Made by a program: the position numbers and the translations under genes. Below are positions 1 through 64,000 of a stretch of DNA of 64,000 nucleotides, one piece after another; position 1 is the stretch's first letter, and every line of letters begins with the position of its first letter. The DNA lies in NCBI RefSeq assembly GCF_000276665.1, contig NW_004955477.1:1052223-1116222 (forward strand), in the 5' to 3' direction. The DNA comes from Chinchilla lanigera (Eukaryota > Chordata > Mammalia > Rodentia > Chinchillidae). Under the pieces are notes generated by a model. It did not search any database. It was not told the origin of the DNA and saw only the letters and a program-made list of their open reading frames with translations.

Positions 1-1632
1 AAGGACAGCACCTGCTTTGTTTCGTGTGACAGGAAAATACCTATGGTAGCCTTGCTAGTCTCAGGATTTCCTATAAATACACAGACTTGAACACTGATGG
101 TTTTGTTTTTGCTTGCCAAGAAAACTTATTAGCGATATTTAAAATGTGAACTCCTGTCTCCAAGAAATTGTTCCACTTTTTGTCAATAAATAGTGGTATA
201 AGAGATGAGACTACAGTGTTGTGAAGTTCCACAAGGCCACGGGCATTGTCTGGTGCAGCCTGGGAGCCGCCCCTCAGGTCCTAAAAGACAAAACTCTGAC
301 AAGTGACCCAAATGCCATGCCTGCTAATAGGAACATCTCAGTTCTATTAGTAACATGGCCTTCATCGATAATTATGTTGGTAAAAATATGATGCTGATAT
401 TCATTTTGATGAAGTGCCCTCCACCCCATGCTCCCCAGTGCCCCTTTCCTCCTTCCTCCCCTCACAAGGGTGAGGTCAAAAGGCAAGGTGGGAATGTGGA
501 TGCACATCACCTCCAGACAGTAGTGGGACCCTCAGTTGCACATTCCCTGTGAGGTACAGACCAGTTGGGAAGACTGGACCTCCACCCCACTCCTATAGAG
601 AAAGGATAAGGAACTCCTTTTATTCTGTCTGCTGAGATCAAGCCTAGGCCATGGGTGAGGGAGTGGGGGCAGGTCTTTCCCTCCCGCTCCCACTGTAGCA
701 AGACGACCCCACTCCTCCAGGCAGATGAGCTCAAGTGGGCAGCCTGGATTCCAGCCCCTGGCCCCTCTAGTTTGCACGAGCCAGGTATTCTATTGACCAT
801 CTGTTTGTTTCTAGTCTTTCTGAAATATTTTAAGGAAGTCTCTTGTCTATAGTATAGAGGTAGATCTGCCCTGTGAGACATTCTGAAATCCTGCTTAGTA
901 AGCTGTTTATTAGCTGTTTTAGGAATTGAGTGCAGTGACTCCTCAGGGGTGATACCCAGATGCCATTTCAGACTGTCATCTATTCTCCAGGCTGCTAGGG
1001 ATCATTGACTGCTGGTGGTTCTTAGTACCTCTGCTCTCTGGAATCTCCCTCAACTTAAAATATCCATCTCATTCACCTTTACAACCATAACTTGACCCAG
1101 AGACCCATAAGGTCTGAGCACTGCACCTCAATAGGGCATCTGAAGGGCCAACCTGTCCCCAGGATTCCCCAGGGAATTGGCTGGGCCCTGTTACTGCAGC
1201 TGTTTCCCAGGTCATCAGTTCCCAGTCCTGCCTCGCTCATCCCTCACAGGGGTGACCCTGAACCACTTCCCAGGAAGCCTCTGGGCCAGGATGTATTTTC
1301 CCAAATCCCCACCCAGGGCAGTCAGGACTAGTGTGGCCCAAGAAAGAAGTTCTAACGTGGGATTCTGGCACTGGCACTGAGAACTCTTCATTGGTGGGGG
1401 ATGGAATATGCATGACCCGACTGCTCAGATATTTGCTTGTTTAGTCCCCACCACACCCAGGAAGACAGTAGCTACTGCCATCCATATTTTAAATTGTGGA
1501 GACCTGGACAGTACACCCGACTAGGTAAGTGTGAAGGACTAAAGGCCAGGCCACCAACTCCAGATCCAGAACATCACTATAGTTCTTCCTAAAGAAAAAA
1601 ATATATGTATACTTTTTAAATGGTAGTGTACA

Positions 1633-1779
1633 GCCAGGCATGGTGGCATATGCCCAATACCAGCACTTGGGAGACTGAGGCAGGAGGATAGCCATAAGTT
1701 TGAGGCCAGCCTGGGCTATATAGTGAGTTCAAGGACAACCTGAACTATATAGTGAGATCCTGTCTCAGAAAAAAAGAGA
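1633..1779 (+). repeat. B1 SINE
   Basis: Starts with GCCAGGCATGGTGGC, has the internal 'GAGGCCAGCCTGGGCTA...TAGTGAGTTC' doubled module and ends in CTGTCTCAG plus an A-rich tail. This is a 7SL-derived rodent B1. Confidence 0.9.
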
Positions 1780-2190
1780 TGATGGTGTACAAACTGACAG
1801 TGAATTGGTGCAGTTCAATATCTGCATTACAAAGGATATTTCAGGGTTCGTGGTAATACAACTTTCTGTAATTTTTTTCTTATACTTCCATGCTGAATTT
1901 GCCTTCTGCCTACCTGCCCTGCTGGCCAGCAGAGAACATCCAGTCATTTCCTGCTGGAGAGATAAACTGAAGGGAATCCACAAAACCAGGCTTTTGAGCT
2001 ATTTTAAATACTGAATGTTATTGCCCCATTCTAATCAAACTTCAGGTGTTTTCATGCTAGGTTAAAAAAGAAGCTTGCAATAGATTTAAGTTTTATGGAC
2101 AACCATATAGAAGACTCACTGCATGGCTACTTGGAAAAATATTTAGAAGATCTACATGGAGATATTAAAAAGAAAGTGGAGATAATTTGG

Positions 2191-2269
2191 TTTGATTTGA
2201 AGCTAGAAAATCTTCAGTTTTGTTTGATTTGAAGCTAGAAAATCTTCAACAAGTCCTCCAGGACTTGTT
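2191..2269. repeat. 26-bp tandem duplication followed by a perfect hairpin
   Basis: A 26-bp unit at 2191-2216 is repeated at 2223-2248. Immediately after, 2248-2257 (AACAAGTCCT) and 2260-2269 (AGGACTTGTT) are exact reverse complements separated by two bases. Confidence 0.85.
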
Positions 2270-2599
2270 CAGGGAGAGTTCAGTTTCTGTCATGTCCTTT
2301 GTGTGTTCCCTCCAGCAACCTGTGCATGTGATACATGTCTACAGGTGTAAAGAGAGTGTCTTTGGGCATTCAGGAATGCAGCCACCTGGTTGGGCTTATA
2401 CTGGAATCTGAAACTGTATGTTTGGCTAGGTGATGAGGATGCACTGTACAGTATTGCTCATCTAACATAATTAGCCTCAATGCTTTAATATTTGCTCACC
2501 CACAATACACTGGAACTTGTAAATCACAGCTGGCTACTCCTTGCTAATATGATTAATCATTGCCTTTGATATTTGATGATACATAGGAGGACAAACGTT

Positions 2600-2605
2600 T
2601 TTATT
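2600..2605 (-). terminator. CUZD1: candidate CUZD1 poly(A) signal
   Basis: TTTATT on the plus strand reads AATAAA on the minus strand, about 570 bases past the CUZD1 stop. It is the first canonical hexamer I noticed downstream, but no transcript evidence is available, so use of the site is inferred. Confidence 0.35.
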
Positions 2606-3174
2606 TCTTCATTCAGAAACTATATGAAGTCTCTCATTTTATAGTCCGGTTCTTCCCCCTTTTTTCTGAGCTGCTTAAGGTGAGAAATACTGAGGCTGCA
2701 TTTCAGAAGTAAAACACCGGAAGCAAAGCAACTGCACTGCCCTTTTCCACACTTTTGTTTCAGATACTTAGTGTTTCTAAGGTAGCATATTTGCCATTTC
2801 CTGTTTGCATTTTACATTTGCATCATTTCTATAGCACCTGAAAAATAGAAGCATCAAACCCTGAAGACTACTTTTCTTAAGCAAAAAAAAACCTTTTTGT
2901 GTTCATCTGATATTTGGTTAAAGTGTTTCATGTTTATGAAAAGAGATACTTATAATTCATGTAATGACTTCAGTTCCTAAGATAAGAGCTAATGGACACA
3001 ATATTTGTTCATTTCAGTTATCTTTTAATGAAATATACTGACACAGTGACATAAAAGTCTGTGTATCACTTTTTCAGGACATTCCTACTTTGCTCATATC
3101 CTGGGTAGCCATGAGAGATCATTTCTTTCAGCATACTGGGAGAGATTTGTCTTGCTTAGAGCTAAATCAGCTAG

Positions 3175-3347
3175 TTAATAGTTCTGCAACCTCTGGTATT
3201 TGTAGTCTGTTCGCTGATTTACAAAATGCCTCACTGTGATTGCAACCACAATCACTACATTCAGAGCGAGGACCATGAATGAAAACAGATGCAGACCATT
3301 GAAAGACTGCCTCCAAGTTCCTTCTGCAGGTGCCTGGTGCAGAACTC
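3175..3347 (-). CDS. CUZD1: CUZD1 coding exon 9 (membrane anchor and tail)
   Basis: Begins after a T-rich tract ending TTTACAG and encodes 57 residues. A stretch of about 20 hydrophobic residues (from [14 protein letters not shown]) forms the transmembrane helix, followed by a basic cytoplasmic tail ending YQRLQNY and a TAA/TAG-type stop at 3175. Confidence 0.93.
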
Positions 3348-6300
3348 CTGTAAATGGAAGTAAAAAAAAATGATTACCATTACAAAATGTTGGCAACATG
3401 TATAATAGCTCTATACACCCTTTGAATCTTATGCATGCATTAATGCATAACTCCAAAAGAATATTGAGGAACTATTATCAAATATTTTATTAACTTGTGT
3501 TTATATTAAATTTATTTGTTTAAAATGGTTGACTTAGTTTGGTTCCTTGATATAATACAAAAATGTGAAGTTTAAGTATAATAATTGAATGGAAATACAA
3601 GTTCATTTTAATGGTCATTCTTTTCCATAGTTGTCAAAATACATTTGGCCAACAGGAAATAATTTTATTTATTCTTTTGAAACAGGAAAAGGATAATTTT
3701 CTAATATGTAGGACATTTCCATAATGAATTTGATTCACAGATTTTCAACTAATTTCAAATTCTAGACATACTATACTATGTATTATACTACAAATGCTAT
3801 CCTACTATAAATTCATCATGAATGCCTTTTAGTGAACGTGTTTATTAAAGTTACTGAATTTAATTTTTGTTGGTACTCTGTTCTTTTTGCCAAATAAATG
3901 TTTTGCTGTAAGCCAGAATCACTCTGAGTATAATCCATACTACCACTAATAAATAGAGATAAGTTATAGGATTCTTTAATGCCGTAATCACACCTAAAGT
4001 AAATTCTTTAAAAGACTTTTTATTTCATCAGGGCTTATCTTAAGCCATTTAATTGTGGATTATCCTTGAGTAGTCATCATTACTTCTTTCTCATGCAACC
4101 TAACTGGTCTCAGGCATCAAGCCTTTAAAAAGGAGCTGAGTTGTCCTGTATCAATAGAGTAGATTCTCTGTTTTTAAAAAGTAACTTTAGGAGCTAGGCA
4201 GAGTGGCATACACCCCTAATTCTAGCACTTGGGAGGCAGATGCAGGGGGATTGCTGCTAGTCTGAGGCCAGCCTGGGTTACATACTAAGTTCAAGACTAG
4301 TCTGCACTCCAAAGTGAGACTCTGTCTCAAAAAAACAAAGTAAAACTTCAGCTGGGCATGGATGGTGGCACACACCTGTAATCCCAGCAGTCTGGGAGGC
4401 TGAGGCAGGAGAAGTGCAAGTTCAAGCCTATCCTGAGCAATGTAGTGACTTAGTGAGACCCTGCTTCAAAATTTAAAAAGGGCTGGGAATGTAGCTCAGT
4501 GTGAAGGTGCTGGATTCAACCCTCAGTACCACAAAAAGAAAAAAGAAAGAAAACAACAAAAAAAGTTTTTTTTCCAATAAGCTATTGCATAGTATGCTGG
4601 CTGACTTTGCTTTAATCAGAGGATAAAATACATCACTTCTTACAAACAACAAATAAACATATGAAAAAATGTTCAGCATCACTGATCATTTGAATGACAC
4701 AAATTAAAACAATGCTGAGATTCTGTCTCAAGCAAGAAATCAACCAATAACAAATGCTGGCAGGGTTGTGAAGAAAAGGGAAGCCTTATCTGCTGTTGGT
4801 GGGAGTGTAGACTGGTACAACCACTGTGAAAATCAGTGTGGAGGTTTCTCAAAAAACCAGGAGGTTACTCTGGTTTCTCTTCACATTATATAAATCTTTT
4901 GCCTCAAAAAACCAGCACTACATGTTCTATTTGACCCTGATATTCCCCTTCTTGGTATCTTCCCAAAAGAATTAAAAACATCATATCACAGAGACATATG
5001 CATACCCATTTTTGTAGCAGCATAGTTTATAATAGCCAAATCCTGGAAACAGCCTAAATGTCCATCAGTTGGTGAATGGATAGAGAAGATGTGGGTTTTC
5101 TTTTTATACAGTGGAGTACTAACTACTCTGATGTAAAGAAGGATAAGCTCAAGACATTTCTAGGTAAATGGATGCACCTTGAGAGAATTTGCTTAAGTGA
5201 AATAAATCAGCCACACGTGTAAACACTGCATTGCTTTTTCCAGTGTGAGAAATCAAAAGTGTAAATAAGGACCAAAATGTAATAATACGGATTGTGAAAT
5301 GGGAGGAAAATGTTCAAATGGGGAGGGGGAACAAGAGAGGAGGAAGGGTAAAGAAAAGAAGGAAAAAGTTTAAAAAACAAGGAAAGAAGGAAAAAATGGA
5401 AACAAAGCTTTTGTAAATGGGGAGAGGAGGAGGGGTTGAAAGGAGGATAGGGGAATGGAGGAAAAAAAACAAGTTAAATCATGTACAGGTACAAATTCTC
5501 TATGATGAATGTGATCATTACGTATATCTAAAATGTACCAATAAAGTCTGGAGAAAAGAATACATTGCTTCTGATTTAGTTCCGGCTATGGTGTCTATAT
5601 CAAACAGGAAGTGAAAGGAAGCTTGTTTTTAGAAATAAGGACATTACTTGTGTACTCAAAAGCTATGTGATACACTGGTGAATCATCAGTGTAGCATCTT
5701 TACACTGCACCCAGGATGCATATTGTCGACTTATGAAAACAAATATTTATTCTGTGTGCTTAAAAGTCACCACTTATTCACCAGAAGTTTTATTATAAGT
5801 CTCTGAAGTGTACATCTTAAAAACAACCACATTTTATAAGGCAAGAGTTGTTCTTAGATCACGAAATATCTTTTTTTTCTTACCTGAATTTCCACTTGCA
5901 CTGCGATCCCTTTTCAGACGAATGGGTCCTATGATAGAATCAGTCTTCCACTTGTATGAAGAAGTATCTCGTTTCCTTCTAGTAACACAGCCTTGGCTAC
6001 AGCGAGACTGGGCGTCACCACTATCACATATCAAAACCTTACACTGCAGATACACAGAATTCAAACTTCTCAAGAATTTAAACGCATTAAACTGGAATCT
6101 TCCAAAGTGTCCAGATAAGGGATACACCTTACAGGTCTCATCTCGACTACATCTGAAACGGAATTTATGAACACATTCAGGAGATACACAGTACTTTATC
6201 TTTCCTATACTAGGAAGAGATGGTACAAAAGTTTCAATAAACTATCTAATTTGTGAATCCAGAAGTTTCTCTAGAAAGACAACATCTGTGCCTCACACTA

Positions 6301-9300
6301 CAGTAAGCTAAAACCATGGATCTTATTTCTGCATAACACAGTAAGGTTCCTTCTAGGTTTAAAATTCCTGGCCATGTAAACAAATCAGAAAATTAACACC
6401 TATGTATGGAGAGTCAGATACTCCCTCTCATGTTTGTTATTAATCCATCAGCCTGGTTGATTTAGTAAAATCTGTCAGCTTCTTGGAGGGAAAAGGAAAA
6501 GTTTTCTTTTCAAAGAAGAATTTTATATTTTTAAGAATGCTACATACACTTTCCTGATGATATTATGTTATAAAGATGACACACATTAAGTAATCGTCTA
6601 GATTTTTGTTAAAATAACCAAAATATACAAAATCTAAAACATGAATAGGTCCCTCTTGACAAAAAGTAAATTTTTTTTTAATATCTTATAAATACCCTTA
6701 AAATGGTATGCTCTACATATGGGCTATGTCTATCTAGTTGATTTAACTTAAAATTTTGTGACATGTACACAGCAATTGTATTTCCTAAAATGATTAAGAT
6801 AAATTTAATTAAATTGAAGAGCTAAGATTAATTTAATTAAATTCCATGGGAATAGCACTAGGAAAAATCATATATGTACAAAAATATTATTTTATTAAAA
6901 TCACTATCTGATATTCCTGGGAAGGAATATCAGAAATCATCTGGGTTGCTACATACCCACTCTTAATCAAGTCGTAAGTTGGAGAACCAAAGTCAGACGT
7001 AGGAGAGGCTATACAGGCATCGAGAAACACCACCAAGTTTGAATCTGAGGAATGCAGGCTGACTTGGACAAAAAGAGTTTGGTTCAAATCTGCATAATAT
7101 GGTGACTGCAATATAGGGTTTTCAAATGAATTAGTTTCAAAAAGAGCCATGCTGGTATTGTATTTGCCCAGCACATTCTGATTTTGTATTACATCGTCTT
7201 CTGTTATGTACATTATCTCCACAGTGGAATTATATTCCATTTCACATTTCACAACAATCTGGAGATGTTTCTGACGGGTGATCACCGGAGAAGTCGGGGA
7301 TACAATAAAGGTGATTATGTTGGTGTAAGTAATTGAATGGTCTTCAACCTGCAGAACAAGATGGAATTCAAACTTTATATTTTAGTCCGGTCATATTTTT
7401 TCAGTGATATTTTTGAGCATACCTGTGAATGACTCTTGCAGATAGAGACATAATTTTCTTAATTCACAAGATAACAGCTTTTGTGTCAAAATACTATGTG
7501 CCTTAAATGTCTTATTGAAGAAACATTTTGGAACATGAACCATGAAAGTGTGAGATGAGAGATGCAGCTGGGAAATAGAAATGAATGGAAGTTTTTCAGT
7601 TACGTGAAAATCAATTTGTGGCCAGGTGTGGTGGTACACACCTGCAATCCCAGCACTCAGGAGGCTGAGGCAAAAGGATCACCGTAAGTTCAAGACCAGC
7701 TACATAGTGAGTTCAAAGCCAGCCTGAATTACATAGCGAAGTCCTGTCTCAAAAAAAAAAATCAATTTTGAATGCAAATTTCCAGTCCTATAAAGACGTT
7801 AAAGCCTACAATATATTCTTTACATAATGAGCACAAAGTGTAGCTAAGCAGGCAGTTTCCCGAGTATGCACAGACAGGAGCTAGTAGGGTTCCCTCAGCT
7901 GTCTTCCTTAGTGTAGTGAAATCTGTGCTTATTTGTGGCACACAGAAACAGATTTACTTCTGTCCTGATCCATCCCTCTTGCAATGCCCTCATTCTTTTC
8001 AGATAGGTTGTTGCTTAGCATCCTGAGTGATAAGTTTACAGTACACATCCTAAAGGGACCCACAAGTTGAAGTGCCTGAAATCTTGAATCCAAGTTCTAG
8101 AACACATAGAACAAATCATAGACTTACGATAAAATCTCTCCTATTTAAAGTAAGGACAATGTTTTTACCAAGTGTCTTCATAAGGGAAGAACATCTTTAA
8201 AATTCAGCTTTTTGCTAAATATGAGCTGTAAACATTTTCTGCACAAGTGTTTCATAGTGCATAGATGTTCAAACTCTCTCTCATGCATTTTCAGAGCTCT
8301 TTACCCTCTGGGGGGAAAAACAGAACACCAGCTACCCTGAAAATGGAGGCAACAGTTTGGCATTTATGTATGAATGACTGTGAGCACTTGTGTATCTACA
8401 CATAGTCATCACGTGTTCATTCAGTAAGAGCTGACCATGCTTTGTGGAAACAGCTAGCAAGCATTCATTATACTCACTGCTTTATCAACATGCATTTGGC
8501 ATTTGATAGACCCCAGCTGTCAAGGTTTCACTTTACCTTTTTGACTGTACCACATTCATCCAGAGGGATAACAAATTCCACAACATTTGATACTTTCGGT
8601 CTGCAAGTTGGGTCATTTAGTTGTAAGTTATTCTCATTATAGTTAAATGACTCTAGATAGGATTTGCTTAGGATAACTCTCATCTTGTCAGAGTCACAAA
8701 TTAGAGATGCTGTCAGGGAAACAAAGTGGGGAAAGGATGGTCATGTTTGTGATGGTTAGGAACTCTGGATCGTAGACTTCCGTGTGCAGGTGAGTCTATG
8801 AACAACCAAAATCCATGTACTCCCTCAGTGGTAGTTTGAAGCCTGAGATAGCTATGCAATTGATGCACTTTTTACAATGTTTATTTTCACCTTGAGACTA
8901 GAATCTGTAAATCTAATATTTTTATATCTTTTCAGATGGTATGTAGAGAACTAGTCCTTATTTTCTGCAGATATCTTTTTCAGGTGGATAAAATTGTTTA
9001 TTTCTTCTTATATTAAGCAATGCACAGAACTGATTGTCAAGCCTCAGGTTATGACAATGTTCCCAAATATACTTAATAAGTTTGCACACAGGGTTAACCA
9101 CAGAGAGGCATTTTTTATGTAGACAGTTCAAAATTGCCAAGAAATATAAAATATAACTTACTCGTGTTGACATTTTCTACATAAATTGAAGTGTAGAAAG
9201 CAGAAAAACCCCGGTAGGAATTGGCATAATCTGTAGATAGCACGACAGTCAAGGAGTCTGAGGAAGATTCAAAGGTGGGTGTCACACGGCCACAGACTTG

Positions 9301-12300
9301 TCCCATCAGGCCAGACTCGGTAGAGGAGCCATCATAAACAGCAATAAAATCAAATCTGCACTGATCATCTGGTTCTAGGCTAAGGAAAAAAGTCTCTGGT
9401 GAAAAACTTTTAAAACCTATTCAAATATACTGGCTTTCAATCACATTCTTAAGAGATTCCTGATTTTTCCTTACAATGGCATCATAAGATGACAAGTCTT
9501 GGGGCTGGGGATTTAGCTCAGCGGCAAAAGCGCCTGCCTGGCAAGCGCAAGGTCGTGAGTTCGATTCCTGGTACCGGAGAAAAACCAAAAAAAAAAAAAA
9601 AAAAGATGACAAGTCTGGGATTTTGTCATCTGATGGGACCTCTAAATCTTCAGAAAAATAGTCAACTAGTTCAGTGCAATGGTACTGCTGGGTGTCTTCC
9701 TTTTTATGTCAATTCCTTGAAAAGTTCCCACTTACTGGGGCTGCATGTGATTAATTCTCTTCCCAGGCCCCCTACTTGCCAAATGGGTTCGCTGCATTTG
9801 CTCCCATGGAAGTGGTCCCCAGTACTTACAAAATCTCTTGGAAGTTTAATCTTATCTTGTAACCTTTTTCCACTTGTATGTGCCACACACAATAAGCCAG
9901 CGCAGGATGTGACTGCGGGTAATTGGGACTGGTAAAGGATCCTTCCAAAGTGTTCAGGTAACCACCACAGTTTGGAAGAGCTGAAAGAAATATAAAGGCG
10001 ATCAAGAATGTAAATCAAAACAGAGACATATTTCAATTCATGCATTGTGGATGGAGGGTAACATGTCCTCCCCTGGGTGTAATTTCATCTCTCTCTTTCC
10101 CAGGGGCTGCATATTTAGGTTTTAATTCTTCTTTATCAATGGAATTTCTGCCCCTTGGTGTAGGGCAGACAGCAGATCTTTATGGTGCTACAAATGAATA
10201 ATACTAAATCCACCACAGCTGTAGAAACCCTCCATTGCCTGGATTGAGTCATAGAAAATAAAGTCACACTCTTCAGACCAACATTGGAGTCTCATCCTCC
10301 CTTAACTCTAGCCTATCTGTCTAGACCTATTGGCCATTAGGAAATGGCCTGCTGCCCCAGCCTGTTCTTTCTTCCCAGATCTGTTCAGAACTGCTGGCTC
10401 TACTCTCCATTCCTTCTCTGCTACTTCTGCCTCTCCCTACCCTAGTCATGCTGTTGTTCAAAGCTCAGCTCAGATGCACTCCTCATGAAAATGCTTTTTG
10501 TCCTTCTCTGCCCTATTAAGTACATAAGTAAGTAGCAGGACAAATAAAACAAGCAATCCTGAAGGCTCTTTTCAGGGGCATATTAAGTAGTTTAGATTGG
10601 TCAAGTCATAGGATGCATGTCAGGTAAAAGGGCTAAGACACCAGGTTTGAAAAGGTGGTCTGGGTCTAGCTTGGGAAAATGTAGACTCCTCCACTTTAAA
10701 AATTTGGTAGCATCAAGAAATCAATTGTTTAAGCAGAAGATTATCAAGGTCTGCTCTGGGCCTTGGAAAGAAAACCAGAGTGAAATATTTCCCTCAAACC
10801 CACTCCCTCAAATTCATGGCATTCTGCTATGGGTAAAAATGGAATTTAGATACTGTGAATGTAGAACTGTATGACATAGAACTATCTAAAAAAAAATTAA
10901 GCCAACTCCACATGTGCTCCACAGTAGTTTTCTTGTTAGAATCAGCTGGGGGACTTGGTAAGCATGAAGGGTCCACAGCCCCAACCTACATCCAATGATC
11001 TAAATCATCACTGCACAAGTCTCAGCATTGTTACTGAACAGGCTGAATGCGGGGTCCCTGTGTCAGCTCTAAGAACACAGCACCTGTGATCATCTGATCA
11101 TCCCCAGCCCTCTTCTCCACCCAGGAGCTCCCCCAGAAGCAAGGAATCAGAATCTTCACGGCAAGGCCCACGTCTGTGATTTAACAAGTACTCCAGGTTA
11201 TTCTGTGCATAGTCCAGGTAAAGAACTGTATCCTCCCAAGCAGAAAGGTCTCTGATGGAATAGATCAAATTAATATTGAAAACCCCAGAGTTGAAGCAGG
11301 TATAACCAGTGTTTGCAGAAGCACAGGAAGAGGACATGTAGACAGCAACTTACAGATGTCAGGAGAGAAGTAGTAATAGAAGATAAAGACGGATCTTTGG
11401 ATGCTTGCAGAGTCTGTGATTATTTGAAATGTCAATGTATTGGAAGATGACTCAAAGACAGGAACGAAGTCATTTTCACTGCAGACTTCCCCTAGAAGAG
11501 GTTCATTGGTAGAGCTTCCATCAAAGACCTGAATGTTTTCACTTTCACATGATCCCTCCGAATCCAGCCTGTGGACAGAAAATACTTGAGGCAGAAGAGC
11601 CACTAGCAAAGTAGCTTCACAGAGCGGAGTCAACTGTTCATATTGACATGGTGATTTACACAACTGTGGCACATCCGTTTTTATTTAAACTTCCCAAAGA
11701 CTTATCAGCATCCCCGCCACCTTCAGGATCAGACCATACACTATCAACAGTTACGGGATCGGGAAGCTGAATTGATTTACCTACATCTTACATGAAGTAA
11801 ATGGTGGAGATGGGCCTAGAAGCCAGGATTCCATTCCTTCTCCCTATTTCCATCATTCCTGTCTCCTCCCCACCCCCACCCCCACACACACATCCAGGAA
11901 ACTTTTTGGTGAAAATCTTAACTAGAGTAGAAAAGAAACCCTTCTCCCACAGCCACCTCTCTCAGGGTTAATCGGAGCTTAGCATCTTCCTAGCTGCCGC
12001 TTCCTTCCCTGTATCACTACCTTCTCATTCTGAAGGATGGCTAGTCCCATGGGGTTTCCAGCAAGCCCAGGATTTTATTTTTCTGCCAATTTTGACAGGC
12101 TCACAAGGGATATATGTCCAGGATGGCATAAAACAAATATTACAAGGGTTGAGAAATCTGAGTTCCTTTTCCCTTCATTGCTTACCTGCTTTGGTTTTCC
12201 TTGACCTCAATTTTCTCTTCTAGAAAATGGGAAGTGCATAGCATACTTTTTACTTTTTGTCAAGTTTATACTGTTCTTAAAGCACCACAATATGCATGAA

Positions 12301-15300
12301 GCACCTAGCACAGGCCTGCCACATAGAAAGTGCCTGATAAATGTTTAATGTTATTTTTCACCTACCTTTGTTCTTCCCACCTTTCTGTTGCTTCTCTTTA
12401 TACATCAAAAATAATGTACATTTTTTGATAGCTCTAGCATTCCAGGCAGTTTAAAAGTCCTTTTCCTTTTTGATTCCTTCAGTGTCAGCCGAGTCCAACT
12501 TCAGTGGTAAAGTTCACAAAGTGACCAGCAGTATCAGTGTCATTTGGCAATCTGTATCCTGTGCAAAGTCTCACATATCCATGCCCATCTGAATAAGTTA
12601 GTGGAGACCCTGGGTGGGGCCCACTAACTTGTGCCTAGAGGTGGGGTAAGATACTGAGCACTGAATACTGAGTGCTGAATAAGAGCCCTGAGATAGGGTA
12701 AGAGTAAGAACAATGATCCCATTCCCACTTATTACTTTGGGACTCTGGGACCATTAAGTGCATTCTCTAGGCATTTTTATCTATTTAATGGGACTAAAAT
12801 GCAAGCCATAAAATGGTTGATAAGATTACCTGGGACAGACCTCATGAAGCACTGAGTTACAGGGGCACTGTGTTCTCAGGTTGGCCTCACACTGGCTTGC
12901 CTGGGTACTTATAAAAATCACTTATGATCTAAGTAAAAAATATTGATGCCTGGGTTCTGGGTCCTCTCTCAAGACTGTTATGTGATTAAGAATCAGAAGT
13001 TTATTGTTTCAAGACACAGAATTTGGAACTAGACTAGCTGGTTGCTAAGCCTAATCATTCTACTCACTGTTTGTGGTGACCTCAACATTTTGAAACTTCC
13101 TGTGTCTGTAAGCCTAGTAATGACCTCAGGGGAGCTCTGTGAGACAGGGGAGGCATGCAGTTAACAGCAGTGACTACTACTCACTGGTAGTCATTGTCAT
13201 CATCATCATCAATGACTGTCAAGCATTATTGTCATCAACACCATTATCATTATCATGGGAATGACAACCATCCCTACCACCTCTAGCAGCAGTTGAATTC
13301 TGTAGCTAGAGGTCAAGCTCCCTCCTTGAAAAGCTGAAGATTCTACTTACTGGATGTGGGAAAATATGATTCTGATGTTTTTGTTTTCTGGTCTTTCTAT
13401 TGTCCAAGTGCAGTTCTCACTGGCCTTGAGTTGCAGGATCATGGCGTTGTGTGTGTCTGCCAAATTGGCACCTCCCAGGCTGGCAGTGCAGTCTGATCTG
13501 CCTGGGAAAGAACACAGTGGTTGCTGAAGGAAGTCCAAGCACCTGTCCACTCCTGCAGCTATCTCGCACATGTCATACCCTACAAGCATGCAGCTAATCA
13601 CAAATGCTATTTTTGTTCATTCCATACCAAGTCACGAGCAATAGAGTTTTCCTTCTTGGAACCCTTGAGATTTTCTACATATGGTCCGTCAAAAAAGACT
13701 ATATTAGGGTCTGAAGAAAGATGGGAGCTTTATGTCTAGGATATGTAACAAATCCTTACAATTCCATAATTAAAAGACAAAGAACACAATTACAAATGGA
13801 CAAAGAAAAGGATAGACTTTTCCAAAAGAGAGCTATTGATCAAAAACTCGTATATAGCAGCAAACTTTCTCATTTTCTTTTTCATTTCTCATGAGTGGAA
13901 ATATCCTCATACCAAATCTTTTATTTTTTTCTAACTTTAAAAATGATCTTTATTAGAAAAAAAATCAAAAAATAAAAGTAATTAAAGAAGAAAGGTATAA
14001 TTGCACAATCCCACCTATGGAAAACCAATCATCATAGAAGCATTGCTGTGACTATATCCAGATTGTTCCCTTTCCTCTGCTTTCCTTCTCCTTACAGATT
14101 TCTTAAATCTTATCATTTTAACCATAAAAACTATCATAAGTTTCAAAGAGTTTTTTATTTTAATGTAGATACTAGGCATCTTTATAATTTATGAGTGTCC
14201 TTTTTTAAAATGTGTAGAAAAGTATTTCTTTGTTATGAATTTACCATAGCAAAATCAGTGATGGAAATTTATATTGTTTTTATGATTATGTAAATACCCA
14301 TACTTGTGCATTAACTTTGTGTACTTTATGATTATTTTCCAAAGATAAATTCTTAGTAATGAATTACCCAATAAAACTCCATGTACTTTGTATGTTTCAA
14401 TGTACACTGTCATATAAGCCTGAAAGAAATTAGTACTAAACCAAAATCATACCAACAGCATTAAAATTTTATCTGTATTGGGGCCATAAAGATAGGGGTC
14501 TATAGACAGGGAAATAATAAAATAAGTGTTCATTAAATGTTCCTGATAATCTTGACTAGAGAGTTAAAACTTTACTAGAGGGAATCATTAAAAGGATAAG
14601 GATAAGAAAGGCAAATAAAAGCAGATAAAGAAAGGCACCACATGGCATTGGGACTTACATCAAAGAACCAGAGGGAACGCTGATAGGCAGAGCACAGGGG
14701 AAGCCAGGTGCATGAAACCAGGATAGCACCCCCTCCCCACCTTCAATAAAGTACAGAGGAGAAGGGGGAAGGGCTCACCTGAGGAAAATCGTATTTAGTA
14801 TAGAAATATATATGTCACTCTGGAGTCACCATATTACTGCACTAGATACACACATATCCCCTTAATTAAATCACTAACTCTAAGCTGACTTTCTATAAGG
14901 CTCCTCCTAACTAACCTATAAATGCCAGAGACAAGGCCCTGACAAGGACAGGGAGATGTCAAACAAAGCCCACCCAAAGAAATGGCACCCAGGGTAGGGT
15001 CTTGTGTCCTGAGATCCATCCAAGACAGCCCGGAGAGTCAATCAGGTTGTGGCAAGTTCCAGGAAGGAAGGGTCTCCCAAAACCTGATAAAAGGAACTGG
15101 GGACTAAGGCCCACAGGTATCCATTTTCCCAGAGCCCCTTGCTGCCCTCTCTGGGGCAGCTTTCTATCTTTTTCCTCCTTACAAATAAAGTGTTTTCCTT
15201 TTTAAAAACTCCATCTCTTTAACACATTACTGGTGCTGAGTTCACAGTCCCAGTTAGATGCTCATCCCGGTGAAGCAGCAGTGCCCACTCCAGACTCAAC

Positions 15301-15483
15301 AGGGCCAACAGCACTGAAATCTTTTAAAATTTTGGAAGAGGCCTGATGAAATGAGGTCTTTTCTAGCTTAGGGGAGAAATCCAGTTGAATGTTCTTACCT
15401 TCAACTTCAGACACATTCGGATCTGCCAGACATGAGGTTATTAAAAGGGCCAAGAAAATGAGCCTTCTTAGGACCTCCATCAT
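3175..15483 (-). CDS. CUZD1: CUB and zona pellucida-like domain protein 1 (nine coding exons)
   Basis: Coding exons on the minus strand, in transcript order, are 15399-15483, 13351-13501, 11354-11568, 9830-9980, 9162-9379, 8537-8709, 6957-7348, 5884-6152 and 3175-3347. Phases fit at every GT/AG junction and the sum is 1827 bases: 608 codons plus stop from the first ATG, or 607 from the second. That agrees with the human length I remember (607). The order is signal peptide, CUB1 (exons 2-3), CUB2 (exons 4-5), ZP domain (exons 6-8), basic RRKR processing site, then a C-terminal membrane helix and short tail (exon 9). CUZD1 is a type I membrane protein associated with pancreatic zymogen granules and uterine/ovarian epithelium. 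No frameshift or stop is seen. The gene lies upstream of a FAM24 gene on the same strand, as in human. Confidence 0.95.
4193..4340 (+). repeat. B1 SINE
   Basis: Diverged B1 in CUZD1 intron 8. It has the internal duplicated GAGGCCAGCCTGGGTTACA module and a CTGTCTCAAAAAA end. Confidence 0.85.
4351..4568 (+). repeat. B1-ID dimeric SINE
   Basis: A B1 unit (GCTGGGCATGG...CCCTGCTTCAAA) is followed after a short A-rich linker by a tRNA-derived ID unit (GGGCTGGGAATGTAGCTCAG...) and an A-rich tail. Such 7SL-tRNA dimers are known in non-murid rodents. Confidence 0.8.
4640..5570 (+). mobile_element. L1 3' end fragment
   Basis: Shows the familiar end of L1 ORF2 and the 3'UTR: the 'ATCACTGATCATTTG' segment, the 'GGTGGGAGTGTAGACTGGTAC' segment and 'ATAGCCAAATCCTGGAAACAG'. 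A purine-rich tract (5.28-5.46 kb) follows. The frame is broken. Plus orientation in CUZD1 intron 8. Confidence 0.8.
5884..6152 (-). CDS. CUZD1: CUZD1 coding exon 8 (ZP-C end and processing site)
   Basis: Encodes the Cys-rich end of the ZP domain (CSRDETCK..., [17 protein letters not shown]) and then RRKRDTSS, a furin-type consensus, with a second basic RLKRDRS downstream. Donor is G|GTAAG. ZP proteins are normally released or assembled after cleavage at such a site. Confidence 0.93.
6957..7348 (-). CDS. CUZD1: CUZD1 coding exon 7 (ZP domain core)
   Basis: The largest exon, 392 bases, fully open. It runs from [10 protein letters not shown] to [10 protein letters not shown]. Acceptor is TTCTGCAG and donor GG|GTATGT. 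Several N-x-S/T glycosylation motifs are present (NSTVEI, NTSMAL, NQTLF). Confidence 0.93.
7621..7761 (+). repeat. B1 SINE
   Basis: B1 in CUZD1 intron 6, slightly shortened in the middle, with a pure A tail. Flanked by an imperfect duplication of AAAATCAATTTG. Confidence 0.9.
8537..8709 (-). CDS. CUZD1: CUZD1 coding exon 6 (start of ZP domain)
   Basis: Read from the minus strand after acceptor CCTGACAG. It encodes [20 protein letters not shown]... to [10 protein letters not shown] and ends at donor AAG|GTAAAG. The phase matches exons 5 and 7. Confidence 0.9.
9162..9379 (-). CDS. CUZD1: CUZD1 coding exon 5 (second half of CUB2)
   Basis: Encodes [18 protein letters not shown], then [20 protein letters not shown] and [16 protein letters not shown]. 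The 'CxFDFxxVYDG', 'CG' and 'GFxAxY' pattern is the second half of a CUB domain. Donor is A|GTAAGT. Confidence 0.94.
9500..9602 (+). repeat. young ID SINE
   Basis: Ala-tRNA-like ID element (GGGGCTGGGGATTTAGCTCAG, GGTCGTGAGTTCGATTCC B box) with an A tail. It has a perfect 14-bp TSD, AAGATGACAAGTCT, at 9486-9499 and 9603-9616. Lies in CUZD1 intron 4. Confidence 0.95.
9830..9980 (-). CDS. CUZD1: CUZD1 coding exon 4 (first half of CUB2)
   Basis: Starts after TTTCTTTCAG. It encodes [20 protein letters not shown] followed by a segment with [14 protein letters not shown], the typical CUB opening: CGG, SPNYP, then C-x-W-x-I. Confidence 0.94.
9981..11353 (-). other. CUZD1: CUZD1 intron 3
   Basis: Between donor 11353 and acceptor 9981. 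I saw no repeat boundary or coding block in it. Confidence 0.7.
11354..11568 (-). CDS. CUZD1: CUZD1 coding exon 3 (second half of CUB1)
   Basis: Encodes [17 protein letters not shown], then [18 protein letters not shown] and [11 protein letters not shown]. Acceptor is TGTCCACAG and donor ATCT|GTAAGT. The CUB1 Cys pair and the acidic DG motif are kept. Confidence 0.94.
11569..13350 (-). other. CUZD1: CUZD1 intron 2
   Basis: Mostly unique sequence with a short TCATCA-rich patch at about 13.19-13.25 kb. The exon-proximal end (about 13.25-13.35 kb) was copied to about 22.34-22.47 kb. Confidence 0.7.
13351..13501 (-). CDS. CUZD1: CUZD1 coding exon 2 (first half of CUB1)
   Basis: Encodes [20 protein letters not shown], then [20 protein letters not shown] and SHIQ. 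Acceptor is TTTCCCAG and donor CA|GTAAGT. A diverged partial copy of this exon lies at about 22.47-22.59 kb. Confidence 0.95.
14780..15250 (+). mobile_element. ERV LTR in CUZD1 intron 1 (approximate ends)
   Basis: A GC-rich block with a GATAAAAGG TATA-like motif near 15.09 kb, then a C/T-rich stretch and AATAAAG near 15.19 kb followed by a T-rich run. This is the U3-R-U5 order of a gammaretrovirus-like (ERV1) LTR in plus orientation, antisense to CUZD1. I could not fix TG/CA ends or a TSD. Confidence 0.6.
15399..15483 (-). CDS. CUZD1: CUZD1 coding exon 1 (signal peptide)
   Basis: Encodes [20 protein letters not shown] and then DPNVSEVE. A hydrophobic signal peptide precedes a likely cleavage site after the Ala. 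Two start codons are adjacent; the second gives the 607-residue length. Donor is AAG|GTAAGA. Confidence 0.93.
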
Positions 15484-15518
15484 TGTAAGGGGCTAGGCAA
15501 GCCTCAGGGACAGTAGGC

Positions 15519-15525
15519 TTTTATA
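15519..15525 (-). promoter_or_regulatory. CUZD1: TATA box of CUZD1
   Basis: The minus strand reads AGTATAAAAGCC, with TATAAAA about 35 bases before the start codon. If it is used, the 5' leader would be only around ten bases, which suits a tissue-restricted secretory-epithelium gene. Position and match are seen; use is inferred. Confidence 0.6.
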
Positions 15526-15529
15526 CTTC

Positions 15530-16165
15530 CCTGGGTTTCATAACTCCCTGGGTCCACACTCTTCCTGGCCAACTCTAGGGAAACGTGTCAAGGGGAGCTG
15601 CATGTGAGACAATACCAGGTGTGCGGCTGCATCATTGCCAACTGTAGAGCAGTAAGTTCACTCCCCAGCTAGCTCACTCCTGGAAGGGCTGCAGGTAGTG
15701 CCCGCCTGGGCTCTCCCCAGTCTCAACAGCTGGCACAGCAGCCACAAGTAAAATGTGGGGGAACAAACCTAGACATGAGCCTTGGCCCTGTCTGTGCAGA
15801 TCATGCATGGGGTACCGTCAATGGCACTTTAGGCCTTTGCTGCTCTGCTCCAGAAGTTTCCATTTGGGGGTCTGAAGGCCCAGAAGAGTAGAGTGATACA
15901 GCACTTGGACATACTCTGGGCCCAGCTGGCCGCTCAGACACCTGCAAGGGCCTGACCCTGAGTGGAAAGAGAAGGCAGAGGATGTGAGGAAAAAAACAGT
16001 GTAGGTCAGACCCCCTGCATGGAGTTCTAAGCATTCATGTTTGCAGAGGTTGAAGCAGGTGGATTAGAGTCCTGTAAGTGCTGGGTTTGCAGCTTCGAGA
16101 AAGGAATCCTGACATCTGAGATAAGATGAGGAGGAACAAGTGTGCACGTGGAGAAAGTCGTCCTC
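15530..16165. other. intergenic sequence upstream of CUZD1
   Basis: GC-richer, non-repetitive DNA with no recognised exon. It is likely to carry CUZD1 upstream regulatory sequence, but no specific site is claimed. Confidence 0.4.
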
Positions 16166-16210
16166 CATTCATTCATTCATTCACTCACTCACTCACTCAT
16201 TCATTCATTC
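16166..16210. repeat. (ATTC)n/(ACTC)n microsatellite
   Basis: Tetranucleotide tract: CATT units, then CACT units, then CATT units again. Confidence 0.9.
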
Positions 16211-16350
16211 TGCAAATAGTCATTTCTCACTATTCCAGGGCCTGGGAATACCCAACTGAACTGCGAATACATAGTCACTACTGTCGTGGAAGTTGCATTG
16301 TAATTCGGGATAACACTGAGATGACAACCAAGTTAAAATTCAAATTAAGG

Positions 16351-16519
16351 CTCGGCATGGTGGCGCACATCTGTAATCCCAGCACTTGGGAGGCTGAGGC
16401 AGGAGAATCGTTGTGAGTTTGAGACCAGCCTGGGCTACAAAGTGAGCTCAAGGCCAGCCTGAACTCTATAGTGAGACTCTGTCTCAAAAAGACAAAAAAA
16501 TAAAATAAAATAAAATAAG
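16351..16519 (+). repeat. B1 SINE with (TAAAA)n tail
   Basis: Full B1 (GCTCGGCATGGTGGCGCAC...CTGTCTCAAAAAG) with an expanded TAAAA tail. Perfect 13-bp TSD ATTCAAATTAAGG at 16338-16350 and 16520-16532. Confidence 0.93.
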
Positions 16520-16666
16520 ATTCAAATTAAGGAGAGGTTCTTTGATTATTGTAAAATGGGATTGGATAGAGAATGGGATTGGAAGTGTGGGAAGGATGCA
16601 ATATTAGGGTAGAAGGAAGACACCTTGAGAAGATGAAATCAGAGCAAAGACAAAAAATGAGGCGTT

Positions 16667-16669
16667 CGT

Positions 16670-16704
<35 letters not shown>
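16667..16704. repeat. (TG)n microsatellite
   Basis: Near-pure GT dinucleotide run of about 38 bases. Confidence 0.95.
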
Positions 16705-16705
<1 letters not shown>

Positions 16706-16719
16706 TCTGGCTTGAGGGT

Positions 16720-17281
16720 AGGGCTGGACTTGAGATAAAAGGGTAAGCGTGACAGCTCTGTGGCAGGAACTGGCTGAGCAGTTCTTCAGTACAAGGAAAA
16801 GGAGAAAGTGTGGTTGTAAGTGAAAAGGAAGGAAAATGGAAGTGAGGGTAAAAGAGAAAACAGGATGGAGGATGGGGAAGGCTCTTTTAAGACAAAAGAG
16901 AAATTTAAATTTTTTTCTAGGTTCCTGTGGAATTTTTCAGTTGAGCATGACATAATGGCAGGTTTTTAAAGAGTCATCTGAGCAACTCTGTGCAAGTTTG
17001 AGGTGGGTATAAAGTGAGTCTTGACTTGCTGTTGTTCTGACTGCTCTGCAGCCCAGGACCCCTCATCAGTCCACGGGAGAATGGACTCCCTGGGGGACAG
17101 CACAACTGCCACCCTGTGGCCTAGAGGTAGTGGTGGCTTCTTTGATTTCCTACTCCTGCTCCTGCGCTATCCTTGTTTAGTAGGTGGTTAGGAAGTGTAT
17201 CTGCAATCCTCACCAGTCGGGGTTTTGTAAAAGAGGAAGTGCAGTGTGATTACAGGTGGAACATCTGTACTTCAGAAGAGG
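16720..17281. other. unique intergenic DNA
   Basis: No coding or repeat structure recognised between the TG tract and the hAT derivative. Confidence 0.5.
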
Positions 17282-17289
17282 TTCTAGGG

Positions 17290-17479
17290 CAGTGATGGCG
17301 AACCTTTGAAAAACCAAGTGCCAAACTGCAACTCAAAACCCACTTATTTATCACAAAGTGCCAACACTGCAATTAAACCTGAATACTGAAGTTTTGGTTT
17401 GGAGAAAGCAACTCTGTATTAACATATTTTGTCTTAAAAGAAAAGCATAACGACGTGTGCCACAGGTTTGTCACCACTG
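17290..17479. mobile_element. non-autonomous hAT element (MITE)
   Basis: 190-bp element beginning CAGTGATGGCGAACCTTTG and ending GGTTTGTCACCACTG, i.e. imperfect terminal inverted repeats. Perfect 8-bp TSD TTCTAGGG at 17282-17289 and 17480-17487, the hAT-type length. Its first ~150 bases align closely with 38461-38610, the end of the element that carries the transposase frame, so it is an internal-deletion derivative of that family. The ends resemble hAT families known to have spread horizontally among tetrapods (SPIN/OC1 group). Confidence 0.9.
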
Positions 17480-17499
17480 TTCTAGGGGGCTCGGCAGAG

Positions 17500-18160
17500 G
17501 GCGAAGTGATGCGGGCCCATTCTTGTGGTTTGGTAAAGGGAGTCTAGGCTTTGGCCTTGGGCTAGAGTTTCCGGTTACTGCTGAAAACACTGAAGACTGA
17601 ATCAGCACTTCACCGTGGAAATGATCTCAGGATGAGGCCATTTGGCTCTGAGTATGGGGGAAGCCAGCAAGGGGACTCTCAGGTTTTCTACTTGTCCTCA
17701 TGATGCCTCTTTACACAGGTCAGGCAACTCCATCCAGAGATGTCCCACCTAGCTGTCATCACTGTCCTCATGAATGGAATCCTACTCAGGATATGTGACA
17801 TCACTGACCCTAGTATAGGAGAGGAGTGAGAAAGAAAGCCCTTCAGGATTGCTGATCACACTCCTCCAGTGTGGCTGGCACCTTTAGCTGATGCTGAACT
17901 TCAAAATGCCCTGAGGCCAATGTGCACTTTCTTTCTGGGGTTGGAAAAGTGCTGGCCGCTATTATTTTCTACCTTATTTCTTCAGCTTCTATTGCCATAT
18001 AATATTACAAGTTATTTCCCCAAGTCTCAAAGTAGGTGATATATACATATATACTACATATACATAACTACATACACTACATATACTACATATATATAAC
18101 ATATATACATATATATAAAACTAAGAAAAAAATACTAAAGAGAGAATTATTTTCAATATT
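17500..18160. other. intergenic DNA between the hAT MITE and FAM24
   Basis: Unique sequence, ending in a TATACATA-type simple repeat at about 18.04-18.12 kb. No gene recognised. Confidence 0.5.
18040..18118. repeat. AT-rich simple repeat (TATACATA-like)
   Basis: Irregular ATATACAT/ACTACATA repeats. Confidence 0.85.
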
Positions 18161-18165
18161 CCATA

Positions 18166-18171
18166 TTTATT
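18166..18171 (-). terminator. candidate FAM24 (minus copy) poly(A) signal
   Basis: TTTATT on the plus strand reads AATAAA on the minus strand, about 130 bases past the stop codon, a normal distance for a short 3'UTR. Confidence 0.5.
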
Positions 18172-18296
18172 CAGAAGTACACAAAATAACATTGTAGAGT
18201 ATGTAGAATAAAAATTATAGAACTTGACTTGAATCACAAAACACTCCACCAAGAAAATTATTGCTCATGAAAATGTTTGTGTATACCATTTCCAAG

Positions 18297-19196
18297 TCAC
18301 AGTCCCTCATGTACGTTACAGAAGCAAGGTGGAAGTGTATCATAATCTGCATACATTTTGCACTCATCACAGAATTGAAGAGTGGGACAAGAATTGATGG
18401 CAGTGGTTCCAGCCAGCATGAGTTTGTCCTTGTCTAAGTTAACATCAACACCGTGTTCTTTTGCAGCCCTTAAGAAAAGACATACACAAAGCACAGGATT
18501 AGAAGTTTTCTTTTCAGGGCAATCGTCAGGGCTCTCTGGGGAGTTCAGGGGTGCGACCAGTCATACAAGTGACACCAGCCCTGGATTAAAGCTCTCTGCC
18601 CCATGCCTATTTCCTCTCTCAGCCCTTCCTCTCCTACAACTCCTGTACATGTAAAGAAAAGTGACTTGCATGACACAGCTAGTTGCTGCCGACCTTGGAG
18701 ATACAGGAATGAGGAGGAAGAGGCTGAAGCTGGCTGTGTCCTGGGCTCCAGGGTCCACAACCTAACTCCCTAGAATGGGGACATCATTGCTGCTGACAGC
18801 CAGTCTGTCCCATCTTTTGGATTCTCTCCCCCAAAAGCACCACTTGCTGTCACATATTCCTTCATTCTACTTACTAGCTTACAACCACAACCCAGAAAGA
18901 AAAAAACACCAAGATTCTGTAGCCACCCAATCTTGCCTTTATAAACCGGCCTGTGGTTCTTGACCTCAGCTAGGGCATGACACCAGTAGCAAGGAATAGA
19001 CCCCTGCTCAAGCAAACAACCCCAGGTGTCCCATTTGAGGGGTATTTTTCACTCTTATCCCCATGACTTACTTCAGTGCCTTGGATAGTTTGACATAAAG
19101 ACAGATGACAACACCTGTCAGTACAAACATGGCCACCAGGATTCCACTGCAAATGATCATTAGCATCATTGTCCGGAGATCGAAAGCCACAGTCAT
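18297..19196 (-). CDS. FAM24: FAM24 family protein, copy 1 (two coding exons)
   Basis: Coding exons are 19072-19196 and 18297-18468, joined in phase at ..CTGAA|GTAAGT and ..CTTAAG|GG, giving 98 residues. The N-terminus (MTVAFDLRTMMLMIICSGIL) leads into a hydrophobic segment of about 22 residues, a signal anchor or signal peptide, then CLYVKLSKALKAAKE. The C-terminus has a conserved Cys-rich end, CDECKMYADYDTLPPCFC, then NVHEGL. FAM24A/B are small proteins of unknown function next to CUZD1 in human; the exact A/B orthology is not settled here. The first coding exon starts right after a splice acceptor (TTTGTCCAG|GTATG), so an upstream non-coding exon is expected. Frames are intact. Confidence 0.88.
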
Positions 19197-19199
19197 ACC

Positions 19200-20290
19200 T
19201 GGACAAAGAAGTGCAGACAAACACTAAGGTCACCTCCCTCCCGACACAGGAATGAAGGAATGGAACCCAAACACAGATCGTCAGGTATGTAAGCCTCCAG
19301 AGAATCTTCCCACTCTTATCTTCCCACAAGAGAACTTGGAGCCCTTGTGTAGTAAGATGGTTTATTTCTATATGAAACAAACTAAGATTCAAAATTTTAT
19401 AGAGAAGGAGAACAGAATGACAGTGGAAAGAATCTTCCCCTTTCACAGGCGGTAACGTGACTTTATGTGATTAAAAAGGCTTACACAGGAGCTAGTAGAT
19501 TTACTCACAGATCCTGGACCTCCCAAACTATGTCACACTCAGAAATGACTACTCACTGTACATCAGACTGACAGGTCTCCTATGGGGATAACTGCTCCGA
19601 AATGTTATTGCTCAAACAATCCCCAAGAACATTTTGTAAATTTTGTACGTTTTTGAGAAAGTTTTCAATTCTCCTACTAAAAATTGTTGTTATGTTTCTA
19701 AATTCTAAATCTTAAGCCCATCCAATAAACCCAACTTTTAATCATCAGCTTGTTTAATCTAACCTCTGAAATGAGGACAATGTAAATAAGAGGAGTAGAA
19801 AAACAATCTGACTGCCAAGGCATGCTTACTACCTTCTAACTCTTCATGACTGGACGAAAGCCAACAGTTTTTTTAGAATACAATAAAAATAAAGTTTAGG
19901 AAAACAGTACATCTTACCAGAAATGTCTCATACCTTTAATTTGAGAGAGACGATTCCAATTATTAAGTTGAAGAAATCATTGCAGAAGATCCAAGTTGAA
20001 GAACTGATTTTAGAAGCATAATTGTCCACCAGAATAGGCAGAACAGAAAGCCACTGTGAGCCCCATCACCTATCTCAGTCAGAACCCATGCTTTATGACA
20101 TCAGCTCTTTCTGCAGAAGCTCTCTTTCACAGGGTTCTAAATTCCAGTCCATGCTCAGATACATGTTAGCACCAATGGACAAAGAAATGCCTGAATATTG
20201 ACTTAAATCATGTAATTCATAGTCTCTCCGTTTTAGATTTGGTTTCCTTCAGGGAAATGTATGGTGTGACTGCTAATTGAAAGTAAATAT
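19200..20290. other. region upstream of FAM24 copy 1
   Basis: Should contain the non-coding first exon and promoter of the minus-strand FAM24 gene, but I could not place them. No repeats of note. Confidence 0.4.
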
Positions 20291-20293
20291 ACA

Positions 20294-20455
20294 GCTGGTC
20301 ATGGAGGCACAAACCTGTAGCCTCAGCTCTTGGGAGACTCAGCCAGGAGGAGCTCCACAAGTCTGAGGCCAGCCTGGGGTACATAGTGAGTTCAAGACCA
20401 GTGAGAGCTACATAGCAAGACTCTGTCTCAAAACAAAACAAACAAACAAAAAACA
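20294..20455 (+). repeat. B1 SINE
   Basis: B1 with a slightly degraded left end and an A-rich (AAACAAAACA) tail. Confidence 0.88.
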
Positions 20456-20469
20456 AATGTGGGATTTCA

Positions 20470-21890
20470 AGTAATTAAAAAATAATGTGGGGAGACAGAT
20501 ACCTAACAACACTCATAAAATTAAAAGGTCAATGAGACAAGACTGGTTAGCCTTTATATTTTACCTACAAAGTAAAATAATGCATAGCCATTTAAGAGGG
20601 TTCAAATATAGGTTCACTGGCATCATATCATACATTAAGACAAAAAAACTCAAAAAAGTTGTTGGATTAGGATACATATTTTAGCCAGGTTTCTATGATT
20701 TCAGGGAGTTTGACCAAGCAAGGCCAAATCAATTAAACGAGGGAATTATTTTAATTTCCACCGGTGATTCCTGACTGCTCTGGAAAAAACCTGAATAAGG
20801 TCATGAACAGCAGGAAAGAGTTCAAAAAAGTGGTAGCACAAGAAGAATCTACGACAGTTGTCTCCTTAAAACAAAAATCTAGCAAAAATTTTTCAGTCAG
20901 CTTCTCTGAAAAATACCTAAAGCCTTGCAACATCCTGTAAAGCATTTAGTCAACAGAAAAAAAACAAAAGTCAGCATAAACAGTAAAGTTTATGACACTG
21001 TCCAATAACTCTCTCTCTAGCTTCATGGTAGCCTTGAAAATAACCCACATTTCTGTGCAGCCCCCAGAGGAACAGAACAAAAGTAGAGATCCTTCAAAGC
21101 CTCATTACCAAAGAACTGTTATTGTGTGACCTGTCTACTGGTTACCTGGAATTCGTCACCTGCAAGGCTGTATTCCACCTGACTTAGAGACTACCCAGTG
21201 CAATAATCCTCCCTAGGGAGTTCCGGCAAAACACTTGAGGTCAATTGGTTTACTGAGCTGTATATGGTGATGGATAAAATTTGGGACAAATGACTAGCCC
21301 AGATTATTAAAGAATAAGCTGGGGAATGAGATGTCCCAAATCCCAAAGCTATAGTGATTTTAAAAGACTGACATCTGTCAGGGAGCCTACAAGGCCATGG
21401 ATGAGAATATGTGCATGCCTAAGACCATAAGCACACTCAAGAAAGATTTGAATGGCCCTAAATTGTCACCTGTAGCTGATACAGAGGTTCTTTCCAAGCA
21501 GGAAGTGAAATCGAAGGCAAAGTTTTCCACTGCTTGACTAAGTATTGAAGGTATGACTTACATGCACACAGACGAGGCAGTTTTCCAGGCATTTAAGAAA
21601 ATCTTTGCTTGGTCATTAGCTGAACACTAAGCTAGTCAGAACAGCTTTTAGCGTCTACAAATAGCAAAGAATATACACTTTACAGAATTAGTTGAGAAAA
21701 GTCACCAGACAAGCAACTACATACATATAGCACAACAGTAATAGCCAGTTTTGGTTTTACAACCTGTCCTTGGAACCAGACTAGCTGAAACCAATTCCTG
21801 GTCCTTTTTATTACTTTGTAGCTTTGGGGAAATTTTCAACCCCTCTATGCTGGTGTTTCCTGTTTAGTTATTGCTTCCACTAATAAAACA
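20470..21890. other. unassigned AT-rich sequence
   Basis: No complete gene. The 21.36-21.70 kb part has the look of decayed retroviral internal sequence ahead of the LTR-like block that follows, but no frame can be followed and I do not assign a family. Confidence 0.35.
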
Positions 21891-22345
21891 GGGATGCTAA
21901 GGTGGCAGAAGATGCCCCCCACACCAGTATGCTTCAGTTTGTTAGTTACTTAGGTAATAGTTCCTGTTATAGTTCCTGTTACTTTTGTATTTGAGGAAAG
22001 GCTGGTCACTGTGATGCATAACTGGTCACTAGGATGCATATTGTAAGAACCAATGCTCAACTGACAAGCCATTCTGTCTCCGTACTTACTGCTTGCTTAT
22101 CCCATGTAGCCCTAGACCACCAGAGATCAGGGCCTGACATTTTGAGGAACAATTCATTCCTAGTCAGTGCCCAGCTAATGTCAAACAAATCTGCCTCCAG
22201 ATCCTGGGTTTCGTTTCAGTGTTTCTGTTTGCCATTACACTAACAGTATTACCTGTATCATAGCCTTTCTGTAAGGTATAAAATCTGTAAAAGCCAGTGC
22301 TGGACCCCCAGTCTTCACTAAATAAATATCAGTTATCAATCGCCA
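21890..22345 (+). mobile_element. putative ERV LTR (approximate ends)
   Basis: A TATA-like GTATAAAATC near 22.28 kb is followed about 45 bases later by AATAAATA, the promoter/poly(A) spacing of an LTR in plus orientation. No clear TG/CA ends or TSD, so the call is moderate. Confidence 0.45.
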
Positions 22346-22590
22346 TCATGGTGATGTGGTTGTTCCTACCACCTGTAAGAACAGCTGAATTCTTTTCATA
22401 GAGATTCCCCCAACATTAGCAGAACTCATCTTTCCTCATTAGGTGGAAGTGTTTAGTTAATAAAATTTAAAGTTAATTCTGATTATTTTATTTTCTGCTC
22501 TTTCTATTGCCCAATCCTCAACTGGAACTGAGTTGCAGGATTAGGGTGTTGTCGGCGTCTCCTAGCATACACCTTTCAGGATGATCCTAG
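22340..22590 (-). pseudogene. CUZD1: decayed duplicate of CUZD1 exon 2 and intron 2 flank
   Basis: From about 22372 the sequence parallels 13279 onward: CCTACCACCT..., AGC(A)GCTGAATTCT... and then, over the exon, ATTCTGAT..TTTT, TTTTCTG-TCTTTCTATTG, GAGTTGCAGGAT and GTTGT-G-GTCT occur in the same order and spacing as in 13375-13490. In minus-strand terms this is the [11 protein letters not shown] end of CUB1 exon 2. The copy has no usable donor, many substitutions, and similarity fades after about 22590. No other CUZD1 exon copies were found nearby. Confidence 0.75.
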
Positions 22591-22599
22591 GGCTTCATT

Positions 22600-23245
22600 T
22601 ATCCACCGGAGACCACAGTTGGCGCTAACGAGTATGTAGCTCCCCAACCCCAGTGAGAAGGACTCCACCTCCTACACGGCCGCCTGCATACAGCCATTTG
22701 ATGCATCAGAACCCATACATACCACAGCACAAAGTAAGCCACGTAAAAATGAGTTTTCCTGTTGGGGATAATGAATTATAAATTGACACGGTATCTGTCC
22801 TAGGTTGTCCACGTAAAAATGAGCCACGTAAGCCATGTAAAAATGAGTTTTCCTGTTGGGGATAATGAATTATAAATTGTCCACGGTATCTGTCCTTACC
22901 ATGCCTGCCTTGTGGGGCGGTTTTGGAATGTAAAAAGCCCAGCATCAGGTATAGGGATGGATCTTCTTGCTTTTTCTCTTTATAATGTTAAACTTGCCCA
23001 TTAACCACTACTTCTATGCTATTCAGGGAAGACACCAGCCCCCCTCCTCTGCACTGGCTGATAAACCAGTGGCTAGCTGGGGATTCAAAGCCTTTTGTTC
23101 TTAGAACACAACCGGTCATCTCAGAGTCCCTGTAGCTGCACCCTCTACTTTGTCTCTTGTTCTTTCTTTCTTTCCTGCCTATGCCGTAATCTGGGCAGGA
23201 GATTGAAACCCACTGTCTCCAAGAACTGGCACCAGGAGAAAGGTC
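22600..23245. other. unassigned sequence with a ~94-bp tandem duplication
   Basis: A unit of about 68 bases (GTAAGCCACGTAAAAATGAG... to ...TATCTGTCCT) at 22734-22801 recurs at about 22828-22896. Open frames on the minus strand are caused by this duplication. Retroviral origin is possible but not shown. Confidence 0.6.
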
Positions 23246-23249
23246 CATA

Positions 23250-23353
23250 GGGGCTGGGAATTTAGCTCAGTGGCACAGCGCTGGCTTGGTAAGCGCAAAG
23301 CCGTAAGTTCAATTCCCAGTATGGGAAAAAAAAAAAATTAAAAAAAAAAAAAC
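23250..23353 (+). repeat. ID SINE
   Basis: GGGGCTGGGAATTTAGCTCAG...TAAGTTCAATTCCCAG with a long A-rich tail; diverged from the young ID copies. Confidence 0.9.
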
Positions 23354-23440
23354 AGAAAAGAGAAGAGTCCCTAATATTCTCCTTGGAGCTTTGGAGATAC
23401 ATGTATTTATGATTTCTCTACAGAGTTCATAAAAGAAAAG

Positions 23441-23760
23441 TGTATTAGTCACTTTCCCATCACTAAGACCCAATATCCAACATCCTCAACTTAAAGGATG
23501 AGAGGCTTATTTGGGCTCATGGTTTAGCCCACAGTTGGCTAGCTCCAAGGCAAAAACAGCATGGTAGAAGGGCATGGCAGAGGAAATCTCCTTAACCAGT
23601 ATCAGCCAAGAAAAAGGGGGTTGGGGGGAGAGGGCTGGGGAAGTAGATACACGCTCCAAAGACACAGGCCAGTAACACAACTCCCAACTAGGCCCCGCCG
23701 CCTAACAGCACATTTAGCTAAGAATGCATTGATGGATCAATCCTTAACAAGAAGATAATA
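23441..23760 (-). mobile_element. MaLR-type LTR
   Basis: Begins TGTATTAGTCACTTTCC and continues with the 'GGCTTATTTGGGCTCATGG' segment: the reverse complement of the 3' end of a MaLR (ERVL) LTR. Confidence 0.7.
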
Positions 23761-23777
23761 TGGTAGGGACTAAAGAA

Positions 23778-23923
23778 GCCAGGTATCATTGCACATGCCT
23801 TTACTTCCAGATGTCAGGAGATTGAGGCAAGAAAATCATGAGTTCAATGTCAGCTTGAGCTACATAGAGAGTTCCAGGCCAGCACTGACTACATAGTGAG
23901 ACCCTATCTAAAAATGGGGGGGG
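23778..23923 (+). repeat. B1 SINE
   Basis: Diverged B1 followed by a G-rich run in place of a pure A tail. Confidence 0.82.
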
Positions 23924-23989
23924 GGGTGTGTGGAAAGATAAGTTTAGTAAAAGAATCTTTAATTGAATTTTTAAAAAGCTCTTGATAAT

Positions 23990-24415
23990 GAAACCTGATA
24001 TCTTAACTACTCTCTTGTTGCTGAGACATTATACCCAACATTCACAGCTTGGAGGAGGAAAGGTTTCTTGTGGCTCACAGTTTGTAGAGGTTTCCATCCA
24101 TAATCAGCTGGCTCCAAGGCAATGTGGTGTGCAGAGGGGCATGGCAGAGGATAGACAACTCACAACATGGCAGCAAGAAGCAGAGAGATAAGTGAGAGGA
24201 GAAGATACATCCTTCCAAGCCGTGCTCCTATGGACCCACCTCTTTCAACCAGGCTTCACTTCCCAAATCCCATTTAGCCATAAATTCATCAGTGGATTAA
24301 TCCACTAATGAGAATCACACTCTCATAATCCAGTTGCCTCCCCCAAAACCCCAACTATGAGTGCATGAGGTTTTGGGGGGACATCTAGACATAAATTGTA
24401 ATACCTGACTTGTGG
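23990..24415 (-). mobile_element. MaLR-type LTR
   Basis: Shares the layout of 23441-23760 (TTGCTGAGACATTATACCC..., TCTTGTGGCTCACAG..., GGCATGGCAGAGGA). A related LTR in the same orientation. Confidence 0.7.
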
Positions 24416-24632
24416 TTGTAATTACCATGTATAAAAAACAATCATTTTATTTTTGTCCCTTGTTTTTGGCTAAAGAGTGATTCCCTAAGTAAAGGGCCTT
24501 AATCATTTATCAGCTTACTTAAAAATAACTCACTATAAGGGCAATCCATGTTATAGAAATACCAGGAAGCAAAGTTAATTCAAAATTTTTTATATACACC
24601 CATCCATTCACAGACACTGTTAACAATTTCAT

Positions 24633-24758
24633 CTTTTTTTTTTTTTTTTTTGAAACAAGGTCTCGCTATGTAATTCAGGGTGGCTTTGAACTCATAGCGA
24701 TACCCCTGCCTCATCCTCCTGAGTGCTGGAATTACAGGCATGTGCAACCACACCCGAC
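24633..24758 (-). repeat. B1 SINE
   Basis: T tract then TGAAACAAGGTCTCGCTATG... to ...GGCATGTGCAACCACACCCGAC. Perfect 11-bp TSD AACAATTTCAT at 24622-24632 and 24759-24769. Confidence 0.93.
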
Positions 24759-24769
24759 AACAATTTCAT

Positions 24770-25177
24770 GTGTAAACATTTTCCCCTATTACCTTTCTCC
24801 TTTAGATTTTCAAAATACTTGCATATACTACATATATTTAAGCAGGATCATAGTTTGCATCTTTTGAATAGATTTGCTTCATCTGTATGGTATAGATATC
24901 TTTGCCTCATTTGAAAAGTAACTATAGGGTAATTCTTTGCATAGATTTACCACAATATACATAACCTGTGAAAATGTGTGTTCTATCTAATATCTTACTA
25001 TGATAAGCATATCATAATTAACACTTATACATGCTTATACATCTAATTAAGATAAATTCTCAATATAGAATCATTAGTCAAATCTGAATTACCAGACCAA
25101 ATTACATATATTTCTATCTATTTATACGTTGTCAACATGTTATACTTGCATTCTATCATCTTCCACTGAGTATATAA
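24770..25177. other. AT-rich unique DNA
   Basis: No gene or repeat recognised. Confidence 0.5.
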
Positions 25178-25192
25178 AAGCAAATGTTTCTC

Positions 25193-25320
25193 AACAACCA
25201 TTGTTAATTCCCTACCACTTTGTTTGTAACTCTGTATTGTCTGTACTGTGCTTGTGATATGTTGTAAAATGTTGCATGTCTGTTAATGTTTCCCTCCTTT
25301 TATCTTTAAAATAAAAAAAA
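25193..25320 (+). mobile_element. short poly(A)-tailed retroposon, copy A
   Basis: 128-bp insert ending CTTTAAAATAAAAAAAAA, flanked by a perfect 15-bp TSD AAGCAAATGTTTCTC (25178-25192 and 25321-25335), the marks of L1-driven retroposition. Its last ~85 bases match, in reverse complement, an independent insert at 48471-48564. Source could be the 3'UTR of one expressed gene or an unnamed short retroposon; it has no Pol III A/B box that I can see. Confidence 0.85.
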
Positions 25321-25404
25321 AAGCAAATGTTTCTCTATATTATGCTCAACACTGGTTTGTGGGTGTGTGTGAGTGTGTGTGAGTGTGGGTGTGGTGACTT
25401 GTTG

Positions 25405-25488
25405 TTTTTGTGGTGTGGGGGATTAAACCCAGAGCCTTACATATGCTAGGCCAGCACTTCTACCACTGAGCTACAGCCCAGCCCTAAA
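25405..25488 (-). repeat. old ID SINE
   Basis: Reverse-strand ID: ...GATTAAACCCAGAGCC...CCACTGAGCTACAGCCCAGCCC. Confidence 0.8.
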
Positions 25489-25494
25489 ATGTTA

Positions 25495-25565
25495 CCCACT
25501 TTTTTATGTGGTGTTGGGAATTGAATCTAGGACCTTACACATGATAAACAGGCATCTGGCCAACA
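25495..25565 (-). repeat. ID-like SINE fragment
   Basis: GTGTTGGGAATTGAATCTAGGA and the following bases resemble the 3' half of a reversed ID; the left end is missing. Confidence 0.5.
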
Positions 25566-25599
25566 ACATGTTTTGTTTTTTTTTCACGTCTTTGAAAGG

Positions 25600-26390
25600 A
25601 CTTAACTAATCTCATTGGAAACTTGCCTTTACCTTTTCCCTTCAGCCTTGATTAAATTTATTTGTAGAACATGGTAACATTAAAAGGAACAAATGTACAG
25701 GACTTTTGATAGCCTTTATCTTAGGAAATGGTAGGGCAGTTTTGAGTACTACCTGCCTGGCCTCTCAAAATCGTCTTGTGAGTAAATTTCCTGCTGGCCT
25801 CCATGGAGGCATATCAATTCAAGCCACACAGAGACTTGTGTGAAAACAGAGCAGCTGGGGCCAGTTTTTATCAGCTATATCCCAGAAGAGTGAGTGTTCC
25901 CTTTGCTCCACTCTCATCACAGAAGGTTAACGGGTAGTGCCATAACTACAGCTCTTCTGGAAAATCAACAGAGCAGGCTTTGGCCTGCTGTTTATTCATA
26001 ATATAAATAAAGTAGCATTACTGGCTTTTTAAACCTTCTCTGCTATTCTCCAAGAATTCATATGTAAGAAGGTGTGTTTATGTAAGAGCTTCAGGTTTGA
26101 AAGGCTGCCATGGATGAAGGTGGATGGCATGGCTCTGTCAAGGACATACAAAGCAAGGCCCACCTGATTCTACTAGTTAAGATACAGTCTGCAGACGCAG
26201 AGAGTTTATTACTTAGTGAGGAAGAGATTAGCCCCACATGCCAAAGTCATTGTCCCACACTCCAAACAACTGAAAGATGAGATGTGGAATATTTTGCTAT
26301 TAAGGAGCTGTTTTGAAGGGAGGCAGGGCAGAACCCCTCATATTTCATCATAAGCAAAGAAACCATAAGAAACTAACTGATAATATTAAA
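25600..26390. other. unique intergenic DNA
   Basis: No open frame of note and no repeat identified. Confidence 0.5.
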
Positions 26391-26783
26391 GCCTCTATTA
26401 ACAAAATTTCTCAATTTATATTATCAGATTTGTGGGCATATAGTTATAAATAAAATTTCTTTATTTTCTTGTAGTATTTGTGGACTAAGTACTTGCTTTC
26501 TTTTCGTATATATTCAGGACATTTTTTAAAATTTCCCTCGATTTTTAAAATGATCCCATTTATTCAATCTCTATGTGTTTATAGTTTCTCTAGCTACTCA
26601 TATCTAGTTTCATGCCATGATTTGATAAGGTTTGATCCATAGCGTACCATAACCTGACTTTTCTTTGTTGATTTTTTCCTCCAGATGATCTATTGGTGAG
26701 AGCAGGGTGCTGAAATCCATTATTGTTCCTCTGGAACCAATCTCTCCTTTTCATCTAGAATTGTCTGTTTTATAAAATTGGAT

Positions 26784-26941
26784 GCCAGGTTTGGTGGTGC
26801 ACACCTGTAATCCCAGCACTTGGGAGGCTGAGGCAGGAGGATCATTGTGACTTCGAGACCAGCCTGGGCTACAAAGTAAGCTCAAGCCCAGTCTGAACTG
26901 CATAGCAAGACCCTGTCTCAAAAAGAAAAAGAAAAGAAAAT
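26784..26941 (+). repeat. B1 SINE
   Basis: GCCAGGTTTGGTGGTGCAC... to ...CTGTCTCAAAAAGAAAAAG; inserted in L1 sequence. Confidence 0.92.
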
Positions 26942-28290
26942 AGGGTGCACTGCATTCAGGGAGTGTGTGTATATGCCTGTGTGTTTGTGTATCTGCGTGC
27001 ATGCATACACGAGTGTAAAGTCATCAAAGCTTTTTCATGAACTGTTTCCTTTATATGTAGTGAACTTCTTTGTCCCTTTGACTTTAAATTTGTTTTATTT
27101 GATATGAATACTGCTTCTCTTGCTTGGTTTCACATTTCATTTTCTTGGAATATCATTTTCTATTCTTTCACTTTCAATCTCAGAACATCTTTGCCTGAGA
27201 GATGAGTTTCTCGAAGACAGCGATTTGGTGTGTAGTGTTTTCTAATCTAATTCACCATTTTGTATCTTTTAATTAGAGATTCAAACCATGTACAGTCAGT
27301 GGTTATTATTGAGAGGGATGTGCTAGTTCCTGGCATTTTGTTGTTTCTTTCCTGCTTCTTTTGAAAAAATCTGTCTTCTTTATTCATGTTAGAGGTTTGT
27401 AGTTTACTGAACAAATAATGTTTGATATTTCCTTAATTCTCATTTCCTTACCTATTCTTCCAGTGAATGGATTTCATGCTCTCGTGATTGAGTTATCTTA
27501 CTTTTTCTTCTGCATGTAGGCTCCCTTTTGTTATTTTCCATAAGCTCTTTCAGTGTTCTTATTTCTCCTTTCATTTTGAACAATAACTTTGCTGAATACA
27601 GCAACTTAGGCTGCCAGCTATTTTATTTTAGGGCTTGAAATTTGTCATTCCATATTCTCCTGGCCTTTAGAGTTTCTGCAAAGAAATTTGCTATTTTGAT
27701 GACTTTGGCTTCATATGTGACTTAGTGCTTTGTTCCAACAGCTTTTATTTTTCTGGTTAGTGCATAATTATTACAATCACTGTAAGGAACTGGTTCATGT
27801 ATAGGACACAACTTAATTCTTTTTACTTACCCTTCCTTTTTTCTCCCTCCCCGTCCCTTCATCTGTTGGTCCCATTTCATTTGTAGATCTATCTGTTTCC
27901 TCTTATCTTTTATGTTGCTTTTTATTTATACTTTGGACTTCTCACATAAGAGAAACCATGCAATATTTAAGCTTATGTGTTTCATTTATTTCACTTAACA
28001 TTATGGTCTCAAAGTATGTCCATTTTTCTATAAATGTTTATCTTCGTTTATAGCAGAGTAGTATTCCATCATATGTAAATACATTTTCTTTATCCATTCA
28101 TCTGTTGATAGACATATAGAACACTTTCAAAATAAAGCTATTATAATTTGTGCAGCTATAAATCTGGGTATGCATGAAGCACTGTAATATAATGTCTTCA
28201 ACTGTTATTAGAATACTCAGTATTTCATATGTGTCTAAAAATCTAGATTTTTTCCAATTTATTGGAGTACAGGTATTCCAAGTAGTTACT

Positions 28291-28445
28291 GCTGGGCATG
28301 GTGATACATACTTGTAATCTCAGCAGTTGGGAGGCTGTGGCAGGAGCATTGCTGTGAGTTAGAGGGCAGCATGGGTTACATAAGCGAGTTTAAGGCCAGC
28401 CTGCACTACTTAGTGAGACCCTGTCTCAAAAAAAAAAAAAAAAAA
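28291..28445 (+). repeat. B1 SINE in L1
   Basis: Perfect 11-bp TSD AAGTAGTTACT at 28280-28290 and 28446-28456. Joining the flanks restores continuous L1 sequence. Confidence 0.93.
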
Positions 28446-28625
28446 AAGTAGTTACTAATGGTCTTCTAGATTTCAGCAGTATCTATTGTCATTTTATCCT
28501 TTGCATTTCTAGTTGCATTGATATGGGTCTTTTCTTTCCTGTTTTTTTTTTTGTTTTTTTGGTTTTTTTTTTTCAGTAAGGCTGGTTAAAGATTTGTTTA
28601 TTTATTCCTTCAAAGAATCAGTTCT

Positions 28626-28729
28626 TGGGCTGGGGATTTAGCTCAGTGGCACAATGCCTGCCAGGCAAGTGCAAGGTCATGAGTTTGATTCCCAGTAGCA
28701 GAAAAAAAAAAAAAAAAAAAAAATCGAAA
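28626..28729 (+). repeat. ID SINE in L1
   Basis: GGGCTGGGGATTTAGCTCAGT... with an A tail and a perfect 10-bp TSD AATCAGTTCT (28616-28625, 28730-28739). Confidence 0.93.
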
Positions 28730-29319
28730 AATCAGTTCTCCAGTTCATTCTCTGTACTTTTTGTCTCAATTTCATTAATTTCTGCTTGGATCTTTATAAT
28801 TTCCTTCCTTGTACTAGTTTTAGATTTGGATTGTTCTTGCTTTTCTACCACCTTGAGGTGCATCATTAGGTTATTTATTGTGGGTCACTGTTTTTCTGAT
28901 ATGGACATTCACAGCTATAAAGTCCCCTCTTAAAATAGCTTTCATTGTGTCCCATGGGTTCTGACACACTTACTGGCATTATTGTTTGAATCTAGGAATT
29001 TTCTGATTTCTTCCTTGATTTTTTCTATGGTCCATTAATTATTTAAGAGTGTGTTGCTTAATCTCCATGTGTTACTGTAATTTCTGTGCTTTCCTGTGCC
29101 ATTGATTTATAATTTCATTATGCTATGATCTGATAATATGTATGTAATAATTTTAATTTGTTTTATTTAAGCATGGGTCAGTACATGGTCTACTTTGAAA
29201 AAATTTCTGTGTACTCCTGAGAGGAATGCATATTCTGTTGTTGAGCAGAAGACTGTGGATATCTATAAAGTCCATTTTTTTGAAGTAGGGTTCAAAACTG
29301 ACATTTATTTGTTGAGTTT

Positions 29320-29460
29320 TTTTAAAGATAGGATCTCACTTTGTAGTTCAGGCTCTTCTTGAACTCACTTTGTAGACCAATCTGGCCTCAAACTCATGGT
29401 GATCCTCCTGCCTCAGTTTCCCAAGTGCTGGGATTTCAAGCATGCACCACCACTCCGTGA
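29320..29460 (-). repeat. B1 SINE
   Basis: Reverse-strand B1: GGATCTCACTTTGTAG..., ...CCTGCCTCAGTTTCCCAAGT..., ...CATGCACCACCACTCC. Confidence 0.9.
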
Positions 29461-29599
29461 TACTTGATTTTTATTTTGTCTATTAGATCTATTTGTGATA
29501 ATAGGATATTGAGGTCTCCCACTATAATTCTGTTGATTTCTATCTTTCTCTGTGGTACCTCTCACTGGGGTATATTTTACATGTACCCACAAAAGTCTT

Positions 29600-29925
29600 C
29601 ATTGTGTCTTCTGGCTCAATGAAAACTGGAAAATCTGCAAAGGAAGATTTTCTGTCAGTACATCAGAAACATTCTCATGATAGAAGTCTTTTAAATACGT
29701 GGACAACTACATACCACTTATAATTATGAAATTTAAATGCTTCGTGATAGGTATATATGAAATATTTTCACAGATTCCTGAAGATGCATTCACATTCATC
29801 ACAAACTATTTTCTGCATCTGAAGGATAAGTTCAGTGATTTTGCCCTCCTCTCATTTTTAAAGAATGTCCCTACTTCTGCTTCGAGGGCTCTGACACTGC
29901 TATATAAATGTTACCAACAATAAAT
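29600..29925 (+). pseudogene. unrecognised coding-like remnant
   Basis: A 74-codon frame (29699-29923) reads in part IPEDAFTFITNYFLHLKDKF and ends YKCYQQ. An adjoining frame just upstream (about 29610-29715) reads KTGKSAKEDFLSVHQKHSHD before a stop, as if one frame were broken by a shift. Composition looks protein-like, but I recognise no family; chance is possible. Confidence 0.3.
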
Positions 29926-29939
29926 AGTTTCTATGATGT

Positions 29940-30845
29940 GTCTGCTCATTTCCTAGGGCAAAAGACAAAAAGAAAAGGCTCCTCCCTCCCTTCCCAATCT
30001 GCCATGTAGAAGGATGAGAGCTGGGAGAGGAAGCACCTTAAAGCAGACTGCGTAGGTTGATAATCAGGTCATCTAGTTACGTACAGAGCTCCCTTTTGTG
30101 ATTCCTGAGCCTTAGTAAAAACCTCACTCAAATATCACATCTCTGTCTCACCTGTGCTACAGACAAAGTACAGGTTATGTCGTGATTAGTTCAAGTTAAG
30201 AAGAGATAGCCTAAAGGACCCTGTGGGGGACAAGGATAAACAGCAATAGCAGCCCCACTTCAGTGGTATTGTCCATTGATAATGACTGAACAAATAGCCT
30301 TCATTTTCTTGGGGTAGAAGTATACTAGGGCAGGGTTTCCTGCAAAGTGGTACTTCTACCACATCCCTAAGAATCACTTGACATTTCAAATGCAGTGTTC
30401 TGGAGCCCAGACAGTGAATCAGAACATTTTGAAGTTTCTCAAATGATTCTTACACTGAGGATGTGAACCATTCACTGCTTCACAGGGTAGGATCCTGTAA
30501 AGCAGGCCCCGGAGACCCATTCAGGGGATCTGTCATGTTAAACCTTTTTTATAGTGTACTAAGTGAACATTTTTTTTTCAGTCTCTCTTGAAGGTAGTTT
30601 AATGGTGTCTTCCAGGGGCTATATGACATGTGACATAGCAACACAGTGAATACAGAAGCAGATAAAAATTCCAGCTATACTCTAAGTCAGACAGTAAAGA
30701 TAACTGCAGAAAAAAAAATACAATGCCACTTTTTTTACTCAACCTTTTTATGTTTTGGAAGTAATATTATTAAGAAATGGGGTCTTGCTGTGTTGCTTAA
30801 ACAGGCCTGAACGCTTTTTGTTAATATATACCATATTAAGATTTT
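29940..30845. other. unique intergenic DNA
   Basis: No repeat or gene recognised. Confidence 0.5.
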
Positions 30846-30849
30846 GTTT

Positions 30850-30968
30850 GTTTGTTTGAGACAGTATCACTATGTAGTTCTGGCTGTCCATAAACTCACT
30901 ATGTAGGCCAGCCTGGCCTCAAATTCACAGTGATCCTCCTGCATCAGCCTCCCAAGTGCTGAAATTCT
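30850..30968 (-). repeat. B1 SINE
   Basis: TTTGAGACAGTATCACTATGTAG... through ...CCTCCCAAGTGCTGAAATTC; truncated at its 5' end. Confidence 0.88.
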
Positions 30969-31299
30969 ACAAGATAAAGCTATTTAATTAATTTTGAAAG
31001 AAACAGCTATTTAATATATTTTATGTTGATTAATTCCATTTTAAAATAAGTGTATTTTTCCTTCTGATTAGCCTTTTGGAGATCATTATAGCATCCAGTG
31101 ATCATTATAGTGTCCAGTCATGTTACTTTCCTAACTTGTAATATTAAAAGTCCCCTCATCAGGAAAAAATTAAGGACAGAGTTAACCAAAAGTTCAGCAA
31201 ATCTGACTTCTTTCTCCCAGTTTTGCATGTCAACTCCCAACTATTATTTTTTCTGCAAAGTTTCCAGTCTCTCAAATACCAATACTATGATGCTCAAAT

Positions 31300-31525
31300 C
31301 GGAAGGGGAGCTAGAGAGTTGGGAGGGAAGAAAGGAAAATTAAAGAGAATAGAAGGAAAATTTGAAACAGTTTTTGTAAATAAAGAGGGAAAGAGGAGTT
31401 GAAGGGAGGGAAGGGAAAAGAGTAAAAAGAAGAATGAAGGTTTATCATGTACAAGTAAAAATTCCATATGATGAATGCTATCATTATGTATATCTAAAAT
31501 GTATCAACAAAATTAATTTTTAAAA
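31300..31525 (+). mobile_element. L1 3'UTR fragment
   Basis: Purine-rich tract followed by TTTATCATGTACAAGTAAAA..., closely parallel to 5.28-5.56 kb. Confidence 0.7.
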
Positions 31526-31871
31526 AAATACTGTGAAAGTTCTTTAAAAGGTTTGGCAGTTTGTTATGTGTTTTTTTTTTTTTTTTTAGTCTGTGAACCA
31601 TTACAGCGTTTTGTATGTCTGCTTCTTCCAGAGTGAATGCTTCATCTAGCAATCTGAGAAAAGGAAGAGCTGTTGCCAGGAAGAAGGGAGAATGTCTCTA
31701 AGATCTGCAGTATTTTTCAGTGACATCTTTGATGTGGTTTACTGTATGAGGAATGTTAAATTTCTGGACAATCTTTTTCCCATTGGCTATCCATATCTGT
31801 ATTATAGTGATAGGCTCCAGCTTGTTCAATGAAACAGCAAATTATTTTCATTTTAAACAGCGTATGCATGT

Positions 31872-31980
31872 TTAAGACAGGGTCTTACTTTGTAGTGCAG
31901 GCTGACCTCAAACTCATGGCAATCCTCCTGTTTTATCCTCCCAAGTGCTGGGATTACAGGCATGTGCCACTACAACCAGC
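31872..31980 (-). repeat. B1 SINE
   Basis: GACAGGGTCTTACTTTGTAG... to ...GGCATGTGCCACTACAACCAGC. Confidence 0.92.
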
Positions 31981-32644
31981 TTCAACAGTCTTTGTTTTAG
32001 AAACAATTTTTGGCAGGACACTTTCCAGTCTGTGACCCTGCCCTGAGAAGAGTTGAAATGCACACTCCCTAGACATATATAGTTCATTTTTCTTACCTTC
32101 AATTTTAACATCCACCTCCTCCATGGTACGTACCAGTTTACACTTCCATCAGCTACGAGGAACCATACCTTTTTCCCACACAGCCTCTCTGGCATTTATT
32201 ATTATCTGAGTTTTTAAAAGTTTCTTGCATATCGCCATTCTTTTAGGAGTGAGATGGAGTCTCGGTGTTGTTTAATTTGCATTTCTCAAATGGCCAGCAA
32301 TGTCAAACTTTTTTTCATGTATTTATTGGTCATTTGTCCTTAATCTGAGATGTGTCTTTTTTTTTCTTTTATACTGGTAATAGAACTCAGGACCTTGCAC
32401 TTGCCAGCAGGCACTGTGTGAGAGGTGCCAATTCATTTCAGATGCTCATTTTTTTTTAATTGAGTCTCTATATTTGGAGCATCTCATTTTATTTTTGAGT
32501 TCTTTATATAGTCTAGATATTAGTCCTTTGTCTGATGAGTAGCTGAAAAAGGTTTTTCTCCTTCTGTGGGTTGTCTCCTGTTGGTGGTTTCCTTTGCTGT
32601 GCAGGTTCTTTTGTTTTGTTTTTGCTTTTGTTTGTTTGCTTGCT

Positions 32645-32765
32645 TTGTTTTTTTTAAACAGGGTCTCACTACGCAGTTCAGGCTGGCTTTGACCTATGTA
32701 ACTCAGGCTGGTCTTAAACTTGTGGCTATCCTCCTGCCTCAGCCTCCTGAGTGCTAGGATTATAC
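32645..32765 (-). repeat. B1 SINE in L1
   Basis: AACAGGGTCTCACTACGCAG... to ...GAGTGCTAGGATTATA. Confidence 0.9.
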
Positions 32766-32988
32766 TGTGCAGTTTTTTAACTTCATGTGATCCCATTTGT
32801 TGATTCTTGGTATTATTTCTTGTGCAACCAGTAGTCTGTTCAGAAAATCTTGCCTATGCCTTTGTCTTCAAGAGTTTTACTTATTTTTGTCATACGGATA
32901 TGGGAAAGAAAACTAAACCAATGCCGTTTGTATTCCAGTACCATTTTAAAGCTCAAATTTCTGTTTCCTTAAGTTTGTTTCTTGTAAA

Positions 32989-33329
32989 TGTTGTCATAGT
33001 TACTTAACCTGATACCACCCCATGTTCTGTCATAAGACTGCTTGTCCCCTATGTAAAACGTCAAACACTTTTGTTCCTTTGTCACAGGCTAAGCCCATGC
33101 TTTGTAGTATTTCTGTAGCTGCATTAAATCATATCAGCACCAGCCTCTGCAGACCCAGAACTAGACCCAGAACTAGAGCTCTATCTCTATAACTCTTCTC
33201 CCTTCCTGCTCCTCAGGGTCGGTGCTCCGTCATGTACTGAGTGCCCACCACTAGCTCCCAATAAATTTGCTTGTCTCTGCATCCAGCCTCCACAGGTCAC
33301 TCAATTAAATAAGTGTGTTTGCCACAACA
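32989..33329 (+). mobile_element. solo ERV LTR inside L1
   Basis: Starts TGTTGTCATAG and ends GCCACAACA (matching inverted ends), with CCCAATAAATTTGC near 33.26 kb as poly(A) signal. It interrupts L1 text that continues on both sides. A clean TSD was not found, so the left boundary could be up to ~100 bases further left. Confidence 0.7.
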
Positions 33330-35038
33330 ATACAGAAAATTAAGTGTTTCTATTTTAATATTCAGATTTTTGATCCATTTTTACTTAACTTTATTGTATG
33401 GTGAGAAGTATGGATCTAGATTCAATCTTCAGCATGTGGAGAGCCAGTTTTCCCAGCACCATTTGTTAAAGAGTCTATCTTTCCACCAGTGCAAGTATTT
33501 GGTCACTTTGCCAAAGATGAAGTAGCCAAGTTTGCCTGGAATTGTTTCTGCATCCTCCATCCTGTTGCATAGATCCACTAGTCTGTTTTATGTTTTTTAT
33601 TTTAAAATACCATGCTGTTTTTTTTACTATAGCTTTGTAGTATAACTTGAAGTCCAAAATTGTGATGTCTCCTGTCTTTCCCTTGTTACCCAGAATTATT
33701 TTTGCTATTCTAAGTCTCTTCTGGTTCCATGTGAACTTTAGGATTGTTTTCCCTAGTTTCATGAAGAATGCTATTGGTGTTTTGATTGGGGCTGTGTAGA
33801 ATCTGTATAACAGTTTTGGAAGTACAGCCATTTTTACTATATTGGTTCTGCCTATCCAGGAGCAAGGGATATCTTTCTATTTTATGATATCATTTTTACT
33901 CTTCTTCTTCAGAATACTATAGTTTTCATTGTAGAGGTCTTTTACTTCCTTGGGTAGGTTGATTCCTAAGTATTTCATTTTACTTGATGCAATTGTTAAA
34001 GTTATTGCTTCCCTAATTTCTCTCTAAGTTTATTATTGGTGTACAGAACACTACTGATCTTCTAGTTTGTATCCTGCTATGCTACTTAATTTGGTTATTA
34101 ACTCTAGGAGTCTTTTGGTAGCTTTTTGGGGGCCTTCTATACAGATAATCATGTCATCCTCAAATAATTTAAATTCTTCTTTTTCAAAAAATATCCCTTT
34201 TATTTCTTTTTCTTGCCTGATTATTCTGGCTAATATTCAAGAACTATACTGAATAGCAGTGGTGATAGCAGACACCTTTGTCTTGTTCCTGGTTTTAGAG
34301 AGAAAGCTTTCAGCTTCTCTCCATTTAATATGATGTTGCCTGTTGATTTGTTACAGGTGGTTTTGGCAAAATGAAAAAAAAAACCTTTAACAAGAACAAG
34401 GGAATTTTTTTTTCCTAGCCTCTCTTTATGTGGTATATTTATTGATTTGTATATGTTGGATCATCCCCAAATTCTTGAGATGAAGCTTACTTGGTCATGG
34501 TGTGTGATATTTTTGATTTTCTGCATTTTATTGGCTAGTATCTTATCAAAGATTTTTGCATCTGTATTCATTAAAGAGATTGACCTGTAGTTCTCTTTTT
34601 GTTGGGTCCTTTTCTGGTTTTAGAATCAGGGTAATGGTAGCTTCCTGGAATGACTTTGAGAGTACTGTTCCCCTTTTGATTCCACGGAAGAGTTTGAAGA
34701 GTATTGGTGTTAGTTCTTCTCTAAAGTTCTTGTAGAATATGGCAGTGACTGTGTTGGAACCAGGGCTTTTCTTAGTAGTTTTTCAATTATTTCTTCAATT
34801 TGATTGCCTGATGTGGAATTATTCATGGTTTTCATATTTTTCATTCAGTTTTGGTACTAGTTCATATCTATCTAAGAATCTATCCATTACTTCTGAATTT
34901 TCCATTTCAAAGTAGTTACCCCAGATATTCTAGATTTCAGCAGTCTATTGTGGTTTCACCTTTTTTACTTCTAATTGCATAGTTTTGTGTCTTTTCTTTC
35001 CTTGTTCTCATAAGACTGGCTAATGGTTTGTCTATTTT

Positions 35039-35141
35039 TTTTTTTTTTTTTTTTTTGGTTTTTCTCCTGTACCGGGGACCGAACTCAAGACCTTGCGCTT
35101 GCCAGGCAGGCGCTTTGCCGCTGAGCTAAATCCCCAGCCCC
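35039..35141 (-). repeat. young ID SINE in L1
   Basis: T tract, GGTTTTTCTCCTGTACCGG..., ...CTGAGCTAAATCCCCAGCCC. Perfect 14-bp TSD GGTTTGTCTATTTT (35025-35038, 35142-35155). Confidence 0.95.
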
Positions 35142-37614
35142 GGTTTGTCTATTTTGTTTACTCTTTTCAAGAACCAGCTCTTCAATTCATTGATTATTTG
35201 TATTTAGTCTCAATTTCAAATATTTATGCTCTGATCTTTATAATTTCCTTTCTCACACTAGTTTTGGGTTTGGATTTGTCTGGCTTTTTAATGTCCTGAG
35301 GGGTATCAAAAGGTTATTTGAGTCTGCTCTGTTTTTAAGTTGTGGGCATTCACATCTGTAAACATCCCACCTAAAACTGCTTTCACTATGTTCCATAGGC
35401 TCGGGTATGTTGTACAGGCATTATGGTTTGATCTGAGGTACTAAGTTCTTCATTTCTTCTGGGATCCATTGATTATCAAGAGGATATTATTTAATTTCCA
35501 TGTGTTTGCATAATTGTTGTGGTTTCTTTTGCCAGGTTTCTAGCTTCATTGCACTGTGATCTGATAATATGCATCAGATAGTTTTGATTCTTTTGTGTTT
35601 ACTTAAGCGTGATTCAGTGGCTAGTAAAGGGTCTATTTTGGGAAAAGTCCCATGTGCGGCTAAGAATATGTATTCTGTTGTTGCTGTGGATCTCTATGAA
35701 GTCTATTCCTTCAAAGGTTTGGTTCAACTGTGATATTTTTTATTGGTTCTTTGTCTACTTGATCTATTTGTTACAGCATGATATTATAATTGTATTGCTG
35801 TTTATCTGATTTTTCATGTCTCATAGTATTTGTCTTGAATTAGGTGCACCTGAGTTTGATTCATAAATGTTTATAATTATCTCTACCTATTTATTTCCTT
35901 AACCAATAGATAGTAAACTTTGCCTCCTCTGACCAGTTTTGGCCTTAAATCCACTTTACCTGAAAATAAGTTATTGATTCCTGCTCATTTTCATTCTCCC
36001 ATTGGATGGAATGTTGTTTTCCATCCTTTGAATTTTAATCTATGAATTTCTTTAGAATAGGTTTTTTATATATAGCATACTGTTGGGTTTTTGTTTCTTT
36101 TTCATCCAATCTGTGTCTTTTGATCAGGGAATTGAAGCGATTAACAGTGTGAGACATTAACGAGGTGGAATTCCTAACATTACGCTCTCATCCTGATTCA
36201 TTTTAGATTATTGTTCCTGGTATCATTTAGCAGCTGCTGGATCTTTTTTTCATGGTCTTCTGTTGTTTTTAAGGTATCTCTGAGCGTAAGGTCACCTACA
36301 TCAGCCCTATCTTCTAGTTTTGACACATTCTCCTCACATTGGTTACTTCTGCTGCGCATACTTTCAGTAGAATTTTTTATCTCCTGCATTTTTGTTTGGT
36401 TTCTTTTCATGGACTCTAAAACTTTCCTAAACTGCTCATTCATATTTCATATCGTTTGGCTCCGCTAGCCAAACACTATCAGTGTCTTCTGTAAGTTCAT
36501 GTTTTCTCTCTGCCAAGGAGGTTGGTTATGCAGGCAAGGATGAATGTTTGTTACCTAGGCTGCTGAGATGTTCTTTCTGAGACCTATTAGGCTATGTACC
36601 CCTCAGAGAGAACAAATGTGAGATACTTACCTTTGTCTTTACATTGCACATCTGGGGGCCATCCTGAATGGTTTGTGGCTTGAGTTGATTGTAATGCCTT
36701 TCAGCTGCTTTGCTTATCAGTATGAGTTAAGATGGAACACAGATTCTTCTACCCAAATTAATCCAGTGTAGGTCTGACATTGGTCACTGCAGTGCATTAC
36801 ACTCTCCAGCACCTACGGTGATGCTTACTTTGTGGTACAGGAAATACCAAGTGTGTCGCTGCTATCTGCTTTAGAAAAGGTAGATGTGACCTCAGCACAC
36901 ACTCCACTTACTATGACTGATGTTCTCAGACTTAGCTCCTGCACGTAATCATGTGTGGCCACTTGTTTCATTGACTTCCACCTGTGGCACCCCAAGTTGC
37001 TGGTCCTAAAGGGGAAGCAACCTTTCTGCCCTTACATGTCAGAGATCAGTTTACCATCGGATAAAGTTCTCAACTGTTTTCTTTCAGATAATCTCCCCCA
37101 ATGCCAAACTGGTTGTCAAGGCAAAACCTTGTTTGTTCACTATATCAATATATCAATATTTGCTGTGGATTCCTGAAGACAGGAAAATGCAGGAAATTTC
37201 ACTGAGTAGTAAGCTCAAAAACTTCTCAAAATGGCCATTACTGTACTGCAAATATATGTGAAAAATAGAGAAAACTTTCCCAGTGCCAGTATGCTATGTA
37301 GATCCCAGATCTATCTGTTCAGACTGCACTTCTGCATGACGCTGAATATTGAGCTAGCTATGCTCTCTGGGTTATTTCCCTCTTTCACATCTACCCCTGC
37401 ACTCTGCTGCACTGTCATGCAACAGGCACTGGAGCACTCTGCCTTACTCTATTCCAATCCAAGTCTCAACTTTTCTTCTAAGTTTCTATGTGTTCACAAT
37501 TGAACTAGAGCGTTTTTCTCCTATTACAAAGAGTAGCTGTTCTCAGATGTCTTGACTCTATATCTAGAGGCAGATGAGTGCTGGGTACATCTAATCCACC
37601 ATCCTGCCCTCTCC

Positions 37615-38460
37615 TGAGGCAGTTTTTGTTGACAAATCTTCAAGTTCATTGATTCAGGTGGGGATGCAGTTTGATCAGGCCAGTCAACTGATATATCTAT
37701 AAAAGACCTTCCTCTCTGTCACAGTGCTTTCGATATATACCATTTCCTTTTTAATCTTCCTTAGTTTTTAACTGCATTGCCCATGTTTTTTGTGAATTTT
37801 TATTACTGCAGTTCAGTACATAATTGATTACATTCATCATAAGGAGCAGGTATGTGCACATAACACACTTTAGTTCTTTTTACTTCCCCTGCCCCTCTTT
37901 GCCCATATGTTCTCACATACTACTTTTTACATTAGATCCCTTAATATACTTTATATTCCTTATCAAGTATTCCAAAATCTGTCATATCTAAAAATGATTC
38001 TAATATTACCATTTTTTATGATGCTTCATAACTTTTTGAAGTTGGGTCTGATGTACTTAAATGAATGTGTATGAACTGAGGTAGTCAGCTATTCATGTGA
38101 AGTTTATGTCAACTTCACAAGAAGTCAGTTTTGTTTGATGTCTGTTTAGCTATAGGTATCAGAGGCTTCAATTGCTTCTATTACTCTGCCTTTCATCTGC
38201 CCTACTGTCTTTGGGTTTCCCTAGATACTTCTACTAAACTGGGGTCTGTTTTTATAGTTCTCCCAGTTATAATCCACTAGAGCCATGTTTATATGCTATC
38301 ATTGTATGACTAAATTTCAGTATGTTCTATAAGCATGAACTCCTGGGTTATCACTTTCAAAGGTATTCCATACCCTTTTTCTATTCCTTTTAAAAGATAA
38401 AGATTAGAGGGTCCTTAAATTATCTAACTTCCCTTCCCCAGATCAGATAAGGCTCTACCA
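37615..38460. other. L1-like and unassigned sequence left of the hAT element
   Basis: Part (about 37.78-37.90 kb) resembles the reversed L1 3' end also seen near 27.76-27.84 kb. The rest is unassigned. Confidence 0.4.
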
Positions 38461-38652
38461 CACTGATGACAAATCTTTTAGAGACCCAGTACCCAAATTG
38501 CAACCCAAAACCCACTTACTTATCCCAAAGTGCTGACACTGCAATTAAGCCTGAATACCAAGGTTTTAGTTTAGAAAAAAAGAACTCTTACATTAACATC
38601 TTTTGTCTCAAAAGGAAAACACAGAAACAGCTTTCAATGATACAAACAGCTT

Positions 38653-38658
38653 TTTATT
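38653..38658 (-). terminator. poly(A) signal of the hAT transposase gene
   Basis: TTTATT on plus (AATAAA on minus) about 40 bases beyond the transposase stop codon. Confidence 0.6.
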
Positions 38659-38696
38659 GAAAGGTAAAAGCTTGGATTTGGCATGTTTTTCCACAA

Positions 38697-40628
38697 TTAA
38701 TGTGATCTTTGCTGTTGTATGCATGCTGATAATTTGTCAAACCTGGGCTCATACTTCGTTAGTTTGAGAGCAACACATGCAGCACTCACATCATCTGTCT
38801 GTTTTCTTGTATCAGATTTGATGTAATTCAAAGCTGAAAACAGCTGCTCACAAGCATAAGATGATCCAAACAAAGTAAGAAAAGCAATCCCAAGTGCTTT
38901 CATTGACTTAAAATTATTTGGCAGAGAATTCCACACTTTAAGGATTTCATTTTCAGGACTACCAACTGTTCTATCCTTTGTCATCCCTTCACACGCTAAT
39001 GTCTCTATCTTCTCAAGTGTTGCACGCAGGTCAAAGAATTTATTTTTCCAGATAGAACTTTCTTGAAATTCCAGTAGCTCCATTTCCAGATTTCCAAAAT
39101 CTAACCAGTGTAAGCAGGAAAGATCAAGTTCTTCAAATTTGGCTTTATCTGGAGAAGTAAGAAAACACAGAGTTGTCTCCATCTTATGGAACTGTAAAAA
39201 TCTGTTACTAATATTTGCCTTTGCAGCTGCTACAAGGCTAGAAAATTCCTTATAGATTTCCTGATGGCTCGTAGGATGGTCTGAAAATGTAGTATTGTCT
39301 AAATGTATTTTTAGATTTGGAAAGTATTTCAGCTGCCCACTTTCAAGGTCTCTCTCAAAAACCTGCAGTTTTTTCTCAAATGTTTTGATATCATAAAACA
39401 TCCTTTCTGCTGTTTTCCCTATACTTTGTAGTTTTTTGTTCAGTACATTGAAATGTAGTGTAAAATCTGTAAAAAACATTAAGTTATTAAGCCAGGCCAT
39501 ATCAGTGAGCTGTGGATAGTCCTGCCCTTTTTCATTCATAAACAGCCTAATTTCATCCAAACAGGCTACAAATCTCTCCAGGACTCGTCCTCTGCTCAGC
39601 CATTGGACTTTATTGTACATAAGTAAAGCATTATACTGTGTCTGAACCTCATCAAGCAGTGCTTGAAACTGTCGAAAATTACGAGCACGAGCCATGATGT
39701 AATTCACCATTTTTGTGACATCTCTGAGGATATCATCTAATTTTTTGCTGCCTTCCCTGGCACAAAGAGCTTCTTGATGTATAATACAATGAAACTGAAT
39801 GACTGGATGTTTTGTTTCTTTAACAAAGAACTGTACGAAACCAGATGTTGCCCCTATCATGTGAGGTGCCCCATCACTAGTAACTGAAACCACTTTTTCT
39901 GGTCTTATGTCTTGTGACAAAAAAGTCTCCATCACAGCATTGTAGATATCTATCCCTTCTGTTCTTCCAGGCAAAGACACCAGTTTCACCAGCTCTTCTC
40001 TCATGATGTCACCAACTGCATAACGCAAAATTACCGCTAGCTTTGCATGGTTATTTATATCTGTGCTTTCATACAAGCACATGGAGTAACAGGCTGCCTT
40101 TTGTAAGTCAGTGGTGAGTTGCTGGCTAACATCACCTGCCATGCGCAGGACTCGATCTTTAACAGTGTTTCTGCTAAGTGGCATCTCAGAAATACGTTGC
40201 ATAATTTTATCCTTGTTTGGAAAATCATGAAAAAGGGAATCACTCCCAGATAACATGGCCATTTTGACAAAATCCCCATCAGAGAGGGGCTTACCATGTT
40301 TTACTATACACAGTGAAATTTGAAAGCTGGCAGCTGTCAGATGATTTGACTTAGAAAGATGGTTGCAAAAACTAAGATACTGGGAATGACATTTCCTCAA
40401 TTTTCCTTCTAGAAACTCTTTCCTTTCAGTTTCACCAAGTTCAGCAACACTTTTGTGGTTGGTGTCAAAGTGCCGTCTCACACTTGATGTGCGACACACA
40501 ACACTTTCACTACACAGAATACATAACGCTTTCCCATTGCGTTCAATCACTCCAAATGACTCTGTCCAGGCCTGTTGGAATGATCTTCCACTATCTGGTT
40601 TCAGTTTTGCTTTTTTTGCTGCAGTCAT
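38697..40628 (-). CDS. hAT-superfamily transposase, BED finger + RNase H-like + hATC, 643 aa
   Basis: One uninterrupted frame from ATG 40628 to the stop at 38697. Residues ~25-60 form a BED zinc finger (C36-x2-C39 ... H53-x4-H58). The RNase H-like core follows: first-Asp region at 182-190 reads MCLYESTD, where this family normally has LDESTD, so the first catalytic Asp is Tyr186 (codon 40071-40073, TAT; one base from GAT). The second Asp is D252 in TSDGAPHM. A CxxH is at C281/H284, WLSRG at 343-347, and the third acidic residue E594 sits in CEQLFSALNYIKS, the hATC dimerisation region. It is related to the transposase-derived part of GTF2IRD2 and to the Charlie/SPIN-type hATs. It would bind DNA and excise/insert hAT elements, but the Asp change predicts loss of catalysis. 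Whether the host has co-opted it is unknown. A good splice acceptor (T-rich, ...TTTTTGTAG) lies at 40650-40651, just before the ATG. Confidence 0.9.
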   Translation of the reverse strand: MTAAKKAKLKPDSGRSFQQAWTESFGVIERNGKALCILCSESVVCRTSSVRRHFDTNHKSVAELGETERKEFLEGKLRKCHSQYLSFCNHLSKSNHLTAASFQISLCIVKHGKPLSDGDFVKMAMLSGSDSLFHDFPNKDKIMQRISEMPLSRNTVKDRVLRMAGDVSQQLTTDLQKAACYSMCLYESTDINNHAKLAVILRYAVGDIMREELVKLVSLPGRTEGIDIYNAVMETFLSQDIRPEKVVSVTSDGAPHMIGATSGFVQFFVKETKHPVIQFHCIIHQEALCAREGSKKLDDILRDVTKMVNYIMARARNFRQFQALLDEVQTQYNALLMYNKVQWLSRGRVLERFVACLDEIRLFMNEKGQDYPQLTDMAWLNNLMFFTDFTLHFNVLNKKLQSIGKTAERMFYDIKTFEKKLQVFERDLESGQLKYFPNLKIHLDNTTFSDHPTSHQEIYKEFSSLVAAAKANISNRFLQFHKMETTLCFLTSPDKAKFEELDLSCLHWLDFGNLEMELLEFQESSIWKNKFFDLRATLEKIETLACEGMTKDRTVGSPENEILKVWNSLPNNFKSMKALGIAFLTLFGSSYACEQLFSALNYIKSDTRKQTDDVSAACVALKLTKYEPRFDKLSACIQQQRSH

Positions 40629-40649
40629 TTCAGGTTCAAGACTTGGAGT

Positions 40650-40651
40650 CT
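40650..40651 (-). promoter_or_regulatory. candidate splice acceptor in the transposase 5' leader
   Basis: On the minus strand a long T-rich run ends TATTTTTGTAG|ACTCC 21 bases before the start codon. It suggests a spliced leader, either the transposon's own or acquired. Confidence 0.4.
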
Positions 40652-41063
40652 ACAAAAATACAAAATTAAAAAAAAAGAAATGAAGCACCCAATACAAATC
40701 TATCCCTATACCAAAAATTGCTATCACTGTTAGTTAACACCAAAGAAATTGGATATTCCCTGAATCAATCATCTGCGGCAGTGATTCTCAGCTTGGAGCT
40801 CTTCTTGAATTTACTGACCACAGGCACAAGAGGGCAATGTTTCACTGACCACCAGCTTTTGGCCTGCTCTGAAAAAGGCATCTGAGTGCATTTCCTACCT
40901 TGCTGAAGATTCTGCTAAAATCATAGTCGAAGCAAATATATATATCCTTGTTCTTGTTTTCATAAATTCTTAACAAATAAATACGATACTGCAGATTCAA
41001 ATATGTCAGGAGGACAGCACAATATTAAAAGAATTTCAGTCTCTTAATTAGATGACCTATTTG

Positions 41064-41260
41064 GTTTTTTGTTTTGCTTTGTCTTTTTGAGACAGGGTCT
41101 CACTTTTGAGACAGGTCTCACCCTGTCTTTTTGAGACAGGGTGCAATTCAGGCTGGTCTTCAGTTTACTTTGTAGCCCAGGCTGGTCTTGAACTCTCAAT
41201 GATCCTCCTGCCTTAGCCTCCTCAGTGCTGGGATTACAGGCATGCATCACCACGCCCAGC
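41064..41260 (-). repeat. B1 SINE with local duplication, inside hAT
   Basis: The TTTTTGAGACAGGGT head is repeated about 50 bases apart before the normal B1 body, ending ...CATGCATCACCACGCCCAGC. Confidence 0.88.
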
Positions 41261-41494
41261 AGAAGATCTCTTTGTTAAATCTTAGATATTAAATTTCAAT
41301 GCTAAAACCTTTTTTTTTTTTTTTTTTTTAGACAGGGTGTCATTATGTAGTGCAGGCTGGCCTTGACCTTGCTTATGTACCCTAAGTTGGCCTCAAACTC
41401 ACCACAATCCTCCTCCCTCAGCCTCCTGAGTGGTGGGAATATAGGCATGTACCACCACATCTGACTCAAACCTAAAATCCCGTTAATAAAAACA
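41240..41494. repeat. direct duplication, left copy
   Basis: About 255 bases (from GCATGCATCACCAC through a B1 to TTAATAAAAACA) recur at 42643-42893 with few differences. The shared unit includes non-SINE sequence (GCAGAAGATCTCTTTG...), so it is one duplicated segment and not two independent B1s. Confidence 0.92.
41309..41464 (-). repeat. B1 SINE inside hAT
   Basis: T tract, AGACAGGGTGTCATTATGTAG..., ...CATGTACCACCACATCTGAC. Confidence 0.9.
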
Positions 41495-41532
41495 AATGCA
41501 TTAAAATTCATAGCCAGTCCAAGCAAGAGTAT

Positions 41533-41556
41533 CTATATATATATATATATATATAC
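41533..41556. repeat. (TA)n microsatellite
   Basis: Pure AT dinucleotide run. Confidence 0.9.
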
Positions 41557-41776
41557 CTCCTTGGCAGCATGCTGACCAGCCATGCAAAAGCTCAAATGAG
41601 TCATGGCTGAGTCACTGCTTGTGACATTATTACCTGATATGCTCCTTCCTGAGCATGCACATAGACCCTATGTGCAGTTATCTGATGCTTGATTGCTGGT
41701 ACCACTTGGCTTGGTGCTGACAGAGAGGGCTTTGCATGCCCATAGAAGCATACATGCCCGAGGTTTACCACCATTG

Positions 41777-42305
41777 CCCTGGTGGCTTTTCTCTTGAGAG
41801 AAGGGCTTTGAATAGTGTATCAAAACCATTACTTTTTCACTGGGCATATTTTAAAATGGTTACCTTTCCTACCCATGCACAAACCAACAGGGAATTTCCT
41901 CAATTCTCCCCAATCATTTCTATGAGATTCTGGTAGTTTCTGGGGGGAAATCTGTAGGGGTTCTCTCAAGGGAATCTATACTTGACCTCCAGAAACTCAT
42001 CAGTGATCATTTTAAGTGTTCCCACTAGTAAATGCCTCAGGAAGAAGTTGTTCCTGGTAAGGTGCTCTCAACTTTGATTTTCAAGATTTGCCTCTCCAGT
42101 TTTACAGTTGCTATTTGCCCTGTGACCTCAATCACCTGTTAAAATTTTTAAATGATACTGATGTTCACTTTGCTCAGCTTTCCTTTTATGAAGACAGCTT
42201 AATAAATTCTAAGCTGTCAAAACTGAAACTAGAAGTGTCGAGTTGTATAAAAACTAGGAATATAAGCTCATACAAGTTGAAACTATTTAGAATTTTCATT
42301 GCATT
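41777..42305. other. unique sequence right of the hAT element
   Basis: No gene recognised; the short open frames do not match known families. Confidence 0.5.
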
Positions 42306-42319
42306 AAGAATATAAAGGG

Positions 42320-42414
42320 GGGGGGCTGGGGATTTAGCTCAGCGGCAAAAGCGCCTGCCTGGCAAGCGCAAGGTCGTGAGTTCGGTTCCCGGTACCGGAG
42401 AAAAACCAAAGAAA
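42320..42414 (+). repeat. young ID SINE (first of a pair)
   Basis: Close to the consensus of the young ID copies. Flanked by AAGAATATAAAGGG at 42306-42319 and 42415-42428. Confidence 0.95.
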
Positions 42415-42428
42415 AAGAATATAAAGGG

Positions 42429-42525
42429 TTAGGGGCTGGGGATTTAGCTCAGCAGCACAGTGCCTGCCCGGCAAGCGCAAGGTCATGAGTTCGATCCGCG
42501 GTACTGGAAAAAAAAAAAAAAAAAA
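42429..42525 (+). repeat. young ID SINE (second of a pair)
   Basis: Second ID with a pure A tail, flanked by AAGAATATAAAGGG at 42415-42428 and again at 42526-42539, so the same 14-bp target appears three times. Confidence 0.95.
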
Positions 42526-42642
42526 AAGAATATAAAGGGTCCTGGAATCAAAATGTTGAAGAATCACTGTGCAAAGCCACACTGTTAGCAATAATACTAC
42601 AATCTATCTATTATGTTACAGTAAACTGCTCTTTGAAAAAGT

Positions 42643-42893
42643 GCATGCATCACCACACCCAGCAGAAGATCTCTTTGTTAAATCTTAGATATCAAATTTC
42701 AATGCTAAAATCTTTTTTTTTTTTTTAGACAGGGTGTCATTATGCAGTGCAGGCTGGCCTTGAACTTGCTTATGTAGCCTAGGTTGACCTCAAACTCACC
42801 ACAATCCTCCTCCCTCAGCCTCCTGAGTGGTGGGAATGTAGGCATGTACCACCACATCTGACTCAAACCTAAAATCCTGTGTTAATAAAAACA
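42643..42893. repeat. direct duplication, right copy (contains a reversed B1)
   Basis: Second copy of 41240-41494. It begins inside the end of the first B1, so its left breakpoint is within that SINE. Confidence 0.92.
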
Positions 42894-43009
42894 TCAATTA
42901 TATCCTTTATCCTTAAATTTTAAAAACCCCATAATATAAATACCATAATATAATACCGTAATATAAATCATAACAAGAGTAATTTAGTACATTAAAATGA
43001 GGTAGGGTT

Positions 43010-43082
43010 AGGAACACAGCTCATGGTACAGTGCTTGCCTAGCATGCAAAAGCCCTTGGGTTCCATCACTAGGACTACAAAC
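43010..43082 (+). repeat. old ID SINE
   Basis: GGGTTAGGAACACAGCTCA... to ...GGGTTCCATCACTAG; heavily diverged. Confidence 0.7.
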
Positions 43083-43705
43083 TAAATAAAGTTGAGGTCA
43101 CCTAAACACAGCACAATTATCCCATGACTGAAAATAAGACTGACTTTACTACTTTCTCCTTTTCATACTCCTCTTAACATTATGAATGAGTCCAAAATAA
43201 CATCTATCATTATTCATATCAATTCCATTCAACAAAACTGTTCTCAACACATGACAAACATGAAATCAGTAATTTTGACAACTGTTTCAGATGAGTGGGA
43301 AAACAAAATGAGATGAATAGAGTACTGAGAATTATCTGACAAAGTCCTAGACCAAAGAAGAATTACATGTAAGGGTAACACACAGACATTAGCAAATACA
43401 TAGTAAAAAGGAGGCCTGTGTTCGGTATTACATGATAAATTTTTTTCCTGCTGTCCAAAAGAAAGGCCATTCTACCTAAAAGGAAAAACATATGTGAAAT
43501 TGGAGGGAACCAGAGGGCAGGAAGGAGGCAGGGTAAAAGAGCTATATATGCCATGTTAAGGAATAAAGGTGGTGGTAATTCAGCCAAGAGCATCAGGCAC
43601 CAGAAAGATCAGAGGGCACATAAAAGATAAAATGGAGGACATGAGGCTGAAAGGTTAATAACTAGTAACCATTCAGATGAAACTGGTGATTCAAAATACT
43701 GAGAA
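43083..43705. other. unique intergenic DNA
   Basis: No gene or repeat recognised. Confidence 0.45.
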
Positions 43706-43709
43706 GTTA

Positions 43710-43848
43710 GCCAGGCATAGTGAGACAACTTGTAATTCCAGCACTTGGGAGGCAGAGAATTGACGCGAGTATAAGGCCAGCCCGGGGTTGAGTAGTGAGT
43801 TCCAGGTCAGCCTGAACTACATAGTGAAACCCTATCTCAACAAAACAA
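43710..43848 (+). repeat. B1 SINE
   Basis: GCCAGGCATAGTGAGAC... to ...CCCTATCTCAACAAAAC. Confidence 0.88.
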
Positions 43849-43853
43849 AATAA

Positions 43854-44003
43854 GCCAGGCATAGTGGCACATGCCTGTACTGGCAGCACTCAGGAGGCTG
43901 AGGCAGGAGGATTGCCAAGAGTTCAAGGCCAGCCTGGGATACATAGTGAGCTTCAGGCCAGCCTGAACTAAACAGCAAGATTCTGACTCAAAAAAAGAAA
44001 CAA
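43854..44003 (+). repeat. B1 SINE
   Basis: Second head-to-tail B1: GCCAGGCATAGTGGCACATG... to ...TCTGACTCAAAAAAAG. Confidence 0.9.
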
Positions 44004-44079
44004 AAAACAAAACAATGAGAAATGCAGGAAGGCAAGAAAGTTTTTCTTTAAAAACTGAAATGAGACATAATTTATTGAA

Positions 44080-44640
44080 CATATAAAATAAAACAAAGGG
44101 GAGACTACACCAGTCTTTAAATTTTCTGACGTGTCTTTCAACTTTCTTTAAGGAAGTACATTAAAGAATCTAGCTAATACAGACCTTGTTCATGAAGCTG
44201 AAAACTGGTAATTCTGAGACTGTTTTTGTTTGGACAGTCCAGATAGGGTAACATGGATCGAAGACTACATGTGATAACAAGGATCCGAATATGTAGAACA
44301 GAAATACTGCTGTACCAAACTTGCAATGAGTCTGCAACACCAATCTTTGCAATCATTAAAACTAAGGCTTTTACAATAAAAACGTTTAGCTTTCTGTATT
44401 GTGTGCATATCCCATCTTTGGTGCTGTTTCACTCCTAGTAAATCCATCAGAAACTCTGCATGAGTGATTACCTGTAGAAACTACAGTCACAATTTTCATG
44501 GTATGACCCACACATAAATAGAAGCAACCACACATTCCATTATCATCAAGTACATATGGTAACTCATGAAAACTTACATACAAAGACTGAATTATTTTCC
44601 ATTTAATCATGAACCCAGAATACCAAGTAAGGAGGAAAAA
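44080..44640 (-). other. coding-like but unassigned block
   Basis: Several overlapping minus-strand frames of about 60-75 codons. One reads MDLLGVKQHQRWDMHTIQKA and is broken soon after; another, overlapping, holds KIGVADSLQVWYSSISVLHI. It could be a broken retrocopy or chance. I recognise no family. Confidence 0.25.
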
Positions 44641-44859
44641 AAATAAAATAAAATAAAAGAAGGTCCTGGAAAAGAAATTCTAGTTTTGTAAAGAGTACTA
44701 TAAACACAAGCGTGACACCCCAAATTTAAAAAACACTGACCTCCCAATATCCTTCGAACCTACTCTGCAGTTTTTGAAAATGTGAGGTTTAAAGAAAGGT
44801 GTGAAAAGATGCAATCTACCTTCTGACTACACACAGTAACTGTAAAATTCATTCTCAAT

Positions 44860-45880
44860 CTCAAATTTCTGCGCGCACACCCTCTGGATCTCCAGGACCT
44901 TCAGACTTCGGTCTTTGAGAGTGCCCCAGGCTAGCTACCCCGGCTCCTGCGACCAGAAGCAAGGAGGTCCGACCCGACCTCGGCTGCTACTGAGCTGAAA
45001 TGCGAAGGCTGCCTTGGCCCAACACCGCCCAGAAATCCCCTTCAAACCCCAACCTCCCACCCTCCATCTCAACTACCCTCTACTGTCAGAATAGGAGGAA
45101 CAAAAAATAACCAGAGTCGACCGCCCGTCCCCTCCTCTCACGTCTACAAAGGCCCGGAAGCGCCTCATGCACCGCGGAGGAGGGGGCTGCCGTCCACTCT
45201 TGAGATCACCAGGTCAGGGGTGGTCCTGCAGATGTCAGAGCGAGCACACTACACCTACCCGACTACAGACTCTCTTCATTGGACCCACCCTGTTCAAGAG
45301 CCCAGCAACGGCCCTCCAAGAACCAGCTCTTGCTCCACACTCAACGTCCCAAACTGACCCCCTACAGGCGCTCAGCCCACTGCGCCTGCGCGTCTTGGTG
45401 GCGCAGTCAGTGCGCATGCTCCACACTCTATGCCCCAGCCCTCGGGTCCTGGACTCCTTTCTTGAAGTCACGTTAGCTGGTGTGCGCATGCGTATCTCTG
45501 CTTGTCTTGTGTGTCTCCCCAAGGAAACCTAAATCCTGCAAGGGAGGTTCCGGTCTTGGCGTGGGCTGGAGGTGGCAGAATGGAGACCCAGACTGAGGAC
45601 CCGAGACTGACCCGCTGCCCGCCGCCAGCCTTTTTGTGGGATGCCGCCAACAAGCCGCGAACCCAGAGCCTCCTAACCCGAACTGGGCTCGGCGCCCAGA
45701 ATTTCGACCGGGAGGAGCTTCTGGCGCCGCCTGCTCCGGAGTGCACCGTGCGGGAGGGGACTGGGGTGCTGAGCTCGGTGACAACTGCGCTCCTGGGGAG
45801 CCGTGATGGGGGACGGGCCGCTAGGGGACAGGGTCCCCGGAACGAAGCGGGGCAGAGAGATGGAGATTTTTTTTTTTCAG
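44860..45880. promoter_or_regulatory. CpG island
   Basis: About 1 kb of GC-rich sequence with frequent CpG (e.g. CCGGAAGCGCC, GCGCCTGCGCGTC, GCGCATGCG), in contrast to the AT-rich surroundings. CCGGAAG is an ETS-type core and the GCGCATGCG repeats look like NRF1 sites. Typical of a housekeeping promoter. Confidence 0.85.
45580..45740 (+). CDS. C10orf88: first coding exon of C10orf88 (PAAT), partial
   Basis: ATG at 45580 opens METQTEDPRLTRCPPP, then SLLTRTGLGAQNFDREELLA and PPAP: the N-terminus of C10orf88/PAAT, an ATPase-like partner of mitochondrial ABC transporters. The exon should stop at CCGGA|GTGCAC; a GT is there but the donor is weak. Reading on would give a nonsense tail. About 140 bases further, L1 sequence begins, and no other C10orf88 exon was found in the following 18 kb. 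It may be a real exon 1 with a very distant exon 2, or an orphan duplicate. Orientation relative to FAM24 differs from what I remember for human. Confidence 0.75.
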
Positions 45881-45884
45881 TTCT

Positions 45885-46245
45885 TTACAAATTCTAGACA
45901 CTACTCTCCTGTCAGAGGAGTAGCTAACCAAAAGTTTTCCTATTTAGTAGGTCGTCTCTTTTTATTCTATTGGTTGTTTCTTTTGCTGTGCAGATGCTTT
46001 TTAATTTGATACAATCCTCTTTGTTGATTCTTGATACTATTTCTTGTGCAATTGGAGTTCTGTGTAGAAAGTCCTTTCCTGTGCCTATGCCTTCAAGAGT
46101 TTTATCTATTTTTTTTCTTCTAGCAGATTGTTTCTGTTGTAATATTTATGTCTTTGATCCATTTTTATTTCATTTTGGTGCATGGTGATATATAGGGGTC
46201 TAGGTTCATTCTTCTGCATGTATATAACCAGTTATTACAAATATT
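45885..46245 (-). mobile_element. L1 ORF2 3' fragment
   Basis: Reversed L1 text (CTCTCCTGTCAGAGGAGTAG..., TTTGATCCATTTTTATTTCA...), parallel to 32.5-33.4 kb. Abuts the CpG island. Confidence 0.75.
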
Positions 46246-46389
46246 CTCTTAAGAAAATTCTTATATTCTCTTGAGAAAATTTTACCTCCAAATTTTAGGC
46301 TAGAAAAATCACTGAAAAAGAAACAATACATGACATTTTAGATTTCTGATACATATATTGAGAATCAAATACAAATTTAAGGTGTCTAT

Positions 46390-47080
46390 GAACTTTTCCT
46401 CAACACAACAAATTATGAAAGAAAAATCTAAAATATGCCTAATTCTGACAAAGAAGCAGAGGAACTAGACCTCTCATACATTATTAGTAAGATTGTAAAA
46501 TGGACAGCCAATCTGTAAAACAGTTTGTCTGTTTCTTAGAAAACTAGACGTACACCATGTAAGGCAGCAGTCATACTAGTGGGCATTTATCTCAGAGAAA
46601 TGAAACTTACATCAACACAAAAATCTGTATATGTTTGTAATAGCCAGTAACTGGAAAGAACCCAAATGTCCGGTGCTAGCTGAATGTTTAAACAAAGTGT
46701 AATACATCCATACTATGAAATTCTACTCATTTGGAGAAAAAGAGTGAACTGTTGATTTATGCAGCAACTTGGGGTAAAAACTCAAAAGACATTATACTAT
46801 ATGATTCGTTGTATAAAACAGTCTCAAAATATTGAATATATAGGGCTGGAGAATAAATTTGTGGTTGCTAAGGATTAAAGGTAATATGGTAAAAAGGGGT
46901 AGAGTGATTATAAAATTACAAAGGAGATGTTTGTGGTGAAGGACTAGTTGTGCATTGTGGTTGTGATGATGGGTACATGAATCTACACATGAAAATATGG
47001 CATAGTGATCTGTATTTTACTTTTTGGCTTTGTTACCTACAGTCAACAGCAGTATAAAAAATACTACATGAAAAATTCAT
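46390..47080 (+). mobile_element. old L1 3' fragment
   Basis: Contains TAATAGCCAGTAACTGGAAA and CCCAAATGTCC, then GTGTAATACATCCATAC, the end of ORF2/3'UTR of an older L1; strongly diverged. Confidence 0.7.
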
Positions 47081-47227
47081 AAGGTTTCAGTTGTCTGAAA
47101 TCTCATGCCATCCCTCTCTTTTTTGCCCAAGACAGGAATCATGTATTTGTCCATCATAGCCACAGTGTATCCTCTTCCCATCCGTTGGTCACTCTGAGTT
47201 ACCAGAAGTTATTATTAGATGGGCTGT

Positions 47228-47620
47228 TGTTATGGTTTGAATCTGGATGTTCTCCTAAAACCTCAAGTACTCGTATGTGGGGAGTTCCGAAGGTGGTGGA
47301 TTAGGGTGTGTGAATGTGGAGTAAGGTGTGTAGATGATGGAAGCCCCATTCTGGGTGTGAGTGGCACCAATCAATAGGCTAGGAGCCTGGCTGGAATGTA
47401 AAGAGACAGAAAGTAGGCAGGCCTGCTGCTGTTGCTTTGCTGCCTCCTGCCTGCTCTACTATGGACTGTTTCTCCTCCGTGATACCCCTCTGCCATGCCT
47501 CCCTGCTTGGGAGCCAGCCAACTATGGACTGAAATCTCTATAAACTGTGAGCCAAAATAACTCCTTTAACTTGTGGGTGTCAGGTATTTTGTCTCAGCAG
47601 AGAGAAAAGTGACTAAGACA
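47228..47620 (+). mobile_element. MaLR-type LTR
   Basis: Starts TGTTATGGTTTGAATCTGG and ends GTGACTAAGACA. It carries the familiar GTGAGCCAAAATAACTCC segment before the end. ERVL-MaLR LTR in plus orientation. Confidence 0.75.
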
Positions 47621-47629
47621 GACTGTCTC

Positions 47630-48445
47630 AGAATCAGTGGTTATATTCAAATAACCCTTAATTCACTTAATAACAGCTCCTAAGCATAAGACTAATGATG
47701 CTGGCAGCTTGGACATGCCAAAGTCAAGCCACTAAATGCTTCCTTTAAGTGAACAGGTAAAAACTCTTAAGGAAAAAAGAATCATGCTGAGGTCAGTAAG
47801 ACCTACAGTACAATTAGATATTTTGGAAGAGACCACATTCACAAAATTTTTATCATAGTATATTGTTATGATGTTCTATTTTATTATTAGTTATTGTTTT
47901 AAATCTCTTACTTCCTTGATTTATAAATTAAACTTCATTGTAGATATGTATTCTAGGAAAAAATAGTATACATATAGGGTTTGTTATTATACAGTTCATT
48001 ATATCTGAAATTTTAGGCATCCACTGAAGTTTCATAGAACATATAGTTCCTATCCCGCAGATAAGGAGGGCTACTATGTGCACATTATATTGATGTCCAT
48101 CTCCTGATTATGTTGTTGTATCATTGTTATATAAGATGTAACCATTAAGACCATAGTGAAGAGTACACAGGAACTCTCTGCTCAGTTTTTGAACCTTTTT
48201 GAGAATCGATAATACAGGTTTTAAAAACATTTTCTTAAATTATTACCCAGTTTGTCATTTCCTAGAATGGTAGTTCTTAAATTTTTCCATCTCAGGATTT
48301 CTTTATAATCTTAAAAATGAACAATGGATTCAAAGACCATTTTTTTACTTAGGCTACATTAAAATATTTATTTAAATTAGTAATACTAACTTTCATATAG
48401 ACATAAATGGTACCTTTTATTAAAGACAGTTGTGAGGCAAATGCA
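47630..48445. other. AT-rich unique DNA
   Basis: Nothing recognised. Confidence 0.5.
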
Positions 48446-48447
48446 TT

Positions 48448-48735
48448 TTTTTTTTTTGAGACAGGGTCTTTCTTTATTTTAAAAATAAAAGGAGGAAAAC
48501 ATTAACAGACAGACAACCTTTTACAAAATAGCAAGAGAACAGTACAAACAATACAGAGTAAAGTGAGACAGGGTCTTGCTATGTAGTTTAGGCTGGCCTT
48601 GAACTTGCTTATGTAGCCCAGGCTGGCCTGGAACCCTCGGCAATCCTCCTATCTCAGCCATCCTCCTATCTCAGCCATCCTCCTGTCTCAGCCTCCCAAG
48701 TACTGAGATTACAGGTGTGCACCACCATGCCAGCA
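48448..48735 (-). repeat. B1 SINE interrupted by a retroposon
   Basis: Reversed B1 whose head (GAGACAGGGTCTT) is split by the 94-bp insert at 48471-48564. A short triplication of CCTCCTATCTCAGCCAT occurs in its body. Confidence 0.9.
48471..48564 (-). mobile_element. short retroposon, copy B
   Basis: 94-bp insert with a perfect 13-bp TSD GAGACAGGGTCTT (48458-48470, 48565-48577). On the minus strand it ends TTTTTAAAATAAAGA. Its minus-strand text (CTCTGTATTGTTTGTACTG..., GTCTGTTAATGTTTTCCTCC) matches copy A at 25193-25320 in order and spacing. Confidence 0.85.
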
Positions 48736-49175
48736 TTATTTTAAATTTATAAAAATCCATATTAACTTTCTAATGTCTACTTCTGCATTATAATCATATA
48801 ATACATTATAGCTTTTTAAAAACACACTAGAAGCATTCAGAACAAATTCAGTTAATCTCTAAAAAATTTTTTTACCCTAAACCTATCATCTTAGCAAATT
48901 CTATTACTCATCGGATCTATGACTGACAGGTTATGTAACCTCTGGAAAATACCACTATATGTTCATAACAGAATGAAGATGAGAAGGACAAATAACATTT
49001 TGGTGTTACTATAAAAATATGTTGACCTCATGGAGTCCCTAAAAGGGTCTCGTAGTGGTGTTCGGACCATGCTCTGACAATCATTGCCCCAGAGTACAAT
49101 GTGAACTTCTAGAAAGTGATGTAGCTCTCTTTATTTTTTTAAAATCTGTAATTTGCCTACCCCCGTTAAATTCTT

Positions 49176-49268
49176 TTTTTTTTTTTCCTTTGGTTTTTCT
49201 CCAGTACCGGAAACCGAACTCACGACCTTGTGCTTGCCAGGCAGGCGCTTTGCTAAATCCCCAGCCCC
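49176..49268 (-). repeat. young ID SINE
   Basis: Reversed ID with a 19-bp TSD (49157-49175 and 49269-49287; one mismatch). The inner 'GCCGCTGAG' part is deleted (CTTTGCTAAATCC). Confidence 0.94.
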
Positions 49269-49289
49269 CTACCCCCATTAAATTCTTAA

Positions 49290-51115
49290 AGCATTTTCTT
49301 TTTAGGTTAGCAAAGAACTTTTCAGTACTTCAGTAAATTGTATGAAAGAAAGAAAAACTTCAAATTGTAGAGTTTATTGAAAAACTACTTTAAGATAATA
49401 CATGTTGCCTTAAAAGACATTGAACAAATCAGTTTTTATTTGGCATTCAAAATCAGAACCCTTTCTAATGGCTTCCTCTGAAGGGTTCTTCTTCAGTTTA
49501 ATTTTACTTCAGTGTTACACTTTTTTAAAAAAAAAAGTATATTGGGCATTCAGGACTCTTGCCACTTCTTGAATATGTATTTTTGAACCTGGAAATATGT
49601 CATAAGGTGACAGAGTACAGTTGTGGAGATAAATTTTAGCAATATATGTTGGCTGCTTGTTCCACAGCTTGTTTTTATTATAATATTGAGGAGAACTGAT
49701 GTATCTTTAAATTTAAGTATTAGAATGGAAGAGTCTATTTGCTCCTAGTTGGGAAAGATTCTTTTAAAAACTATGGACCTGATGGAAAAAAAAACTTATG
49801 GACTACATTGGCCAGCAAATATATAAACTCCAGGAGTGCATAAGTTACAAGATTGTTTTTTCAGTGGATTTACTACAAAATTCACAACTTCCCACCCATT
49901 GGGACACCTCTAATGCATGAGAAGTCTAGAGAAGGACTTTTCAAATGGAGAAAGATAAGCTCTCGACATATGCATTATCCTATAAATAGTATATATTTAT
50001 TACAAAGCTAAAACCTAAAAATATTTATGAAAAGCAAGTAATGTCTTTTGAAAGGTCATCATTTTATATAAAGTGACCTCTGCTCATTTTGACTGTCTTT
50101 GTTTTTTTGGTTTTTTTTTTTTTGGTTTCGGTTTTTCTCCGGTATCGGGAACCGAACTCATGACCTTGCACTTGCCAGGCAGGCGCTTTGCCGCTGAGCT
50201 AAATCCCCAGCCCCCTGTCTTTGTTATTGTAAAGCCAGTGCTGTACACTGAGTTAATGTGTTACACTCATAAGTTGTTTTTGTGTGCAATGTTTTTTGCT
50301 TTTACATAAATTTATGTAGTTTTTATTAAGTGTATAAAATGTTTAAGGATTTCTAATACTGTTCATTAGTTTTATTGTATTGTCTGACTGAAGTACTGCT
50401 TTAATTTATACAAAGACCTTATTTCATGGTTATAGGGTATAAAAAGAATTCTTAGAGTATTTGGTATTTTTTCTGATTGCTACTTCTTAGTGCTTTAACC
50501 TGGAAGCTTTAATTTTAGATCACCAGTTTCTATTTTATATTGTTTATTTCAGATTTTAATGTAGATATGATCCCTTATTTGGACCATTAAAAGTTTATGT
50601 TCTGTCACATTGTTGCAGTAGATAGAAAAATCAAAATTGGCCCATTCTTTGCTAGAATTATTACTTTGGATTTAGAGCATTTGATGTAAAATGGGAGAAA
50701 TCGTCTTGTTTTACCTCAGAAACCCCAGAACATACAAAGAGGTCTCCTTTTCTGGCCTGCCACAAGGCCTTCTTTCCAAGCCTTTCCTGGTAGATATCAA
50801 ATGTGATATGCTAAGAATCTACACTGAGTGATTAAAGTGTACATATCAAGGAAGTTAGTTGCATTTCTCTCTGGCAGACGTGATATTTGTACTCTTGTAT
50901 ATGCGTTGAAGGGTGATATATTTGCAGGTAAAAGTAAATGCATCCACTCTGGAAACTACTTGTCTAGAGTAAATGAAATGTTTTCATCTAATATTTGTTC
51001 AAGATGTTTATTTTTATAAAAAGGAATGTTTTATGATGTTAATACTTTGTGAATTTAGTTCTGTAATATGAGAACTAATTTATGTAATATTTGTTCAGTT
51101 ATGAATAAAGTTCTC
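49290..51115 (+). other. AT-rich unique block resembling a 3'UTR
   Basis: Apart from one ID it is free of repeats, T-rich on the plus strand, and ends with TTATGAATAAAGTTCTCC (AATAAA at about 51.1 kb). It could be the 3'UTR of a gene or of an unspliced copy; no coding frame precedes it. Confidence 0.3.
50104..50214 (-). repeat. young ID SINE
   Basis: T tract with GG interruptions, then TTTTTCTCCGGTATCGGG... to ...TAAATCCCCAGCCC. Perfect 11-bp TSD CTGTCTTTGTT (50093-50103, 50215-50225). Confidence 0.95.
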
Positions 51116-51900
51116 CTTAACTGGACATGTTTTTCCAAGGGTAGACAGGAAAGAACAGTCCACACCATCTTGTCTGCACCTGGAATCTCCCACTTAATTC
51201 TACTATTGTGGGAAAAATTGAATCAACAGGAGCTCAAGAGAAGAAAGAAATTTTATTGACATTAGTGGATCTCAGAGGAGTAATCTCCAAAGTCTGAGGT
51301 GAGGTTTACAGAAAATTTTTCTTCTTACAAGTTGGCAAACAGAAGTTCCGCAGACCAGATAAGCTTTTGTTGAAGGCCGTGGTACCATGGGTATCTTGTG
51401 GTGAGCATAGTTGTGTGTAGCAAAGTTGTTTTAGCACATTCACAGATGTTTCAGTTTGATGACAAATCATATGATTTAGCTGAGTTCAGTGGCAGAGAAC
51501 AGAATGACTGCAACTTTATTAAATAAAATGGCTGCAGTTAGGTCAGGATTTCTGCTTCACTATGGTAAATCTGTTGACAATTTCCTTGAAATCATGCAAA
51601 CCTGACTAAATCAGGTATGTTCTTAAACTTTCATTTCTGTAACCCTTTTACCTATGAAGTATAAAAATCAGCCAATGTCATTGAATATGTGCTTAAAGCC
51701 TAATAAATGGCTCCATATTATTTCATTGTATGACTGAAGCATTACATCTAGCCAGTCTTCTATAACTGAACATTTAACTCCAAAGGTGTTTTTAGCCTCC
51801 ACATTTTTTCATTTATTTTTACAATTGAAATCGGAAACCTACTTTTAATTAGGAAATGAAAATGTTAAAGACTTAGAATTAAGTGATTCACAATAGTATT
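51116..51900. other. unassigned sequence
   Basis: No gene; possibly LTR-like around 51.13-51.60 kb but without clear ends. Confidence 0.3.
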
Positions 51901-51904
51901 TATA

Positions 51905-52053
51905 GCCAGGCGTGGTGGTTACAAGATCCTATAATCCCAGCATTCAGGAGGCTGAAGCAGGAGGATTTCTACAAGTTTCAAGACAGTTTGGATTACATAG
52001 TGAGTTTGGGGCCACTCTGAACTACATAGTGAGACCCTATCTCAAAAAAAAAG
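51905..52053 (+). repeat. B1 SINE
   Basis: GCCAGGCGTGGTGGTTACAAG... to ...CCCTATCTCAAAAAAAAA. Confidence 0.9.
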
Positions 52054-52059
52054 TATATC

Positions 52060-53126
52060 CCTTGTGAGTTAAAATATACCTGCACATGGAACAGAATTCG
52101 GTGCAAGGAGCCAGTGTCCTACTGGTTGATGTCATAACAGCCTGTGTCATCAGTGTTGGAGCTGGTAGATTCTAGTTCTGGCGGAACACTGCTCATCCAA
52201 ACACAAACTCTTTAACCACAGACCATAATTATTCCTAACAAAGAAGGTCGGATTCTCTTCCTCAGAGTACAGGTTTGAGAAATTCCTGACAAAATATCCA
52301 GTACCCTAAAAGTACCCAAAATATCAAGTACCCTAAAAGTTTTTCTTATTTCTTTCCACAGTAGTTCTTAATCCAGCTCTGGATGGTTTAACAGTAGTAA
52401 GTATACTTGGCTAACAGTTTATTCTCTCCTGGCTCACTGCTCCACAATTTTACTATGTAAATGGAACAAATTGCTTATTCCAGACAAATCTGATTTTCTG
52501 GGAAGGTGCATTTAGGAGGAAGACCTGTGGTCTACAGAAAGACAGAATGAGGGACAAGAAGCTCCTGGAGATGCTGGTTCCTGGTCTGTGCAGACCACTT
52601 CCCAACTCAGCCAGGACAAGGGGTTGCCTAGAAGCTTCCAGAATCCCCTTTACCCTGAAATGGCCTGATCCAGTTGTCAGTGGGAGAACTGAAAACTTTT
52701 TTCCCTAAAATATTTAACAAAGTAGTTTTGCATTCTTTGTATTGTCTAACAGTTACATTTTGAAAAAAGTCCTTATTCCCGTAAAATATTTTTAAACCTA
52801 CTGTACACTTAGGGGTCAGTTCTGACTGTGAGCATGTACCTAGTTAAAGAGGTGCAGGTGTTAGGAGTAAAACCAGTAGCTCCAATGTAAGCCCATTTAT
52901 TATTTAAGGACATATCTCTGCCTGTGAAAGAAAGATTCTTTCTACTGACCTGGTCTCCTCTCTGGATTTTGTATCTCAGTCCATTTTCATACAGAAATAA
53001 ACCTCTTTACCCATCTTGGGCCAGCTTAGGGATCTCTGAAAGCAAAGAATCTGCCCATGGTTGTGGAGAAGGGTTGTGAGGTTAGGGGAAGCCACCTTCA
53101 CTGCCTACCTGTACCTCTCTGCCTAG
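52060..53126 (+). other. upstream region of FAM24 copy 2
   Basis: Unique sequence that should hold the non-coding first exon and promoter. It ends in a splice acceptor (TACCTCTCTGCCTAG) just before the ATG exon. Confidence 0.4.
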
Positions 53127-53135
53127 GTATAAAAG

Positions 53136-54305
53136 ATGTTTGACCTCGATACAAAGACTATAATCTACATTGGTGGCAGCTTACTGATCGTTGCAGTTAT
53201 ACTGATTGCTGTTGCCACTAGTCTTTTCTTCAAAGTCACCAAAGTGCTGAAGTGAGTCGTGGGGACAAGAGTGAACAATGCTTCCTCAAATGGGAGACCT
53301 GGTGCTCTGCTTGAGCAGGGTCATTCCTTATTACTGGGGCTACACTGTGGTTGAGGTCAAGAACCACAGGCGGGTTTGAAAAGGCGAAGACAGGTGGGTA
53401 CAGAATCTTGGGGTTTGTTTCCTTCTGGCTCGAGGCTCTGACCTGGGAAGTAGAATATTTTCTACTTGAGGCTGTGTGTGTCAGCACCACTTTGGTGGCA
53501 CTTGACCTCACTGGGTTTACCATTAGATATTTATTAGTCCCTTGGCAGAATTTCGCCTAGTCCCAGGTGCTAGAGACAGGACAATCCCAGGGGATGCTAT
53601 GGGAATGAGCTTGGGACGGGCCACACTGACCTCCTCTTGTCCAACTTAGGAGCTCCCAAGCCTCTTCCCACATTCATACCTCGTGGCCTTAGGGACAGTG
53701 AGGTGGGCCTATAGGACAAAGGCCCTATAGAAGACAGCTTACAAGGAAAAGTAGGTCAGGCAAGTTTGGAGAGAGGATCCTTAAGTATGGGAGAAACTAG
53801 CTCTCAGCCTCCATGGTGTCCCCATTGTAAGGAATTACATAGTAGGGCCCCTTCCCCCTTATTCCTACAGCAACCATGTGGGTGATCCCTACTTGCAATT
53901 CATCCCCCGCCCCTTTTGCAACCTGAGTTTACATGTACAGCAGTTGTAGGAGAGAAAGTGATGAGAGAGGAACTCAGCATAGGAGCAGAAGACCTTTAAT
54001 CCAGGACTGGTGTCACGTGTGTGGTTGGCTGCAGCCCTGAACTTCCCAGAGAGCCCTGACAATTGTGAAAAAAAAAAAAAAAAAAAGCCACTGGAAAGAA
54101 AACTTGCAAGCTCATGCCTTGTGTATGTCTTTTCTTAAGAGCAGCAAAAGTACTTCATTGTGAAGCCATCAACACCAAGGACAAGGTCATCCTGGCTGGA
54201 GCCTCCACGACTGAGTATCGTCCCACTGTTTCGCCCTGTGATGAATGTAAAATGTATGCAGATCCCTTGCCACCTTGCTTTTGTGAGATAAATGAGGGAT
54301 TCTAA
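53136..54305 (+). CDS. FAM24: FAM24 family protein, copy 2 (two coding exons)
   Basis: Coding exons 53136-53251 and 54140-54305 join in phase (CTGAA|GTGAGT ... TTCTTAAG|A) and encode 93 residues. The protein starts MFDLDTKTIIYIGGSLLIVA with a single hydrophobic segment, then FFKVTKVLKAAKV, and ends CDECKMYADPLPPCFCEINE plus GF. The last residues differ from copy 1 (EGL) and two residues are missing in 'ADYDTLPP'. The intron also resembles that of copy 1 in reverse (e.g. GTTGTAGGAGAG and CAGAGAGCCCTGAC in it). Function is unknown; family context is CUZD1/FAM24A/FAM24B. Start follows a splice acceptor. Confidence 0.88.
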
Positions 54306-54639
54306 TGTGGGATTGGTGGACACAAAAGTCTTCATAAGCGATATTTCTTAGTAGAATGTTTTGTTACTCAAGTCACGTTCTACGCCATTTATAGTCTTGT
54401 GTCCTCTCACATGACATTTATGTATTTTTGATTACATTGCAATAATGAAAATAATCCTTTCTACCTCTAGTTGTTATGCCTTTTATTTAAATTTTTTGCA
54501 GTACCAGACTGGGACTTATGGCAACTAGTTTGTAATATAATATTGCAATAGAAGCATGGGAGGGTATAAAATAAACAGTTTAACAAGAGGGGATATTGTT
54601 GTGATAGATCCATGAGATAAAAAATAAAAAGCACTTGAG

Positions 54640-54845
54640 CCAAGCATTGTGCTGCATGCCTGTGATCCCAGCTACTCAGGAGGTTGAGGCAGGAAGCCTG
54701 CAAATATGAGACCCTCAACTTAGCAAGACATTGGACAACTTAGCAAGACCATGTCTCAAAATAAAAACAGTTGGGGATATAGCTCAGTCTAGCATGTGTG
54801 AGATCCTGAGTTTAATCTCCAACACACACACATACACACACACAG
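54640..54845 (+). repeat. B1-ID dimer with (CA)n tail
   Basis: B1-like unit (GCCAAGCATTGTGC...ATGTCTCAAAATAAAAAC) then ID-like GTTGGGGATATAGCTCAGTC... and a CACA tract. Confidence 0.8.
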
Positions 54846-55033
54846 CATAAGTTTAGACAGGCTTTCTAGCAGTCTGGGCAGAAACGTGCTATCTCTTAAT
54901 GAGATGAACTTTCCCCTGGTGCTAAATACTGCTTGCATTTTATTTCATGGAGCCCTCTCTCTGAGACACTTTAAGAAATACATTCCTTTTGGGTTCTACA
55001 AAGATTCAGATATGGGCTGAGTACTAGGGCTCA

Positions 55034-55116
55034 CAGTGACAGCAAAACTTTTAGAGCTTTCGAATGTACAAACAGCCCACTGCTGTGGCATGCATGCCAT
55101 AGGTTCACCACCACTA
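55034..55116. mobile_element. short hAT MITE relic
   Basis: Starts CAGTGACAGCAAAACTTTTA and ends GCATGCCATAGGTTCACCAC + CACTA-like. Both ends fit the hAT family of 17290 and 38461; about 83 bases. No perfect 8-bp TSD. Confidence 0.7.
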
Positions 55117-55119
55117 GCT

Positions 55120-56310
55120 CATAGGCTTACATAGTTGGGGATTTGGGCTGATTTTATCACCAGAGATTCAATTAATTAAGCAAGCATCTGGGGTGTTTGC
55201 AATGACCTGACCCAGGTGTTAGTCTCAGAATAGACACCTAACAAAATAACAAACTTGGGTTTAAGTTCTTGTGCATGTTTACAGACAGAAGGCCAGCTTC
55301 TGTAATGGGGACTGACTGCATCACAAAATTCAGCTCACACATCCTGAACCCAAGTGTAACCCCTGCCTTCCTCTGTTGGACCTCCAGATGCCATCATGCT
55401 CAACACTGAATAGTCCTGAAGGATGGATTACCAGATGTCTTTATTATCTAGAATGCAGACCAAAAACCACAACAACAACACAAGCATTCCTTTTCTAAGT
55501 TGCCTGCGACTGAATTTCCTTGCAGTCCTTCCAACTGAGAGCCAGTGTGGGGCACTAGGATGCAGGACAAGAGAACATTTGCAAGGACTCTCTGAAGGTT
55601 GGGTGGGGAAGGACAGGGCCAAGCACTGGTTTCTACCCTGTGCCAGCTTGCTGAGGGAACATAGACACTGCTGATCTCTAAGCTTAGTTTCCCTTCTCAG
55701 AGTTGTGAGCCACTCAATGTGGCAACTTAGAAAAATCCTCTCCAACACATTGGATGGGATCAAGGTCAGCAGCTGGATGTGGACGATTAATGAGCAAGGT
55801 TAAGATATTCTGAATAGTAAGTGAAAGAATATACTTCAAGATTTATTCCTGTGTTTGAATTGAGGGGACTGGGTGGAAAATCTCATCAAAATAACAAAAT
55901 TCATATTACAGGCATTAAATAAAATTTATAGGAAGCCCTTGCTTTGGTTTGAGCTCCTGTACGAAATCCCAGGAGACCAGACCAAACCACAATGGAGTCA
56001 CTTAATACTAAGTCCCACATAATCTAATTGAACTTTAAAATGGGCTAATTTTCAAAACATTAGATTCACAGCAGTCAGGAGAGGCCCAGTTTACATAATA
56101 ACAATAATAAGGAAATCCTCTGTTTTCACTCTATATTAAATAACTTTGAAGAAACCAACCCAGTTTTTATTCCTTATTTCTGTTTTCTTGACTCTTTTCT
56201 GTGAATAAAACCAATATCCTCTGCTCATCCTCAGTGGATTCATGAATTGCTAATAAAAGACAATTTGCTCTTTGAACTAAATTTGCTGTGTGTTTTTACA
56301 TGGGGTTACA
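55120..56310. other. unique intergenic DNA
   Basis: No gene recognised. Overlapping open frames near 55.42-55.76 kb match nothing known. Confidence 0.5.
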
Positions 56311-56312
56311 AC

Positions 56313-56505
56313 CAGGCAGGTGGTACACATCTATAATGCCAGCACTCTGGGAGGCTGAGTCATGAGGCTCACAAGCTTGAGCACAGCCTGGACAATTTAG
56401 TGACTTACCAAGACCCTGTCTCAAAATAAAATATTTTTAAAAGGGCTGAGTATGTAGTGCAGTGTAAATGCCCTCACTTCCATTACCAGTACTGCAAAAC
56501 AAACA
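56313..56505 (+). repeat. B1-ID dimer
   Basis: ACCAGGCAGGTGGTACAC...CCCTGTCTCAAAATAAAATA, then an ID-like GGGCTGAGTATGTAGTGC.... Confidence 0.78.
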
Positions 56506-56577
56506 ACACGGGGTCACTTCCCAGGACACCAGTGGATTCCAGGTCTTCCTCATTCCAAAGATAAGATACAGTTTCTG

Positions 56578-56683
56578 GGCTGGGGATTTAGCTCAGGGGC
56601 ACAGCACCTGCCTGGCAAGCGGGACATGGTGAGTTCGATTCCTGGTTGGGGTGGGGGTGGGGGGATGACAAAAAACAAACAAA
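56578..56683 (+). repeat. ID SINE
   Basis: GGGCTGGGGATTTAGCTCAG... followed by a GT-rich stretch and an A-rich tail. Perfect 15-bp TSD AAGATACAGTTTCTG (56563-56577, 56684-56698). Confidence 0.95.
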
Positions 56684-57109
56684 AAGATACAGTTTCTGCC
56701 TTTGGGCACTCCAAACACCTTGTAAAGACTACACCTTCAAAGCCTTCTCCCCACCCGCTCCCAACCACAGCGCAGTTACGTCACCCCAGCACGGTAGGCC
56801 CAGGACAGAGATGGGCATTTCTCAAGGGAGGATGCCCTTGCCACACATCATGCGGGTAAATTTCATTTATCCTGGACTTGTAAATGTCATACCAATAAAA
56901 AAAATAGATATATAAGTTTAAAAGGAGAAACAAAATCACTTGTAGCAGTACGGTAAGGAGCCCGGAGCTGGTGCTCAAAGGTCTTTGTTCTTAGCCTGTT
57001 ATATGGCAAAAAAGACCCTCCCCTCTGCAGTTTGTTACAACTTGACTGGCTGTTTCAGTTTCTGAGACTCTTGATTTTGCCAGTGACCCTTTTCCTTACT
57101 CATGTGCAA

Positions 57110-57185
57110 ATTCTCTGTCTCTGTTTCTGTCTGTCTCTGTCTGTCTCTCTGTCTCTCCCTCCCTACCTCCCCCTGCTCTCTCTGG
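57110..57185. repeat. (TCTCTG)n pyrimidine-rich repeat
   Basis: Degenerate CTCTGTCT repeats turning into CTCCCTCC. Confidence 0.85.
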
Positions 57186-57329
57186 TGTGAAAATTCTTGG
57201 GTAAGCTCATTTAGCCCCTCTTTGCCCTGCCAAGGTGCTATCTCTAAAATTTATGATAGGTCTTCCATACAAGGCTGAGTTAGCTGTTAGTAAAGGGATA
57301 CATACACATTTTAGTGCGGTAACATGGTG

Positions 57330-57400
57330 AGAGAATATATACATATATGTATGTGCGTATATATGTGCAGATGTGAGTATATATTTTATATATTGAGTTT
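57330..57400. repeat. AT/TATG-rich simple repeat
   Basis: Irregular ATATATGTATGTGCGTATAT repeat. Confidence 0.75.
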
Positions 57401-57708
57401 CCTGTAATATAGCCCCTTCCCTACTTTGTGTCCTTTGTACTTAACTGGAGATACAGAGGAGTGAACTGGAGCCTTGGCACCAAGTGGAGCCAAGCTGCTT
57501 ATCAGTTCTGCCAGCTTCTCTTCATTGCTCTCTCTAGTGAAGTTTTAGCCCTTTCTAGCTAGGATTTGTCAGAAATCTCACTAAGGCCCTTATGTTTCCC
57601 TGCCTGCCCCCAACTTTCCCTACATGTTCAGGCTGGCTCTTTTCACATTCACTCAGGTCATATCCTATAACTTAGACCCGGGTTATCTGGGTAGAATATG
57701 AGAATCAC

Positions 57709-58032
57709 TGTGGGACTTGGTGGTCTCTCGGTGGTCCCCGGGAGAAAACTGCAAGAGGATTTAGAAAATAAAGACAAGAGACAATAGCCAGGGTCAGGTG
57801 GAAGTTACCTCTTACCTGACAAGCAAGAGGACTGACTTCAACACTAGGGGTGTTTATTTATACTCTTGTGAAGTTCCTATTGGGAGAGATAATGTTGCCT
57901 AGCAACTAATGACTGTAATTGTCCACGCAGGATGCTTTTTTCAATACTGAGGCAGCTTGACTGCCTAAGGCACTCTGGTTCGGTCTTGCCCTCATAGATA
58001 TGACCAATATCCAGCTCCAGTGGCTCCCAACA
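57709..58032 (-). mobile_element. solo ERVK-like LTR
   Basis: Plus strand starts TGTGGGACTTGG and ends GGCTCCCAACA (inverted ends), with a perfect 6-bp TSD AATCAC at 57703-57708 and 58033-58038. A minus-strand TATAAATAAAC near 57.86 kb sets the orientation. A 6-bp duplication is usual for class II (ERVK) integration. Confidence 0.85.
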
Positions 58033-58038
58033 AATCAC

Positions 58039-58680
58039 TTACAAACTAAAGCATTTTAGTAATGTGAAAAGCAGACCAAAACATCCAGTTCATTCACACC
58101 AGAGTTTGTTTCCTTGAGCACCTCCTGGTATAAAATAATGAGTTCAGCAAGTGAAGGCAGAGACAGGACTTGGTTCCTGAGGTTAAACTGAGTAAGGAGT
58201 CAGGAGGCAAATTCATAGCTGCAAACCCCCCAAGCCAAACAAGGTCCAGGTTTCAACAGAGGGATAAGCCAAAGACAGAGCAGAAGGAGTGTAATCACTG
58301 TAGGGAAAAGACAGGTGTACACAGGAGGGGATTCTCTGGGGAGAAGGCATTTGAGTCCCTCTCATAGGGTCCGCAGAGGAGGTGAACAGGGACCCCCGGG
58401 GGGCCTAAAGAATTAGAGGTGAGAATACTGGGGCAGGCAATGGGCCACGAGGCTGAAGCTCAGTCAGCCTGAGATGGGGGCAGCCTTGAAGACCATGCTG
58501 AAGAAGGTGGCCTTCATCCTTCATATCCTGGGGAACTCCAGCTGGCAGCTTGTGGCCTAGGGGACCCCACTAAATCCAGGAGAGATCCCAAGACTCCCTC
58601 ATCTAACTGCCTGAAGCTCTTGAACCAGTTAGTACTGCTTGAATATGAATCCAGATCCTACTTTGGCTTAATCTGATGAG
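58039..58680. other. unassigned sequence right of the LTR
   Basis: No recognised gene; a 65-codon frame at 58170-58367 has no known match. Confidence 0.45.
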
Positions 58681-58695
58681 AGGAATTTAATTTTT

Positions 58696-58809
58696 TTGTT
58701 TGTTTGTTTTGTTTTTTGTTTTTTGTTTTTTTCCGGTACCGGGAACTGAACTCACGACCTTGTGCTTGCCAGGCAGGCGCTTTTGCTGCTGAGCTAAATC
58801 CCCAGCCCT
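58696..58809 (-). repeat. young ID SINE
   Basis: Long T-rich tail then TCCGGTACCGGGAACTGAAC... to ...CTAAATCCCCAGCCC. Perfect 12-bp TSD AATTTAATTTTT (58684-58695, 58810-58821). Confidence 0.94.
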
Positions 58810-58964
58810 AATTTAATTTTTCTAAGGCTATTTTCTGTGTCATCAAATAAGATTATTACCCCATGGTTGTTTTCAGGAATCAGTGGGATGTTGAAGAAGT
58901 AAGGTGGCAATTCATAAATAAATAAAAAAGAATGCATTTCTCTTAAAAGAATAGTTATGTTCAG

Positions 58965-59320
58965 CACTGTAATAAATACCTGAAAGAATCAACTTGTGAA
59001 TAGGAAAGTTTTATTTTTGGCGCACAGTTCTGGAGGTTTCGGTTCATGATTGACCTACTGCTTTGTGGCTATGGCACCACCACATAGTGGAAGATGTGAC
59101 AGAGCAGAACTGCTCACTCACAGCCAGGTATAAAAAGAGAGGAAGAGGAATGTGCTAGGGTTCCACTATCCCCTTAAAAGTGCCTCCAGTGACCGGAAGA
59201 CCTCTCACTAGGCCCTACGCCTTAAAGGTGTCATCACAGCCCAGTAGTCCCATGAGCTGGGGACCACACCTTTAACACATGGGCTTCTGGGAAATAGTTC
59301 AGATCCAAGCTATGGCAGGT
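58965..59320 (-). mobile_element. MaLR-type LTR
   Basis: Reversed MaLR LTR features: GGAAAGTTTTATTTTTGGCGC, CAGTTCTGGAGGTTTC and later AAGACCTCTCACTAGGCCCT. Confidence 0.65.
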
Positions 59321-59479
59321 GCCATATGTTGTTACCTCCCCACTGCAGTCTAAGAGCCACTGTGGCTCCACACCCCAGTCTGGCTCTGATTTTGTTCTCA
59401 ATTCCTGCAAGAGCGTTTACTCCCTCACTGCAAAGTCTTCCTCACCAGTCCCCCCTCTATACTTGAGTGGCTTCAGGTG

Positions 59480-62400
59480 GGCCCCCAGAGCAAGATAAAC
59501 ATAGAATGTGGCTCCTATAATTTTGCAAAAGCTTCTAAGGCACTTTGAAACCCCAGTTCCATGTTCCCTCTCTTACCATCAGTTCTCTCCCTTTCTCAGG
59601 AGAGAAATGGGGAAAAAGCCTCTCAACAAGCCTTCTGCTGAGACATCCGAATTGAAGCCCACAGGGACAGCAAAGAGAGAGACTTCAGTGAAAAAGGAGG
59701 TGGCAGATGGCGCCATCTCCCTGAGCCTCAATTCACTGTGTGGGAAGGGTGGCTCCAACCTACAGATGCATGGTGACTACTGGTGACCTTAGAAAAATCT
59801 CCATGGAGAAATGCACCAGTGGACACAGCAAACTATAGCGACTGATGAGTTATTAGGGTTCAGACGTCCCCCAGGAGAGGGCAACTGCCTGGTAGCTGTC
59901 TTGAAGAGGGGCCAGCTGAGCTCAGAACTCAGAACAGCTGCAAGCCCCATCTAGTGGCTCCCAGTGACTGGGTCAGGGAGCTGAGTTCAAGATGGCAGGA
60001 AGTCAGGGAGCCAAGTTCAAGCCAGCAAGACTGCTCCAGGCTGAACAAATCTGGTCCAGCCTCACATCCAGAAACCAGCTTGAACTTCTGGGGAAATAAA
60101 GGTGCAAGTCCACTGAGATTACCCACCACCCCGCTGGCAAACTGCTACTGGCTTGCTGGATTAAATCAAAAAACAGATCTGGTCTCTGTCTCCCCACATT
60201 GTCTACCAGTGACAGCAGAGACAAACCTTGAAGTGGACATTTTTTCCCCTCTCTCGCTTTTCCTTTTTTCTTCATTGTTTGATCATGTTCTTATATGACT
60301 CTGAATGTGGTTTGTAGTTTTTTTGTGCTTCTTGCTCTACTCTGCTCCTGTTTTTATTTCTTCCTTCTTTCTTTCCCTCCTGTCTTCTTCACCAGTTTCT
60401 CATACTTTGTGTGATCTTCCTTTGTCCTCTAGCCTTGCTTTTAATCTCATCCTGTTGTTCTATTTCTCTATTTTTTTCCCCTAACCCCTTTTAAATTTTC
60501 TCCCCTGAGGGTGAAAGTACCATATTGAGGGCTTATTTACTGCATACAATTTTATGATTTTTCTTAGATTTTGTTAAATAACCAGAAGTTTAGTTCATAC
60601 TGCTAAAGTTCATACTATTAAAGATTATTAGTTACCTCCGTTTGTCATTTTCTATACTGTGTTTGATGCTATTGTTATTGCTGATCATACCACTTTAGCC
60701 AAAGTGACATAATTGTTCTAACCAGTTGCTCTTCTTTGTATACCAAGATTGAGAATGTCTAAGGGTCATAAAAATACTATGGGCCAATACCAAAGAATCA
60801 GGAGCTGGGCAAAGTAGGCAGCAACTTCTCATCTCAATAAATTGAAAAGGTAGAATATTGCAACAGACTCAAAACCCAAAAGCCAGATACACCTGGAAGA
60901 AACCTCAGAGTAGTAGTCATTTTCTAAGGGTTCTATATACTGCAATAAAGCTACTCACCACAGACAATTTACAAGCATCAACCAAAGAGTTAAACTAAAA
61001 AAAAAAAAAAAACAGAAAATGAGAAAACACTTAAACAAGATTCAACCCCAGACATCAGGCTCACCAAAGGCAAATCTAGGAGGCAATGAGGTAGAACAAT
61101 CAGAAAACAACAAATGGACTTAGTAGACCTTTACAGAATGTTTCACCCCACAATGTCACAATACACATTCTTCTCAGCTGCACATAGGATGTTCTCCAAA
61201 ATACAAGACATGCTAGCTCATATAACATATTTAAGTAAGTGCAAAGGAATTGGAATTATCCCATTCATATTACTGGACCATAGTGCAAGGAAATTGGAAA
61301 TCAGTGGCAAAAAAAACTCACAAGAACTTCATAAACACGTGGGAAATTAAATAGCACCCTCCAGAACAACCAATGGGTCACAGATGAAATTAAAGAAGAA
61401 ATTAGACAGTTTCTACAATTAAACAATAATGCCAACACAACATACCAGAACTTATGTGACACAATCAAAGCAGTCCTAAGAGGGAAATTTATAGCAGTGA
61501 ATACCCACATCAGGAAGACAGAGTGAGCCTGAATAAACAAGCTTCTAGAAAAAGAAAAGAGGGTCAAGTCCAAAGCTCATACAAGGGAGGAAATTACAAA
61601 GATCAGAGCAGAAATTACTTCAGTGGAGACTAAGAAAATAATACAAAGAATCAATGAATCAAAGAGTTGTTTCTTTCAAAGAGTAAAGAAAGTTGACAAA
61701 GCTTTAGTGAACCTTATCAAAAAAAGAAGACTCAAATCCATACAATTAGGAATTAAATGAGTAAAATCACAACAGAAACAGCAGAAACCTAGAAGATCAT
61801 CTATATCTGCTTTGAGAACTCATATTCTAATAAGATGGAAAATGCAGAAGAAATGGAGATTCCTAGATACATATGAATTACCAAAGCTAAATCAAGAAAA
61901 TATAGAAAAATCCTAAATAAACCAATACCAATCAATGAAATTGAAGATGTAATTAAAAACCTACCAAACCCAGGCACAGATGGATTCACTGCTAAATTCT
62001 ATAAGAAATTTAGAAATGATCTAATACCACTACTTCTCAAACTCTTTAATAAAATTGAAAGGGAAGCAATACTCCCCAATTCATTCCTGGAAGCAAGCAT
62101 TACCAAGGGAAGCAAGTATTACCAAGTTCATAGCAAAACTAGAGAAGGACTCAATTTAAAAAGAGAACTACAGGCCAATCTCCCTAGTGAATATAGATGC
62201 AAAAATCCTTAATAAAATACTGGCAAATACAATACAGCAAATCATCAAGAAGAATATACACCATGACCAAGCAGTATTCATTCCAGGCATACAGGGATAG
62301 TTTAATATATGCAAATCAATACATATAATGCATCACATTAACAGAGCTAAGAACAAAAGCTATATGATCATCTCAATAGATGCAGAAAATGCTTTTGACA

Positions 62401-64000
62401 AGTCCAACACTCATTTATGATTTTAAAAACCTTGCAGAAAATTGGCATATATGTCTTTATCTCACTGACAAAAGCCATCCATGACAAACCAACAACCAAC
62501 ATCACAATAAATGGACAAAAACTGAAAGCTTTCTCTCTAAAATCAGGACCAAGACAAGGACGTCCACTGTCACCACTCTTATTTCATATAGTTTTGGAAA
62601 CTTTAGCCAGGACAATTAGACAACAGAAAGAAATAAAAGGAGTAATGATAGGAATGGAAGAAGTTAAATTATCATTTTTTTGCAGATGATGTGATACTCT
62701 ACACAGAAGGCCCCAAAAACTCCACCAAAAGAGTTCTAGGTTTCATAACCAAACTGAGTAGTATAGCTGGATACAGAGTCAGCAATGTACATGAATAACA
62801 AACTCACAGAGAGAAATTAAGGAAACAACAACTTCACAATAGCATCCAAAAAAAAAAACAAAGTACCTAGGAATCAGTCTAACCAAAAAAGTAAAAGACT
62901 TCTATATTAAAATTACAGTACTCTGAAAAAAGATATCAGAAAATGGAAAGATATCCCTTGCTCTTAGATAGAATGAACCAATATGGTGAAAATGGACATA
63001 CTTCCAAAATTGTTATACAGATTTAATGCAATCCTGATCAAAATTCCAACAGCATATCTCACAGAAGTAGAGAAAACAATCCTAAAATTCATTTGGAACC
63101 AGAAGGGACCTAGAATAGGCAATTCTTGGCAACAAATGCAAGGCAGGGGGCATCACAATCCTAGACTTGAAATTATACTACAAAGCTACCATGATAAGAA
63201 CAGCATGGTGCTGCCAAACAAACAGACCTCAGGATCAAAGGAACAGACTAGAAGATGCAGAAGCAACTCTAAATGCACTCAACCACCTGATATTTGACAA
63301 AGATGCCAAACACACCCACTGGAAAAAGGATAGCCTTTTTAATAAGTGGTTCTGGAAAAACTGACCTTTCACATGCCAAAGACAAAAACTAGAACCATAT
63401 CTATCACCATGCACTAAGCTAAAATTAAAATAAATCTAAGATCTAAATAATAAAACAAAAACATTAAATCTGCTGGAAGGTAGAAAGAACAGGTAGAACT
63501 CTGGAAGACACAGGTGTAGGCATAGATTTCATGAACAAAACCCCAACTGCACAGGAACTATCACAAAGAATCAATAACTGGGATCTCATCTTATTAAAAA
63601 GCTTTTGCAAAGCAAAAGAAATTACCAGTAGAGTGAAAAGACAACCTACAGAGCGGGAAACAATTCATGCCAGCTGTTCTTCAGATGAAGGACCAATATC
63701 TAGAACTACTATCTAGAACTGAAAAAAATCAGACCCTCCAAATTCAAAGATCCAACCCCAAAATGGGCATCTGAGATAAATAGGTACTTATCAGAAGTAC
63801 AGATGGAAAGTAAATATATGAAAACAGCATTCAACATTACTGATCATTTGAGAAATACAAATTAAAATAACACTGAGATTTCATCTCACTCCAAAAAGAA
63901 TGGCTATTATCAAGAAAACAACTAATAACAAATGCTAGTGGGGCTGTGGGAAAAAGGAACCCTTCTCCACTGTTGGTGGGAGTGCAGACTGGTGCAACCA
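59480..64000 (+). mobile_element. L1 retrotransposon, disrupted, running off the window
   Basis: The endonuclease C-terminus is readable at 61114-61350 (MDLVDLYRMFHPTMSQYTFF, then LLDHSARKLEI). The RT core is at 62417-62689 ([13 protein letters not shown], broken before the active-site DD, which follows in another frame: [11 protein letters not shown]). The ORF2 C-terminal region is at 62983-63297 ([20 protein letters not shown]). Stops and shifts occur throughout, so it is inactive. The part left of about 60.7 kb (including AAGATGGCAG near 59.99 kb) is probably its 5' region, but is less sure. Confidence 0.8.

What the first reader, a model, noticed from the sequence alone, without database searches (positions are those of the whole stretch)
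38697..40628. Fully open hAT transposase (643 aa) with an apparent loss of the first catalytic Asp
Seen: one frame without any stop, BED finger Cys/His all present, the second Asp (D252) and the hATC Glu (E594) present, but MCLYESTD at 182-190 where hAT relatives have LDESTD, so the first Asp is Tyr186 (codon TAT, 40071-40073). Known: hAT catalysis needs all three acids, and most mammalian DNA transposons outside bats are long dead. Inference: an intact frame with a broken active site, inside an element with decayed ends and old SINE inserts, is what a domesticated, DNA-binding-only transposase gene would look like, as with GTF2IRD2 or ZBED proteins. A young insertion with one mutation is the alternative.
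Basis: partly seen in the sequence, partly recalled or inferred. Interest (0 to 1): 0.87.

Follow-up and report, generated by a model that had tools for sequence, protein, structure and literature searches.

The report
Chinchilla gene from a captured transposase
In the chinchilla genome, where nearly every examined copy of one jumping gene is broken, this copy still has an unbroken protein-coding frame, lacks a residue that related enzymes use to cut DNA, and is modelled as spliced to a host exon; it was likely kept by natural selection as a DNA-binding protein.

Summary
The 643-aa frame is real (minus strand). The window is Chinchilla lanigera, near CUZD1. The frame is exon 2 of an NCBI-modelled gene. 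Exon 1 lies 3.5 kb outside the transposon, in the window's only CpG island, and joins in frame through a splice acceptor that the transposon carries (AG kept in 13 of 15 dead copies).

A capped genome search found 58 places with this hAT. Two are full length and open: this one and L002, a group A copy with a SCAN exon upstream. A third open chinchilla protein (P0025, group B) is in the protein database but was not found in the genome as served. Against 18 broken copies, this branch has 38 nonsynonymous, 29 synonymous and no nonsense changes (broken: 2091, 740, 138; p=0.003). Codon positions 1+2 evolved 0.41 times as fast as the element's non-coding ends (broken copies 0.65-1.53). Constraint leans to residues 20-180 (5:10; 181-300 has 10:1), clearly only together with L002. 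Asp186 is Tyr.

Best reading: a domesticated transposase that binds DNA without cutting, a new member of a known kind. Untested: transcripts, orthologous insertions, DNA targets. The lost Asp alone proves nothing: that codon is altered in 7 of 16 broken copies.

The parts
38697..40628 (-). hAT transposase-derived open frame, 643 aa
   Evidence: 100% to P0001
40629..40649 (-). exon 2 upstream of the transposase ATG (TPSLEPE), in frame with exon 1
   Evidence: TPSLE also in SCAN-fused relatives and a snake model
40650..40651 (-). splice acceptor AG after a T-rich tract, carried by the transposon
   Evidence: AG kept in 13 of 15 broken copies that cover it
45259..45417 (-). exon 1 as modelled by NCBI (53 aa), host sequence outside the transposon
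   Evidence: 100% over 53 aa; joins in frame, 703 aa, single stop at the end
45257..45258 (-). splice donor GT (GTCGG|GTAGGT)
44701..46100 (.). CpG island, the only one in the window; likely promoter
   Evidence: 18 or more CpG per 500 bases only here; window mean 3.5
45381..45392 (-). NRF1-like site, exact match to the recalled consensus
   Evidence: 0.06 matches expected by chance over the whole window
45483..45494 (.). second NRF1-like site, one mismatch
45537..45865 (.). part of the island with an inverted paralogue at G000:C76:1140978-1141318, 84%
38461..41780 (-). extent of the hAT element, with two B1-like SINEs inside its 5' part; ends decayed
   Evidence: 3' limit +2167 in 11 of 19 other loci; 5' limit -1148 to -1152 in three; SINE reading by eye
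38653..38658 (-). AATAAA, 38 bases after the stop
40392..40571 (-). zinc-finger region, residues 20-79; no amino-acid change counted on this branch
   Evidence: 0 N: 2 S; P of 0 = 0.026
40089..40571 (-). residues 20-180, the more constrained part
   Evidence: 5 N: 10 S against 512:166 in broken copies, p=0.0008
40071..40073 (-). codon 186, TAT (Tyr) in place of the first catalytic Asp
39873..39875 (-). codon 252, Asp kept
38847..38849 (-). codon 594, Glu kept

Best explanation
This is likely a domesticated chinchilla gene: a hAT transposase frame that stayed open while nearly every examined relative in the genome is broken, modelled as spliced to a host CpG-island exon, missing one catalytic Asp, and predicted to bind DNA without cutting it. 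Shown: the frame, the element-borne splice acceptor, exon 1 outside the element, the broken relatives, the pattern of substitutions and the Tyr at 186. Inferred: a hAT invaded an ancestor of hystricognath rodents, one copy landed 3.5 kb downstream of a CpG island that has a second copy nearby, and a host transcript was spliced into the transposase. The protein then kept its zinc finger and N-terminal part for DNA binding while the catalytic region drifted. Its likely targets, untested, are the ends of the dead relatives or other host sites.
For: Two full-length stop-free matches among 108 rows (58 places) in the own genome; each of the other 56 places has at least one row with stops, and four further stop-free rows are fragments of 72-88 codons. 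Branch-specific changes of this copy: 38 N, 29 S, 0 nonsense; 18 broken copies: 2091 N, 740 S, 138 nonsense; Fisher p=0.003, without CpG sites p=0.002. Codon positions 1+2: 0.0336 against 0.0815 in the element's own non-coding ends, p=4.7e-6; ratio 0.41, L002 0.38, 18 broken copies 0.65-1.53, pooled 0.97. If its 38 N changes had been neutral, 6.2 nonsense or frameshifting changes would be expected (P of none 0.002). Residues 20-180 are more constrained than 181-643 in this copy and L002 together (11:24 against 72:43, p=0.0017); broken copies show no difference (p=0.36). In this copy 181-300 has 10:1. Group B, which also lost Asp186, shows the same contrast between proteins (p=0.004); seven transposon-like proteins do not (p=0.45). 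Exon 1 in the only CpG island, donor and acceptor in frame, AATAAA.
Against: No transcript was seen: exon 1 is an NCBI prediction. No orthologue at the same site appeared among the 120 listed proteins, though the open L002 was not there either, so absence says little. Changes made while the lineage was still a transposon cannot be separated from later ones. Its non-coding ends (8.2%) are less diverged than the broken copies' average (11.5%), so it may be somewhat younger. Two broken copies also have low ratios on their own (L013 0.65, p=0.0025; L019 0.68, p=0.02), and one a high one (L008 1.53, p=0.01). For this copy alone the regional contrast is p=0.074 and residues 181-643 do not differ clearly from broken copies (p=0.11); private residues avoid conserved columns only at p=0.054. 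16 sites could not be polarised. Codon 186 is altered in 7 of 16 broken copies. Group A, still with Asp in four species, shows no regional contrast between proteins (p=0.44).
Confidence: 0.8

Rival explanations
1. Late insertion: the lineage stayed an active transposon for most of its history, inserted recently, and has one chance mutation in the active site; selection seen here is selection on the transposon.
For: Its non-coding ends are less diverged than the average of the broken copies (8.2% against 11.5%).
Against: 8.2% divergence of those ends; no young copy among the 18 broken ones examined (each 8% or more from the shared state at every codon position); the stretch 181-300 has 10 N: 1 S, not what an active transposase lineage should show; no copy with an open frame and the catalytic triad was met in this genome (window Tyr, L002 Gly; P0025 Tyr; only 69 of 677 candidates scored).
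Confidence: 0.08
2. A former host gene, now released: it was selected for a long time, then lost its role (perhaps with Asp186), and is open only because too little time has passed.
For: Overall constraint is moderate; residues 181-643 of this copy alone do not differ significantly from broken copies (32:19, p=0.11).
Against: No stop and no frameshift; no amino-acid change counted in the zinc finger; Tyr or Cys at 186 in the three group B proteins (Heterocephalus, Chinchilla, Fukomys) shows that open frames persist without Asp186.
Confidence: 0.07
3. Chance survivor or annotation artefact: a dead transposon that happens to be open, named as a gene by a pipeline known to label hATs as GTF2IRD2.
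For: PMC10641963 shows that NCBI names many non-mammalian hAT elements GTF2IRD2-like; the NCBI name of this protein is of that kind.
Against: The name is indeed misleading, but the selection tests do not depend on it: codon-position bias and N:S differ from 18 broken copies of the same family in the same genome.
Confidence: 0.05

Closest known systems
Group A: hystricognath genes annotated FAM200A/FAM200B-like or GTF2IRD2A (P0002 Erethizon, P0003 Heterocephalus, P0004 Cavia, all with SCAN; P0006 Octodon, no SCAN in its model; L002 Chinchilla)
   Same: Same invading hAT (rodent clade 95/88, window protein next to A 95/86), same element-borne acceptor and a host exon in front
   Different: SCAN exon in front (found 2.6 kb upstream of L002), none found in the window; Asp186 kept in four species, Gly in Chinchilla
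Group B proteins (P0018 Heterocephalus, P0025 Chinchilla, P0032 Fukomys)
   Same: Same family, Asp186 replaced (Tyr, Tyr, Cys), zinc ligands kept
   Different: Share a 14-residue deletion and an altered C-terminus; separate branch 100/99
GTF2IRD2 with its Charlie8-like C-terminus (PMC10641963, abstract and first of three parts read)
   Same: hAT transposase of a related kind captured by a host gene
   Different: No GTF2I repeat listed for this protein; the paper says GTF2IRD2 keeps DDE, while here the first D is Tyr
ZBED genes (PMC3606216, passages)
   Same: Domesticated hAT with a DNA-binding zinc finger
   Different: The paper reports the DDE triad conserved across ZBED genes; the finger here scores as Spin-doc type
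Host-transposase fusions (Cosby et al. 2021; not held; seen only through passages of the review PMC10799329)
   Same: Transposase joined to host exons; capture by splicing is recalled
   Different: Here the captured exon adds a short peptide in which I recognised no domain
GTF2IRD2-like proteins of frogs and snakes (P0007-P0010, P0012-P0014)
   Same: 80-85% protein identity over nearly the whole length
   Different: Asp186 present; taken here as transposons. Some other snake and frog models are fused to SCAN or KRAB (P0016, P0017, P0092)

Membership tests
hAT transposase (protein) | Catalytic D-D-E | tested here: not met
   Y-D-E at 186, 252, 594
hAT transposase (protein) | Homology over the whole transposase | tested here: met
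   288 proteins at E<=0.001, frog and snake relatives 80-85% over nearly full length; Hermes matched by the profile
hAT transposase (protein) | hATC dimerisation domain PF05699 | tested here: inconclusive
   Not reported at E<=0.001 for this protein, found in 44 of the 62 proteins scanned; the region aligns to Hermes in the profile
Autonomous hAT transposon | Terminal inverted repeats and 8-bp target duplication | tested here: inconclusive
   Ends shared with other copies at about 38461 and 41780; decayed CACTG/CAATG-like ends seen by eye, no convincing duplication
Domesticated transposase gene | Open frame where relatives of the family are broken | tested here: met
   2 of 58 places full length and open; 69 of 677 candidates were scored
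Domesticated transposase gene | Purifying selection | tested here: met
Domesticated transposase gene | Orthologous insertion kept in other species | not testable with these tools
   I had no genome of another rodent; no candidate among the 120 proteins listed
Domesticated transposase gene | Transcript | not testable with these tools
   No RNA data held; NCBI model only
Host-transposase fusion | Host exon spliced in frame to the transposase | tested here: inconclusive
   Donor, acceptor and frame present, element-borne acceptor; splicing itself not observed
GTF2IRD2 | GTF2I repeats in front of the hAT part | tested here: not met
   P0001 bears only PF27073, PF18658, PF27046
SCAN-hAT (FAM200A/B-like) | SCAN exon | tested here: not met
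   tblastn with the N-terminal parts of P0002, P0003, P0004 finds no SCAN exon in the window; beyond the window's end not tested

The most novel reading that the evidence does not exclude
One invading hAT that carried its own splice acceptor gave hystricognath rodents three separate host genes (SCAN-fused A, group B, and this promoter-captured one), while the other copies died. Survivors shed catalysis by parallel loss of the same Asp and became DNA-binding regulators, perhaps of their own dead relatives: capture by splicing would decide which transposon copies live on as genes.
Probability: 0.35. Interest if true: 0.75.

Novelty: new member of a known kind. Interest (0 to 1): 0.62.

Why it matters
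Transposase domestication is usually argued from conservation across species. Here one genome holds the gene, a sister gene and dozens of broken copies of the same element, so selection and its place in the protein can be measured against true neutral controls. The result suggests which part was kept (DNA binding) and which was let go (catalytic core). It also shows an element with a built-in splice acceptor whose two full-length open copies found in this genome both lie behind host exons, which makes the idea of capture by splicing directly testable.

Tried and rejected
Asp186 as a mutational hot spot or a subfamily mark: rejected. 101 of 633 codons vary at least as much among broken copies, and the two broken copies with TAT share no excess of this copy's changes. 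Descent of Tyr186 from a common ancestor with group B: not supported, because with column 186 left out this copy groups with A (95/86); but in the earlier quick tree a grouping with B was not rejected (p 0.895), and I did not repeat that test on the better tree. Terminal repeats at 40779 and 42569: 10 such matches found against 5.4 expected, and comparison with other copies puts the element's 5' end elsewhere. Relatives in viral contigs: none. tRNA and Rfam scans of the window: nothing. Exon 1 as a protein domain: nothing recognised by eye; it may be mostly leader. Conservation-class test on private residues: too weak to use alone. Literature: the listings of searches (at most 20 titles each) showed no paper on a hystricognath or chinchilla hAT gene; the library lacks most subscription journals.

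Full report
What is there. The finding's ORF is confirmed on the minus strand, 38697-40628, 643 aa. It is 100% contained in P0001, a 703-aa NCBI-predicted protein named GTF2IRD2A-like. P0001's first 53 residues match the window exactly at 45417-45259 and its residue 54 resumes at 40649. The join is in frame, with donor GTCGG|GTAGGT and acceptor TTTTTGTAG|ACTCC, and AATAAA lies 38 bases after the stop. Exon 1 sits in the only stretch of the window with CpG-island composition, 44701-46100, next to two NRF1-like sites (the consensus is recalled, and chance was estimated on the whole window, not on an island). Part of the island has an inverted paralogue about 25 kb beyond the window on the same contig (84% over 341 bases, two smaller pieces); exon 1 itself is not in the aligned pieces.

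Where it is. CUZD1 exons on the minus strand, joined by me, match a Chinchilla lanigera protein at 99% over 92% of the query; other species reach at most 87%. The window is G000:C76:1052223-1116222. Exons at 18300-18560 (minus) and 54069-54302 (plus) look like FAM24 genes (recalled).

The family. The first protein search listed 120 of 288 hits. Nine of the 120 are hystricognath proteins (Chinchilla, with the window's own, Erethizon, Heterocephalus, Cavia, Octodon, Fukomys); I saw no other named mammal in the list, though some names are cut off. Frogs and snakes follow at 80-85% identity. In a 39-protein tree without column 186 the rodent proteins form one clade (95/88). Inside it are group A (four proteins, three of them with a SCAN domain; 100/97), group B (three proteins; 100/99) and the window protein, next to A (95/86). 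A and B each hold an African mole-rat and a South American lineage, so the invasion is likely older than that split (inference; species relations recalled).

Copies in the genome. One search of the chinchilla genome gave 108 matching rows, a lower bound, since 69 of 677 candidates were scored. They make 58 places. Two are full length without a stop: the window copy and L002. Four other stop-free rows are fragments of 72-88 codons. L002 is 90% to the guinea-pig SCAN-fused protein. It has a SCAN exon 2.6 kb upstream (81% identity over 65-69 aa), another codon in place of the transposase ATG in its open frame (Val in the translation), and Gly at 186. The Chinchilla group B protein P0025, open in the protein database, was not found in this genome copy, so two open copies is what I found, not a proven total.

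The element. Matches between the window locus and 19 other loci end at +2167 from the ATG in 11 of them and reach -1148 to -1152 in three, broken by SINEs: about 38461 to 41780. Exon 1 is outside. The acceptor AG is present in 13 of 15 broken copies that cover it, so it came with the transposon. TPSLE in front of the transposase also occurs in SCAN-fused group A proteins and in a snake SCAN-KRAB model, P0016.

Selection. I used the 18 broken copies that one search returned as loci (L003-L020, the best-scoring broken ones of 56 places) as controls. In triples with L002, changes specific to the window copy are 0.034, 0.018 and 0.051 per site at codon positions 1, 2 and 3; for the broken copies 0.115, 0.103 and 0.096. 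Polarised by the state shared by at least 60% of broken copies, the window branch has 38 N, 29 S, no nonsense and 16 ambiguous sites; L002 has 47 N, 38 S; the 18 broken copies have 2091 N, 740 S, 138 nonsense. The raw ratios are 0.34, 0.32 and 0.74. The mutation model gives missense to synonymous of 2.5-3.0 without selection, which is what the broken copies show (2.83). Fisher's test of window against broken: p=0.003; L002 against broken: p=0.0003. The clock inside the locus: the non-coding ends of the window element differ from the shared state at 64 of 785 sites (8.2%), positions 1+2 at 42 of 1251 (3.4%), p=4.7e-6. The ratio is 0.41 here, 0.38 in L002, and 0.65-1.53 in the 18 broken copies (pooled 0.97); three of these differ from 1 on their own (L013 and L019 low, L008 high). 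Broken copies average 11.3 frameshifting deletions.

Where the selection acts. N:S by region for the window copy: residues 20-79 0:2; 80-180 5:8; 181-300 10:1; 301-540 16:13; 541-643 6:5. For L002: 3:4, 3:10, 10:8, 24:12, 6:4. Broken copies are even (191:67, 321:99, 384:154, 839:277, 318:119). Residues 20-180 against the rest: p=0.074 for the window copy alone, 0.019 for L002, 0.0017 together, 0.36 for the broken copies. Among proteins, group B shows the same contrast (28 of 161 against 122 of 422 variable columns, residues 20-180 and 181-602, p=0.004), group A does not (p=0.44), and seven transposon-like proteins do not (p=0.45). So this copy and group B, both without Asp186, keep the DNA-binding part and relax elsewhere, which is what a DNA-binding-only protein should show; L002, with Gly186, does too. 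The grouping 20-180 was made after the counts by region were seen, so these p-values are somewhat generous.

Residue 186. Among 16 broken copies that cover it the codon is GAT 9, TAT 2, GCT 2, AAT 1, CAT 1, GAG 1. That is not exceptional. The Asp-to-Tyr change is likely private to this copy and cannot by itself carry the argument. Tyr at this site also occurs in a frog (two proteins), a snake, a lizard, an aphid and two of three group B proteins.

How it most likely works. Shown: frame, missing Asp, kept finger, element-borne acceptor, host CpG-island exon, pattern of selection. Inferred: transcription from the island, splicing into the element, a nuclear DNA-binding protein that cannot cut, acting on the ends of dead relatives or on host sites. 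The most likely alternative use is protein-protein contact through the C-terminal part.

Known context. NCBI names of the GTF2IRD2-like kind often mark transposons in non-mammals (PMC10641963; abstract and first of three parts read; no mention of chinchilla, rodent or SCAN in the main text). ZBED genes are reported to keep the DDE triad (PMC3606216, passages), in contrast to this one. Host-transposase fusion is an established kind (review PMC10799329, passages; the primary paper is not held). I file this as a new member of that kind.

Noticed in passing
residue 186 in P0023, P0030, P0036, P0048, P0113, P0018, P0025: The same Asp-to-Tyr change recurs in frog, snake, lizard, aphid and mole-rat/chinchilla proteins of this family (8 of 117 with the window), with one each of Ala, Cys and His.
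   Followed up: partly
P0016, P0017, P0092, P0075: Snake and frog gene models of the same hAT are fused to SCAN, KRAB or another domain, so capture may have happened several times outside rodents; models not checked.
   Followed up: no
P0052, P0085 (Tachypleus): Horseshoe crab proteins are 72-73% identical to this family over 56-67% of the query, a hint of horizontal transfer between phyla.
   Followed up: no
41240-41503 and 42643-42900: A stretch of about 260 bases is present twice, 91-96% identical, 1.4 kb apart.
   Followed up: no
P0018, P0025, P0032 (group B): Second hystricognath paralogue with a shared 14-residue deletion and altered C-terminus; the chinchilla member was not found in the genome copy served here.
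   Followed up: partly
3200-15500: CUZD1 gene on the minus strand; nine exons recognised by eye, eight of them joined for the search.
   Followed up: partly
18300-18560 and 54069-54302: Two FAM24-like exons in opposite orientation flank the gene (recalled identity).
   Followed up: no
61300-63400: LINE-1-like reverse transcriptase fragments on the plus strand (by eye).
   Followed up: no
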